Positions 1-64,000 of a DNA stretch of 64,000 nt are shown one piece after another (within the stretch, counting starts at the first letter, position 1; every line of letters starts with the position of its first letter). The stretch spans positions 9,820,501-9,884,500 of the forward strand of contig CM027377.1 of assembly GCA_015680905.1 (NCBI GenBank). Direction: 5' to 3'. Made by a program: the position numbers and the translations under genes. The DNA comes from Coptis chinensis. Its lineage: Eukaryota; Streptophyta; Magnoliopsida; Ranunculales; Ranunculaceae. Below the pieces are notes generated by a model. That model ran no database searches. It was not told where the DNA came from and saw only the letters and a list, made by a program, of their open reading frames with translations.

Positions 1-1540
1 TTTAATGCTAGATAGGAGATGAGACATTTATAATTGCGGCACTGATGGCAATGCGCCATCCCAAGTCAAACGTACTATCTGGTGCCCTTTCCGCATTAGT
101 TGTGATGATGGTAAGATTTTTGTGGTCTAGGATTCCTTCCACTGATTTGAGAGAATTTCACGTTTAGACTTTTTGTTCTTGTGAAAAAGGTACTATCCAC
201 TGGACTTGGTAGAATTGTGCCAAATTTGATATCAAGGAAACACACAAATAGTGCTGCTACAGGTAACAATTTATCTTTATACTAAAAATAATTTTTCTCT
301 ATAGGCTTACTCTTATTAAAATTCCATGTCATTTTAAGCTTCTTGTTGTTGGAGTTCCTTTTACTCATTGGTTCACAAATTTCTCATTCAGTAGGCGTGT
401 GTTAGTACTTGTCTTGGGTAATGCTTCTCAGTATATTCGTAAACTAATTGAGATTAGCATCTTGTAAACTTATGTTAGTCGATTAATGCGGCAGTAAATC
501 AACCAAGATATGTGTTTACTCACTACCCGCATTACATGCGTGCTCTTACTACATAATTGTGTATGGGATGTAAATGTATGCAATGTGTTTCTATAAAACA
601 CGAGTGAAACTCCAGTCTAGTATGTAATGACACTGGACAAGTTTAGTTCAGCTTCTAGTCTGTGTGTGTAGTACCCATCAGTTTTAAGGAAATGGTATGC
701 CTGATCATCCACACCCCACTCTTGTTTTACGGGAAACCTTCCCAAGTTGAGTACTTTAGATTTACATGTTTCTAACAATGCAAGTACATCAATGTAACTA
801 TAATGCTCAAATAATTGCCTTAGTCCTTTGGTGTAAGTATTTCTTGAGACAGGATGGGTAGCCTATGGCTGTTGGCATGTGGTCCCATCTTCACTGAATA
901 TATTATCTGTTATTTACTTATTTATCTTACCTTGGTTTACACTACAGTTCTTTATGCATTCTTTGGGTTGAGGCTGCTTTATATTGCATGGAGATCAGAT
1001 TCAAAGGCGTCACAGAAAAAGGAAATGGAAGAAGTAAGTTTTCTTCTATTTTTCTTTCTTTTGCACTTTCATGTATTCAGATGTACTTGTACTTCTGCTT
1101 CTGACAAGCTTAAACAAGTATCTATCTCTTCTTGTCTGTGTTTTTTACTCATTACTTTAATAGTAAGATGGTAGGAACTTCTTAATATTTAGCTGAGGAA
1201 GTTAAGATTCTTGATAGTTTTATCCCCTAAGGTTGCAACTGGTAACTATTAAGGTTTTGAAGGACAAAATTCACCTCTTAGCCCTTGGATGTCAAATTAT
1301 AATGGATAGTCTGCTACTCTAATCAAGTAACATATTATACTGATACACTAGGTTATAATACCTTTTATCTACCTATATTACTCAATAATTCTATTAGCTA
1401 CATTAATTGAAGCTACATAATACTTAAGGTTCACTGGAGATGATCTAGTGCTTATTAACTGCCTTATTATTTATTGCAGGTGGAAGAGAAACTAGAGACA
1501 CAGCAAGGGAAAACAGCTAGCATCTCGTCCTATATAGGTT
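1..1540 (+). pseudogene. GDT1-like (UPF0016/TMEM165) transporter gene fragment, 3' truncated
   Basis: Four exon-like blocks with good GT-AG borders follow one another in phase: about 16-110, 190-262, 948-1033 and from 1480. They read GDETFIIAALMAMRHP, LSTGLGRIVPNLISRKHT, LYAFFGLRLLYIAWRSD and EEKLETQQGKT. This matches the N-terminal half of plant GDT1-like proteins (cation/H+ exchangers of the UPF0016 family, proposed to move Ca2+ or Mn2+ at Golgi or plastid membranes). The conserved E-x-G-D-(K/R)-(T/S) motif is represented by GDET. After residue T of QGKT the family match stops near 1512, and the frame ends at a TAA at 1540-1542. The second half of the family fold, with its second EGD motif, does not follow in the next kilobases. 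The 5' end lies outside the window. I read this as a partial or truncated copy; an alternative terminal exon is possible. Family recognition is from memory of conserved motifs. Confidence 0.72.
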
Positions 1541-2012
1541 AAATATGACAACCACCTTTCTCTTGAGCCACCATTATTATACTAGAACAATTAGATATAT
1601 TACCGGATAAATTGCTTTATTAAAATGCAAAAGGTCATTGGTGTTAATTGTACTTGTGAAACATTTCATAGGGTATGCATGTGTTTATTACTATATCTAT
1701 ATGGAGATTCAAATGGATGATGTGAACCCTTTTTTGCAATAAAACTAGTGGAATGAGGATTAGTGGCCCTCGGCCTTTTGGTTTCTTTTGATTCAGTCCC
1801 ATAGTTTTTTATACTGTTATTTAAGGAAGCTGAATTCTTTGTTTTGGTTTTGTTCATAAGAATTTACAACTTCTATTAAAAAGCCAACTAAATGATCATG
1901 CTTGCTTTTTATGAAAAAGCTCATAAACTTGATATGTATGGTTTTGTTCTTGCTCATACGTGCTATTCTTACTTACTCACTCATCTGATTAATTGATCAT
2001 GTGATTATGAAG

Positions 2013-2076
2013 GCCTTACCTATCACTTTCGGGGATCATCAAGTTTACATAGAGGAAAAGAGAACTTCAACTAGAG
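2013..2076 (+). pseudogene. Single exon-like fragment of a G3BP-like NTF2/RRM protein
   Basis: An AG acceptor precedes 2013 and a GTAAG donor follows 2076. The 64 bases between read ALPITFGDHQVYIEEKRTST in one frame. The FGDHQVYIEEKR string is typical of the segment after the RRM in plant G3BP-like (NTF2 plus RRM) RNA-binding proteins. A possible next exon starts at 2363 after TAG and reads GYRFYEGKNKKAK before a stop, but I cannot match it to the family. No NTF2 domain is seen nearby, so this is a displaced piece lying 470 bases downstream of the GDT1-like fragment. Recognition rests on one short motif. Confidence 0.5.
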
Positions 2077-3329
2077 GTAAGTGGAATTCTTATACATATA
2101 AAGGTATGGGCGCCTTTTCTGTAATCCTATAATCTGATATAGTTCATCTATTTGCTGCAACACCAAGTCCATGAGAGATGAATGACTATATGAAGTTATC
2201 AAGAAAATTTTGGACAGTCCTAGGTTTGTAAAAGTGGTGTTTTTGTTTCTAAAGTATTTTGAAGTCTTCTAGAATATAGCTCGATTAATTAATCTTTTCA
2301 CGTTCGGCAAGTTCTTTTTTATCTTGATAGATCATTTTGTTGTCGTTCGGTGTATTGTGTAGGGTATCGATTTTATGAAGGGAAAAACAAGAAGGCCAAA
2401 AGAATTGTTTCCTAATTTGATGAGTCATGCTCACCTAAAGCTCCTCGTCAAGGTAAAAACTTAAACCCCACTCTCCATTTTCTCAATTTTCAACTCGTCA
2501 AGTTACTATAAGGTTTTCTTTTTATGCACCGATTTTATGTAATCATTGTTTATGTCATCGAGATATGGGAGTAGATAACAAATGCTCTATCTTTAAGGGG
2601 GGGTCAAGTATTTAATTAATTGCATGAATTTAATTAGTATGATTGTTTTTCTGAATGAATTTAATATTTCTGTATTGGTAATCAATATCAAGTGGATTGT
2701 TTGTACCTCTCCACGTGATTTTATCAACTTCCCCTGCTTGTAACAGTTGAATTTGATGAGGCGTAATGACGAGATGAATTGACATAGTAAATAAGACTTG
2801 TAATCTATAAGTAGGAATTGGGTGGTCCAGTTTAGATATAACTTGTATATTATAGGTGCATAGGTTTGAGTTGGTAAAAATGGGTTCACATGCATTGCTA
2901 ACTTGAGTGTGTATTAGGTTTATTAATTAATGATGTTTCAATTAAATATATTTATGTGACTTTTTTTCATTCATTGTACCAGATTGGTCGAAACTTGAAA
3001 GTAGTAGATTGATGAAGAAACTTCGAGTGGATGTTGCTCAAATCGTCATATTATAGAGCAATTTGTTTAAATTTAATTGATCGTTGTTAAGATTATGTGA
3101 GATGATGTTTTTGCAAAACATAATTAAGTGGACTTTTTAAGATCTTTTGTAATGAATGATTTTAGTCAATGAAATACATTTTGTTACGATTTCTAGTGAT
3201 CGAATTTGTTACGGGATTATTGTTTTCTCTATAAATTGTATTGGTTAAGATTGTACAGGTATATGAATGACACAATTTGACATGCTAAATGTGTTGCCAA
3301 TGAAGAGGTGCTTTCATTAGGATTTAATA

Positions 3330-3800
3330 TCGTTAGCAATAGTTTTGGTGTGGCTAAAAGCTATAAACACCCTTTTTGCAAAGCTCTAGATGTAGCTGGT
3401 GACTTAAACCTTTTGCAACGAACAAAGTGTAGCTAAAAAGTTGCTATTTGCGACGCCTCAAAGCGTAGGTAAAGGTACACATTTTGCCACGCTTGATGGT
3501 GCTGTTACAAGTTATCTTTTGCAACGCCAGGCATTGCTAAAAAGTTAAAATATTTTTAATATCAATTAAATTTGAAAAATAGAAGTAGCAACGAGGATAC
3601 AATAGTAGCAATGACCAATGGCGTCGCAAAAGACTGGGAGCTTTTGCAACGCCATACATTGCGTCGCAATTTATCTTTTGTGACCCACTTTTTGGCAGCG
3701 CCTTTGCGACGCCCTGTTTGGCATTGTAATTAGTCTATTGCAATGCTTTTTAGGACTTTTAGCGACGGTATATGGCGTTGCAGAAAACCCCTTCTGTTGC
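3330..3800. repeat. Cluster of GCAACGCC / GGCGTCGCAA repeats, CACTA-like subterminal region
   Basis: The motif TTTTGC(A/G)ACGCC and its reverse complement GGCGT(C/T)GCAAA recur many times in both orientations (for example near 3415, 3453, 3522, 3619-3632, 3640-3650, 3700-3712 and 3775). Dense short repeats in both orientations of this kind are known from the subterminal regions of plant CACTA (En/Spm) transposons, where transposase binds. I found no CACTA terminal inverted repeat at either side, so the element's limits are unknown. It may belong to the same element as the gene fragments upstream. Confidence 0.5.
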
Positions 3801-3829
3801 ATCCGCAACAACCAAAAGTGGGAGAAGAA

Positions 3830-6340
3830 CAAACCACTGAGACAACACGACGTACCTAGAGCGCAACAACTAAGTTTTCAGCTGTGCTTATGCTACAAAA
3901 TAGAAAAACAAGCAACCACTGAGAACATACTTGTACAAAAGACAAGGAAGAGTTCATGGAAGAGTTTGCTCTACCCTCAAAGACAAGGACCAAAGACGGG
4001 TACAATCCTCTTCTAGATGACTTCAAGAATACAAAATATCTTATGATATACATAACTCAAATATAAAACCACCACTTAACATCACATTCTAAAAAAAAAT
4101 CGGCAAAGTTTTTTTTGTATTTTCAACATTTCATAAATTTAAAACCTGTCATAACCTGAAAATCAAATAATATACTTCCATAACATATATTAAAACCTCA
4201 TACCTCATAAACCCAAGTACCCAACTACTCAAATATATATTGATTCGTAGAAAAAAAAAAAAAAAAACAAAAAGTAGATGATCTTGCTGCTGCATTTCGA
4301 CATAAAAACATTATATATAGTGGAGTTTGATATCCAGGGTCGTCATGGTGCAAGCTGGCTATGAATGGTACGTAGCCTGACTTGACTCACTTGAGAAGCT
4401 TTTTAGTAGAAGATTGTAAGTATTTAAATAAAAAGACAACTTGCAATTTAAAAGAATGAAGGAGACCCTAATCGTAATGTCTTCAAATGCAAATTAATCT
4501 CTTTCAGTTTAACTCATCTATACAACTTGCATTGTTTTATGTTACAGTCTTGACCAAACACAAAAAATGGAGAAATATTATATAAAGGCAAAGTTTCTTC
4601 CACCACTACGTCTATTTCTAATATTCCATCACTGTCTTTGACAAAACATACCAGGAATGATAAAATCTTCAAATGCTTAAACCGGTATGCATTTAGGTAT
4701 TGGTCCTTAAAAAAAGTTCACTGGATAGACCCGAAACCAGAACTCAATTTAATTCCCACTTGGAATTGAATAGAGAATATTTGAACCTTATTTCTTACCA
4801 TTGTCAAATTACTAGATTACACTTGCCGGCAACATATATTGAAATAGTCTAGTTCTAGTACATTCCCTTGCGACCATCAAAACCACTCTCTTACAAACAT
4901 CGATAGTGTCATACCTATATTCCATCATAAATGCCCCTACGAAAACTACAGTGAATTGCCGACGGATCCGCTAGTCTATATATATTATAAGAACAAACTT
5001 TTATGCCCAACTGCTTAGGTGCAAAGTGTACTCCTAAGCATCTCAACATACATGAATTGTCGATGGATCCGCTAGTCTATATATATTATCGTCGCAAGTC
5101 ACAGAGATTACTACCATGTCTTGCAAAACCAGAAACTGGACTACTATGGTGGTTAGTGGCATAGGAGAAGGTTTGGTATTAAACACTTAGGGATAAAATA
5201 TGAGGAATATTCAAGGAATCAGCGAAATGGTTGAAGATATATAAAACATGTTGAAAGTTGAAATAGATGTAAAATAGATAATGCTGAAGCGCATACATAC
5301 TCCATATCCAGTAACATCACCAATATGCATATATTGTTAGAGTGAATGTATGCATTTTTGTTAACTGTTTTTAGCAAACAGACGCTCTATCCACTGATCT
5401 ACAAGCGCATGTTCTTAAGAGTTCAAAAACTATTTTTCTCAAGGATTTATCACATCAAATGGTGTCTACCAAAAAAGACATACATAACATTCTCACTTCA
5501 ATGAAATGCTATATGGTTGAACAACAATAACACGGTTTAAAACAATAAGAAAACATAAATCCAGTCATATTGAAGTAGACTCACTTCCAGGAACCTGTAT
5601 TTTTGCTTGGATCTAGCCAACAAGAGCTTCTTCAGCGAGGCAATTCTTTCTCTAGCTTCATATACAAATGAGAAAGACAAAAAATCAAAAGAGATCATGC
5701 ATCTCTATTTATAGGTCCCCTACACAAATATACAACAACAATTAACGTAGATACAAACATGCCGCCTAATACCATTTGACAAACTAGCATACTACTTGGC
5801 CATTAAAGGAGTGCTACAACAACCGAACCAGCATGCAACATTTTGGTCATTGGCACTACGAAATTTCACCATTTACTAACTCATCCATTCAGTACAAGTG
5901 AATCAGTTTTGTACCTAAAAGACCTTCATATATAGTTCTAAGTCATTGAAAACCATTATAGGGTACAAATATGAGAAATAGTATCGGCTACAAACAAAAT
6001 GATGATTTCATCTAACACACCAAAGCGTATCCCAGAACATGCTACATCTAGCTGCTTCTTGCTCTTTCATCACTTTAACAACGCTAGGAACCATGCATAA
6101 GCTTTCAAGCAAGCAATTAACATATATATGTCTTAATATATGCCACAATCACGAGTTTCCGAATTGTTATCTGGCCCTAGCTATTAATACATCGACTTTT
6201 AAGAAATCAATTTTTCTAAGTCAATAATCAATGACTTATATCAGTCAGTGAGTGCTAAAACAAATAACAATATTTAGAGTTGGTGCTAAAACTCCAGTAA
6301 CAGACCTCGGATCACATTCATTATATAGCAATTACAATCT
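3830..6340. other. AT-rich intergenic DNA without a supported gene
   Basis: Short open frames here have no family signal. Two things stand out: a poly-A run near 4250-4268, and a 40-base sequence around GGATCCGCTAGTCTATATATATTAT present twice about 100 bases apart (4955-4990 and 5056-5090). A short minus-strand stretch near 5585-5670 can be read as a lysine- and leucine-rich helix but I could not place it in a family. Confidence 0.5.
5365..5408 (-). repeat. 5' half of a tRNA-Arg-like sequence
   Basis: The reverse complement begins GCGCTTGTAGATCAGTGGATAG and continues AGCGTCTGTTTGCTAAAAACAG. This closely follows the acceptor 5' strand, D arm with A box, and anticodon arm of plant tRNA-Arg genes. 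No T arm or B box follows, so it is not a working tRNA gene. It is either a truncated tRNA pseudogene or the head of a tRNA-derived SINE. Confidence 0.45.
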
Positions 6341-6347
6341 TTTATCA

Positions 6348-6906
6348 GGGACATCCATGTCTTGCCCACATACAAATGGCCGAGACTAGCAAAGACTTAT
6401 TAAAGCAAAGACATCCCTAATGGAGTCCAAATGCTATTCGGTTCCGCTATGATGACCACAAATGCATTGGATAACACTGACGACACCATCAAAGACATTG
6501 GGGACAATTACCGTGCCTCAAGTCCTCTAGCCATGGGAGTTGGTCATGTTAACCTTAACAATGCACTAGAACCTGGACTAATTTACGATGCAAATGCAGA
6601 AGACTATGTTAACCTCCTTTGTTCCTTAAATTACACCATGAAGCAAATTCAAACAATTACTAGGACCTCTACTTATAATTGTTTGAACAGTTCATCTGAC
6701 CTGAACTACCCTTCTTTCATTGCCTTCTTCAATGAAAATGTTACATCCTCAGATACTAAAATTGTGAAATTTCAAAGGACGGTGACTAATGTGGGGGGTG
6801 ACACATCGACTTATACTATTACATTGACACCCTTGGATGGGTTTAAGGTAACTGTCATGCCAGACACGTTAAAGTTCACAGAGAAGAATCAGAAGTTAAA
6901 TTACTA
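6348..6906 (+). pseudogene. Subtilisin-like protease (SBT) 3' end, truncated
   Basis: The region from 6348 reads GTSMSCPH, the conserved box around the catalytic serine of plant subtilases. Damaged sequence corresponding to the helix after it follows (HP...WSP), with a frame change. From 6431 a clean 158-residue frame carries SAMMTTNALDNT, then SPLAMGVGHVNLNNALEPGL, YDANAEDYVNLLCSLNYT, DLNYPSFIAFF and FQRTVTNVGGDTSTYTITLT. These are the end of the peptidase S8 domain and the fibronectin III-like domain of the SBT1 group. The catalytic Asp and His regions, PA domain, signal peptide and last part of the Fn3 domain are absent; the frame ends after FTEKNQKLNY. Intact plant subtilases are about 750 residues. 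The piece must be inactive as a protease. Confidence 0.85.
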
Positions 6907-7254
6907 ATCTATTAATAAAATAAACTTTTAAATGAGTGCTAAAACAAATAACAGTATTTAGAGTTGGAAAGTTAGACACAAAGCAAATAATCATGGATGG
7001 GAGGGGACAAGAAAACTTACCTTATTGAGCTCTGCAATTAAATTTTCAAAAGTGCTAAAATATCTTTGAGTTTGAGAGGTGTGCGAGAGAGAGAGTGGAG
7101 AAGAATTAACTTTTATAGCCATCAAAATTTCGCGTGGGAGAGAATAGAGTAGCTCGCGTGGGAGAGGATAGGAGTAGCCTTTTTTATTTTCTTCGTCGGT
7201 TTGCAATCACCAGCACTCTTCTTCGTCGGTTTGCAATCACAGCGCCAATTAAAA

Positions 7255-7450
7255 CCGACAATATCGTATAAATCAAACATATCGTCGATATATTGTGAAA
7301 TATCAACAAATATCGTCAATATTGTCGATATTTGCACTGGTTTTTATCCAAAGTAGTATCGCGACATTTATTTACTCTTCTCTAAAATATCGATATATAT
7401 CACAATATATCGTGATATTTTGTAATATGGTATCAGGTATAGGACCCAAA
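7255..7450. repeat. Degenerate ATATCGTCGATAT / ATATCG-rich repeat
   Basis: Short palindromic units such as CGATAT, ATATCGTCGATAT and CACAATATATCG recur in both directions over about 200 bases, giving a locally self-complementary tract. Just upstream (7190-7240) a 20-base unit, CTTCTTCGTCGGTTTGCAAT, is repeated twice. No family was recognised and no gene lies here. Confidence 0.4.
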
Positions 7451-7869
7451 CCAAAAATTTCATATTCATTATTTGTAGTACCATGTTCACATGTGATATA
7501 ATTACCGGAAAAAAAAAATACGTTCACATGTGAGATACTACGACTTTGTACTCTCCTGACTCAACTGACGTAAAGTTGTAAACTAACTGGGGTGGGTCGT
7601 GAAATATGAACGACATTTGGCTGTCAAACATGCTCGCAATTCCCAAATCCCACGAGAATGCTTCTTCTTCTTCTTCTATGTCATTGTCATTGTCCTTGTC
7701 CAATTTCCAATCAACTGCCACCAAATGCGTAAGCTTATTAGCGCTAACGAGTAAGCTGAGTGTCGGTGTGCACAATTAGTCCTTTGTAGGCTTGTAGCCC
7801 CTTAACTTGTACTGTCCTTTCTAGCCCCTTAATTTGCAATTTTACACTACCGTCCAGACCAGTCTAGCA

Positions 7870-8600
7870 AGACATTAAGGCGCAGCATTCTCTTTGTGCC
7901 TTAACCGTGGAGCACGCCCTAATTAAAATGTAGTGTGACAATAATAAAAATATATATATATAACAAATAATAAATAAAATAAATATTAAATATGATATGA
8001 ATTATTATTAATTTGCTTAACAAAATATTAAAATAAATTCTATGTTACTGTAAATATGAAACTATTGAGCAACATCCGTAAAATCCACTAGTCATTTCCA
8101 TACCATAATAGTCATTTAAAAGAAAAAACATAAGCAATATGTAAATAACAAAATAAAACTTGTATCTCTTAATACAATCTAGCTCAATTTCAATAAACTA
8201 AAAAAATGAAACAATCAAATTGAGCCAAAAGAGTTCTTCACAAAATAAAACACATTATTCGAATTTTGGAATCTCGTAAAACTTCATTTAATTCATCTTT
8301 GTGTCTTCTCTCAATTCATATAACTTAATAAAAACTAGTCAAAATAAAAGCTTAGAATGTACTTCAAGATGAAACTTATTAATTTTGTATAATTTCTTGT
8401 ACCATACAACAATTAGATCAAGTGTAAATGTGTCACATATAGCAAAAATTGTACAAAAAACAAAAAAAATTGTAAATGTTGATAAGGTGCGCGCCTTGTG
8501 CGCCTCAACAAAAGACACGCGCCTAATATTAGCTCCCATGCCTTGGTAAAGACGAGGCACTTAAGGTACGTCTTATCGTGCCTCGCATCTTAACTACATT
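7870..8600. repeat. Possible non-autonomous element with GCGCC/GGCAC-rich ends
   Basis: The AT-rich centre (7925-8480) is bracketed by GC-rich edges. The left edge is TTAAGGCGCAGC...GTGCCTTAACCGTGGAGCACGCCC. The right edge, read as reverse complement, is TTAAGATGCGAGGCACG...GTGCCTCG...GGCATGGGAGC. The edges share TTAAG(G/A), GTGCCT and GGCGCG strings in inverted orientation. This is a common look for plant non-autonomous DNA elements, but I could not fix a target-site duplication. Confidence 0.3.
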
Positions 8601-8915
8601 GGTCCAAACATTTGATATCTCACTTTCAACCCTAGGTGAAATTTGTTAACTAGGAGACCTACTGCTTTAACTTGGCCAGCTAAAATAGATGGATACAATT
8701 AAAGATAATGCAAATAAATATAGAATATTACAATGGATAGTTTTATAATAACTAATTACAATGTTTAGCTCTGTAGCTACAACCATGTACTCCATATGGA
8801 TAGATCATTATCCTTTTCAAGACAAACATTTACATCACTAAGAATAACCAACCACTTATCAAGAGTACCAATTGGCCTAACATATATAGGCTCAGATTTG
8901 TCTCGTATATCTATA

Positions 8916-9138
8916 GATGCATCTTGCATTGGGTGGACAATTACACCAAAGCAAGCCTTGGCTTTGTAGAACTTTGCTGGTGTATGTATTGGTGCAGGAC
9001 ATGACAGAGTTAGATCTGGGGATGTAGAAGAGGCTAAAGCCAGAGCTATCCTTAAAAGAATGAAATTAACACAGAGGTTGCAAATCAATAAAGTGGCAAT
9101 ATTGTCAGACTGTCAAACCTTGTTGCTGTTTTGGAATG
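8916..9138 (+). pseudogene. RNase H-type domain fragment (LINE-derived, RVT_3-like)
   Basis: One frame reads DASCIGWTITPK, then a TAG stop at 8967-8969, then FAGVCIGAGHDRV, EEAKARAILKRMKLTQRLQI and NKVAILSDCQTLLLFWN. This is the pattern of the plant LINE / reverse-transcriptase-associated RNase H domain: a first Asp in DAS, a Glu in the EAKARAI helix and a second Asp in the ILSDCQ strand. It is only about 75 residues, has one in-frame stop, and no reverse transcriptase is seen upstream, so it is a LINE relic or a degraded stand-alone RNase H-like gene. Confidence 0.55.
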
Positions 9139-9139
9139 T

Positions 9140-10410
9140 AAAGGAACAATGCTTTCTTGGGGAGCATCACTTATAGTTTATTATATATACTATTTATCAT
9201 CTAAATTAGTTGAGTGTAAATTTTACTATGTTAATAGGACCCTTGAATTTTGTTGTTTAGTTTTTAAAGGTAGACCATCTCCTCTATACTTTTGTCTGGA
9301 CTCTGTTTCCACACGATATTTAATTGAGTTGTCATCGAGTCTGTAATTTTGTAATCTTAGAGAGTCCGCTCACTTTTAGGGGCCAACTCTTTTTGCTAAA
9401 AATAAAATAAAAATAAAAATACATGAAATTTTATCTTAGACAAATAATGATATGGAATTAAATGTTTGAAATGATGGAATGCTAACATGCAACACATACA
9501 CACGACTCACTAAAGACATTCTTTTTGAGCTCGGATTTTAAATTTAACACATAACAATCTAAAAAACAATCTTATATCTATCTAATAAAAAGCAATGGTG
9601 TGGGGCCGCAGGGACTCCATCCAATGGTTGTTATTGTCTTTTCTAAGTTGTGACATGGCAAAATAAGCCAATCCCAAAGAATATGCTTCCTTACGCCCTA
9701 ACACACGGATCTACTGGATCTTATTTCCTCATATCTTCAAACAAAACATCTATGCCCTATTCTTCCTGCCGCCGTCAAAAGTTGCTATTTCTAAGTTTTT
9801 GCCGGTTAGATTCATTGATGCACCAACTACGGTCGGGAGCAGCAACCACCAGTAGCATTTCAAAGCACCAGGTCTCCCAAGTTGAACGGAGCACCAACGA
9901 ACATGATTCTTATCCTCAACGACTACAAATCTCGACGGGCCCATACCTCCGGTGGGAGCTCTCAGCAGGTTGCAGTCCAGTAGACCCCTCAGAGAATTAA
10001 GAGAAGTCGCCAAGGTTAGTGGTCATCCGTCATCCACACAAGCAAGTACATATGAATTTTGACTCATTGAACCGCCTTAAACTAAAATTTAGTATATGGC
10101 ATTGATTGGTACTAAGCTATCTTCGTGATATATATTACGCTTTTCACAAAGATTTGTTGGAATGTGCATCCCTTTCTTTGGTGGGTTGTTAGGATTCTTT
10201 GGAGGGCGGTGTTTGCACCAATATCTTATTTTGTGAGTGTGAATATCAAATTCCTTATTTGCAACTCTATTCTCCCAATTGCCGAGTTTTATTAATACGA
10301 CCTTTGAAAACATGGTCAAGTTGAAATTCCAAGTTTTAGTTCCGATCCCGGATATGTTGTCGCGATCAGTAAAGTTATTTCTACCGTCACAACTCACTAG
10401 AAATTCCATC
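9140..10410. other. Intergenic DNA, no supported gene
   Basis: Open frames on both strands (for example 9650-10000 plus, 9750-10013 minus, 10089-10421 minus) overlap one another and show no recognisable motif. From about 9700 the base composition becomes more GC-rich and less like intergenic DNA, which may mark an unidentified decayed element running to about 12060. Confidence 0.35.
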
Positions 10411-10419
10411 ATAATTGTC

Positions 10420-12065
10420 ATATAAATGACGATAATATGTTGTTCGTGCGATTCAAAACATCAAAGATCACCGTGTGTCCGGCTCCTACTACCACTTTTA
10501 CCTCTGTTATCATTATTACACCCACACACATGTCCCGAATCAAGGCATAGCTTTGATGCACCTGCAAATTTATCGGCCGGGCTGAGCACGTGAGTTCAAA
10601 ACCGGTATGGTGGCATTCATGGAAGCCGTAGAGATCGTCGGTTTGTCTACAGCCAGATTCGGCCTTAGCATACTTGCTCGGATGATGCCCTTTTGACATG
10701 CTTAACTTTCCTAGGGGACTCCTCTCAAATTGCAATTGGCAACCATTCCGCAACCTCAAGATTTTCGACTTTCGAATAGTGGTAATATGTTGGAAAGTAA
10801 TGGGAGTCACCAAATACATTTGTTCATTCAAATCCTTCCGGTGGCAACCGCCATTTGCTCTCTTCTAGGTCCCATGAGGTGCGATTGTGGAATCGTCTTC
10901 AATATCGGTGGTTCGACACATTCTTTTGAAGGGTGCAAATCTGCTAGGTTCAAAGAACTCTGCGGAGGCATTTGCCGCTTTATCTACAGAACCATCACGT
11001 CGTGAAGTTCTCTTGTATGACATCCAGACTTGCAAACTTGAGCTGAAATTGATTGATACATACTTCAACTGCCGTGAGAGGGCATCTACCTTCTCCTATA
11101 CATTTTAACCCCTTAGACACGATGCTTCTGTGGAATGGCGTTCTATGGGATCGAAGGGATCCGCCTTGTTCGTAAGTTTGATCCGTTTTCGGACTACGGT
11201 GGTGGTGGTTTTCATCCCTCCGAATGAGGTATGCTTCACGCTTGTACTTGAAAAGTTTATAACAATATTGTTGTGGAATAGGTGTACAAGTTGGCTTTTT
11301 GTCGAATCTGAAAATCATCGTGATAAAATAGCGATTATCACGTTAGCTAACTACTTTATTTTTGTTCACTATTAGTGGTTTCACTAAACTTCGGCGTGTG
11401 GGATCTTCGAACGCGTTTAAGCTCCTATGGAGTTCCCCTTCTTTGGATCGACCGTTATAACATTTAATGCTCATGGTGACGCCATCTATGCGATCCCGAG
11501 GCGTAATCTTGAAGATGTAACTTCTACAGTTCATTCATGTTCCGGTCGCACCCTCTTCTCTCAAGCGTTTGAATCGGTGGATGTTGTCTACTATTCGGAC
11601 ATTGCCACAATCCCTCGTGGATCGGGCGTGTGCTTGACTTTGCCACGTAACCAACCGACTCATTTGTTGGGTTGGTAACCATGGATGACCATGAAGAAAT
11701 GTATGCTTCTACTAGGCTCTATGAAATAGGTCGAGGCGTCCGCCAATCGGTGATGATTCGGATCCCGGGTGATGCCGAGAGTGAGGAAGATGAAGATGAT
11801 GACGATTCGTGACGCTTAACTGACCCCTTTATTGGGTGATGGCCTGGATGTTGATAGTGATGTGGATGATATGAGCAATGATGAAGGTGATGATAGTGTA
11901 GATGACATTGAGGACGACGACGATGATGGTGATTTTGGGATGGACACTGAATTTACTGGTGGAGGCCTATTGGATATTGTAACGGAGGACGAGGACGATA
12001 ACGATAACTATAGTCAGTTGATGGAGTCTATTAGTAGTGGGGACGAGGAGAACTTTGGCTTCTAA
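10420..12065 (+). other. Unidentified decayed coding-like region ending in an acidic frame
   Basis: Base composition is more balanced than in the flanks. A run of plus-strand frames (10730-11005, 10887-11108, 11130-11375, 11427-11678, 11832-12065) suggests one old coding sequence with several breaks. The last frame, 77 residues, starts MGDGLDVDSDVDDMSND and is almost entirely Asp, Glu, Ser and Gly. A similar acidic stretch (ESEEDEDDDDS) lies just before it. Acidic tails of this sort occur in plant transposon-encoded proteins and nuclear factors, but no domain is recognisable. I offer no function. Confidence 0.3.
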
Positions 12066-12090
12066 AATTACAATGTCTTCAAATTATCCT

Positions 12091-12170
12091 CATATTTTGA
12101 TTGGTGAGAGAAGCCGAGTTCTTTGGCGACTCATATTTTGACTGGTGAGAGAAGCCGAGTTCTTTGGTGA
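12091..12170. repeat. Two-copy tandem repeat, about 41 bases
   Basis: The unit beginning CATATTTTGA(T/C)TGGTGAGAG and ending GCCGAGTTCTTTGG is present twice head to tail with very few differences, directly downstream of the acidic open frame. Confidence 0.8.
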
Positions 12171-14360
12171 TTAGGTAATGTAATTAGTGTCAGATTATGG
12201 ATCAAAATCAATAGTTTGTCATTGGGGAAAATTTTCATACTTTGGTTCAGTTAGAGCAAATTAGAGATGCCAGGAGCAAAATGTACATAAGATTGGAAAA
12301 AGTTAAGGAAGATAAACAAATTTTTTCGAATGTAATTCTAAATTCGTTTTATATTATTTCCCTTTCATCTTCTTCCTATTGCTGAGAATCACGGCTCTTC
12401 AATCAATATATTAGTGTCGTACGTTAAAATATGGAGTGTCGGGTAGCGCCGCCAGGCACGTCCAGGCCTCGCAGGCCGTAGGCACGGGCATACCCTAGTA
12501 GCAAATGACATGAGTGACATGATCGATTCGTTGTATGCCTTGGTTGGGCATGTGGCCTTATGTACCCTTTATGCTATATCACACACGTGTCGCAACGACG
12601 TTTGTAAGGATTTGCTGTGATCCGATCATCCGACAAAAGGTACGATTTGCATGCATGACAGTACATATATGTGAACCAAAAAATTTGCTGTATGCCTGTA
12701 TCTCCATTCTCCAGTACCGACACTGTAATTTCTTTGTTTTATATTTGTATAAAAATTGAAAAGGACACTACGGTAACATGATTCTAATCATTCGATTAAC
12801 AAATGAAGTCCACTACATGTTTAACGGTTTAACCTAATCATTATTTATTTATTTATTTATTTTTCCGATAATCCGGCCTCCTAATCATTATTGTAGGTGA
12901 TATGACAATTTGAATTCGGATCAATTTTTATTTCAATTATAAAATTTAAGTCCACTACAACAATGAAATGAAGAATCATTCTCACATTGTTTCTCACATT
13001 AATTCTACATTTATTTCAAATGAATAAAAACCTAACCATTATTTCCTCAATCTCATAAATAATTTGTGTTTTTTTTTTCGGTTTTTAATCTCATATAAGT
13101 TAGATGTGTCATATATATCACGTAGTATATTTAGCAATTCCTGCTAACTAACCCCTAAACGAATGTTGGTTCTTTATGATGGGGAATAACGATTCTAATC
13201 GATCATCACTACACAGATAATTTGTAATATGAACACACTACTACTCCAAACAAATTCTAAATTTTCACTACAATCAATCTAGCATGCCCAACTCTCTAAA
13301 GAACTATTACAAACAAATAATAATACAAAAATATATATAAAACATACCACAACACAAAATATGTACAGTAGTTCGGCCAATGGTGCCTACTTTTACAAGA
13401 GCTAATCCTTTTATAACGTGGGAAGGAATTATAATCACTCTTCTCAAGTCTCTCTCCACCTTACTAGATCACTCATTTATCTTTATATGTTTTTTGTCTA
13501 TGCAAAGATTTTCTCAATTTTGATCTATCTCAAAATTGGGTTTTTTTTCGTGATTTTTTGTGTTTCTTGTGTGTGTTAGGTTTTGCCAAAAACCTCTTTC
13601 TTATACTGCAAACTCGCGGTTCTGCAGAAATAGAATTCTGACGAAAATAGACTTGAGTGCGGGCGCGCCATCAACAAGGCCATTTCGAGAGAGCGCGCCT
13701 TTAGTGAAAAACACATAAAATTCCAGTAGACATGTTTGGGAAAACAAGGCTAAAAAATTTATTTTCTTTTTCTCTCCAAGACTCCCATGGGCAAGACCAT
13801 TTCCGAGTGAATTTCCGAGTTTTCGCTCCCTCAAACTTCTTCACGCAAATATCACCGGATTCTCTCCTTCTTCCTCATGTGAGAGATAACTCCAACACTT
13901 TAAAGCTATATCATCCGAATTCCAAAAGACAATACTTAAGTGCCATCAATATCAGTTTCTCCACTGTGAGTTCATCCACATATAATCTGAAATTTGGACG
14001 ATTTTTTAAATTTCCAACAAGTATATGGTGAAAAGATACCTCGCCTTTTGACACAATTTTATTGGAGACAATAACAATTACGTCCTGGCGGAATTATGTA
14101 GATGTCGCTAAGAATTTTGAGTTTTAAAGTCGCTGAAACTTTTGAATTTTTGAAATCGATGACTGCACTTGTTTGCAGATTAAACATTCTACATGCCTGT
14201 CGTAACTCCTAAAGAACTACAGGATTAATCAATTGAAAATAACTTAAAAGTTTGATGTTTTTTTTTAAATTTTTGATAGTAAGTTCATTGATGCTGGTTA
14301 TATGTTAACGTGATAAAAAACAAAAGTGTAACAGTTTTATTCCATTTGTAAAAATAAGTA
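12170..14360. other. AT-rich intergenic DNA
   Basis: No gene is supported. It contains a (TTTA)n microsatellite at about 12842-12866 and a poly-T run near 13070. A minus-strand and a plus-strand frame at 13601-14031 overlap each other; neither has a family signal. Confidence 0.5.
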
Positions 14361-14372
14361 GTAACTTATAAC

Positions 14373-14774
14373 TAGGGATGTGCATAAAACCGGTTGAACC
14401 CAACAAAACCAACCGAACTGGTTGGTTTTGAATCAGTTATGTTATTACTCAGTTTGGTTCGGTTAAGTATATGAGAAAACCGATAGGGTCGGTTCGGTTT
14501 CCGATTTAGTCTAAAACTCTACCCAAACCAACCCGCTTATATAATATATATTAGAATATACATATTTAATTTAAAAATATATAAAAACCGGTCGGTTCGG
14601 GTCGGTTAATATCGGTTAACTATAACCCAGTAAATTCGATTTGGGTATCAGTTCGGTTGGAAATTAATTTGGTTCCGTTAGTATAACAAAGCTGGTTCGG
14701 TTCGGGTATAAATCGATGGGGTCGGTTTGGTCATCGATCGGTTTAGTCCCAAACTCAACCTGTGCACACTCCTA
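14373..14774. mobile_element. hAT-like non-autonomous element, 402 bases
   Basis: The element starts TAGGGATGTGCATAAAACCGG and ends, read inward on the other strand, TAGGAGTGTGCACAGGTTG, giving short imperfect terminal inverted repeats. It is flanked by a perfect 8-base duplication CTTATAAC at 14365-14372 and 14775-14782, the size typical of hAT elements. The inside is packed with GGTTCGGTT and CCGGTCGGTT units in both directions, as in subterminal binding sites. It has no coding capacity. Confidence 0.85.
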
Positions 14775-14782
14775 CTTATAAC

Positions 14783-15317
14783 TAGTGTTCTAAAAAACGC
14801 TAGACGATAGTTGGACGATGAGAGAGCGCCTAGGCCTTCTAGGCAGTGCCTAGACGGGCTAGGCGCTATGCGGTTTGTTTTCCCAATATATTTAGTAATA
14901 CACGCCTATATTACAATAAATGAATAAAATCATTTACCATAACTCAAAAAATAAATACTAACAAATATACTTATTACAAAAATACGTAATAGTTGAAGAA
15001 TATCGACTTCATATAAAAACATAATATTTCTTATAGTGATATATAATTTACATTAGACTTTAGTCTTTTAAACTCATTCAAATCTTAAACCTACACAGGT
15101 TTTTATTTTTCAACATTTAATCATTCAAAAAAAAAAAAAAAAAAAAAAAAAAACTTGACTGGATCGCCTAGAGGCTGATTAGTCCGCCTAGCCCGCCTAA
15201 TCGATTCGCCTAATCGGTCCACCAATTTTTTAAATAATTTTAGCCTAGATGAGTCGGTTGGGCACTGCCTAGCACTTAGAGACCGCTTAGCACCTAGACC
15301 GATTTTTAGAACACTGC
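14783..15317. mobile_element. hAT-like MITE with TAGTGTTCTAAAAA ends
   Basis: The left end TAGTGTTCTAAAAAACGC and the reverse complement of the right end, GCAGTGTTCTAAAAATCGG, form terminal inverted repeats. Subterminal regions are rich in GCCTAG and CTAGGC units. The left flank is CTTATAAC (14775-14782) and the right flank is TTTATAAC (15318-15325), a one-mismatch 8-base duplication. A poly-A tract (about 15128-15153) lies inside. The left flank copy is shared with the neighbouring 402-base element. Confidence 0.75.
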
Positions 15318-15629
15318 TTTATAACCTTTCGGTGATATAGATGGTGGACAAACTTGAACTAGTATACAAGCAACTGAAAACTTGAAATCAAAATTGTGCG
15401 GTTGTATATAAATTTGTGAACATCTCCACAACACTTGTTGTTAGTGAAGAAAATAAATTACTAAAAACATTTTTTCTTTCACGAAACTACGGAAGACTAA
15501 ATATATTTTTGTTAATTTGCAAACAAAACAACTTTACAATTCTACTTAAATAGTTACATCTATCATTCTATAAAGGTGGGACTGTGGGAGTGCTGCATGT
15601 ACTTCATTGAAAAATACTCTTTATGGGAG

Positions 15630-15630
<1 letters not shown>

Positions 15631-15680
<50 letters not shown>
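15631..15680. repeat. (AT)n microsatellite, about 50 bases
   Basis: An uninterrupted run of AT dinucleotides ends directly at the left arm of the palindromic MITE that follows. Confidence 0.95.
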
Positions 15681-15682
<2 letters not shown>

Positions 15683-16070
15683 TCTAAAAAATAGCTACTT
15701 AAGTTAATTTAAAATAAGTATGTATGTAAAACTTTACCTAGAAAATGAATTCAACCCCAATGTTTTGTGGATATAATATATTCACTACAAAGATCATCTT
15801 CATAAATTTTCAATTTATTTAGAAACCTCTAACATTGACAAAAAATTATTGCAAAAATTCGACATTTCTAGACTGTTAAATTTATTTTTAAAGATTACAA
15901 CAATTTTTATCTATGTTAGATGTTTCCAAATGAACTGAAATTTTGTGGAGATGAATTTTATGGTGAGTGCTTCATAACCACAAAAATTTAGGTTTGAATT
16001 CATTTTATAGGTGAAATTTTACCTATGTACTTATTTTAAATTAACTTAAGTAGCTACTTTTTAGAGAATG
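15681..16070. mobile_element. Fully palindromic (snap-back) MITE
   Basis: The left arm starts TTCTCTAAAAAATAGCTACT and the reverse complement of the right arm starts CATTCTCTAAAAAGTAGCTA. Pairing continues inward through TTAAGTTAATTTAAAATAAG, the ATGAATTCAA block, the TTTTGTGG block, and on to the middle (near 15840-15930), so nearly the whole 390 bases can fold into one hairpin. No coding sequence is present. The family is uncertain because no clean target-site duplication is visible beside the AT microsatellite. Confidence 0.8.
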
Positions 16071-16077
16071 ATATATC

Positions 16078-16243
16078 ATTCTCTAAAAAGTAGCTACTTA
16101 AGTTAATTTAAAATAAGTACATAGGTAAAATTTAGCTATTTAAGTTAATTTAAAATAAGTACATAGGTAAAATTTCACCTATAAAATGAATTCAAACATA
16201 AATTTTTGTGGTTATGAAGCACTTACCATAAAGTTTAATTCCA
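16078..16243. repeat. Second arm-only copy of the palindromic MITE, with an internal tandem duplication
   Basis: Starting eight bases after the hairpin element, ATTCTCTAAAAAGTAGCTAC repeats the arm sequence of the neighbour. Within it a segment of about 45 bases (TTAAGTTAATTTAAAATAAG to GGTAAAATTT) is duplicated in tandem. The opposite arm is missing, so this is half an element. Confidence 0.75.
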
Positions 16244-16369
16244 TATTTACACTAATAATTTAATCGATAGTGAAACCTCTATTACCATTTCTTTTGCACG
16301 TTATACACAGTGAAATATGAAAATGATCTATCTAATAACACAAACAGATGAATAAGATGATTAGTATAA

Positions 16370-17890
16370 GAGCATCTCTAGGTAGTGGTAGTATTTCCTT
16401 CAAATTTTTTGAAGGCAAAATTTGGAGAAATTGGATGCAAATTTTGACCAATTCTAGGGATTTCTAGGTGGTCGCAAATATCGACCGCAAATTTTATTGT
16501 AGGGTTTACCACACGCGCTATTGGTAATGTCGTGCGCCAGTATTACTGTCGCTGAGATTGAAAAAAGTGAAAAAAAAAAATCCACGTGACATTCCCAATA
16601 TAACGCCCAAATTGAAATAGTCAAAAAAAAAAAAAACCCACGCGACATTAGGAGTGGCGCGCGATTACGCGATAGTACCACTAGCGCGGTAGGGGTGTTC
16701 ATGGGTCGGTTCTTATTAGTTTCGGTTTTGGATCTATTTTTAGCAATTCCTATCGGGTTCGATTCTTTCGGGTTTTTTCTTATATTTTGAAAACCCAGAC
16801 CCATACCCATTAATTAAGTCGGTTCTGGTTCCAGTTTCGGTTCCTTATCGGGTTATACATTTTTATTGCTAAAATTATTATTTTTAGTTATATAACCAAT
16901 ATAAAAGTTGGTTTACGGCGACTATAACACTTGTCATCGATATTTTTGTCCTCTCATAAGAAGTAATGGTCATAAATTCAATAATAATATTTAAAAATTA
17001 TCTAAATTTTTAAATACATTCTCATATATTATACACATGTGTATATTTTAAATTGAACATATGTATATTATACTATACGTAATGCGTCATATATAGAATA
17101 AATACCACATATACCACAATTGTTAGTTAGCATTGCACGTATTCGTTATATAATATATATACATGTAATATATCAAGTATGTACACATTCATGCATTAGT
17201 TAATATAGACAGTGCATTAGTTAATTCATAATATACGACTATACGTGTAGACGTAGAGATGTAAACATTATTATTAATATTTATAATACACATATTTAAT
17301 GTAATATTATAAAAGATGCATTTAATAACACACATTAACAATTATGCTAAATGTTATATATATTTAGTATAATTTTACACCTAATAAATATAGACTATAT
17401 ATAATAATAATGTTTTGGTTTGTCTTTATTTAGTGTAATATAATATTAAATTCTATATATCAAAATCAAACTAATCGGTTTCGGTTTTGGTTCGGTTACC
17501 CATCGATTTTTTACTATTCGGTTCTAACGGTTTCGGTTCTTTATCAGGTCGGTTTTTGAAGACCCATTTAAAATGGGTATAATATTTTAGGACTCAGAAC
17601 CACTATAAATGGTTCCAGTTCGGGTAATTGGATACCCATGTACACCTATATAGCGCGGTGTGCTGGTCAAAGTCAAAAAAAAAAATAAGGGCGATATTTG
17701 CAATGACGCTCGACATTACTATTGTCGTTCCGCATCCGTATCCGAAATCCCAAATTTGCAAAGAATAAAATAGGAGATTAGATAGGTAATGCAACCAAAT
17801 TTGATTCTATTTAAAATTGGATTTCCACGAAATTTCTAATTTTAGAAGCAAATTTAAAAAATTTGGGAGGTAATACATATATAGATGCAC
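16370..17890. mobile_element. PIF/Harbinger-like element interrupted by another element
   Basis: The left end is GAGCATCTCTAGGTAGTGGT. The reverse complement of the right end is GTGCATCTATATATGTATTA, followed on both inner sides by AAATTTTTT-rich matching sequence. It is flanked by TAA at 16367-16369 and 17891-17893. The three-base TAA duplication and GAGCATCT-type ends are typical of PIF/Harbinger MITEs. Without the inserted hAT-like element it would be about 550 bases. No transposase is present. Confidence 0.6.
16690..17650. mobile_element. hAT-like non-autonomous element nested in the Harbinger-like element
   Basis: It begins TAGGGGTGTTCATGGGTCGG and ends CCCATGTACACCTATA. The ends are inversely related (TAGGGGTGTTCATGGG against TATAGGTGTACATGGG). 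A perfect 8-base duplication TAGCGCGG lies at 16682-16689 and 17651-17658. GGTTTCGGTT-type units fill both subterminal regions, as in the element at 14373. The interior is very AT-rich and non-coding. Confidence 0.85.
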
Positions 17891-17892
17891 TA

Positions 17893-18456
17893 ACTTTTAG
17901 AAGGTCTTTGAAATTTGATGGCACCTTTACACTGTACACACAATAAAAAGATCGCCTTCAACGTGGTATTAATTTCTATGTGATCTGCCCTTTTAGTGTA
18001 TAATACGCGATTGACCTCTTTCAACACAAAGCCAACTTTCCTTACTTCCAAAGTACCTCCCATCTTTCACGGTTTGACCAACAACTCGTTTTCCGGATAT
18101 CCGTAGCATTTCAAGCTGTAAATGCATCATGCATGCACGTCATTGCCTGTCTATACTCTATACTCTCATATTCAATTGACCTGTACGTTAGTCATTGGCT
18201 CAAAATTAATTGACCAAATATTGTGCATAACCAACCATCCTTATTGTAAACAACTTCTCTGTACACTTGCACCTATCATGTGTTGCATTACTTTCGATAC
18301 ACCCATATAACGTAAATGTGCGTGACCAACTGACCATCATGCAAATAATCAGATTAAAAATGAAAAAAGTAACGTACTTGTGTTGTTGTACATATGGTGT
18401 GAGCAAGAGTAGGTACTGCAATAACTGCACGCACAATATTTTTGTTGGAGTTTGTC
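17893..18456. other. Intergenic DNA upstream of the RGP gene
   Basis: Short overlapping open frames on both strands have no family signal. No gene is supported here. Confidence 0.5.
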
Positions 18457-18613
18457 TATATCTTTATAGGGACTAGGTATGCGACCCGTTGGATGTGTGA
18501 TCCAACCGTTTAAAAATATAAAATCATCTTATTTTTTTTTTTTTTTTTTAATTTTCAGACCGTTAAATCACACATCCAACAGTCCTGCAGATCCTCATCC
18601 CTATAAAGATATC
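18457..18613. mobile_element. Small inverted-repeat MITE in the RGP upstream region
   Basis: The left arm TATATCTTTATAGGGAC...CCGTTGGATGTGTGATCCAACCG is matched by the inverted right arm (ATATCTTTATAGGGATGAGG...GTTGGATGTGTGATTTAACGG read on the other strand). A T-rich loop near 18531-18549 separates the arms. The right end lies about 380 bases from the RGP start codon. Confidence 0.75.
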
Positions 18614-18886
18614 CACGGGATAGCCTAGGCCTTTTTCATTTTAAATTACCCAAAAATATTAACAATGTATGACAAAATCATACAAAATATAATCAACATA
18701 TAACTGACATTTAATTTTCATAAATAGGTATAATAATTATATTATATAATAAAAAATACAGATACTCAAACTTTGAACACACCCAAAAAAAAAGCCAAAA
18801 ACAGCGGAAAATTTAATACAGTTTTGATAAAGTCCTAAAATTACCCAAAGTCTAAGGTAAACCACAAGTCTATTTATAGAAACCCA

Positions 18887-18924
18887 CACGTGTCAACTGA
18901 TACGTGCGAAATCTTTTATATAAA
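18887..18924 (+). promoter_or_regulatory. RGP promoter: G-box/ABRE-like site and TATA box
   Basis: CACGTG at 18887-18892 sits in ACACGTGTC, which also fits an ACGTGTC abscisic-acid response element. A TATA box TATATAAA follows at 18917-18924, 71 bases before the ATG, so transcription probably starts near 18945-18955 with a short CT-rich leader. The function of the sites is inferred from sequence only. Confidence 0.6.
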
Positions 18925-18994
18925 CAGAAACACTTGTCTATTTCTCTTGTTAAATCCACCCCTTTCCTCTTTTCTTCTCTCCTTGATTAAAACA

Positions 18995-21442
18995 ATGGCG
19001 GAATCTTCATCTGTAATTCCAACACCACTTTTGAAAGATGAGCTCGATATTGTGATACCAACAATCCGAAATCTGGAATTTCTGGAAATGTGGAGGCCAT
19101 ATTTATCACCATATCATTTAATCATTGTTCAAGATGGTGATCCCACCAAAAAAATTCATGTACCTGAAGGATATGATTACGAGTTGTATAATCGTGATGA
19201 TATTAATAGGATTTTGGGTCCTAAAGCTTCTTGTATTAGTTTTAAGGATTCTGCTTGTCGTTGCTTTGGGTATATGGTTTCTAAGAAGAAGTATATTTTC
19301 ACCATTGATGATGACTGCTTTGTAAGTATATTTTTTTTTTTTTTGTTGTAAAAATGCCATCTTTTTTGCAGTTTTGAATGATGGGGGTTGTGGGATTTGG
19401 GTTAGAAGTGATAGAAATTAGTGTATTTTGTTTTGGCGGGAAATGGATCTAGCTGGGTTTATGGGGGATCTTAAGTTTTGAGTAGATTTATTAGATTTTG
19501 ATGGAATTGCATTTTTTTTTTTTGGAAATTTGGATCTGGTTTTGTTGTTGTTTTTTTTTTTTTGCATCAGTTCAATTTTAAGTTACTGTAATGCCTGCAA
19601 AATTAGCAAATAATTTGATCTGTTTTTCTTTTGGTGAATTCACGTTTTTGTTAACCCCCTCTTAATAGTTTGTGTAGTTGAAGGAGTTACCAATGTGTTT
19701 TGTCTTTTAGAATTATTATAATACTAATGGTAGTTATTTTATTTGTATTATTTTGTATTGTTTAGCATTGGTATTGAATTGTACATTTTGGATTCTTCTT
19801 TCCTACACCTGTATGTTATTGCATCTGACCTTTGAATTTGATAGCCGGCATTGGCAGCTTAAGGCGTGTTCAGATCACAATAGATCCGATGTCGTAATTA
19901 CATGAACATATTTCTATTGTTAAATTTTGCGAGGTTTACATTAAACAATTTGATTGGGATCTAATGATAACAATAAAAAATAATGCTTATTGCATATAGG
20001 AAAAGAAAATGGATGAGATCTAGCTGTTGTGAGGTAGATTTTCTAAACTATATTTTCAACTATTTGATATGTCGGTGCTGATCTCTAGTTTGAAATTTGA
20101 ATTGAAGATCAGGGGAATCCAGCTGTTTTGAGTTTGTTATTGTGTTTAAGAGCTGTCTAGATCAATCTCCTACTTTTTTGATGCATCATGCTACTTTACA
20201 TGATTAGTGGAGTTACTTGGCTTTTTGAGTTTGTTGCTATAAAATGTCAGTTCGGGTTATGGTCCCCACATTGTAGAAGTGAAATATCAATTTGTTTTGA
20301 TTGGTAGTCTGCTGGCACCATCCCATCTAACTCACAATTTACATGAAAATGTTGATTGTGTCCTTGGGGTCTTTATTGTGTCTTCATGTACTGGCTAGTC
20401 ACGTATGCAATGTGATCTAAACTTTTAATTTGGTGATATAAACTTGAATATAGTGGTGATTTAAACTTGGGACCTCCACTGTTGTATAGGTTGCTAAAGA
20501 TCCATCGGGCAAAGATATCAATGCTCTTGAGCAGCATATTAAGAATCTTCTTTGTCCTGCCACCCCATTTTTCTTTAACACTCTCTACGATCCATACCGA
20601 GAAGGTGCAGACTTTGTCCGTGGGTACCCTTTCAGTCTCCGTGAGGGTGTACCTACTGCTGTTTCTCATGGACTCTGGCTCAACATCCCTGACTATGATG
20701 CCCCTACTCAACTCGTGAAGCCTCGTGAGAGAAACTCTAGGTATGTATATTTTTCAGGAAGCAGATGATTATATATTTTTTAGTGCTGTTAATTAAACTT
20801 AATTCGTATTATCTTTAGGTATGTAGATGCAGTTTTGACAATTCCCAAGGGGACATTGTTCCCAATGTGTGGCATGAATCTGGCATTTGATCGCGATCTC
20901 ATTGGCCCTGCAATGTACTTTGGACTCATGGGTGATGGTCAGCCAATTGGCCGTTACGACGATATGTGGGCTGGATGGTGCACCAAGGTACTCCATATTT
21001 ATTTTTCTATATTTAAAGTTATCTGTGCGGAAATAGGCTTGCTTAAATAAAACTCATTTTTTTCTAACATGTGCGAGTTAATCCGGTATTATGTTTTCTG
21101 TAGGTGATATGTGATCACTTGGGACTGGGTATCAAGACTGGTCTTCCTTACATCTGGCACAGCAAAGCAAGCAACCCATTCGTGAACCTCAAGAAGGAAT
21201 ACAAGGGTATTTACTGGCAAGAAGAGCTGATCCCTTTCTTTCAGTCTGCAACCCTTCCAAAGGAGTGCACAACAGTTCAGGCTTGCTACAAAGAACTGTC
21301 AAAGCAGGTTAACGCTAAGCTTTCGAATGTGGACCCTTACTTTACCAAGCTAGCTGATGCCATGGTTACATGGATCGATGCTTGGGATGAGCTTAACCCA
21401 CCATCTAAAGGAGCAGCTGGAATAGCCAATGGCAGTGCATAA
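18995..21442 (+). CDS. UAM/RGP: UDP-arabinopyranose mutase / reversibly glycosylated polypeptide, four exons
   Basis: Exons are 18995-19321, 20490-20740, 20819-20987 and 21104-21442, all with GT-AG introns (1168, 78 and 116 bases), giving 361 residues; the family is about 355-365. The enzyme interconverts UDP-arabinopyranose and UDP-arabinofuranose for cell-wall arabinan and arabinoxylan synthesis; RGPs are soluble and associate with the cytosolic face of the Golgi. Visible motifs are [20 protein letters not shown] near the N-terminus, the DDDC metal/nucleotide-sugar motif at about residues 105-108, [19 protein letters not shown] with Arg160 in the position of the self-glycosylated arginine (Arg158 in studied RGPs), and the WxGWC segment (MWAGWCTK). 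There is no signal peptide or membrane segment, as expected. The ATG follows AAAACA, a good plant context. It is the one intact host gene in the window; parts of intron 1 and of its 3' flank recur near 30.4-32.6 kb. Confidence 0.96.
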
Positions 21443-21628
21443 GTCAATCACCAGCTTTGATTAACAAATCTATCCCTTGTCATCCTTAAATTGGACTTCG
21501 TAGCTGCTTAATTATTGCAATTTCCTATTGTTTTCCCCTCGAAGCTTCTATTTGGAAGCTTGGATTATTTTTTGCAGGTTGATGGATGTACTCTTTATCT
21601 TTTTTCTATGAGGCTTAGAACAAATAAG

Positions 21629-22755
21629 TTATATTTTGACATTATGTCACACGTTTTATAACAAATTATAGTTTAGTTTTCTTTACGAAAAGCAACTCTG
21701 AGAATGTCTGTCAATGTGTCGTAATCTAATTTTCATGGTACGGTATTCGGCTATTGTGATGGAGCCTCTATTACATCGTAAATTCACTGCGGAGAATTAC
21801 AACAACGGGAGCATCTACTTTCCTGTCAGACAAAAAAGTGTAAGGGTGGTCTTGGTTCTAAAGTCTCAAATTTACGTAGCAAAGCCTTCATTTCACTTGT
21901 TGCAATAAGTCCTAACTTCAGATCATCAACTTCCACCTCGTGGAAGAGTTGTTACAAAGCAAAACCCTCGTCGCATCAAAGTTACTGACTGGAAACTAAC
22001 TAGCATTATATTTTCTAGACAGTTCTCTCAAGACGAAGTGGAAAGAAAGACATTAAAACTTCAGAATCTGTCCATAATGAGGCTTTCATCATTAGTTGGT
22101 CGACCCATCAAACAAGCAAATCTAACTTGTCGGATTCAGGGGTCAGTTATTTGCAAATTTGGCATTGAAAAGAGGCAAAGTGATCTTTTCATTGCTACAT
22201 GGACTTAGCACTAAGAGCACACAACGCAAAGTGAACTTAGCAATGAAAAGAGGAAAAAAGAATAATCAAAACAGGGAACCGTTGGGTGATTGCCGCTGGT
22301 ACGTGTCTCCAAAACCATTTAGTATACCATAGGGATGTTTTATTTTGTGAAAGAAAAAAGGATTTGCTTTGTCCTGTAGGCGCGTTCAACTCCTATGCAA
22401 GGATGTTTGGTTGAATCTCTAATTCTATGATTCTGTTCAGGACTGATTGAGCTAAGTGTTAAAGAACCACCACCACTGAATCAGCCACTGCTTCACACCA
22501 CAAAACTCACAATCTTCAACCAAACAAACAAATTAAGGTAAACCTTTCAGCTTTCTATAGTATAAGTACTCCGAAAACCAAAGCAAAGAAGTAAGACCCA
22601 CCCTGATTTTATTAATGGCAACCAAAACAGAACAAAATCAATGCAGAAGGTTCTCGTTCGTGGACTAAAGAGAACCAGATGATCACTGCGGTTGGAGAAA
22701 TAGTTATCATCACATCCGTTGTTGTCAAACAACACTAACAATAACATTAACTTAC
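21629..22755. repeat. Segmental duplication, copy A (RGP 3' flank to F-box 3' end)
   Basis: From the segment TATATTTTGACATTATGTCA onward this sequence is closely repeated at about 30505-32795 and continues at 54579-55010. Shared landmarks include the TCTGAGAATGTCTGTCA block, GTAAGGGTGGTCTTGGTTCT, the GGTCGACCCATCAAAC block, AATCAAAACAGGGAACCG, and CTTTCAGC...ATAGTATAAGTACTCC. In copy A it has neither of the large insertions found in copy B. The site matching the hAT-like insertion is the single GAAACTAA at 21992-21999. Confidence 0.85.
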
Positions 22756-22760
22756 AAAGC
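22480..22760 (-). pseudogene. 3' end of an F-box (FBA-type) gene, copy 1
   Basis: The minus strand encodes LLLVLFDNNGCDDNYFSNRS followed by DHLVLFSPRTRTFCIDFV. The same string recurs at 54930-55010 and, more changed, at 56390-56520. In those copies it lies at the C-terminus of an F-box-associated (FBA) domain relic. Only this terminal piece is left here; no F-box or central FBA part is found upstream toward 23200. Confidence 0.6.
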
Positions 22761-23230
22761 CCTCACGAATACAGAACTCACAAACTGACCCTCTTATAAT
22801 ATGTACTTGAGAAAGGGTTAACACAACGTGATCTATTAGAAAAAGGGATAGAAGAAAAGAGGAGGAAGAAGACCGGTGTAAGGATGTAGACATGTAGTCA
22901 ACCATACAGATCTCAATAGAAACAAACCTACTACAAAAGAGATATGGAAACTCGGATATGAGAAAAATTGGAAACAATGGAATATCAAGAGCTATGACTA
23001 ACTGTAAGAAAACTGAGACCCATGGGTGGAGAACATGCATGAAAACCCAAGAGAACATTAGGTACACAAGGTAGGGATTATTCTCCATCTTCCTTAAGTG
23101 GTGTTGCTCATTTCTTGGAATGGAAAATATATAAGCATCTAAAGAGTAGTGTCATAATAAAACTGGATGTCATAGGTACACAAGAAACTGGATTGAGAGG
23201 ACAAAATTTTCTCTTACTATATAGATTAGC

Positions 23231-24580
23231 TCACATAGTCACATAGAGGACAGGCACCAACCCTACCAATTTTCCATCTCTTCCTGGTCGCTTCTTCTTC
23301 ACCTGGAAATGCAATAAACAAAAATTCAAATGACTCAGGCAGACACAATAAATCATCAACATCTATATAATTTCTTTAAAAAAATTGCAATAGAGAGGTT
23401 AGCGGTATTACATAGAACCAACCATCCACCTCATAATCAATTTCAACTTCTTCTCCTGCTGCCAAGTTTACCTGCACAAAGAACAACTTGATTAAACCTA
23501 TGTCTCCCATTGGAAACACTCTATGCTTAGGTTTCACTAATAGATGCCACCAGGAGGTAACAATCAAGCTCTTAAGTCTTAACATTGTCTTACCTCATCG
23601 TCACCACCAGCAGTGAAGTCATAAAGTGCTTTCGCACACTGGGGGTTTTCGGACAAAGGTGGCTCCTCATCATCCCGTGATCCAAAACTACGTGCTCCGC
23701 TTCCAGCCATGGGGTTCTCAAAAGACTCAAATCTCTGCATTACTGATGCTTCATACGATGGAGGTTCTTCCCGAATCTGAACAGGTACCCTCGGTTAGAA
23801 TTGTAAATGGCTCATCTAATCAAAATACATACCGTCACCTATTGAAAAATGAGTAAAGCTATGAGTCTGACTCGCAAACCAACGCCCTCGAACGTTGATG
23901 AAGCGCCAACAGGGTTGCTAAATCTGCTAGCAGCTGCTCCTGACCTCTCCTGCCATGGCGAATTACAGTGGCGTGATAAATATCTATGATGCAAAATTCG
24001 GAAACATGAGGTCAAGTGTGACTAAAGTTACTATCCATCCCTGTTTTATAAAATTCACTTTCTAGAAGTGGTATTCTCTGGAAATATCCTGTGGTTAATC
24101 AAACACAAGCTAAGTGAACAATGTCCAAATTTGAAACAGGTAGGTACGATGCCTCTCCTCCGATTCTTCTCAAGAATTGACTCAAATTACAAAGTTTCCT
24201 CATTGTACCCATAGTTTATCAAAATGATAACTAATAATGTATGCAGAAGGTAATAGTGCTTGCAGCTAAATACCGAGGATTGAGGAGCCCCATAATTGGA
24301 CGGTTTTGAACTGTGTAAGGATGGGTAGCTCTTTCCACCAAAATGAGATGATATTGAAGTCTCGACTGATCCTGTTGACTCAGGAGATGACGTTCCTGAT
24401 GACCTCGCATCATCTTTTTGCAGTGATGCATTTTGTCCTGGGTGGGAGTTACCAGAATCAATTTTGATGCTCTCTCTTTTCAGATCATTAGGAATGATCT
24501 TGGAAGGTGGTCTGGATGTAGAACTCGAACCAGAATGAACAGAAGTGATCCTGGTTGAATCTTCTGCTCTCCCTAGAGAG
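23231..24580 (-). CDS. SH3-domain protein C-terminal exons (TASH3-like), probably 3' part of a chimeric gene
   Basis: Five exons on the minus strand join without frame change: 24580-24274, 23949-23884, 23776-23594, 23471-23412 and 23302-23231 (stop TGA at 23233-23231). The first four end at GT donors and all five start after AG acceptors. They encode a Ser/Pro-rich low-complexity stretch (SSTSRPPSKIIP, SSGTSSPESTGS, YPSLHSSKPSNYGAP), then REEPPSYEASVMQRFESFEN, then an SH3 domain: ALYDFTAGGDDE, LAAGEEVEIDYEVDGWFYV, and GLVPVLYV before the end. ALYDF, DGWF and the final VPxxYV are the SH3 ligand-groove landmarks. From memory this resembles the C-terminus of TASH3, the SH3 subunit of the plant TPLATE endocytic adaptor complex; the roughly 1000 residues normally upstream are absent. 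The kinase exon takes their place. It could be a pseudogene fragment, but it shows no stop or frameshift. Confidence 0.7.
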
Positions 24581-24681
24581 CTGTCCACAGGTGAAAATAA
24601 AATTAGTCGCGATGTCTCACATAAATAAAATAAAGTTGGACCATATATTTGATTCAAATTAATTTCAGAAAATTTTCATAC
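24581..24681 (-). other. Predicted 101-base intron joining kinase to SH3 exons
   Basis: On the minus strand GAAGG|GTATGAAAA at 24682/24681 is a good donor and GTGGACAG|CTCTCT at 24581/24580 a good acceptor, with a T-rich interior. Removal joins phase-2 GAA GG to C TCT CTA GGG and reads EG-SLGRAEDSTRITS with no frame break. Retention gives a stop eight codons later, after YENFLKLI. Confidence 0.6.
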
Positions 24682-25664
24682 CCTTCAATAATGGCAGGAG
24701 AGAATTTTGGGAGTGGTCGAACCACGTTGCTCTCAGGAGAGTCGTCGTAAAAACCAAACGGATTGGGTGGCTTCTCAAGTCTCATTTCACCCCTGAGCAT
24801 CTTCACCACACTACTCATGTCAGGCCGCTGGAAGTGCTTTTCTTGAGTACACCATAATGCAACTAAAGATAATTTCTCTGCTTTTTCTTTATTTTTTTCT
24901 TCGATGCCACACACCAAAATAATTTCGTCTAGTTCATCATTCTCAACTTTTATCGCAACTTCTCCAGGAAACCACCCCGGGCCTACAGAATTCCTTTTCT
25001 TCCTCAAAATTTCAAACAACATCATTCCAAAACTATAAACATCACTTTTGTAAGTTACTAGTCGTCCCTTTCCCACCTCTGGGGCAGCATAACTATTGGT
25101 TCCTCTGTATCCTGATTGCTTGGCCTGACTCGAATGTCTAGCCATTCCAAAATCTACTATCTTAGGAGAATAGTTTGAGTCAATAAGCACATTATCGGGT
25201 TTTATGTCATAGTGGATTATTCGTGGACGACATTCCTCATGTAAAAAAGAGAGCCCATCTGCTATCTCAACTGCAATATTATACAACTTCTCCCATTCTA
25301 TATCAACGTGATGCTTAAACAAAATCTTGTCCAATGACCCGAATTTCATGTATTCGTAAACAAGTGCTTTCATGTCGATATCAAAGCAATACCCGTATAG
25401 CTTGATTAAGTTTGGATGGGAAATACTGCCCATCGTGCTCACTTCAGCCATGAATTGCTTGATCATTACATCCTTTGTGTTCTCTTTCAATACCTTAACA
25501 GCTATTTTGACACCGTTAGGAAACTTTCCTTTATAGACGTCTCCAAACCCACCAAAACCTACATTCTTCTTGAGATTTGATGTAAAGCTCTTAAGTTCCT
25601 CGTATGAAAAGAGTTGTGGTGTCCCGTATGATAATCTTTGCGAGTCATCATCACGCTCTTTCAT
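24654..25664 (-). CDS. Receptor-like (cytoplasmic) protein kinase, LRK10/S-domain-like class
   Basis: The uninterrupted 336-residue frame is almost entirely a Ser/Thr kinase domain. It shows the glycine loop GFGGFGDVYKG (36-46), Lys57 in IAVKVLK, Glu74 of helix C, the catalytic loop HYDIKPDN (151-158), DFGMAR (171-176), AAPE (193-196) and the RPDMSSVVKML C-lobe end (280-290). The catalytic loop has Tyr where RD kinases have Arg, so it is a non-RD kinase, a type common in plant immune and LRK10-like receptors. All catalytic residues (K57, D153, N158, D171) are present. There is no signal peptide, ectodomain or membrane helix; an in-frame TGA three codons before the ATG closes the frame upstream. 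It therefore reads as a cytoplasmic kinase or as the last exon of a lost receptor. The tail after residue 300 (PPNPFGFYDDSPE) is close to the family pattern. Splicing at codon 328 would fuse it to the SH3 exons downstream. Confidence 0.9.
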   Translation of the reverse strand: MKERDDDSQRLSYGTPQLFSYEELKSFTSNLKKNVGFGGFGDVYKGKFPNGVKIAVKVLKENTKDVMIKQFMAEVSTMGSISHPNLIKLYGYCFDIDMKALVYEYMKFGSLDKILFKHHVDIEWEKLYNIAVEIADGLSFLHEECRPRIIHYDIKPDNVLIDSNYSPKIVDFGMARHSSQAKQSGYRGTNSYAAPEVGKGRLVTYKSDVYSFGMMLFEILRKKRNSVGPGWFPGEVAIKVENDELDEIILVCGIEEKNKEKAEKLSLVALWCTQEKHFQRPDMSSVVKMLRGEMRLEKPPNPFGFYDDSPESNVVRPLPKFSPAIIEGYENFLKLI

Positions 25665-25669
25665 TTCAG

Positions 25670-26285
25670 GTCATACAATGTAGCTAAGGTAGTCGTCCAA
25701 TCAAGTAGATTGTGGAAGAAAGAGTGATATATAACAACGGCATGACAAAAACCAATAAGACTCAAATAATGAAAATGAGGAGGATATCAATAAGGAGCCT
25801 GATGATGTATATGTTTTCCAATAACTTCAATCAACTAGATAGTTTTGCAAATGATCTGGATCCGACCTCCCCCAACCCACAACACAAAGTTTCCCCGAAA
25901 TATTTCCATCAATTTATGAATGAAAATTGATAAAATTTTAGTTATAAACGAGCATAAAATGGCTGGTTTAGCATTCAACATAGACAATATATACTTTGCC
26001 TGTTGTCTATTGTTTTCATACACAAATACAGTTCATAGCGAATAGCAAATATAGGCTTGGACACATACCAAAATTACCAGATCGAGTGAAGATCCTCCCT
26101 GTGTGATTATTATGTTCAGACTTTTGAAGGCTTCTTTCCTCTGTGGAGACTGGAGATGGAGTTGGGATTAGGCAGGATAAATAAGTTACGTGCTAAGCAA
26201 TTGAATCTTCAGTGCTAAAGAGGAGACATACTACACTCTATTGTGGAGTATTTCTTTAATGCAACTTGACAACTTGTGATCGTTA
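25670..26285. other. Intergenic DNA upstream of the kinase
   Basis: This is where a receptor ectodomain and membrane exon would be expected on the minus strand, but no frame shows a signal peptide, GUB_WAK, lectin or thaumatin-like domain. The short frames at 25712-25930 (+) and 25835-26023 (-) overlap each other and are not supported. Confidence 0.5.
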
Positions 26286-26948
26286 GAGTATACCAAAAAA
26301 AACACCAAAATTTTTAACCAAAAAAACACCAAACAACTTCAATTTCTGGAGCAACATCAAATTTTCGACATCAAACTAAACGGTTTTGGATAAACCGCGC
26401 CACTAAAGCCCAATTGACAGGCCCAAGTTCACGCGGTTTTGAGAAAACCGCGTGGTGTTCTGAACATCTCATGCTACTTTTATATAATCAGGACCAAATC
26501 CGCGCGGTTCAATCACTTTCAACTCTTCTCTCAATTATAAACCTTCTCCTTAGTAAAAAAAAAAAAAAAACCTATCTAAATTCTTGAAATTTTATATAGA
26601 TCCTTTTGAACCTTTCAAGGGTGATGATTGACAGTTACGACATTGGCAATGAGGGAGAAGAACCCGAGGAAGTATAATACGGTGGGGGAGAAGACGGTGA
26701 GGGAGAAGAACCCGAGGATGTCGCGCCGACTGATAGACATTCCTATGTACTGGAATATCATATGAACGATTTCGATTGACAATTTGCACCCAGTGAAGCA
26801 CATGATATGGAAGTTGTATCTTCTACACATGATACAAAACACGTGTCGAGTGCAGTGGCTAATACTCAAGTAATTAATTAGTTTTGATTAAATATTTTGA
26901 ATATTATACATTATCTTATACGCATTATTTTTTTTTTCATAATATCAG

Positions 26949-27779
26949 CATGTTATTGACTACCGAGTTAGATCGGCTTTACTTGGTGTTAGAGAGTGGT
27001 GGAAGGTTATTAAGAGTTTGGATGAGTTTGTACACATTAGAGATAGTACTTTGTATACACCTTTGGGTCTTTTGGTTGACGTGGATTATGAGAAGGCTAA
27101 TTGGGCAGTGGTCATAGCTTTAGTAGAAAGATGGTGGAGTAGAACTCATACATTTCATTTCCCTTATGCGGAGTTAGGGTTCACACCACTATACTTCACT
27201 ATGATTTCTGGGTTGAGTATCGGTATAGGCCAACCGATACCTTTTCATACAAATTATGAGAATATGGATAGTATGCTTATGAGTTTTCCTCGCTTGGATG
27301 CGGATGCTTATGATTCTTCTGGTATTAAGCTATCTCATATTAAGACTGCATATATGGAACCCCTCTTGGATCCTGATACACGAGCGGAGTTAGCTTTGAC
27401 TGTTTTACCTGGTAGTGAGGGTGTTGATGTATATGTTAGGGCTTTTTTGATGTTTTTTATTGGGCATTATCTGTTTCCCAATGGTCATTCTACAGTACGA
27501 CTGAGATATTATGCTTATGTATCTGATTTGCATGCTATGAGAGATTATGACCTAGGTAGCTCAGTATATGTCACATTGATAGCAGCGTTAGATAAAGCTT
27601 CAAAGACATTCAGAAGTGGAAGTCCTCAAATTGCAGGATTCACAAGACTTTTAGAGATTTGGTTTTATGAGTACTTTCGAACTCTTTGTCCTAACATAGA
27701 CATGATTGCTGATACTCGCCCTAGATTTGGTAGTTGGTCAAGGCCTCACTTGACTTGTAACGAGGCAGGGGCGAAATAA
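26949..27779 (+). CDS. Plant mobile domain (PMD, MAIN/MAIL-like) protein, transposon-borne
   Basis: From a CAG acceptor at 26946-26948 one frame runs 276 residues to a stop. It reads HVIDYRVRSALL, RERWWKVIKSLDEF, then LVERWWSRTHTFHFPYAEL, GFTPLYFTMISGLSIG, a middle part with LLDPDTRAELA, VYVRAFLMFFIGHYLFPNG, and FTRLLEIWFYEYF. The WxxxTHTFHxPxxE pattern and the aromatic helices are those of the plant mobile domain of MAIN and MAIL1 and of transposon copies. MAIN/MAIL proteins act in nuclei in genome stability and transposon silencing; the role of transposon PMDs is not settled. No ATG precedes the domain before 27018, so the start probably lies in an upstream exon; an acidic stretch at 26620-26870 is a candidate but is broken. 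The kinase locus and this gene are separate units. Confidence 0.8.
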   Translation, partial: HVIDYRVRSALLGVREWWKVIKSLDEFVHIRDSTLYTPLGLLVDVDYEKANWAVVIALVERWWSRTHTFHFPYAELGFTPLYFTMISGLSIGIGQPIPFHTNYENMDSMLMSFPRLDADAYDSSGIKLSHIKTAYMEPLLDPDTRAELALTVLPGSEGVDVYVRAFLMFFIGHYLFPNGHSTVRLRYYAYVSDLHAMRDYDLGSSVYVTLIAALDKASKTFRSGSPQIAGFTRLLEIWFYEYFRTLCPNIDMIADTRPRFGSWSRPHLTCNEAGAK

Positions 27780-27959
27780 TAATGTCCGTATGGCTCGTCT
27801 TTCGATTGATATTATATCATTGTCATCTATTGAGTGGAGACCTTGACATTTGTCTACTGCCTTTGATGATCTAGTTGTGCAGCATGCTTGTGTGTTGTCA
27901 CGTCACAGAGTTGTTTTTGTTGCACGTGACTGTAAGTTTGGTATTATGACGACAGATGT

Positions 27960-28966
27960 TGAAGGCAGATGACTGGACGTTATGGAGTTCCATGTGCTCC
28001 CATGCCAGATGTTAGTGATGCGAAGTCGTGGGATAGAACTCAAGTTCATGAAGTTCATGCCAGTGGTGGTCCTTGGCAAGATGCGTCTTCTTTTGTTGTT
28101 GAGCAGACTGCTGATCAGTGTTATAGATGGTGGAACCATGTCTCAATGGGTCCGTTGTTGCCCCCTGTTGGTCGGGCTAACAACTTCGAGTTTGTGGGCC
28201 TGGAAGGGATGAGACGTGAGTTACGTATTCCTCATTCGCCACAGCCTGTTTACAACCCACAACCTCTGAATGCATATCATCCAGCTCTTGTGTCTGCCAG
28301 TAATCCTCAGATGTTTGCCGTGTGTGGACCTAATGGGGAGGCTACTTACATTTTCCATTCCTGAGGTGCCTCGTGCTCGTTGCCATGAGTTAGAGCCGCA
28401 GATTGATCAAGATACCACCACGTAAGTTTAGTTATTTTATTTTTCTATTCATTATATATATATATGTATAATATTTTTTGGATTTTCAGCCTCACAAAAG
28501 ATGTATTTTTTGGGGATTTTCATTACTAGTGTATGCCCGCGTGATGTCTCGACGCGACCTATTTGGGAAAAATATGAGAACCATGATGCTTTGTATGTTT
28601 GATGGGATTTTGAATGTTGATTGTTCCATCAAATGTTAGATGAACCAGGTTGGAAAAAAGGTTGGATCCGTGATGGGAGGAAGAGTTGGAGGGAAATTGT
28701 TATATAGATAGGCAAGAAAGGGAGGAGACATATTACAATCCCAACGTGCGTATGACGAGACTCAAAAAGTGTATGAGAATATTCAGCAGGTGTACACACA
28801 ACAACATCAGGGATATGAGGAACTTCAAGCTGAGGTAGTTAACCTTCATGCAGACAGAGAAGATCTTGATTCTCAGGTTAGGAACTTAGAGGAGCAACTT
28901 GGGAATATCCAAATAGAGAGAGGAGAGGGATCGAGTGGTAAGGGGCGTAAAAAGACAGCTAAATAA
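27960..28966 (+). pseudogene. Decayed downstream part of the PMD gene with a coiled-coil end
   Basis: A frame at 27969-28364 reads MTGRYGVPCAPMPD, WDRTQVHEVHASGG, QTADQCYRWWNHVSMGP and PPVGRANNFEFVGLEG, which looks like the region after the PMD core in transposon copies. A second frame, 28769-28966, is a heptad-patterned coiled coil with a basic tail (DLDSQVRNLEEQLGN, then GKGRKKTAK). Several stops and frame changes lie between these parts (for example the stop at 27777-27779 and frame changes near 28365-28700), so a single protein spanning all of it is unlikely. Confidence 0.5.
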
Positions 28967-29479
28967 ATTTTATGTAATATAATAGGTTTTGGATAATTTT
29001 GGATATTATAACACTTATCGTAGATTTTGGATTGCACAATTCTTAATTTTTTAATTTCTTTAATTTTTTCGATTTTGGATCACAATTCTTAATTTCTTCA
29101 ATTGCACAATTCTTAATTTCTTAACTTCTATGCACAATTCATAATTCTCAAATTCTAAGTAACAGTTCTAATTTTCAGAAAAAACGCACGCGGTGTTGGC
29201 AAAACCGCGCCAATAGAAGCCCAAGCCCAGTGTTAGCAAAACCGCGCTATATAAGCCCAATTAGAATATATAGCCTACGCCGTGTTGGGAAAACCGCACA
29301 GTTTTGGCAAAATCGTGAGTGATTTGATACAACACCAAACCTGGAACCAAATATTGGCCGATTTGGTGTTTGGTTTGGTGTTTTTTTGGTGTTTTTATCA
29401 ACTTGTAACTCTTCTGAAATTGAAATTTGGTGTTTGATGCTATGTTGATATCACTCCTCAAGATGCTCTTAGAGATCAA

Positions 29480-30409
29480 ATATTTGGCTTAAAAATTGGT
29501 TATCTCTATCAAATGCATTTGTTATTTAAATGAGTTTTCAAGTCATGTTTGAGCTATGTAATGTAAACTCAATGAATTATCATCAACCCGTAAACTCGTG
29601 TTTTTTCGTAGATTTTCTGTTGTAAATACAGTAACAATTGCTATTGTTGGTTCCTCTGTTTTTCTCCCGTAAACGATTGATTAGTTCATAAATCATACTT
29701 GTGGATGATGTGAAAGCATCGGTTTTAAATCTGTTTTGATTCCAATTTTGAATTGAATATATTTGGAACCAATCATTTTAGTTCCCAGACAACTGTAAAA
29801 TTTAGTAAAAAATAGGTTTATTTAGTGTATTGTATTTCAAAAGAAAGTAAGTACAGATCTCAGTATCTCACATGCAAATATGCAATCCTCTCCCTGCCTC
29901 TGCGAGTCTGCGTTGACACCAAAATATAACTAGAATATGGGAATATGGCCACTGTATTTTAATATATTTTATAACTACAATATCCGACTGTATTTTATTT
30001 CTACGCAGTGGCCTAGTCAAATTGCAGTTGGGGACTATGTTGATGTTTTTAATTTTTTATAGCACAAGCACATCTGCACATGGTTGTTGGGACTTGGGGT
30101 TGTATACATCAAGCGCAAGCACATAATTCACATTGTCTGATTATTCAATTATAGGGATGGGAGCAGTATACAACACTTTTGATAGAACGGAGTAACAGAC
30201 CATGCAATAGGCCACTACAAGATAAACAAAATTAAGGCTGACATTTTGTGAAAATGGTCTTAATTACTACTATAGAGATTATTTCTACAAAATTTCAGTT
30301 CTTTCGAAATGTCTGCAATAACATTAACCGGTTCAGCATCGACGTTCTCTTATTACACAATTGACATGAGAGTTTTTCATATTATTTCTGATCAAATAAT
30401 ATGATTTAG
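29480..30409. other. Intergenic DNA
   Basis: No gene is supported. CACTACAAGATAAAC at about 30212 resembles a CACTA terminal repeat, but no partner end was found. Confidence 0.5.
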
Positions 30410-30480
30410 TGTAGTTTGTTTTGGCGGGAAATGGATCTAGCTGAGATTAGCTTCTTTGGATCTAAGTTTTGAGGAAACAT
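30410..30480 (+). repeat. Relic of RGP intron 1
   Basis: The segment around TTGTTTTGGCGGGAAATGGA followed by TCTAGCTG and AAGTTTTGAG closely matches 19418-19490 in intron 1 of the RGP gene. It lies directly before the duplicated RGP 3' flank, so exons 2-4 are absent between the two. Confidence 0.8.
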
Positions 30481-30504
30481 ATTTAGTTTTATAATGTAAA
30501 ATAA

Positions 30505-32795
30505 ATTATACTTTGACATTATGTCACACGTTTTATCACAAATTATAGTTAAAGAAGTTTTCTTTACAAAAACTGCAACTCTGAGAATGTCTGTCACTAT
30601 GTCCTAATCTAATTTTCATGGTACTGTGTGTGGTCTATCATTATTCTTGGCAAAAATCATATATACTCTCGGTATTACATCGTGTGCGCCTTTCCTGAAA
30701 TCTTTGGCTGACAATGGTTTAGGTCGTTTGATCAACACTGTACACTATTTTTTGAAGGTCTTGTCTGCGGTTACATACAGTATTCGGCTAGTGTGATAGT
30801 GCCTCTATTACATCTTTTTTATCAGAGGTCGAATAGATCATCAGAAGAGAATTAATTAGGCCAAAAATTAGGATACATCATAACTTCACTGCAGAGAATT
30901 AGTGCAGCGGGAGTACCTACTTACCTCTGTCAGACAAAACAGTGTAAGGGTGGTCTTGGTTCTAAAGTCTCAAATTTACAAAGCAAAGCGTTCATTTCAC
31001 TTGTTGCAACTTCTAACGGACGATAAGTCCTATCTTCAGATCATCCACTTCCACCTCATGGAAGAGTTATTGCACAGCAAACCCCTGGTCGCATCAAATT
31101 TATTGACTGGAAACTAAGGGTGGGAATTTGGCCCTAACGATTCTAACCCGGTCTTGACCGACCCGACCTTAATTCCTATAAAGCCCTCACAGAGTTTAGG
31201 GTAGGGGGCCTAGCCGGCCTAGCCCTAATGCCTTCTAGGGCAGGGCTAAGGCTAATGTTCTAAAACATAGGCCCGACCCTAATTCAGTCCTCATTAGTCC
31301 GGCCCTAACCAATCTCTAACTAGCCTTGCTTCACAATTTCACTATAAATACACATACGACTATAATTGTCCAACTCTTTGTTAAATATTTTCAATTAAAA
31401 TAACATTGTATTTTGTAATTTATCACTTACACCCAAAGATACTTCCAATAACTTATTTTATATAACAAAAACTTGTCAACTTAGCAGCTATGAAGAACAA
31501 TGAGCACTAGCCTAATAAAAAATAAGACTTTATTCCTTTGATCATCAAGTCAAAGTCCAAAACTTATTATTCTCAATTTCTTTTCCCACTTACTTCTTAT
31601 AAATTGTATTTTTATTCACATCCAAGACAAGTCTAGAACTAAAAGTTTCCTTCCACACCATTAAAGCGAAATACAGAGCAGACATTTGTAACATAGAAAC
31701 CAAAAAACAAATTTTGTCAGAAAAATGACATTTGTAATCTCAAACCTTAACTTTCTCCATCGCTTGTTCAAAAAGCCAATATTTTCATTTTCACATACAA
31801 AGCTTGAATCATTTTTAAATTAGAAGAAAGATAATATTATATTTGTTTGAATCTATTATGGAAACAATTTATGATATTAGAAACAGTTTAACAACTTCCC
31901 TGGCCCTTACCCAAAGCTATTCTGTTTCTTCTTTATATTTATTACTTATTCTTTTAAAATGATAATATAATTATTTGTCTATGTATTTAAATGTTAAATA
32001 TAATTTTAGTGAGATTTGAGTACAAGGAAGAATAAATTAATATTCCGAATTCTCGATGTACTTCAGTTCATTAGATTGTGGATGTGCATTTTAAATTGTT
32101 AGACTTATCCAGGATTATTACTAGTTGGTGGGACTTTGAGTTTGTAGATTATTGTACATTTTTGTAATATAAATGAGTTTTAAAACTGATGTAATAAAAA
32201 GAAGAAAATATATAGGCCCAGCCCTAAAGCCCGGCCCTAAAGCTTTTAAAGAGGGCTTAGGGTAGGATCAGGGTTGAGATTTAGACTTGTGACTCGGCTC
32301 GACCTGGCCTTAATATTTGAAGGGCTTTAAATGGTTTGGGCCGGGCTAGCCCGACCCGGCCCATTGCCCACCCCTAATAGAAACTAACTAACATTATATA
32401 TATTTTCTAGATAGTTCTCTCAAGACTAAGTGGAAAGAAAGACATTAAAACTTCAGAATCTGTCTATAATGAGGCTTTCATCATTAGTTGGTCGACCCAT
32501 CAAACATGCAAATCTAACTTGTCGGATTCAGGTGTCTGAGTTAACTGCAGATAAGTTCATTTAGCACTGAAAACAAAATCAAAACAGGGAACCGCCGGGT
32601 GAATGTGGTTGTTATGTTTGTGTGTCTCTGATTAAGCTGGGATGCAGGCTATATAATGTAATAAACTAAAATGAATATCTCAACTAGAAAAAGAGAGAGA
32701 AAAAATAAGTATATGCATGAGTAATAACAAACCAATCTCTGAGTTGGAGAACTACCACCATTGAATGAACAACTACTTTACACCACATAACTTAC
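30505..32795. repeat. Segmental duplication, copy B, left part
   Basis: It follows copy A (21629 onward) in order, with about 150 extra bases near 30620-30780 and one large insertion at 31118-32379. It is cut at 32795 by the LTR element and resumes at 54579. Confidence 0.85.
31118..32379. mobile_element. hAT-like non-autonomous element, about 1.26 kb
   Basis: The left end GGGTGGGAATTTGGCCC and the inverted right end TATTAGGGGTGGGCAATGGGCC are related. The 8-base GAAACTAA stands on both sides (31110-31117 and 32380-32387). Copy A of the duplication has the same site once without the insert (21992-21999), which is direct empty-site evidence. Subterminal parts are full of GGCCCGACC, CCCTAA and TAGGG units. 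The middle is AT-rich and non-coding. Confidence 0.88.
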
Positions 32796-33226
32796 TGTAG
32801 ATGTTGGCTATTTTGGGACTACGACCTGATTATTTGTTGGATAGGGAATGGCTGCACTCTTCTTGGGATAAGAGTTGCCTATGTATCAAGTTTCTCGGGG
32901 TAAACTTGAATCAAGCCTTACGTAGTTCATCTCTTCCTATTTGTAGATGTGTGCTTGAACTGTTATGGATTGCAGATCCACCTTGTATGCTATCTTGATG
33001 ATTCACCATTACTTTGATGTTACAAAGTAAATGTCTCCTTGATTGTTGCATTGACTGAGCTCCAGAATTGCGCTAGTTGATATCTTTCCATGAATGGTTG
33101 TAACTGATGTTGGGAATGACCTGGGTGTTGGGTCGTTGGTACGATATGATGTTGTGGGACGAGCTGAAATAAGACGTCCTGCCTTGTGGACACGTGCTCT
33201 GTAGTGTAGAACGGAGGGTACTTACA
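32796..33226 (-). repeat. LTR of the outer element (3' LTR in element orientation)
   Basis: Begins TGTAGATG and ends TTACA; matches 54148-54578 throughout with scattered substitutions. The inside-facing edge carries the purine-rich tract of the element when read on the minus strand. Confidence 0.93.
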
Positions 33227-33529
33227 CAACCCCCTTTTTTATCTGTTCTTTGGATAGCTGTTGCGTGGAACAAGAACGGTTTAAAAAGTAAAGTTTGAAA
33301 GCACGTGTCTGATAGCTGTTTTGTTTTGAATTTAGGTTTTAGGGAATGTGCGGGAACTGTTGGACTGGATTCGTGGGCCTGGAGTAACAACGATTTGTAG
33401 GCGAGTAATGATTTAAGTTTTGGAAACACGAAACGTTTTGATTGTCTCGAGGTGTTTGGGCAGTTGAGGGGTTTTTGACTTGTTAGAAGCTTTTTGTTTG
33501 TTCACTTTTCAACCAAAGGAAAAAAATAA

Positions 33530-35700
33530 TCTAGAGTGAAAGAAAAGAAAAAGAGAAAGAAAGAAGAAGAAAGAAAAAAAAAACTTCTTGTACTTTTTGA
33601 ATCAGGTTCGTCTTTCAACTTTAACACTTTGAGCTTTCTTTCTTTCTTTGATTGTGCAATGTTTATGACTAGTGATAGTTTGAGTGGTGAGGTTGAAGTT
33701 AATGAATGGAGAGAGAGAATTGTAAGTGAAGAAGTTGAAGAGGGTTCGTAGTGGTGATGAGACTTCGTCGTCTTCCTCGTTGGAGATGGTAGATGAGAGA
33801 AAGCCTAAGTCGGTGAATTGTTATGCCGCTTTAAGAAGGGAGTTTGGTTGGGTGAAATCCGACCTGGTCATCTAAGATATGGCTGGGGAGAAGAATTTGT
33901 ATACTAACGACTACGTTCCTTGGGGTGGAGGAGTAGTTGATTGTTATGGGCAGTTGAAGGCTGGGATGAGGTTGCCCTTTTCCCGTCTTACTGTGGAGGT
34001 TTTGAACTTTTTGGGGAAAAGCCCCCTGTCAGCTCGTGGGGAACAATTGAAGGATTCTCCATGTGTTGGACTTGTTGAATGACAGGGGTTACAACATCTG
34101 TCTCAACGATGTGATTGAGCACTTTGTTTTTAGGAGGTCGGGTGCTATGAACTTTAGTTTTCATGTTTTTAAGGGGAAGTCTCCTATTTTGTGGGTGTGA
34201 GCAAGGAGGGCTAGAGTATTAGGCCGTTGTTGGCTGCGGGTAGATATTGTCCTCCTGGTTTGGAGATTGATAAACGTGCTGTACAATCTCGTGGTAGGTC
34301 GTTGGTTATAGGTCGTAATTTGTGTGTTTTGAATTATAATTTGGACGTTCTGATTTATTTGAGTTTGTTTTTGCAGAGATTTCTATCCCTTCTCATACGA
34401 AGAACGGTGTGATTGAAAGGTTTGCTTGTTTGAGTTTGGAAGATAAGCAGGCTTTGTTGGGGGAGGTTGCGCATTACTTTAAGAGGCGTGGAGGGAAGAA
34501 AATCAACCGTAAGAGGCTGGAGCAAAAGGCTAAGGCTCGCAAAGTGGTGGTTGAACTTTTTGATTATAGCTCGGAATCTGCCATGGAGAGGGAGAGTCAC
34601 AAGAAAGTGCTTGTTCCTGGAATGAAAAGGAGTGGAGGTGCTGGTGACAACCGTTCTGGTGGAGCTAGGACGTCTGGTGGGGTCACTGAACACTGTTCTG
34701 GAGCGGTAAGGACGGTTGGAGGAGTGACGCCATCCAGACGCTCTGAGCTGGGTGTCGCAAATTGGCTGTCATCGTAACGTTCTGAGTTGGGTGACGCAAA
34801 TCGGTTGGCGTCCCAACGTTCTGAGCTGGGGGACGGAGGGTGGTTTGCGTCCAACCGCTTTTCCTCTGGTGATGCAGATCTTTGGAAGTCTTTGGTGGTG
34901 CCGCAGGGCGCGCGGCGATCTTTGGGGAGGGTGATGCTCCCACTTCATTACGAAAGCCTAATCTGAAAAGGCGCTCGGCGGTTGAGTCGGCGGGGTTAAG
35001 AAGTCCCGTCTCGAAATCAAGACCGACCTGGCTCTGTTGAAAGTTGTACGTATTCAGGTCGGGTTCCTCTGAAGAGGATGAACCTGATTGATGTGGCTGC
35101 TGATGTTGGGGTGGTTAAGGCCCGAGGAAAGGAGAAAGTTGGTGAGGCTGAGCCTGTTACTAGGCAGGGCAAGGGTCAGGAAGTAAGGACCTAAGTAAGA
35201 AGAGTGACAGTGTTGTCCTTGATAGACTGGTTACTTATGAGGACCCCTACAGTTTGTTACCGAAGTTTGTTGTGAATGGTGACTGTAGCTTCAAGTCCCC
35301 TTTGGTTGGTGACTTGGTGCGGCGTTGTTGGATAGTATTGCGCTTGCTGGGGATAGGCGCAAGCTGGATGGTAAGGGCCTAGACGTGAACTTTGTGGAGA
35401 TGGAAAGGTCGTTGTGCTTTGTGAGTATTCTTTCTTTCTGAGCTTGCACCTTTTGGTCTTATTAACTTTGATCCATTTTAATGTCTATATTTGTTATCTT
35501 GTTTGCTAGGTTCTGGCGATGTATAGGAAGCTGAAGAATATGGAGTCTATCTCCGACCGTTACAAGAAGGAGCTGGATGATAGCAAACAAGCTTGTAGCA
35601 GGCTGGTGGCTGAACAACAAGTGGAGAGAACGGAGGTTACAGGGCTGAGGGATCAAGTGCAACAGCTTGGTGGTAAAGTGGCTCTGTTGCAACCCGCCTG
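33530..35700 (+). mobile_element. Antisense coding-like region of the outer element, left part
   Basis: Between the integrase region and the 3' LTR, on the strand opposite to gag-pol, frames encode an N-terminal part with GMRLPFSRLTVEVLNFLGKS, a region with LSLEDKQALLGEVAHYF, and a charged coiled coil (KKELDDSKQACSRLVAEQQ). The first part resembles the 'putative gypsy type transposon' domain that is found antisense in Tat elements such as Grande and Retand. It is broken in several places and interrupted by the inner element. Its function is unknown. Confidence 0.6.
34735..34860. repeat. Short tandem repeat, units of about 40 bases, three copies
   Basis: Variants of CGTTCTGAGTTGGGTGACGC followed by AAATTGG(C/T)TG and TCC/TCG recur three times head to tail in the antisense region of the outer element. 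Confidence 0.7.
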
Positions 35701-35845
35701 ACACACGCGCAGTTGGAGGTTCAAAGAATGGGTCACCGAAAGTGCAAAAGGTCAAGCGCCCGTTCTTGAACGAGCTAAGACTGCATATAACGACTTGGTG
35801 GACACGGTGGAGAGTGGCGATATGTACATGCTGTTGGATGATTAT

Positions 35846-36575
35846 TGTGTGTGCATATTTTAGCAAATAGATATGTAGCACGTGGTAGCATCTTCGTAAG
35901 GCTCGGATATGGTCTTGGTGTGGGTAGAAAGTACCAGAACACACTTCAAGTCCAAATCCTCTTACTTCCTAGGTTCGGAAGTGAAATAAGAAGAGGAGGT
36001 TTGGAATTGGTTGGAATAGGCTCGGAGAACTAGAGGTTCGGAACCGGTTGGAGTAGTAGGCTCGGAGAACTGGAGGTTCGGATCTAGTTCGAAGCCAGAA
36101 GCTCGAGAACCAACTCCCCGACTAGGAACACCAAATCCGAACTACTAAGTTTGAAACTCCAACTCCCAATCCAACCTAAAACATGTTTTTTCTCGTTGTT
36201 TAAGTCAATAAAGGAGACCTATTTGACTTGGGAAACATGGGGCTTCTAGAAGAGTCAAGATGAGACTTAACAAGAGACGGTCTCCTAGTTAAACACTAAT
36301 TGGGAAACCTCATCTATTCATCAAGATGATACTTAACAAGAGACGGTCTCCTAGTTAAACACTAATTGGGAAACCTCATCTATTCTTATAAATAGAATAG
36401 TTGAACTACGCTTTGAGTTTGATTCCTATACACAGGATACGTAGGCAACCATTAAAGAACGTGGTTCAACTCATCATCTTCTAAATCTCTTCTTCTTATT
36501 GATTCAATACTTCTAGTTGTTCTTTGATCATCAACAAAATATTTGTGTTTCTTGATTAGGAAAAATCATCACACA
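35846..36575 (+). repeat. 5' LTR of the inner element
   Basis: It includes a promoter-like TATAAATAG near 36398 and a tandem repeat of about 68 bases (CTTAACAAGAGACGGTCTCC to CCTCATCTATTC, around 36268-36395) that is present in both LTRs and so is older than this insertion. Confidence 0.9.
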
Positions 36576-36739
36576 ATTGGCTACCGCCCCAGGGGAACTA
36601 TACAGAATTGATTTGATTTCTTGGTCGAAATTTTTTCAGTTCTAGGTTCTCCTACCCACCGATTTTTTTTTTTTTTTTTTTGGGTTAGTTGTTCTTTAAA
36701 AAATATATATATATATTTTCTTCACTTTGATTCAAAATC

Positions 36740-38600
36740 ATGGTTACTACAAGAGCCAATGCGAATCAAAGTAACGAGGGAATAACGGAGATCAATAACC
36801 CACATGTTACTTCTCAAAGACAATCAACGTGCGAGGAGATCGCCGCTTTGACAGTGGTCGGAAGAAAATGAGCCTAACAACGATACTCCCCAATCTGCCA
36901 TAACCAACCAAGCCATCATGGATGCTGTGATGGCCGAACGTGGTCGACAGGAGGCTCGCTTTGCGTTTCTTACAAGACTACTACCGCGACGCAGAGGGTC
37001 GCTCACCTCCAAGAGTGTTGCCTACCGATGGAAACGCTGAGGGGGCAGTTCCGGCCCACCGAAGTCTCGACTCCCTGGTGGGGGTTACGCCCCTACACCT
37101 TATATACCTTACTTTGGGTATCATAGCGACCAACCAGATTCGATTATAATCCGAATTGATCCCACCCAACACTCGAGCTCACACACGAACCTCGACTTCT
37201 CTTGGTATTCAAGTTCTCAAGGTACGAGGGATGGACGTCCAATGTGTTTGCCCGAATCCACAACTATTAAGGTCAACCTCGCACGAAGAAGACTTTCGCC
37301 AAGGAACCTTCATTGCCTCGAATCCCTCGGTTCCCGATCCAGTTTTGCAAACTCCTCCACTGATCTCGAGAATCGAACCACGCTATCATCAAGATGAGAA
37401 CTATGAGAGTCTAGGGTCTGAGGTACAACAACGAGAAACTCAAATTCATGAACCGACTACTTTGCACAACTCAAGGCGCAAATACTAGAGGAACTACGAG
37501 GTTCAAACCAACCAAGATGGATGAGTCAGCTTGTTCGGTCAGAATCGAGGGTGACATTGGAACCCCTTTTTCACGACATGTTATGAGTGGATACATCCCC
37601 ATGATTATAAACCACCGTTCTCTAAATTTAATGGCAAAGGAGATCCAAATTTCATGTGCTCGGTTATCGCCAAGCAATGGTGGGTCTTTCTAACGAAAGA
37701 TCATTATTTGTGCCGGTATTTTGCTTCAAGTTTGACAGACTCGCACTCATCTCGTATTAACGGCTACCCGGGGGCAGCATTCACGATTTTAAGGTGCTAT
37801 CCATCAATTTCATTGCGAAATTCAGTTGCAACCGAATTCTACATTAAAACCGGGCCGATGCAATCGCTTTGATATGAAAATCCGAAAAGACGAGCGATCG
37901 TGGATTTCACCAAAAGATTTAACGAGGTTCAATTGCATGTTGACAACGCTGATGAGACCCTCGCCATTGTGGCCTTTAGAAAAGGATTAGATCCCGCTTC
38001 GGGTCTATACACGCCTTTGAAGAAAAAGAAGCCTACAAACATGACAGAGTTACAGTGCTCGATTGATAAGTATGCTGAACCGAAGAAGACCTATTGACAG
38101 GGACTCTTCTCATAAAAGAGTGATAACTAGTGTCACCTCCGCCCCTGTTGGTAGGAGTTCGATAGTCATTATGATGATAGGAAGTCCGAGGAACCACCAT
38201 GGGACCACAAGTCGGTCCACAGAATTCCTATCCGTGATAAGTCCAAGAGGCAAAAGGTTAGTGACACGCCGAAGTGAAAGCAACTACCCCGGCCGGATAG
38301 GACTTTACCACTTTAACTCATCCTTACGAGGACATCTTCGATGCCATCAAGAACAAGAACATGTTAAAGAACCCTCCAAAGATGAAACCCGGTGCTATTG
38401 GAGCTATGAATACAAACGATATATCGTAAGTTCCATAAACAAAGCCGGTCATGGAACTAAGAATTGTAGGTCTCTTAAACATGGAATTCGTGATCTCGTA
38501 GACCGAGGATTACTAGATGAATATAAGGGTATTCGATTCGAATACTACCGCAATTCCCCGACACCAATGTACACAATGCGTAGACAGAACGGATAAGGTA
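36740..38600 (+). mobile_element. Gag region of the inner element
   Basis: Plus-strand frames starting near ATGGTTACTACAAGAGCCAA include the gag segment with DFTKRFNEVQLHV, ETLAIVAFRKGLDP and LYTPLKKKKP, as in Ty3/gypsy gag proteins. The region is broken. Confidence 0.65.
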
Positions 38601-38649
38601 GTGATTCACACGATCGCCGGGGCAATTCTAAACGCCCATTTGAAGAGTT

Positions 38650-41600
38650 GAGTAGGGGCAAAGGTACCAGAAAGACAGCGGCGCATTTTATGGCATTAAC
38701 AATGTCACTTCCAAACCCACCAAAGGAATCTAACTCCGCGGTTGTTTTCATGGATGACGACGCAAAAAGGGTTTTCTTTCCACACTGGATGCGTTGGTTC
38801 CGTCCTTAGAAGTTGCCGGGTGTGATATGCATAGGATCCTCATCGACCACGAGGAGTTCTCGCAGATATACTTTACTATCATGCTTTCAAACAAATGCCG
38901 ATTCTAGAAACGGAACTTCATCCCGCGGAAATCTTCTTTGTATGGATTTAATGGTGACATGGCCGATGCAGTAGGAGAGATTGAATTGACAAATAAAGCC
39001 ACCGACGCCGCTCTAAATGTCAACTTCACGATTGTCGTGGAGTTACGCTAATATAATGCTATTCTTGGTAGGAGTTGGCTTCATCGCTTTGAAAGCGGTT
39101 CCAAGTACTTACCACCAAACCTTGAAGTTCCCTCACCAAGGCAATATCGTGGTGATCAAAGGAGATCAACAAGCTTCCAAGCGATGCTATGCAGCTCTTT
39201 CTAAAAATGGTTCGTGAACTGCCCAATAACATCAGGTTCGATAACCGCCAAATAGCAATTACAGAACGAGTCTCCCTCTCAAGACATAGTGTTGGCACCT
39301 TTGGATATAATTCCATTAGAATCTATAGGGCCAGATGAGAGGAGGACTCCCCCAACATTAGAACCAGTTGATGAAGTCGACATAGGAGATGGTTCCGAAC
39401 CTCGACGAGTCTCAATTGGCACCATGTTGGACCCGAAGACTAGAGAAGAGTTGATAAATTTCTTACAAGAATTCCGAGATGTATTTGCTTGGAGTTATGA
39501 GGATATGCCTGAATTGATCCCTCCGTCGCCGCCATAAGCTCAATTTGATCCCAACGCCGTGCGCTTAAGCATTAAACTCGAAAGATGGGTCCCGAACGCA
39601 TCGAGGCTATCGACAAAGAGGTGGATAAATTGCTTAAGGCTAAGTACATAATGAAAGATCACATACCCTACTTGGATCTCTAACGCTGTAGAAGTGTTAA
39701 GAAAAAGAATGGGAACCGGGCTTAACGCGGTGTCGATTATAACGGATGTGAACAAGCACCGTAGAAGAAGGATTGTTTTCCTCTTCCTCGTATTAACACA
39801 TTGGTCGATGCCACTGCGCAGACATGAGATCTTCTTTTTCGGACGGCTTTTCAGGTTACAACCAGATACTCATGTACCCTCCTCCCCGATCAAGAGCATA
39901 CTACTTTCATCACGCACAGGAACATATTGTTATCGGGTTATGCCTTTTGGTTTAAAAATGCAGGGCAACGCATCAATGCTTGGTCACAACGATGTTCAAA
40001 GATCATATCGGTGATTTTGTTGAAGTCTATGTTGACGACCTCCGATCAAAAGTAAACGTAAGTCCGATCATCTTGTACACCTTCGCGGCGCTTTTTCCGG
40101 ATCCCGAGGAAGTATCGGATGAAACTTAACCCAGCTTAAATGTACCTTCGGTGTTACCTCCGGAAATTCTTAGGACATCCGGTTACTAAACGCGGAATTA
40201 AAGCTAACCCGGACCCAGATCAAAGCTATTCTTGATATGCCTTCTCCAAGGTCTCCGAAAGGTAGGTTTATTTCACGCGCCTTGCCGCACTTAACAGTGT
40301 TCATTAGTAGAAGTTCGATAAGTGTCGGGTTAAGCATAAGTTACTAAGGAAGAATATACGCTTTGATTGGACCGACCGAATGTGAGATGGCTTTTAAGGA
40401 CTTAAAAATTATTTGTCCTCCCTCCCGTGCTCACTACCCCGGCAAAGGAGACGCTTTTAGGAAACTTAGCCTCTTCCGAGCATGGCATCACCAGTATTAG
40501 TACCAATTGATGAGAGGAATATCGAAAAGCCCTCGCCTACTTTGTTAGTAGAGCCCTCCCGGATGCCGAAAACACGATATCCTAAGATTGAGAGAATAGC
40601 TCTAGCTCTAATCTTTGCCGAGAAGCTACGACCATACTTCCAAGCACACACCATCGAGTCATCAATCGAGTATCCTTTTGAAGTCGGTCTTGGCAAGACC
40701 AGATAGGGGTCGGGACGCCTCTTGAAATGGTCCATTCAATTAGGGGGATTTTGACATTATTTATGTGCGGAGAATTTCCGAGAAGGGCAAGCTTTGGTCG
40801 AAGTTCTTGATCGATTTTCCTCTAGATACCTCACCCTTCTGCAACGGTAGCAAATTCGAAAAGTCACCTCCTCGCTTTTATGGAGTTAGATCGAACCTAA
40901 CTCACTTCCTCATAGTCGCCTCGACCTTGGAGTCATATCCCAGTTGGAAGTTGTTCGTAGATGGATCTTCCAATGACCAAGGAGCAGGTATTGTCGCGGT
41001 ACTCTTGACTCCGTGATAACACTAAGTTAGAAAAATCAGTGCATTTGGGGTTCAAGGCATCTAACAACGAAACCGAAAGAACGGCTATGCTAGCGGCTTG
41101 TCTATGACATTAAACTTAGGAGTACGACATCTCACAAGATTCAAATGATTCTCAATTAGTTGTGGCAACAGATTGAGGGTGGTTACGGCTCGAGACCCCT
41201 CGTGATGGCTCAATACTTGAGTTGGTCGATCTCTTACTTCTCATTTTGAAGATCTAAATTTCATTAATTTGCCTAGACTAGACAACGGGCATGCCGATTC
41301 ACTTGCCTACTTAGCTTCTTTGCTTTGGGGATATTGAAGCTCGCTCCATTCCCCGCTATCGATATCGGTACTAGTATTGAAAAAGAATTAGTTTGTCTTG
41401 TGGCTCCAATTTTGCGAGCTCCAAAGGGGACCTGGATGGATCCGTGACGTTCTTATCTTTTAGATGGCACTCTTCCCAAGCAGAGAAGACAAAATACGTT
41501 TGTTAGCCAAAGTGGGACGCTATTTACTTGTTGGTGAGAACTTGTATAAGAAGTCTTACTTAGGACCTCACCTGCGATGTGTTACTCATGCCGAGGCTCA

Positions 41601-42370
41601 TACTTTACTTGAAGAGATACACTCGGGCTTAATGTGGAAATCATCATGTCAGGCAGATCTTTGGTACTCAAGATACTCCGCGGGTACTTTTGGCCTTATA
41701 TGCTTAAAGATGCGACGCTTTATGTCCGTAAGTGTGATGCTTGCCAAAGACATGCTAACTACATTCATGTTCCAAATGAAGAACTCCATCCTCCGGCATC
41801 TCCGCGGGCCATTCGCTTCAATGGGAATGGACATTGTTGGTCCTCTACCTATAGCTCCCGGTAACATGAAGTTCCTTTTAGTTGCAAATGCATTATTTTA
41901 CTAAGTGGATAGAGGCGCTTCCTTTAGCTTAATATCGTGGAGGTTGATGTCACGGGTTCATCCGAACAATATCATTTGCAGGTTCGATTACCTAAAGTCA
42001 TTCTTTTCCTCGATAATGGGACACAATTTCGGGCACCAAACACACGCTTTTGCCGAGATTGGGGCATTGTGCAACTTTTCTCTTCTCCCCGGATATCCTC
42101 AAGGTAACGGTCGCGGAAGCCTCTAACCGCTTATTTTGGATAATTTAAAACGGAAACTCGCGGAGAGAAGCGGATTGTGGGTTAAGGAGTTGCCTAAAGT
42201 ACTTTGGGCCTACCGAACAACTCCTCGACGCTCGACCGAGAATCACCTTTCACTCTCACTTATGGTACCGGTCGCCCTTCCCATCGAGATGAGGGTCACT
42301 ACCCGTAAGTCAGATTTAGTACTCACCCCGGCTAATGAGGAAATTCTTTGTCGGAATTGACTTGTTGGAT
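38650..42370 (+). mobile_element. Pol region of the inner element
   Basis: In order: a protease-like stretch near 38700-39200; reverse transcriptase with YRVMPFGLK and VYVDD near 39900-40040; an RNase H region; a second RNase H with WKLFVDGSSNDQGAGI near 40950; and integrase with YVRKCDACQRHA near 41725 and WVKELPKVLWAYRTTPRRST near 42180. The order RT, RNase H, second RNase H, integrase is the Tat arrangement. Many breaks are present. Confidence 0.75.
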
Positions 42371-43189
42371 GAAAAAGAGAATCTGCAGCCTTACGACCGC
42401 ATCTTATCAAAGACTAAAAAAAGATCTTTTGATAAAAGAGTACCACCTCGATCTTTCAAGGAAGGGATTTGGTCCTCCTCAGATGGACCCCCGCCTAGAA
42501 GTTAGGAGCTAATTGGGAAGGTCCGTGATGTCGCTGATAGGATAGTTGGCAATGGTAGTTACTATCTTAAATCCATGGATGGTGAAGTTTTTGTTAAACC
42601 TTGAATACCGCAAACTTGCGCAAGTATTTTCAATAGTAGTTATCTTTCTTTTGTTAGAGTGTTACCCATGAAACACTTCTAATTTCATAAGTATTTTTAA
42701 TAAAAGTTATCTTTCTCTTTTCAGAGTGTTGTTTCTTTTAATTTATTATTTTTATGTTGGGATACTTTTTGATGTTGGGTAGATCCCATATGTTGGCCAC
42801 ACTTGTATCGTAACCTTAAGAAACCTTTCTTTGGATAATGAGTGAAAGATCTCATATGTTGTTCTATGTGTGTGCTTAAGAAAGTTTACACTTAGCTTGG
42901 ATTTTATCTAGCTAAAGCGCAATTCTAATGCCTTATGCTTATAAGTGTCGCTTTTATGCATTAGATATCGATCATTTAAGGACTCTACAGAAATAATACA
43001 GGGGGCACACCCTACGCTCCTACAAAGTCTTATTTCTTAACAAAACTAAAGGTTTTACAGAATTGACACAGGGACAAACCCTATTTTCCTACAAAACCTT
43101 GTTTTTCTAAGATTCGAATATGAATTTGTATAAAATATAATTCTCATACATATTTTATGCAAATAAGGAGAAAAGAACACCACTTCCTA

Positions 43190-43360
43190 GCTAGCCCGAA
43201 CTTCACGTTTGGAACTTGTCCAAGTTCCAAACTCCACTTCCTAGCTAGTCGTGAACTCCACGCTCAAACTCTACTTCCTAACTAGTCCGAACTCCACGCT
43301 CGAACTTGTCCAAGTTCGAATTTCATTTCCTAGCTAGTCGTGAACTCCACGCTTGATTGC
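43190..43360. repeat. Tandem repeats of about 50 bases in the inner element
   Basis: CTTCCTAGCTAGTCGTGAAC followed by TCCACGCT and AACTTGTCCAAGTTC-type palindromes recur three to four times. This lies between the pol region and the antisense coding-like region. Confidence 0.7.
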
Positions 43361-44329
43361 ACGATACTTGATTATTTTGAATCAAATTTAGCAAAGTTTC
43401 ACTCAAAATAAATACTCAAGTATAGATAAGCATTTGAGTCAATTGCTAATAGATAAGTAAATTGCAACTTAATAGCATTTTAAGGATTTACTTATCTGAC
43501 GTAATCAGGTTTCTTCAGAGCTACAGCGAAGTTATCACCAATTCCCGCCTCATGCACATCTCAAGATCATGGTCTTCTTCGTAACCTACTTCCAAACCTT
43601 CCCCTCGAACCTTGTTGATACTTTTGTGAGGCCAAATCATCCTCTAACTTCTCTTGAAGTTTGTCAACATCAATCTCAAGATCGGGATACAGACGCCATC
43701 ATCATGAGGGAGGGTTCCAGATGCCCAAGCTTGATCGAAGTTTCTCACCATATTGCTTGTCGTGACTCTGGTTCAAGAATGTCAAGCACGCGACAAGCGG
43801 TGGAGATACCATTCTTGTATGCTTCGAACCCCACATCAACTAGCTCGGTGGAGAATTCGCTCACCTCCTTTACGCTCCTTTCATGAACTTCGAAATCGAA
43901 CTGGGGCAAGCAAGGAATTGGAAGGAGATGCAAGTTGATCTCTCAAGAGCTCAAGCTCTGCGTTAGCTTTGCTTAGTGATTCTCCCAACTCCCCATTTAT
44001 CAACCGAGAGCCTATCAACTCTAGTTCTCATCAACGCTGCACTTTTGTTAACTTCGTTAGCTCGGATTTTAAAGGATCCAGTTCTTTTGTAAAGCCGTGG
44101 CTTTATCCTCATAATACATCTTCTGGTTCTTCAACGCTTGCAAACTCGCCATTCAAACGGTTTCGATCAGCTTGCCATGCCTCACGACGGCCGGCCAAAG
44201 TGGGAAGCTCGCTCGCTAAGTTGTTTTTACTTTAAGAACTTCTTGATGCTCAAGTTTGGTGAATTCAAGGTCTCTTTCAAGATTCTTGTTCTTCTCTCGG
44301 TCTTTCTAAGATCTCTCGAACGGCTCTCG

Positions 44330-47320
44330 ACCGCCTTTCAAATCTCATCGGCTAGTCTTTCATTCTTCCTCTTGCTTATATCATAATCACCTTCTAATCT
44401 TTTAATCTTTTGGTTGGATATGAGGAGTTGCTTCGTCAAGTCACTTTTCTCTCTTGTGAATTTATCCACCGCATCCTGATTCTTACGCAACAGAGCATAA
44501 GTTGTGGACGCATCCATGCTAGCCCGCAGTGCGGAAGAATTACAATTTATGTATCGAGCTAGTGTATATAAACAAAAAGACAACCGAAAACGATGTAAGG
44601 AATTGAAGTAAAAATGGTTACCTTCAACATATGTCGACACATTTCGCTCCAGCCCCCGCTAAGTGGGCACTCTTTTATGTTTTGCTTTCTCTTTGGGAAG
44701 CCTCATAGATTCAACCAATCCCAAAGCAACTCCGTGGTCCTTAAGCCGTATCTTGGTCAAGAAATCAAGGGATTCTCTCGTAATCCAAGCACTCTCGAAC
44801 CGAACAAATGGGTTTGGAGTAAGTTTAGAGTTCAAAGATGTCGATTTAGTCTTTTTCCTTAAGCGAATGTCCTCATCTTGGGAAATTGGAGAAGGAGATT
44901 TCCTTTTATTCGACTCAATGGATGGAACATGGTTATTGTCAGATACAATACTGGTAGAGTAGGTTTGTTCCACATTTTCGAGGTTCATTATCAATTCCGG
45001 ATCGGATTGCATGAAGTCCACATTTTCAATATCAGTCAAAACATTACTATCTACCCCCATAGTGTCACCACCCACTTCAACATTTGACTTATTTGTATCA
45101 TAAACATAAAGTTGAAGGTTCGGTGTTTCCACTGTACTCTTTGATTCCCGAGGATTGACAAAGACTCTAGACTTTCGGTTCTAATGGGATTTTCATCTTC
45201 ATCGAGAATGATAAGCGTTGGAAGCTTGCCCAATTCCTCGTTCGGTATGTTTTTTATAGCCTTACTCACCTTCGCTTACTCACCTCAAGAAACCGACAAC
45301 CTCGAGGAGGTTTATTTGATTTGCTCGAGCTCCCTTTTTATGATAGAATTTGACTTGGAAATAAGACCAAGGACCTTCTTGCCATAAAGGCCTCCCTTTG
45401 GGTAAAGTTGTAGCAGCTTTCGGGTTCCCACCCATATACCCAACTCCGGGCTCCAAAGCTTGCAACTCCATTGGTGACATAGTCGATACTCGAGATTAAT
45501 AATGGGTCTGGAACTATGGACGCAGGGCGCTTTCGAGTTTGGGAGTGCAATAAGGGCTATCACAAAGATCTCGCTCCACAAGAGTTAGAGAGGGGGTCCC
45601 ACGCCCACTCTCTCCTTTGACAAAGAAAAGCCGGACCGGATCCTCTTTCGACATTATCAAAGGTGACATCACCCCATTCACCACCGCTACACGGATAACA
45701 TATTTACGCCCGAAGAGTCATCGTTGTTTTACCTTCGTGATAATATGACGCTCAACTCCCCGGTTTAGCGTAAAAGAGTGCGCTCTCCATTATTTAGGAT
45801 CATCGCTTATAGAAGTATGATATCACTCCACAAGTCACCAATATATTGTGCTTTCATCCCAATATGTGCATGTATGTGACATTGCGAACAAACCAAGGCA
45901 TTACTCGTTGATCAAGACTTGAAGTACTCAAGGGCATCCGCCATAAACGAAGGCAAGGGGAGTTTGAGTCCGAATTTTCAGCAGTCCAAGGAATATCAAG
46001 GGATTTTCATCGGTTCCAAGGTCGGCAATCCATGGATATTCAATGTTGATTTCTTTTGAATTGCAAATGTGTTACGGATCTTTTCCAAATCCAAATATCA
46101 CCGAATGGGATAATATTCCAATCAAAAAGTGGGATTTTAGTTTTCGGCGCGGTCGAAGAGAAACAGCGTAATTGCTTTATAACCTCGAACTGCTATAGCA
46201 ATTGAACTGAAACGCATTGCCCAAGATCAATCCGAAACCGCCTTTTGCTATTTAAAGGACCCGGCCGATGGGTGAGACATTGAAAGTAAAACTTTAGACA
46301 AAAACGTATCATTGACACCTTGGCACCCAAAACTTCAAGTTCTTCTACACAAACCTTAGCACACTTTGGACTCAATCTCTCAATCAATCAAAGAAAGTAC
46401 AGTTCAACACCTTGTGTCCGGCAGTCCGCTAATGGAGAAATTATCACATAAAAGTTTAACTATAAATTTGAGGTGGTAATGGAGGCTCACAGAGGTTTAT
46501 ATAATGTTCGAGAACTATAAAAGAGCTATACAAATAGAAAGAGAAAAGGAGTTCAGCGAGGAAACGAATTCTAGTTGAAAGAGAAAAGAAGTTCAAAGAA
46601 GGAAACGACTCCTTCCACAAGTATAAAGATTCTCCTTTATTCTCTTTCGGGATGACTTCCTCGGATGATTGGTGGGCTTCACATCTCCTGCTCAAGTATT
46701 CCCAACTCCGGATGAATGAGTGTGGTTCTTTAAGTTATTGCAAAATGAGATGAGACGCAAGTCGCGATGAGACCCAACTCTCGCTTTAAAGCAATTCTTC
46801 ACTGCTTGTCTAAGTTGATCCTTCGTTGTAAAGAGATTTGACCCACCAGGGCTGATACCGCTCATCACCCCGTAAGATGTTATGGCCTCGAACGACAATG
46901 TCATGTTGTTGGGCAAACTTAACCATTGCATCGTAAACAGAATAGTCATCCTTGCCACGGGTATTTTCAAGATCTTGTACCATTTCATCTCATTTTCAAA
47001 GACGGTCCGCGGTGAATCGGAGGTAAACCAGCCTCGATATGCTTGGTTGGTCAAGATATCCTTAGTTATGGCCGATCCAAAGGGGAAACTTGCTGAAGTT
47101 TTGTCTGATTGAGACCTTTGCTCCAAAGAAGAATTTTACCTTGAGAGTCGACAACTTGGATTTTAACCTTTCCCTTACGCCTTCTCGATACTTTGATCTT
47201 GGTGTGATCTCCATTGCTCCTTGGTGAACGGCTGTAACGAGACATTATCTGCCCATATCTCCACACGAAAGTGTTGTTGCTCTCAAAGTAAAGTTCAGCA
47301 GGACTGAGAATCAACCGTAA
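44330..47320 (-). mobile_element. Antisense coding-like region of the inner element
   Basis: Minus-strand frames between integrase and the 3' LTR include, in the direction of translation, a part with GQIMSRYSRSPRSNGDH, a part with FTSDSPRTVFENEMKWYKIL, a polar part with SIESNKRKSPSPISQDED, and a coiled coil with FTREKSDLTKQLLISNQKIK. This is the same position and orientation, relative to gag-pol, as the antisense region of the outer element, and it also ends in a coiled coil. It is broken, and the function is unknown. Confidence 0.6.
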
Positions 47321-47489
47321 GGCCCCTTTTAAGCATAGACCACCCGACTTCGCTGAAAACTGTACTGCAGAAGAAGAAAATTGGCGAGAATTCGTTGGGC
47401 AAAACTTAAAGGATGAAGGAAGAAGTTAACGGAGGGTATCCTTTTGTTATATTTGTTAAACAAATCAATTTCGCAAGGCCCACTCAAGT

Positions 47490-47900
47490 TTCAAAGGCCC
47501 GCCTCGGGTTTCACTTCCAGTTCCGGGTTGACAAGTTACAGTTCCGGTTATGGGCTTATGGGATGTGAGCCCAAGTTCAGGGGTCCATGTCCGGACCTAA
47601 AGAAAAAAAAAAAAAAAAAGAGGTTACAGCTCCGGGTCACATGTCCGGACCTAAAAAGAGTTACACTTACGGGTTATATAATATGAACGTGCCCGAACCT
47701 AAAAGAGTTTCATGTTCAACAATTCAAGTTTCGCAAGGCTCGGTTCCAGGTTGCACTTGCAGGAGTTCAAGTCCGGGTCATCACAAGGCATTGTATGTCT
47801 GGATTTCACCAAGTTCCTAATGTTCAAATCCGGATCATCACAAGGCATGGTAGGACCGGTTTTCACCAGGTTCGGCCTAATATACAAGGTTCGGGGCATG
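47490..47900. repeat. GGTTCCGG / GTCCGGACCTAA repeats near the inner 3' LTR
   Basis: Units such as CATGTCCGGACCTAAA, GGGTTTCACTTCCAGTTCCGG and GTTCAAGTCCGGGTCATCAC recur with changes, with a poly-A run at about 47601-47619. They lie just inside the 3' LTR, where Tat elements often carry tandem repeats. Confidence 0.65.
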
Positions 47901-48026
47901 GTCATGGCAGTCCCTGATTTACTTCCTTGCACTAAAGTAATGCTAAATTTTGTCGATACATTTTACCCGCCTTTTTCCTTAAGGGTTTGATTCACAACCC
48001 ATGAATAAAAAAAGGGGCATCCGTAA

Positions 48027-48745
48027 TGTGCATATTTTAGCAAATAGATATGTAAAGACGTGGTAGCATCTTCTTAAGGCTCCTGATATGGTCTTGGTGT
48101 GGGTAGAAAGTACGTAACACACTTCAAGTCCAATCCTCTTACTTCCTAGGTTCGAAGTGAAATAAGAAGAGGAGGTTCGAATTGGTTGGAATAGGCTCTC
48201 GAGAACTAAAGGTTCGAACCGGTTGGAGTAGTAGGCTCGAGAACCGGAGGTTCGATCTAATTCGAGTTGTAGGCTCGAGAACCAACTCCCGACTAGGAAC
48301 ACCAAATCGAACTACTAAGTTTGAAACTCCAACTCCCAATCCAACCTAAAACATGTTTTTCATTGTTTAAGTCAATAAAGGAGACCTATTTGACTTGGGA
48401 AATATGGGGCTTCTAGAAGAGTCAAGATGAGACTTAACAAGAGATCTCGGTCTCCTAGTTAAACACTAATTGGGAAACCTCATCTATTCATCAAGATGAT
48501 ACTTAACAAGAGACGGTCTCCTAGTTAAACACTAATTGGGAAACCTCATCTATTCTTATAAATAGAATAGTTGAACTACGCTTTGAGTTTGATTCCTATA
48601 CACAGGATACGTAGGCAACCATTAAAGAACGTGGTTCAACTCATCATCTTCTAAATCTCTTCTTCTTATTGATTCAATACTTCTAGTTGTTCTTTGATCA
48701 TCAACAAAATATTTGTGTTTCTTGATTAGGAAAAATCATCACACA
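48027..48745 (+). repeat. 3' LTR of the inner element
   Basis: It matches 35846-36575, including the TATAAATAG box and the 68-base tandem repeat. Differences from the 5' LTR are concentrated in the first 280 bases and are mostly one- or two-base length differences. Confidence 0.9.
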
Positions 48746-48750
48746 ATTAT

Positions 48751-49020
48751 GTTGAGGCGTTGGATAAGTATGATCGCCTTAAGATGTCTATTGAAAGTGG
48801 CTGCAACAGTGTCTATTGCAGATGCTTTGGTGTAGATGGCATCTGATCTGCCATCTGACCAAGTCGTTATGCCACCGGTTGCTCCAGCTGTTCCTTCTGC
48901 TGTTTATGATTTGGATGTTTATAAAGTTGGTTGTTATTGATCAGGCTGCCAGTTCTGGTGTTGTAGAGGGCGGTGATCTGGACCCTTTGAATGTGGACCC
49001 TCTCTTTGTGTGAACTGATT
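48751..49020 (+). mobile_element. Antisense coding-like region of the outer element, right part
   Basis: Directly after the ATTAT duplication the outer element resumes on the plus strand with coding-like sequence (frame 48816-49013). It belongs to the antisense region that starts at 33530. Confidence 0.5.
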
Positions 49021-49379
49021 CTGAACGACTTGTGCCTGTCTTTGGTTGGGAGGTATTGAACAATATTTAAACAGCTCTTTGTTCTTGATACTGATACAAT
49101 ATTATTTTTGATGGGGATACTGAGGTCGTTTTCCCGGGATAACCTGGGGTCTCGGTATCTAACCAATTTTGTAAGTAGAAATATTTAAATTACTTACTTG
49201 TTGAAGTTGGCTTGGAGTATCCATGTGATTGCTTCTGTTTTGACTGACTTGTTGTTTGACGACCTGTGCTGCGTAGTACTAGTCCTGATGGACTGCTTGA
49301 CTTTGATAGGTCGTCTTTTGTCATAGGTCGTAAAGCGTTTAAGTACAACCTGATGCATTTGCGTAGTTGGCACCTAGGT

Positions 49380-49680
49380 GTACGCCCTGATTCGTTCCTT
49401 TTGGGGAAACTTCTGATTGATATAATTAGCCTTTGAGTGACTATTATATTTGAGTCTGACTTAAACCATTTGTGAGGTCGTAAGTTGACTTGGGGTCCTT
49501 TTGGGGGTCCCCTAGATTGAATTTGTCTGATAATTGGCCTTTGAGTGGCAATTACAGTTGAACCATACCTAACCCTGGAGTTGGTGTTAGGTTGGTTTAG
49601 GGTCCTTTTGGGGGACCGTGATTTGAATTGATTGAAAAGTAACCATTGCGTGGCTGTTGTTGTTGAGTCGTTCTGAACTC
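49380..49680. repeat. Degenerate tandem repeat, units of about 120 bases
   Basis: GGTCCTTTTGGGGG(A/T)CC followed by TTGAATTG...GGCCTTTGAGTGGCAATTA recurs two to three times with changes, downstream of the outer element's integrase region. Confidence 0.6.
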
Positions 49681-49829
49681 CGTCTTTGATATCCGACCTG
49701 ACATTGTGATGTCTTAGGTCGAGCTGCATAGTGTGACATGCAAGTTGCTCATGTAATGCAAAAATGATAGCTGCACTCAAAATGTCGATGAGATTTCATT
49801 TATATTGACTTATGTACTTGGAGAAAAAC

Positions 49830-51050
49830 TTATTGATAAAAGAGCTTGAGGAGAGCTGTATTCCAAGGTCGGGGAAGTCTATCACCGAGCTGGGTTTTGA
49901 TCCAATATGCACCATTTCCAACGACTTTGTCAACAATATAGGGGCCCTCCCATGTTGGGTCGAGCTTGGCTGGTGCTAAAGTCTTTTTGAGGACTAGGTC
50001 GCCAGCTTGGAAAGATCTTGGGACGACCTTCTTGTTGTAAGAACGTTGGATTGTTTGGTGGTACCAAGCTAGGGATATTGCGGTAGTTTCTCGACGTTCT
50101 TCTAAGAGATCCACTTCTTTTGCCAAGATGTTGTCATTGACTCCTGATTCAACAATGTCAGAACGCGTGTAGTTGTGATTGTGAGCTTTGATGGTATCAC
50201 TGCTTCCGTTCCGAAGCAAAGTGTGAAAGGAGACTCATTTGTATTGGATCTAGCTGTTGTTCTGTACGCCCATAGAATGTTTTCGAGCTGCTCTAGCCAT
50301 TGGCTTTTCTTGCTCTCCAGCTTCTTTTGGAGATTTTCTTTGATGACTTTGTTGGTGGCCTCGACTTGGCCATTGCTTTGTGCATATCTAGGTGTAGAAA
50401 ATGCTTGAGTGATGCGCCATTTTTGTAGAAAATCCTTGACTTGTGTGCCAGCAAATTGTGTTTCGTTGTCCATGACTAGGGTGTGTGGTAGACCAAATCT
50501 AGTGATGATATTAGTCCAGATGAAGTTGATTACATTGACTTCCTTGACTTGGACTAGTGGGATTGCTTCAACCCACTTGGTGAAGTAATCTATGGATGCT
50601 AGAACGTATTTGATCCCTGATTTCTTTTGTGGGATGAATGGTCCCATGATGTATAGCCCTAACATGTGGAACGGCCATGGGCTGGCTATGTTGATCAATT
50701 CTCTTACTGGACTTAGGTGATTGTGACCAAAAGTTTGACATTGGAGGCATTTAAGAACGTACCTTTTTGCCTCGATATGCATGCCTGACCAATAATATCC
50801 TTGGGCGATTGCTTTGTGTGCCAGTGATCTTGCTCTTGCGTGGTTGCCACATTCACCTTTGTGGATTTCGTCGAAAATGAGTTGTCCCTTCCTTGGAGTT
50901 ATGCATCTTAGGAGGGGTCCTCCTGCTGATTTGTGGAACAGTCTTCCATTGATCACTGTGTATCTTGGTGCTTGGAGTTGGATTGCACGAGCATGCTTTG
51001 CTTCTGGTGGGATCTCACCATGTAAGATGAACTTGAGGAATGGGCCCATC
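49830..51050 (-). mobile_element. Integrase region of the outer element
   Basis: The minus-strand frames show the zinc-finger part (YVLKCLQCQTFGHN), the catalytic core with VEAIPLVQVKE and FGLPHTLVMDNETQF, FSTPRYAQSNGQVEATNKVI, and a C-terminal part with FQAGDLVLKK and WEGPYIV, as in Ty3/gypsy integrases. Confidence 0.85.
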
Positions 51051-51219
51051 CAAGATTGACTGATTTTTTCTTCAGATGAGGGCTGGAAATCTGTGAGGCT
51101 GTTGATATTTTCTTTATGGTAAGCAGGTCGTTCCAGAATGTCAATGTAGACTGTGGCTTGGACATGCTTCTTGTGTTTTGGAGGCTAGGAAAGCCAAGCT
51201 GTCTGCATGTCTGTTGTCC

Positions 51220-52800
51220 TATCAAGGAATATGATATAAGGAGAATATTTTGAACGAGCTGATTATGTCATAAACGACTTGAGCATACTTTTCCAAGTTT
51301 GCTCCGTTCGTGACATATTCTTTAGTGATCTGCTTGACGATTAGCTGGGAATCTCTGTAAGCTTTAAGCTTTGAGACTTGTAGTTGTTGTGCCATTCGGA
51401 GGCTTATGATCAATGTTTCAGATTCTCGCTTGTTGGACGCCATAAATCGATTTTTGATTTACGTAGATTTCAGAAACTCCCCTCGGTGAAGTTAATGCAG
51501 CCCCCAGTCCACTACCACTGTTATTGCATGCGCCATCTACGTGGAGGTGCCATGTGTCTGGGGTGGCTTGTTGATGGAAGGAAGTGATTGGCTCGGGTTC
51601 CCAGTTGACGTCTTCGACATGGAAATCTGCCAAGAAATCAGGAATGACCTGGCCTTTGCGAGATGTTTTGGGAAAGAACTCGATGTGATATTCTCCTAGT
51701 TCTTTAGCCCATTTGGCCATGCGGGCTATTTTGTTGTTAGAACTCAATACCTGTTTAATGGGTACGTCAGTGATGACCTTGATGCTGTGAGATTGGAAGT
51801 AAGGTCAGAACTTCCGAGCTGAGTAGAGTAAAGAAAGCATTGCTTTCTCCATTGGAGAATAGTGCTTTTCTGCATCTGCCAACGTCTTGCTTGTGAAGTA
51901 GACCGGCTTCTCAACTCCATCATGCTCGCGAAAAAGAACTGAGCTAATTGCGAAGTTGGTCGTTGCAAGGTATAACCCTAGTGTTTCTCCTTCTTTTGGT
52001 TTGGACAGGACGGGTGGAGTTGATAAATAGGCTTTCAGGTCGTTGAAGGCTTTATGGCACTCGTCTGTTCAAGCAAAAGTTGCTCCCTTTTTGAGTATTT
52101 GCAGGAATGGTCTGCATTTGTCAGATGCTCTTGAGATGAACCTGTTGAGGGCTGAAACCATGCCAGATAACTTGTAGATTTGTTGCTTTGTGGTTGGTTC
52201 TGGCATTTCAAGGAAAACTCGTATCTGTTATGGGTTTGCTTCAATGTGTCTTTGTGAGACGAGGTAACCTCAGAATTTTTCTGAGGCTACTCCAAATACA
52301 CATTTGGTTGGGTTAAGCTTCATCTTATTTTGGCGGAGTTGTTCAAAGGCCTCTTGTAGGTGGGAGATGTGATCACCTGCCTTTTCGCTTTTGACCACCA
52401 TGTCGTCTATGTAGACCTCCATAGTGTCTCCTTTTAAGTCTTTGAACATTTTGGTGACAAGTCTTTGGTCAGTCGCTCCCGCGTTCTTCAAGCCGAAAGG
52501 TAGGACGTTGTAGCAGAACGTACCTTGCTCGGTTATGAAGGACGTTTTTTCCTGATCTTCTTCTGCAAGTGGTATTTGGTTGTACCCATTGTATGCGTCC
52601 ATGAATGACAAAAGCTCATAGCCGCAAGTTTGGTCTACCAGTATGTCGATTCTTGGTAGGGGGAAGCTGTCTTTTGGGCAGTGCTTGTTGACATTGGTGA
52701 AATCTATACAGAGTCGTACCTGATCGTTCTTCTTTGGAACGGCTACTATGTTAGCCAGCCAGGTCGGGTACTCAACTTCTCTGATGAATCCCATATTTTT
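51220..52800 (-). mobile_element. Reverse transcriptase and double RNase H region of the outer element
   Basis: Reverse transcriptase: VRLCIDFTNVNKHCPKDSFP, NVLPFGLKNAG and the catalytic EVYIDDMVVKS. An RNase H region follows near 51750-52050, then a second RNase H with WHLHVDGACNNSGSGLGAAL near 51530. The second RNase H is the mark of the Tat lineage. Broken. Confidence 0.88.
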
Positions 52801-52857
52801 GAGCTTTTCTATCTCTTCGTTGATGACTTTTTGAGACTTGAGTGCTAGCTTCCTAGG

Positions 52858-53990
52858 TCATTGTTTGATAGGCTTGATGGTTGGATCTACATTTAACTTG
52901 TGGCAAGCGACCTGAAGGCCGATTCCTGGCATATTGATATACGACCAAGCAAAAACATCTTTATTGAGAGATAGAAATTTGACAAGCTGCTCCTTGAACT
53001 TGGGGTCTAAGTCAGCCCTTACATAAACAAATTTTGGGTCATCAGTTGTGCCCAAATTGACTTTTTCTCCTGGTTCTATCTGAGTTTGTTTTCCTTTGAG
53101 CTTTTCTGATGCCGTTGTTGGAGGGCTGGATGTTTGAGGATCCTGCCTCTTTGGGACGTCCTTGGCTTCGACGACCTGAGGCTTGGGTGAGGTCGTAGTG
53201 CTGACCTGATTGCACCGGTGAGCTTCTAGTTGGTTAATTCTGAGCTCCATGATGCCTATGGGACCAGGATATCGTAGGACCTGGTGTAGGGTTGCTGTAA
53301 TTGCTTGGATTTTGTGAATCCAACGTCGCCCTAGAATGCCAGTGTAGGATGACCTGACATCGATAACACTGAAACGTGTTGAAGTTTTGACCATGTCCTC
53401 TTTTTCGCCAATGGAGACTGGTAGGATTACGTCTCCGATGGCATCTGTAATAGGAAGGCTCGGATCGTTTCGCCATGAGCTTGCTTGAGCTGAAACAAGG
53501 AGTCCAGGTCGGCGCGCTTCTTTCTGTTATGGACGAACTCTGCTACAAACGTCTCAGCAAGGCTGTTGAAGTTGTTGATCGAATCTGGAGGGAGTGTGTA
53601 AAACCAGTCTATTGCTCCGTCCTTTAAACTGGCTGGAAAAAGTTTGCACTTCAGGTAGTCATAGTCAAAATGGCTGTAGAGTGCTAGGATTTGGCTGAAG
53701 CAGGCAACGTGCTTGCCTAGGCAGGAGGTACCATCGTACAATGGGAACTTTGGTTGAATGAACTCTGAAGGAGGTTGTTTGTCTCTGATATCTTGAATGA
53801 ATGGTGATGCTTTGTACGTCTCTAGCATCTTCTGAGTGATCTGGATCATGCTGGCTCTTTCGCTTGACTTCTCTAGTTTTTGTGGGGAGTCCTCTAAACG
53901 TTGATTGGTGGCTGCAACAGTGTTGTGCTCTCCGGCTTCTGTGGTGCCATTGTTGGTGTTGGAGTTGGCATTCTCTTGCATTGTCTGGTT
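52858..53990 (-). mobile_element. Gag and protease region of the outer element
   Basis: Gag-like: LFPASLKDGAIDWFYTLPPD and LAETFVAEFVHNRKK near 53520-53640. The protease / pre-RT linker reads SYTGILGRRWIHKIQAITAT, and FAWSYINMPGIG stands just before RT. These are standard Ty3/gypsy strings. Confidence 0.8.
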
Positions 53991-54147
53991 TCTTGTTGCA
54001 ACATGATGAAGGCTTCTTGGAGTATTTTTATCTGGTCTGCCAATGCTTGTAGGTTGGGCTCCATTGTGGTTTTTCTAACCAGCTTCTTGGGCTTGAGAAA
54101 ATAGTGGTTGTTCTTTTCTTAAAGAAACGAACCGGCAACCGCGCCAA

Positions 54148-54578
54148 TGTAGATGTTGGTTATTTTGGGACTACGACCTGATGATTTGTTGGATAGGGAA
54201 TGACTGCACTCTTCTTGGGATAAGAGTTGCCTACGTATCAAGTTTCTCGGGGTAAACTTGAATCAAGTCTTACGTAGTTCATCTCTCTCTATTTGTAGAT
54301 GTGTGTTTGAACTGTTATGGATTGCAAATCCACCTTGTATGCTATCTTGATGATTTGCCATTACTCTGATGTTACAAAGTAAATGTCTCCTTGATTGTTG
54401 CGTTGACTGAACTTCAGGATTGCGCTAGTTGATATCTTTCCACGAATGGTTGTAATTGATGCTGGGAACGACTTGGGTGTTGGGTCGTTGGTACAATTGA
54501 TGTTGTGGGACGAGCTGAAGTAAGACGTCCTGCCTTGTGGACACGTGCTTTGTAGTGTAGAACGGAGGGTACTTACAC
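54148..54578 (-). repeat. LTR of the outer element (5' LTR in element orientation)
   Basis: Partner of 32796-33226. The primer site reads TTGGCGCGGTTGCCGG on the minus strand immediately inside it, at about 54132-54147. Confidence 0.93.
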
Positions 54579-55010
54579 TCACAATCTTCATTCAAACAAA
54601 CAAATTTAGGTAAACCTTTCAGCGTTCGATAGTATAAGTACTCCGAAAACCAAACCAAAACAGAACAATAAAAGAATCGTAAATTAGGGACTACAAGATG
54701 ATGAACAGATGTGTAGTCTGCAAGATGGAGTGTAGAGAAAATCGTCATTTGTTAGTAAATAACACGACAATACAGTTATATACTTACCCTTGTACAAGGA
54801 GAGTCTTAAAACTTAAGAGACACAAGGCTTGGGACAAAAACAACACATCGATCAAAAGTTACAGGAATACAACCGCGTGCAAAATCAAAGCAGAAGCTTC
54901 TCGTTCGTAGAGTAAAAAGAACCAGATGATCATTACGGATAGATAATTAAATAGTTATCATCACATCCGTTGTTGTCAAACAACACTAACAATAAATTCC
55001 CATCACCAGC
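54579..55010. repeat. Segmental duplication, copy B, right part
   Basis: CTCACAATCTTCATTCAAAC and ATAGTATAAGTACTCCGAAA match copy A at about 22508-22580, and the block around CTTCTCGTTCGTAGAGTAAA matches 22645-22740. Copy A runs through this junction without the 21.8 kb LTR element. Confidence 0.85.
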
Positions 55011-55880
55011 ATTTCCTCCTATAACCTGGTAGTTGATTAAGTCATCATACGTTATGTGAATCCAATTTCCTTTTTGGCTATCCTCTAATAGAGCCAAATT
55101 TGCATTTGTGTCTCGTGAATCCCACAATCGCGTACAAGTAATGCAAGAGATTTCTCTAAGTTTACTAGATAGTAATGTCCAGGAAACCATTAACTTCCTT
55201 GACCGTCATTCGTCATAGTTTCTTGAATATAAGGATCATTGATCTCAATAACCCATAACTTTTCATCGCCGGCCAATAATAATAAATGGCCCCATTGAAG
55301 AAGACTGATCTTTTACTTTCTCTGAGCATCCAATAAGAATCTCCACATTGAGATATCTTAGGAAGTTCCAATTCTCACCAAGCGTAATAACAGAATCTGT
55401 ATCTGTGGTACTGAGTACAAATACTTTATACTTCTGAGTCGTGGAGTCAAAACTAAAATAAATACCCTTTCCAAACTCGCATTTACAATCCAATTTCAGC
55501 AATTCGATGCTCTCCTGTGTAACTGGATTATATATAATTAGTCCACCCAGTTGAAAGCTTTTTGGGAGTGTCTATAATTAGACTCAGTGCCATCCAGTTC
55601 AATCCAATTGTATGATAAACAAAGCAATCCATTACAAGTTGCAACGACTTGCATCTGTTCTCGTTGGACTTCATGCTTTACAGGAATCTTTGTGGCTTCC
55701 CACTGACACCCGTAAAAGTGCCAGCATCTCTTTTTCGTTTCACATGAAGGATAAGTGCATGAGTTTGAGACAATGCACTATTCAGATGCAGGTCAATGCA
55801 TGAAGTGAGGATCTCGTGTTAAGTCATGATACCTCTTGGATGCACACATAAAAGACACTAATTAACGCATAGGAAGTTTA
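54930..55880 (-). pseudogene. F-box protein with FBA domain, copy 2, broken
   Basis: Reading the minus strand from 55880: remains of the end of an F-box (SKRYHDLTRDPHFMH), then HALILHVKRKRDAG-like remains in another frame, VVATCNGLLCLSYNWIELDG, GLIIYNPVTQESIELLKLDC, FGKGIYFSFDSTTQKYKVFV, and at the end LLLVLFDNNGCDDN. CNGLLCL and IYNPVT are the hallmark strings of F-box-associated interaction domains in SCF ubiquitin-ligase substrate adaptors. At least three frame changes and stops separate these parts, so no full protein is possible. The remains of the F-box itself are short. Fragments of the same gene lie at 56280-56930 and 22480-22760. Confidence 0.75.
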
Positions 55881-56279
55881 CATAATATGTTGCAGATTAT
55901 TTCCCAGGGAAGATTCAGGAATTCACACCACTAGGATGGCACCTGTATTTTCTACTTCTCCTTTGGTGCTTATTGGTATGATAAAATTCCATTGCTTGTG
56001 CCGTTGTAGTGTAGATGGATGCTTCTCGTTGACAGCCTGATATTGAAATCGTATTAACCAGAGATACACAATAAGTACTACCAGTACCACAACTAAAGAA
56101 CAATAACAACAAAACAGAATAAGCTAGGGAATTAAACAAACCTCAGTTTCTTGATGCCGCTCAATGTATAAATCAAGAAAAAACAATTTGGTTAACAAGT
56201 CCTTCTGTATTTATACTTTCTATTCCCAAAAAAGACCATCAATCCAAGTTGGATACTATCATCATCATAATAGAAATAG

Positions 56280-56930
56280 AATTCCATGCATGCCTTCCTT
56301 TTTACAGAGAGAGACTTTAAAATTTAAGAGATACAAGGCTTGGCACAAAAGAAAACACATGCTGGAAAAATCTTGGAATTTGATCACGTACGAAATCAAT
56401 GCAGAAGCTTCTCGTTCGTGGAGTATAGACAACCAGATGAGCACTACCAGTAGAGAAATAGTTATTACCATCATCATATTCTTGGTAATTGTCGAACAAC
56501 ACTAACAATAAACTCTCATCACCAACCGTTCCTACAACCTCATAGATGATATCATATAACATTGTATAATTTCTTAAGGACAAGAACATTTCTTGCATTG
56601 AATGATGAATCCAAATTCCTTTTTCGCTATCCGGCCTCTACACCCCCACTTGAATCTTTGTGGCTTTCCACATCTGTTTTTTCCTGTTCTAACAAAGTTA
56701 AACTCATTAAGGCGTCGTCTGTTTTTTCCTTCTCATGAAGGATGAAGATATTGGGCTTAGACAAAGCACTAAGCAGATGCAAGTCAATGAAGCTAGGATT
56801 TCGTTTAAGTCATAACAAGTCTTCGATGCACACATAAAACACACTAACGAATTGGTAGGAAGTTTAAACAATATCAACAAATTACTCTGGCCATCGGAAT
56901 TATCTTCATGGTGTGTATTCACTGTTCTGT
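56280..56930 (-). pseudogene. F-box (FBA) gene, copy 3, internally deleted
   Basis: The minus strand reads LPTNSLVCFMCASKTCYDLN (second half of an F-box) near 56830-56880 and then, after decayed sequence, the terminal FBA part VGDESLLLVLFDNYQEYDDG and STGSAHLVVYTPRTRSFCID near 56400-56540. The central FBA region is missing compared with copy 2. The three copies share the order and the minus orientation, suggesting an old tandem array. Confidence 0.7.
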
Positions 56931-57380
56931 GACGTCTACCAGATATCGAAATTGTATTTTGAATTCTCCGACAAACAATGACGAAACAATAATTGGTACA
57001 AATTATTAACTTGAAAAGTAAAGGAAAAAAGAAAGTTTAACAAAGGGAAGGTGAAGATGAAGCACTATATAAATGACTAGATATTTTGATGTACAGAATA
57101 ACCTCAGTTTCTTGCCGTTTGTTCACAATATGAAGAAACACTATTTTGGTTAACGACTCCTATATGTTGTTCCACACACTGGAGATTCCATGCTATTCAC
57201 TAATTTAGATGAGACTCCTCTTTCTAATTTAATCGAATCCCCTAAGACGGCTAAATTGATCCATGGGCTGGGAATCAATGCGTTCATTCGAAGTTGAGAT
57301 GTATTTCTTGGACTCCTTGACTTCCTTTCCAAGAAACTTTTTCTCATACATATAAAGAAACTTTTTCTCCTCTAAACTGT

Positions 57381-57409
57381 GTTTGGAGTTTGGAGTTTGG
57401 AGTTTGGAC
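57381..57409. repeat. (GTTTGGA)4 tandem heptamer
   Basis: Four perfect head-to-tail copies of GTTTGGA end 12 bases before the ATG of the MATH-domain locus, so they would lie in its 5' leader. Confidence 0.9.
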
Positions 57410-57421
57410 TCATTGTTTATC

Positions 57422-60400
57422 ATGGAAGACCAAGGGAATTGTGAATCACAATCGGGATTGAATATGAATAACACGTTTGTTCTCATCAGTCATGAAGATG
57501 TTCAAGACGTGGAAAAAATTGGTAACGTCAAAGAAGATGTCTTTAACAACACTAAAGCTGTGATGTTTACTTACAACATAGCGGACATGAGAGATGAAGA
57601 TGCATCTGCATCTGAAAAAAACCCACAAGGTACTATCATGTCTCTCACTCCATTATTAGATTTGTCTTCAGTATATAATAATGCATCAAAAATATATTTT
57701 TCTTGTTTCTTCATGCTTATGTCAAATGCTTGGTGCTATGAAAATATTTCACCAAGGGACTAATTAATGGAATTGCCGTGTTAATAATAGTAATCCGATC
57801 AAGGGTTTTAAATCCCTTAAATATAACTTTAAATTGGCATTCTTAGACGATTTTTCGGAAGCTAAGCTGTATTTATTTCTAGGTTATTTTTTCGTATGAA
57901 TTTTATGTTTCTAATTTAATTAAAATTTAACCTAAATTTAAATTTAGACGCTACATTATAATTGAATACTAGTTTGTATGGCCATGCATATATGCATCGT
58001 TATTTTGGAATTTATCTTAATTAAAGCCCATTAATTGGAAGCTTTAATAACCCCTTAATAAGGGTATGTAGGGATCATGTTGATTTAATCTAGAAGTGTG
58101 ATTTACGTTTTAGCAGGTGAGAAATTTCCATTTAAATAGATGACTTTATTTTAGAAGTGTGATTCTCGTTTTAGTAGGAGAATGACTGTCGTTTTAATTT
58201 AGAAGTGCTAAAATTTTCCTTTTCAACAGGAAAAGAATATCTATTTTAATAGGAGATGATGTGAAATTTTAATAGAGCTTTAAAAATACATTTGAGCTTT
58301 AATTAATATTAAGATACTAGAAAATAGGCACATGCATGGGCTTTTGGAAAATTTGTTCAATAATCATTACTACATATATAGAAATTTTCTAACATATATA
58401 GAAATTTTCTAGTACAAATCGTTTTTAGTTGGAGAAAGGATCCTATTATAAAAATTGATTTAATTTAGAAGTGTGATTCTCGTTTTAATAAAATAAAGAT
58501 TTCCATTTTAATTAGAAGAAAATGTTAAAATTTTCTTTTTTAATAGAAGACCCGGGTAGATTCAGTAGTATAAAGTTTTAATTGTTATAAATTGTTTGCT
58601 AACAAACCACATGTAATTATTTTAGATTGTTCTGTCAAAATTTTGCCATACATGCACTTTAATAATAACTTGTGAGGCATTATGCATGATTGTTTTATTT
58701 CAGTTTACAGGGAGTGTCCGCAATTGCAAGAACCCATCTCGGTAACATATACGTTGACAATCCAGAATTGGTCCAAGACAAATGACCAGCCTATTGTCTC
58801 CAAATGTTTCAACACCGGGGATTACCAACGGGGATTACCAATGGTAAGTACTTCATAGTTGTGTTGTGTCACAGAAGCATAATATTTCTTCCAACTCCTT
58901 TACCCTTCTGCAACCTTTTAGAACCCTGGACAGCGCTGGACTGCTCTGTATTGAACATGCATGTTGATAATCAACATGGCCAGAAGTCCAGAACAAACTA
59001 AATCATATCTGAAATTAGCCAATCAATTCTTTGGCTCCCTATTTTTATTGACCGAGATTGTCATGCCAAAGTGTGCGCATATACTCCTGAGCAAATGTTG
59101 TCCCGTTTCTTGTTCTAGATGCATGCTTAAAGCAGAAAAAAGAAAAGTGCGATCCTCTTGTTTAAAGAATGAGGTTCAATTTAGATTTCATTTTAGTCAA
59201 CAATTTCAAAAGTTTATATGAATCAAACGGCATGCATTTAAGTCCTGAGTTGTTACAAGGATGATCTGGGATGCCACGGAGAATGTCATTACCAAAATAT
59301 CGTACTGAAATTTCTTATTTTCCAAAAAAATTGGCTCCAATTTTCGGCCGTCAATCCCAAGTTTTTTCAAACGACCATGTAATATGATGCCATGTTAATG
59401 TGTATTAGTTGGGACTGCTGGAGTCTACCACGGTTTTAGAGTTTCAAAATTGTAGAGTCTAGAAACTTTTTTATATTCAAGGAGGGGTACGTAGTTACCA
59501 TAGGATATGGTGAGACAGAATCGTAAAGGGTTTTGTTGAGTCACTTGAATGTTGACCTCATGGGAATTTGGAGATATAGATGGGTTTAAGCCAGAGCCGC
59601 CAAAGGTTTTGCAGTACTGAAATTGAGGGTATTGTTGACCTCTACTTCGGGATGACAAGCCAAAGCGGAACGAAAAAATTGAGGGTCTCATCGGCTACTC
59701 CAATACCATCTAATAAAGGTATCAAATTATTTAAATCTCATCAAATTACATTTATTTAGCATTCTTTGCTAGTGTGTAAAAAGATTCTTCTTTCATCAGT
59801 TTATAAGGTGTGAACTGAAATTCAAGAACCGATTTCTTTGACATGTACATGGGAAATCCACGGATGGTCCAAGATAAACGTGCCGTTTATTTCATGCAAC
59901 TGGTTAGACACTGGAAATTACAAATGGTAAGTACGTTACATGACTGCCATCATATGTAATCTTTTAGGAGTTGCATTATAAAACTTGATACAGTTTCAAA
60001 TAAGTGTGATTGATCATTGATACAGCGAGTTCCTTTCTTCAGGAATCTGCTGGTTTATCCAAAAGGTGAGGGGATATTTAAGAATAAAAGCCTGTGTTTG
60101 GCTATGGGTGCGCTCAAATCTGGACTTCCTCTTGACAAAGAAGTGTATGTACAGTGGACCACCACTATCAGAGACCAAGTTCATGGAAATCACAAGTCTT
60201 TAATAGTTTGTACGTATGATTAGTTAATTTATTGCTACGCATCAGTTGAGCTTCTTAATGCATCACTGACTTTTTTGTTCAATGGACGGCAAGGTACTGG
60301 CCGGTTCGGCTTAAACACCTCCCGATTAACAGCAAACGATGTTTTGCCAATTGAGGAGCTGAATGACCAGTCGAGGGGTTTCCTGGTGAATGATACCTGC

Positions 60401-60457
60401 ATCTTTGAAATTTCTGTGACATTTTTGGGTTATTGTAATTTCTGTGACACTTGCTGA
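57422..60457 (+). pseudogene. MATH-domain gene with duplicated first MATH exon, probably broken
   Basis: Exon 1 (57422-57629) starts MEDQGNCESQSGLNMNNTFV. Exon 2 (58704-58843) reads QEPISVTYTLTIQNWSKTND, and a close second copy (about 59800-59926) reads QEPISLTCTWEIHGWSKINV. Exon 3 (from 60026) reads RVPFFRNLLVYPKGEG and LPLDKEVYVQWTT. The last (about 60290-60457) reads GRFGLNTSRLTANDVLPIEE and GFLVNDTCIFEISV. Together these follow the plant MATH (TRAF-like) domain: W-x-I-x-x-(W/F)-S-K, YPKG, and GFLVNDTCIFE. MATH proteins act as adaptors, for example in ubiquitin-linked turnover and virus-movement restriction. Odd points: exon 2 has a 13-base tandem duplication (58816-58841) that shifts the frame, its second copy has an in-frame TGA near its start, and the 59926/60026 junction is one base off for the conserved Trp. 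So it is a decaying gene, or one copy is skipped. Confidence 0.65.
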
Positions 60458-60459
60458 TA

Positions 60460-61440
60460 TACCTTTTCTCCTTTTTCCATTTATTTTCTTCGTGATATAT
60501 TCTACTCTGTAGAAATGATTGACTCTGAATTTTCAGGTCATAGACTCCACAAGGTCTTTTCGATGGAAAATCTTCATTTTTTTTCCAATGGGGTGTAAAA
60601 TTACACCTCCACCTAGGCTTCGAATGCACTTTTAAACGAGCCTTACCTTTTAAGTTAAACATTTTAAGTGGCGTCCGGGCTTTTATTAACTAATAATGAG
60701 AGGGGAATTCTCTTATTTTTTCATGTTAATGGGCATATCAAATTCATGCTCTTTAAAGTTTAAACTTCTAGTGTGCCAGCTGCAAATATATTTGGCTAAG
60801 CAATGTGTCAGCATTAAAACAAAGCCATGTCACCATGGCCAATCACCTTATGTTTACAATCAAAGACTTCCATCTTCACACCGTCTGTTGCTTGAGGGGA
60901 CGAGATCAAATATTATAGTTCTTCACAATTCACAAAGACCATTTACTGCCTTATTTGTGCACAAATATACCCAGAGTCCCACACCAAATAACCAACACAA
61001 TTTGAGATGCTTCTGAAGTGGGTGGACTTTTTGTGGTCATGGATACATGTACAATTTGAGATACACAAAAAGATTATCTCGAGTCATGTAAAAAGATTGT
61101 GCATACTATAAAATGTACCAATAATACCTTGGATACATGAGTCGAGATAAATAATTTGAGCTAGACTTGATCGTAGTTTATTCACTACTACAGTACGTTT
61201 CCTTTATTAAAGAATTGGTGAAACCGTGAAAGTACACATCTACTGCAGAATGAGGGTAATGTTTCATGTTTGCACAAAAGCTTTATGGAATATCTGCAGT
61301 TTGCGCAGCTTAAACTGCTACTTCAACACACTGCGGAAAAGTATTGGTGAAGCAATACATCTAGCTTTAAAATTCTTGTAATATCTTTTCATTACAGTTG
61401 TAGACAACAAACCGTGTGTTGTTATTCTTTTTTCCTTATT
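60460..61440. other. Intergenic DNA
   Basis: The 60696-61016 plus-strand frame has no recognisable motif. No gene is supported. Confidence 0.5.
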
Positions 61441-61443
61441 CGA

Positions 61444-61782
61444 TCATCTGTAACAACAAGGGACTGCAATACGCAAAAAATGTTTAAAGACTAACACAAC
61501 TATGAGATCATTGTGTAAATTCCCCTCACTTGAAAACCCATTACAACTATGGCTCACCAACCAAAAATTGTTTGCCCAACTCTTCTTCTTCTCTGACTGC
61601 TTTTCTCTGTTTTCTGCTATTATGTCCGCATCAAACACAATCCTATCCGTCATGCTTCTACTCTTGCTGGCTGTATCCATTCTGTCCCCATAAATTATAT
61701 TCTTAAATGAAGCCTTCACTCTCATGTGATACAATGAGAGTAAGACACTATCTAGATTTAAGTGAAGCATGTCCTGTGTCAC
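61444..61782 (-). other. Possible 3' exon of the lysine-rich edge gene
   Basis: A minus-strand frame after an ACAG acceptor-like site (about 61672) reads MDTASKSRSMTDRIVFDADI and IAENREKQSEKKKSWANNF, a polar, codon-like composition unlike its surroundings. It lies about 1.7 kb downstream of the exon at 63469-64000 on the same strand. I do not recognise it, and a non-coding reading is equally possible. Confidence 0.25.
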
Positions 61783-61789
61783 CCAAATG

Positions 61790-62850
61790 CCTATGCAGCC
61801 TATTCCTGCAACAGGAGTGGTACAATGTTGGATTTATACTTCAAAGCAAAGGAATTTATAAATTGTTAAAGTTGTTTATAGGAAAAAAGGAGTACTTTGA
61901 TTCAAAGCTCTCTCCACAGGTTTCACATGAATGATCATTGTTTTTCAAAGTTGCCTGTGTAGGGGGCAAGAAAAAGTGAAAATTGAATTAGACATCATAT
62001 CGCAAAACTTCATGCAGAGAAAATAATGAAATCATAGTACGTTCAAACAGATTAATAGTTTTTGAAATTCAGCTTGCAGGTTATTAGTCCTGTAGAAATT
62101 CCAGATCTTTCATATATTCGTATCTGAACCTATTAAACAACATGTACCTAATTCTGGTTTTAACAAGAAATGGATACCACAACATCTACACAACCACTAT
62201 ATGGGATCAAGAAAAGGATAACTATTAAGTACAGTATTGGAGAATGAGACAAAACAATAACAACACATATGAAGTAAAGGACGATTTCATTATTGTTATC
62301 GTGACGTAATAAAAAGAAAATATAACAGCAATTAAACATTATTATCAGATCAGCAATGAAGCCACAACATGATCATAAAGTTTACTGTCCATACTAGAGA
62401 TAACAGCGTATGTTAACCATACTAGAAATAACAGCACATATACAAGCTCCTTCACCTTATCCACATTTTGACGAAGCGCCCTCAAAATAATGGCAAAATG
62501 ACAACTGATGATGAAGATCAACCGAAATCCATCAGATCCTAGCTCATATACTCTATGCACTATAAATGTTAGTGAAGTGGACAACTTCTCTAAACGATAA
62601 CCCTACACCTATAATCCAAGTTGGATGAGTATCTAGTTGCAAACACTCAAACTGGGACATACTAGTGAGGACCATATGACCACTCATGACGTCCTTGGAG
62701 GAATAAGAAATCCTTACATTCTTTCTGTGCAATTACTAATGAAGATACTATGACAATTGCAAATTATGAAGATCTTCACTTGCCCATAGAAATGATGAAA
62801 TAACTAGCCATCCTACGTGTCAAAAGATGGCATTGATTAGCCTATTCTGA
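61790..62850. other. Intergenic or intronic DNA
   Basis: No motif-bearing frame on either strand. It could be intron or 3' flank of the minus-strand gene at the window edge. Confidence 0.4.
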
Positions 62851-62857
62851 ATTACTT

Positions 62858-63002
62858 GATGGTGTCCAGTGGCCCACTGGTCAAGCCTTGGGCCCCGAGG
62901 TCTTGCAATCAAAACCCACCTTCAGCAGGGATTTAAGGGTTTTAGGGGAATATGGTTGTAACTATCGCAGGGATGGGATGGGTTTTTTTTCTTTTTTGGG
63001 AG
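62858..63002 (+). repeat. tRNA-derived SINE-like element
   Basis: GTGGCCCACTGGTCAAGCCT resembles a pol III A box (TRGYNNARNGG with one mismatch). CCCCGAGGTCTTGCAATCAA lies where a B box is expected, though it is poorly preserved, followed by AACCCACC. The unit ends in a T-rich tract near 62982-62998. This layout is typical of plant Au-type SINEs. No target duplication was found. Confidence 0.4.
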
Positions 63003-63468
63003 TGCCCTGAAGATTAGCATCAATGTCCACACCACATTTTGTTTAGAAACATGTAAACAATGATTTGTCTGCGTTAAATAGATAAGTGTTCCATTGCATA
63101 GACGCCTTGAGTAGTAACTAGTAACATCTACATAGGAATCAGTAGAAGGAATTCTTAACATTCAATGCAATATTGCCACAAAGAACAGGTAGTCTGGCAC
63201 CTTGAACTTAAAGTGTTCCAAAGTTGAAACGAGTCTGTCTTTAAGACATACAATGTTTACTCGTAAGACCATGTGCATGTGTGTATCTGTGTATGCTTCT
63301 TTTTAGTAGCCGGTGTAATGTCTTGGGAGAGAGCAAGGCGGATGAAGTTGTTTACAAGAAAACAGAAATAAAAAACTATCACAACAAAATACACTTTAAA
63401 GGAACACAGAAAGAGCTCAACAAAGAGTCCTACTACTTAAATTGTAATACCTACAACATATGGTAATA
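63003..63468. other. Probable intron / intergenic DNA left of the edge exon
   Basis: No gene signal on the plus strand. It starts after the splice donor of the minus-strand exon, so it is probably its intron. Confidence 0.4.
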
Positions 63469-64000
63469 CTAATAAAATGTTCTTACCTTTTGTTTCTTTC
63501 CTTTGGATGTGTTTTTCGCTTTGGTGCTTGAATCTTCTTTTCCACTATCTTTCGCTCTCGTATGCGCACCTCCTTTTCCAGTATCTTTCTTGTTAACTCT
63601 TTGCTTTGTAACCTTTTGATTTTGGTCTAATAGGGGATCCCTTCTTTTGTCAAGATCAGCCTCCTCAGACATCGAATCGGGTGCATGTGAACTATCTTCC
63701 CTGCTTTGAACATCATCACCATTAGAATTAGGGCTTGCTTTTTCAGTACCTCTACCCATTTCAGCCCTCATTGGTTCCTCTTTGGATTTCCTGACACCCT
63801 CTTTCTTGGCAGCTCGGCTTTTACGAGCATTTCTCCGACTGTTATTTCCCATCAAATCCATTTCTTCATTTTCAGTGCTTGCATGAATTTCGTCAAGATA
63901 TGGCTCAGGTTGGCGCTTTGTGACTGCCTTCTTTCTGTTCTTGCGCCCTGAAGCCATTGTTTTGAGACGTAATTCCTCATCAGTGGCCTCATCCCCATTT
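63469..64000 (-). CDS. Lysine-rich nuclear-type protein, internal or first exon, partial
   Basis: The minus-strand frame is open from the right window edge. Before the first ATG (63957-63955) it already reads NGDEATDEELRLKT, so coding probably continues beyond the window. It goes on MASGRKNRKKAVTKRQPEPY, then a very polar body rich in Lys, Arg, Glu and Ser (RRNARKSRAAKKEGVRK, KDTGKGGAHTRAKDSGKED, AKNTSKGKKQK). At KKQK the sequence AAAAG|GTAAGAAC (63487-63480) is a good splice donor; reading through gives a stop soon after. Basic clusters resemble nuclear or nucleolar localisation signals. No folded domain is visible and I do not recognise the family. Confidence 0.6.
   Translation of the reverse strand, partial: NGDEATDEELRLKTMASGRKNRKKAVTKRQPEPYLDEIHASTENEEMDLMGNNSRRNARKSRAAKKEGVRKSKEEPMRAEMGRGTEKASPNSNGDDVQSREDSSHAPDSMSEEADLDKRRDPLLDQNQKVTKQRVNKKDTGKGGAHTRAKDSGKEDSSTKAKNTSKGKKQKVRTFY

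Follow-up and report, generated by a model that had tools for sequence, protein, structure and literature searches.

According to the available part of PMC10260397, resistance genes of plants include kinase fusions as a recognised class; the Sr43 fusion is dated there to 6.7-11.6 My, and the idea of an integrated decoy is advanced for the wheat kinase fusions. TASH3, or TSAUCER, is described as a subunit of the TPLATE complex (AT2G07360) in the available section of PMC12111011. In Arabidopsis, its SH3 domain has been implicated in the uptake of ubiquitinated plasma-membrane cargo (excerpts of PMC13176895 and PMC12111011). The accessible text of PMC4031984 reports that the SH3 domain was added to plant TSAUCER by translocation, and gives the muniscins as another case of a TSET domain that moved.

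Here, we analyzed a gene of Coptis chinensis in which a protein kinase is joined to an SH3 tail. The gene lies in the window, a stretch of 64,000 nucleotides (C1:9820501-9884500), and searches were performed against the 935.6-Mb genome. The gene model occupies 25664-23231 of the minus strand and has six exons (25664-24682, 24580-24274, 23949-23872, 23776-23594, 23471-23412, and 23302-23231); all five introns have GT and AG ends. The spliced frame is open as far as the stop at 23231. In the 1683 coding bases, neither a stop nor a frameshift was detected, barring an 8-base tandem duplication at the end. The gene model thus bears none of the marks of a pseudogene (premature stops, frameshifts, damaged splice sites); only the last codons are shifted. 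The encoded protein has 560 amino acids with the acceptor GGACAG, and 556 with an acceptor 12 bases downstream (24568). The kinase open reading frame (25664-24654, minus strand; 336 amino acids) matched the Pfam family PK_Tyr_Ser-Thr (2e-48, residues 31-290), and the spliced tail matched SH3_9 near the C-terminus (E 1.1e-8). In this model, a complete kinase domain and an unrelated SH3 domain stand within one continuous spliced coding sequence, and the kinase-SH3 chimera, in frame to its stop, that the initial annotation had proposed was therefore recovered. When the genome was searched for SH3_9, no match was obtained there or in the controls, probably because exons split the domain.

Our reading, to which we give a probability of about 0.68, is that this locus is a real, young, in-frame fusion of a kinase with a TASH3 tail, and that it is probably a working gene in which the tail would aim the kinase. 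As described below, the sequence establishes where both parts come from, where they are joined, that frame and splice sites are intact, that the two halves have diverged to a like extent, and that the kinase is under purifying selection.

Exon 1 (24682-25664, minus strand) contains the start codon and the complete kinase domain, as indicated by Pfam, the motifs, and the identity with paralogs. The motifs GFGGFG, IAVK, HYDIKP (HYDIKPDN), DFG, and APE are at residues 36, 54, 151, 171, and 194, respectively. These catalytic motifs are those expected of an active kinase. Close relatives of solved structure were plant RLK/Pelle kinases, namely BRI1, BAK1, BIK1, and FERONIA chains (about 1e-34 to 1e-44), and the single best PDB entry was an EGFR chain, which matched in two weaker pieces. 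Judged by these features, the kinase is of the RLK/Pelle type and non-RD. Its nearest relatives are 3.2-3.3 Mb away on the same contig: 308 of 327 residues of exon 1 are identical to the gene at C1:6617547, and 310 of 327 to that at C1:6538760 (94-95%). In a tree of 10 sequences picked from the matches, the window kinase joined this pair; support was 99 for the pair, and 100 for the split of the window and the pair from the other seven. By the NG86 method, dN was 0.026 and 0.023 and dS was 0.170 and 0.163 against C1:6617547 and C1:6538760, respectively; the YN00 dS values were 0.128 and 0.116. An in-frame stop directly precedes the kinase ATG. Furthermore, a scan of 9 of the 24 open reading frames listed near the two closest paralogs, and of one window frame, revealed no ectodomain family. 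Thus, the kinase is probably cytoplasmic. The domains that did appear in the paralog scans were Ras in two frames and glutaredoxin in one; around the paralogous kinase of L050, the nearest kinase paralog, Ras-type frames lie upstream (26-1102) and a glutaredoxin-like frame lies downstream (6349-6690).

Exon 1 is followed by a 101-base intron (24581-24681, minus strand; GTATG...GGACAG), whose removal joins the flanking exons in frame. The initial annotation had regarded this intron as the junction between kinase and SH3 gene. Alignment and a scan of acceptors in the paralogs gave a different result. All seven kinase loci scanned, the window included, possess an AG acceptor after the homologous donor site, and it opens a Ser-rich exon; the scan kept only acceptors that open a Ser-rich frame, L051 was outside it, and the entry for L054 is doubtful because the frame ahead of the donor site reads differently. 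This evidence assigns both the intron and the Ser-rich beginning of exon 2 to the kinase family. In six of the seven loci, including the window, the homologous acceptor 12 bases downstream of GGACAG is in frame, whereas only the window and L049 keep the frame with GGACAG itself. Conservation among paralogs therefore favours the form of 556 residues, which is the length given in the initial annotation. In L050, exon 2 has a two-base gap relative to the window (around 4870-4990), and only the downstream acceptor kept the frame in the scan.

The position of the joint was located by a genome search with window positions 24700-23100. This query of 1601 bases split in two among the 22 matches, the window itself included. 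The first part matched the ends of other kinase genes: ten matches stopped exactly at query position 288 (24413), and eight further matches stopped at 203-230, 286 or 294. The second part, from query position 285 (24416), matched one locus only, C1:3040013-3041716 (three matches). When seven kinase loci were fetched, homology to the window ended at 24413 in six of them and at 24471 in L051. Kinase homology up to 24413 and TASH3 homology from 24416 overlap in four bases, AAGA (24413-24416, minus strand), which are common to the kinase paralogs and the TASH3 donor. In the donor, AAGA forms bases 2-5 of an exon and follows TTTTGTAG. The frame is kept across the fusion point (LQK|DDARSS). Exon 2 (24580-24274) is thus composite. 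Positions 24580 to 24413 resemble the kinase paralogs, the kinase-derived, Ser-rich part proper being 24417-24580 (GSLGRAEDSTRITSVHSGSSS...NASLQ); positions 24416 to 24274 resemble TASH3, and 24274-24412 is the part derived from the donor exon C1:3041717-3041571. Since the hand-over falls in AAGA inside exon 2, the fusion is a DNA joint within an exon and not a splice between neighbours. Chance is an unlikely explanation, given that this genome contains both source loci and that the two stretches of homology overlap by only four bases. The 101-base intron is ruled out as the fusion point, because the kinase paralogs have the same intron and the joint is about 165 bases further on; the splice first proposed, which keeps the frame, is nevertheless well supported by the paralogs. 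Likewise, the exon taken for the first SH3 exon begins as a kinase exon 2. No further copy of the fusion was detected in the genome search, in which counts for large families are lower bounds: only the window locus covered the whole query.

The donor is a gene 6.8 Mb away on the same contig, which we read as a putative TASH3 from its sequence and architecture. It is seen as a series of open frames on the minus strand, from C1:3053310 to about C1:3040150 (DSSGTTLMDLITSDPTTAPA through VLYVSQS*). Many open frames extend across about 13 kb, with the SH3 domain at the end; the body segments searched gave no Pfam or PDB match. The copied stretch of about 1.7 kb comprises five exons, four introns, and the 3' flank (22727-23230, minus strand), and donor homology ends at 22727. 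Splice sites and exon borders of the tail match those of the donor. Besides the second part of exon 2, the tail consists of exon 3 (23872-23949; ERSGAAASRFSNPVGASSTFEGVGLR), with splice sites at the donor's positions; exon 4 (23594-23776), where the SH3 domain starts (ALYDF at residue 506 of the 560-residue model); exon 5 (23412-23471), with the middle of the domain; and exon 6 (23231-23302), with its end and the stop, all on the minus strand. In exon 6, the 8-base duplication changes the donor's YVSQS* to YVTM*. Homology to the donor is confined to its last five exons, and the large N-terminal body of TASH3 is absent from the window gene. Of the 175 residues compared, 160 are identical; at noncoding sites, 145 of 1012 differ (14%, K 0.16). 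In the SH3 region, the donor reads PQFGKALYDF and WFH (L046, 7332-7826), and the window copy reads PQCAKALYDF and WFY. These results agree with the earlier proposal that the SH3 part came from a TASH3-like gene by partial duplication. A retrocopy is ruled out, because the tail retains four introns. The comparison with a TASH3 gene elsewhere, which had been suggested as a check, also rules out that the window holds a misplaced TASH3 gene, since the donor locus stands elsewhere on the contig and differs at 15 residues and at the noncoding sites given above.

The two halves are of like age. NG86 dS is 0.145 for the tail and 0.163-0.170 for the kinase, which suggests about 10-13 My at assumed substitution rates. 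On the window branch of the kinase, we counted 10 nonsynonymous and 13 synonymous changes on 805 and 203 sites (dN/dS about 0.19; binomial p 1.3e-4). These counts show purifying selection on the kinase branch over the whole period since its split from the paralog pair, but they are no proof that the tail is used. For the tail, NG86 gave dN 0.042, dS 0.145, and dN/dS 0.29, and YN00 gave dN 0.048, dS 0.113, and dN/dS 0.43. By our own reasoning, a free copy beside a frozen donor would be expected to show a dN/dS of about 0.5; the YN00 value is close to that of an unconstrained copy, and the NG86 value is lower. When neutral decay from the donor was simulated, frame and splice sites of the tail remained intact in 0.5% of simulations at a rate of 0.06 per branch and in 0.3% at 0.08. 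Taken singly, absence of a stop had a probability of 0.18-0.32 and absence of a frameshift 0.05-0.09. The probability of 15 or fewer amino-acid changes under neutrality was strongly rate-dependent: 0.25, 0.07, 0.009, and 0.0008 at 0.05, 0.06, 0.073, and 0.08 per branch. All tail tests exclude the last codons, which are frame-shifted by the 8-base duplication, and the differences are unpolarised (no outgroup), so that some may have arisen in the donor, in which case the tests are conservative. Constraint on the tail is moderately supported by these sequence comparisons.

The same data bear on the strongest competing explanation, that a functional kinase-only gene ends at the early stop, that the TASH3 fragment behind it is dead, and that the frame survives through the youth of the join. 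If the 101-base intron were retained, the product would be a kinase-only protein that ends in IEGYENFLKLI at a stop soon after the donor site. Constraint on the kinase does not require the tail, and the YN00 ratio of the tail fits a dead fragment. However, the intron is common to the kinase family and is followed by coding sequence, and frame and all splice sites of the tail are kept, which is the rare outcome under neutral decay. We regard this explanation as unlikely, at about one chance in five.

The DNA upstream of the gene bears on a second alternative. The kinase 5' flank (25665-26286, minus strand) is common to the paralogs at C1:6.54 and 6.62 Mb. It is interrupted about 0.63 kb upstream of the ATG by a multi-copy element (26291-29400, right end approximate) with an open reading frame for a plant mobile domain (27018-27779, plus strand), and resumes at about 29473-30054, as seen against the contiguous L050. 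Most of 26291-27098 recurs at 39 or more other genomic sites, a lower bound obtained by scoring 40 of 1279 candidates. Inverted stretches are present near the ends of the element (26317-26334 and 29373-29390). The insertion would suit a silenced or dying duplicate that is intact only through youth and whose promoter was cut off by the element, and the dN/dS of the tail is not extreme. On the other hand, the ratio of about 0.19 on the kinase branch (p 1.3e-4) and the coding sequence free of stops and frameshifts up to the terminal duplication argue against it, and about 620 bases of the shared 5' flank still separate the ATG from the element. A dying locus is thus improbable, with roughly one chance in nine. 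We found nothing to indicate that the assembly artificially united parts of two genes, and such an artefact is very improbable, since the source loci are present separately and the window copy differs from them in kinase exon 1 (5%), in the intron and 5' flank of the kinase (11-13%), and in TASH3 noncoding sequence (14%).

Returning to a working fusion, we propose the following origin. One copy of a non-RD kinase gene of the RLK/Pelle type would have lost the end of exon 2 and all beyond, and a fragment of about 1.7 kb, comprising the five final exons and the 3' flank of the TASH3-like gene, would have been joined to it at the four shared bases, possibly by end-joining. The chimeric cassette sits between two copies of a collinear direct repeat of about 1.1 kb, the first at 21622-22744 (plus strand) and the second, split by insertions, in 30499-32605 and 54577-54995; pieces are 84-93% identical. 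Downstream of the gene, TASH3 homology yields to the repeat sequence at 22727-22744. This arrangement may go back to a single rearrangement in which a break was repaired with fragments from around 3.04 and 6.5-6.6 Mb. Other features were also observed in the neighbourhood. The C-terminal part of a gene for a reversibly glycosylated polypeptide (RGP) lies at 20835-21442 (plus strand), convergent with the fusion gene. Two further pairs of direct repeats (32796-33227 and 54148-54578; 35850-36578 and 48027-48748) are 94-95% identical and surround long open reading frames that look retroelement-like by eye (49190-53981, minus strand); these are possibly nested LTR retrotransposons.

Because the joint keeps the frame, the predicted product of 556-560 amino acids would consist of the kinase, a Ser-rich linker, the TASH3 C-terminal linker, and the SH3 domain. 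If the gene is transcribed and translated, the SH3 and Ser/Pro tail may bring the kinase to the partners of TASH3, and the recruited kinase may phosphorylate endocytic machinery or ubiquitinated receptors. A lineage-specific, immune-type kinase working at endocytic sites, aimed by its tail at ubiquitinated receptors in clathrin pits or acting as an integrated decoy, is a tentative proposal that we ourselves think rather unlikely in its specific form. By analogy with the wheat fusions, the decoy would be the natural alternative role: pathogen tampering with the copied endocytic-adaptor tail would set the kinase off. If expressed, the gene would couple a kinase to a tail linked with the way in which plant endocytosis recognises ubiquitinated cargo, and this link is directly testable. 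The contig still carries both sources, the joint is placed within four bases, and age and constraint can be measured in parts that are still young.

A kinase fusion of this composition was not found in the literature searched, nor was a gene fusion with TASH3. Among described systems, the Triticeae kinase fusion proteins (Sr43, Pm4, Lr9, Snn3, and Yr36) are similar in that one gene encodes a plant kinase fused with an unrelated domain, and the age of the Sr43 fusion given in the available part of PMC10260397 is like that estimated here. The partners named in that part are START, C2 and transmembrane, MSP, NLR, vWA, DUFs, and PRT C, whereas the partner in the window is an endocytic SH3 tail. 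The fusion described here has no known resistance phenotype. Members of the kinase family elsewhere in the genome (C1:6.48-6.63 Mb and C4:3.31-3.33 Mb) share the kinase domain, the intron, and the Ser-rich beginning of exon 2, but in them exon 2 runs to an end of its own and is probably followed by another exon, where the window copy has the TASH3 tail. With TASH3, the gene shares the C-terminal SH3 part, in which 160 of 175 compared residues are identical to the local TASH3-like gene, but a kinase takes the place of the large N-terminal body. Finally, as in the TSET domain translocations described in the accessible text of PMC4031984, a TSET-derived domain, or this SH3 domain itself, moved to a new partner; those moves are ancient, whereas the fusion in the window is recent and has been observed in a single genome. 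Given the translocation of the SH3 domain to TSAUCER in plants reported there, the same SH3 tail would have moved twice.
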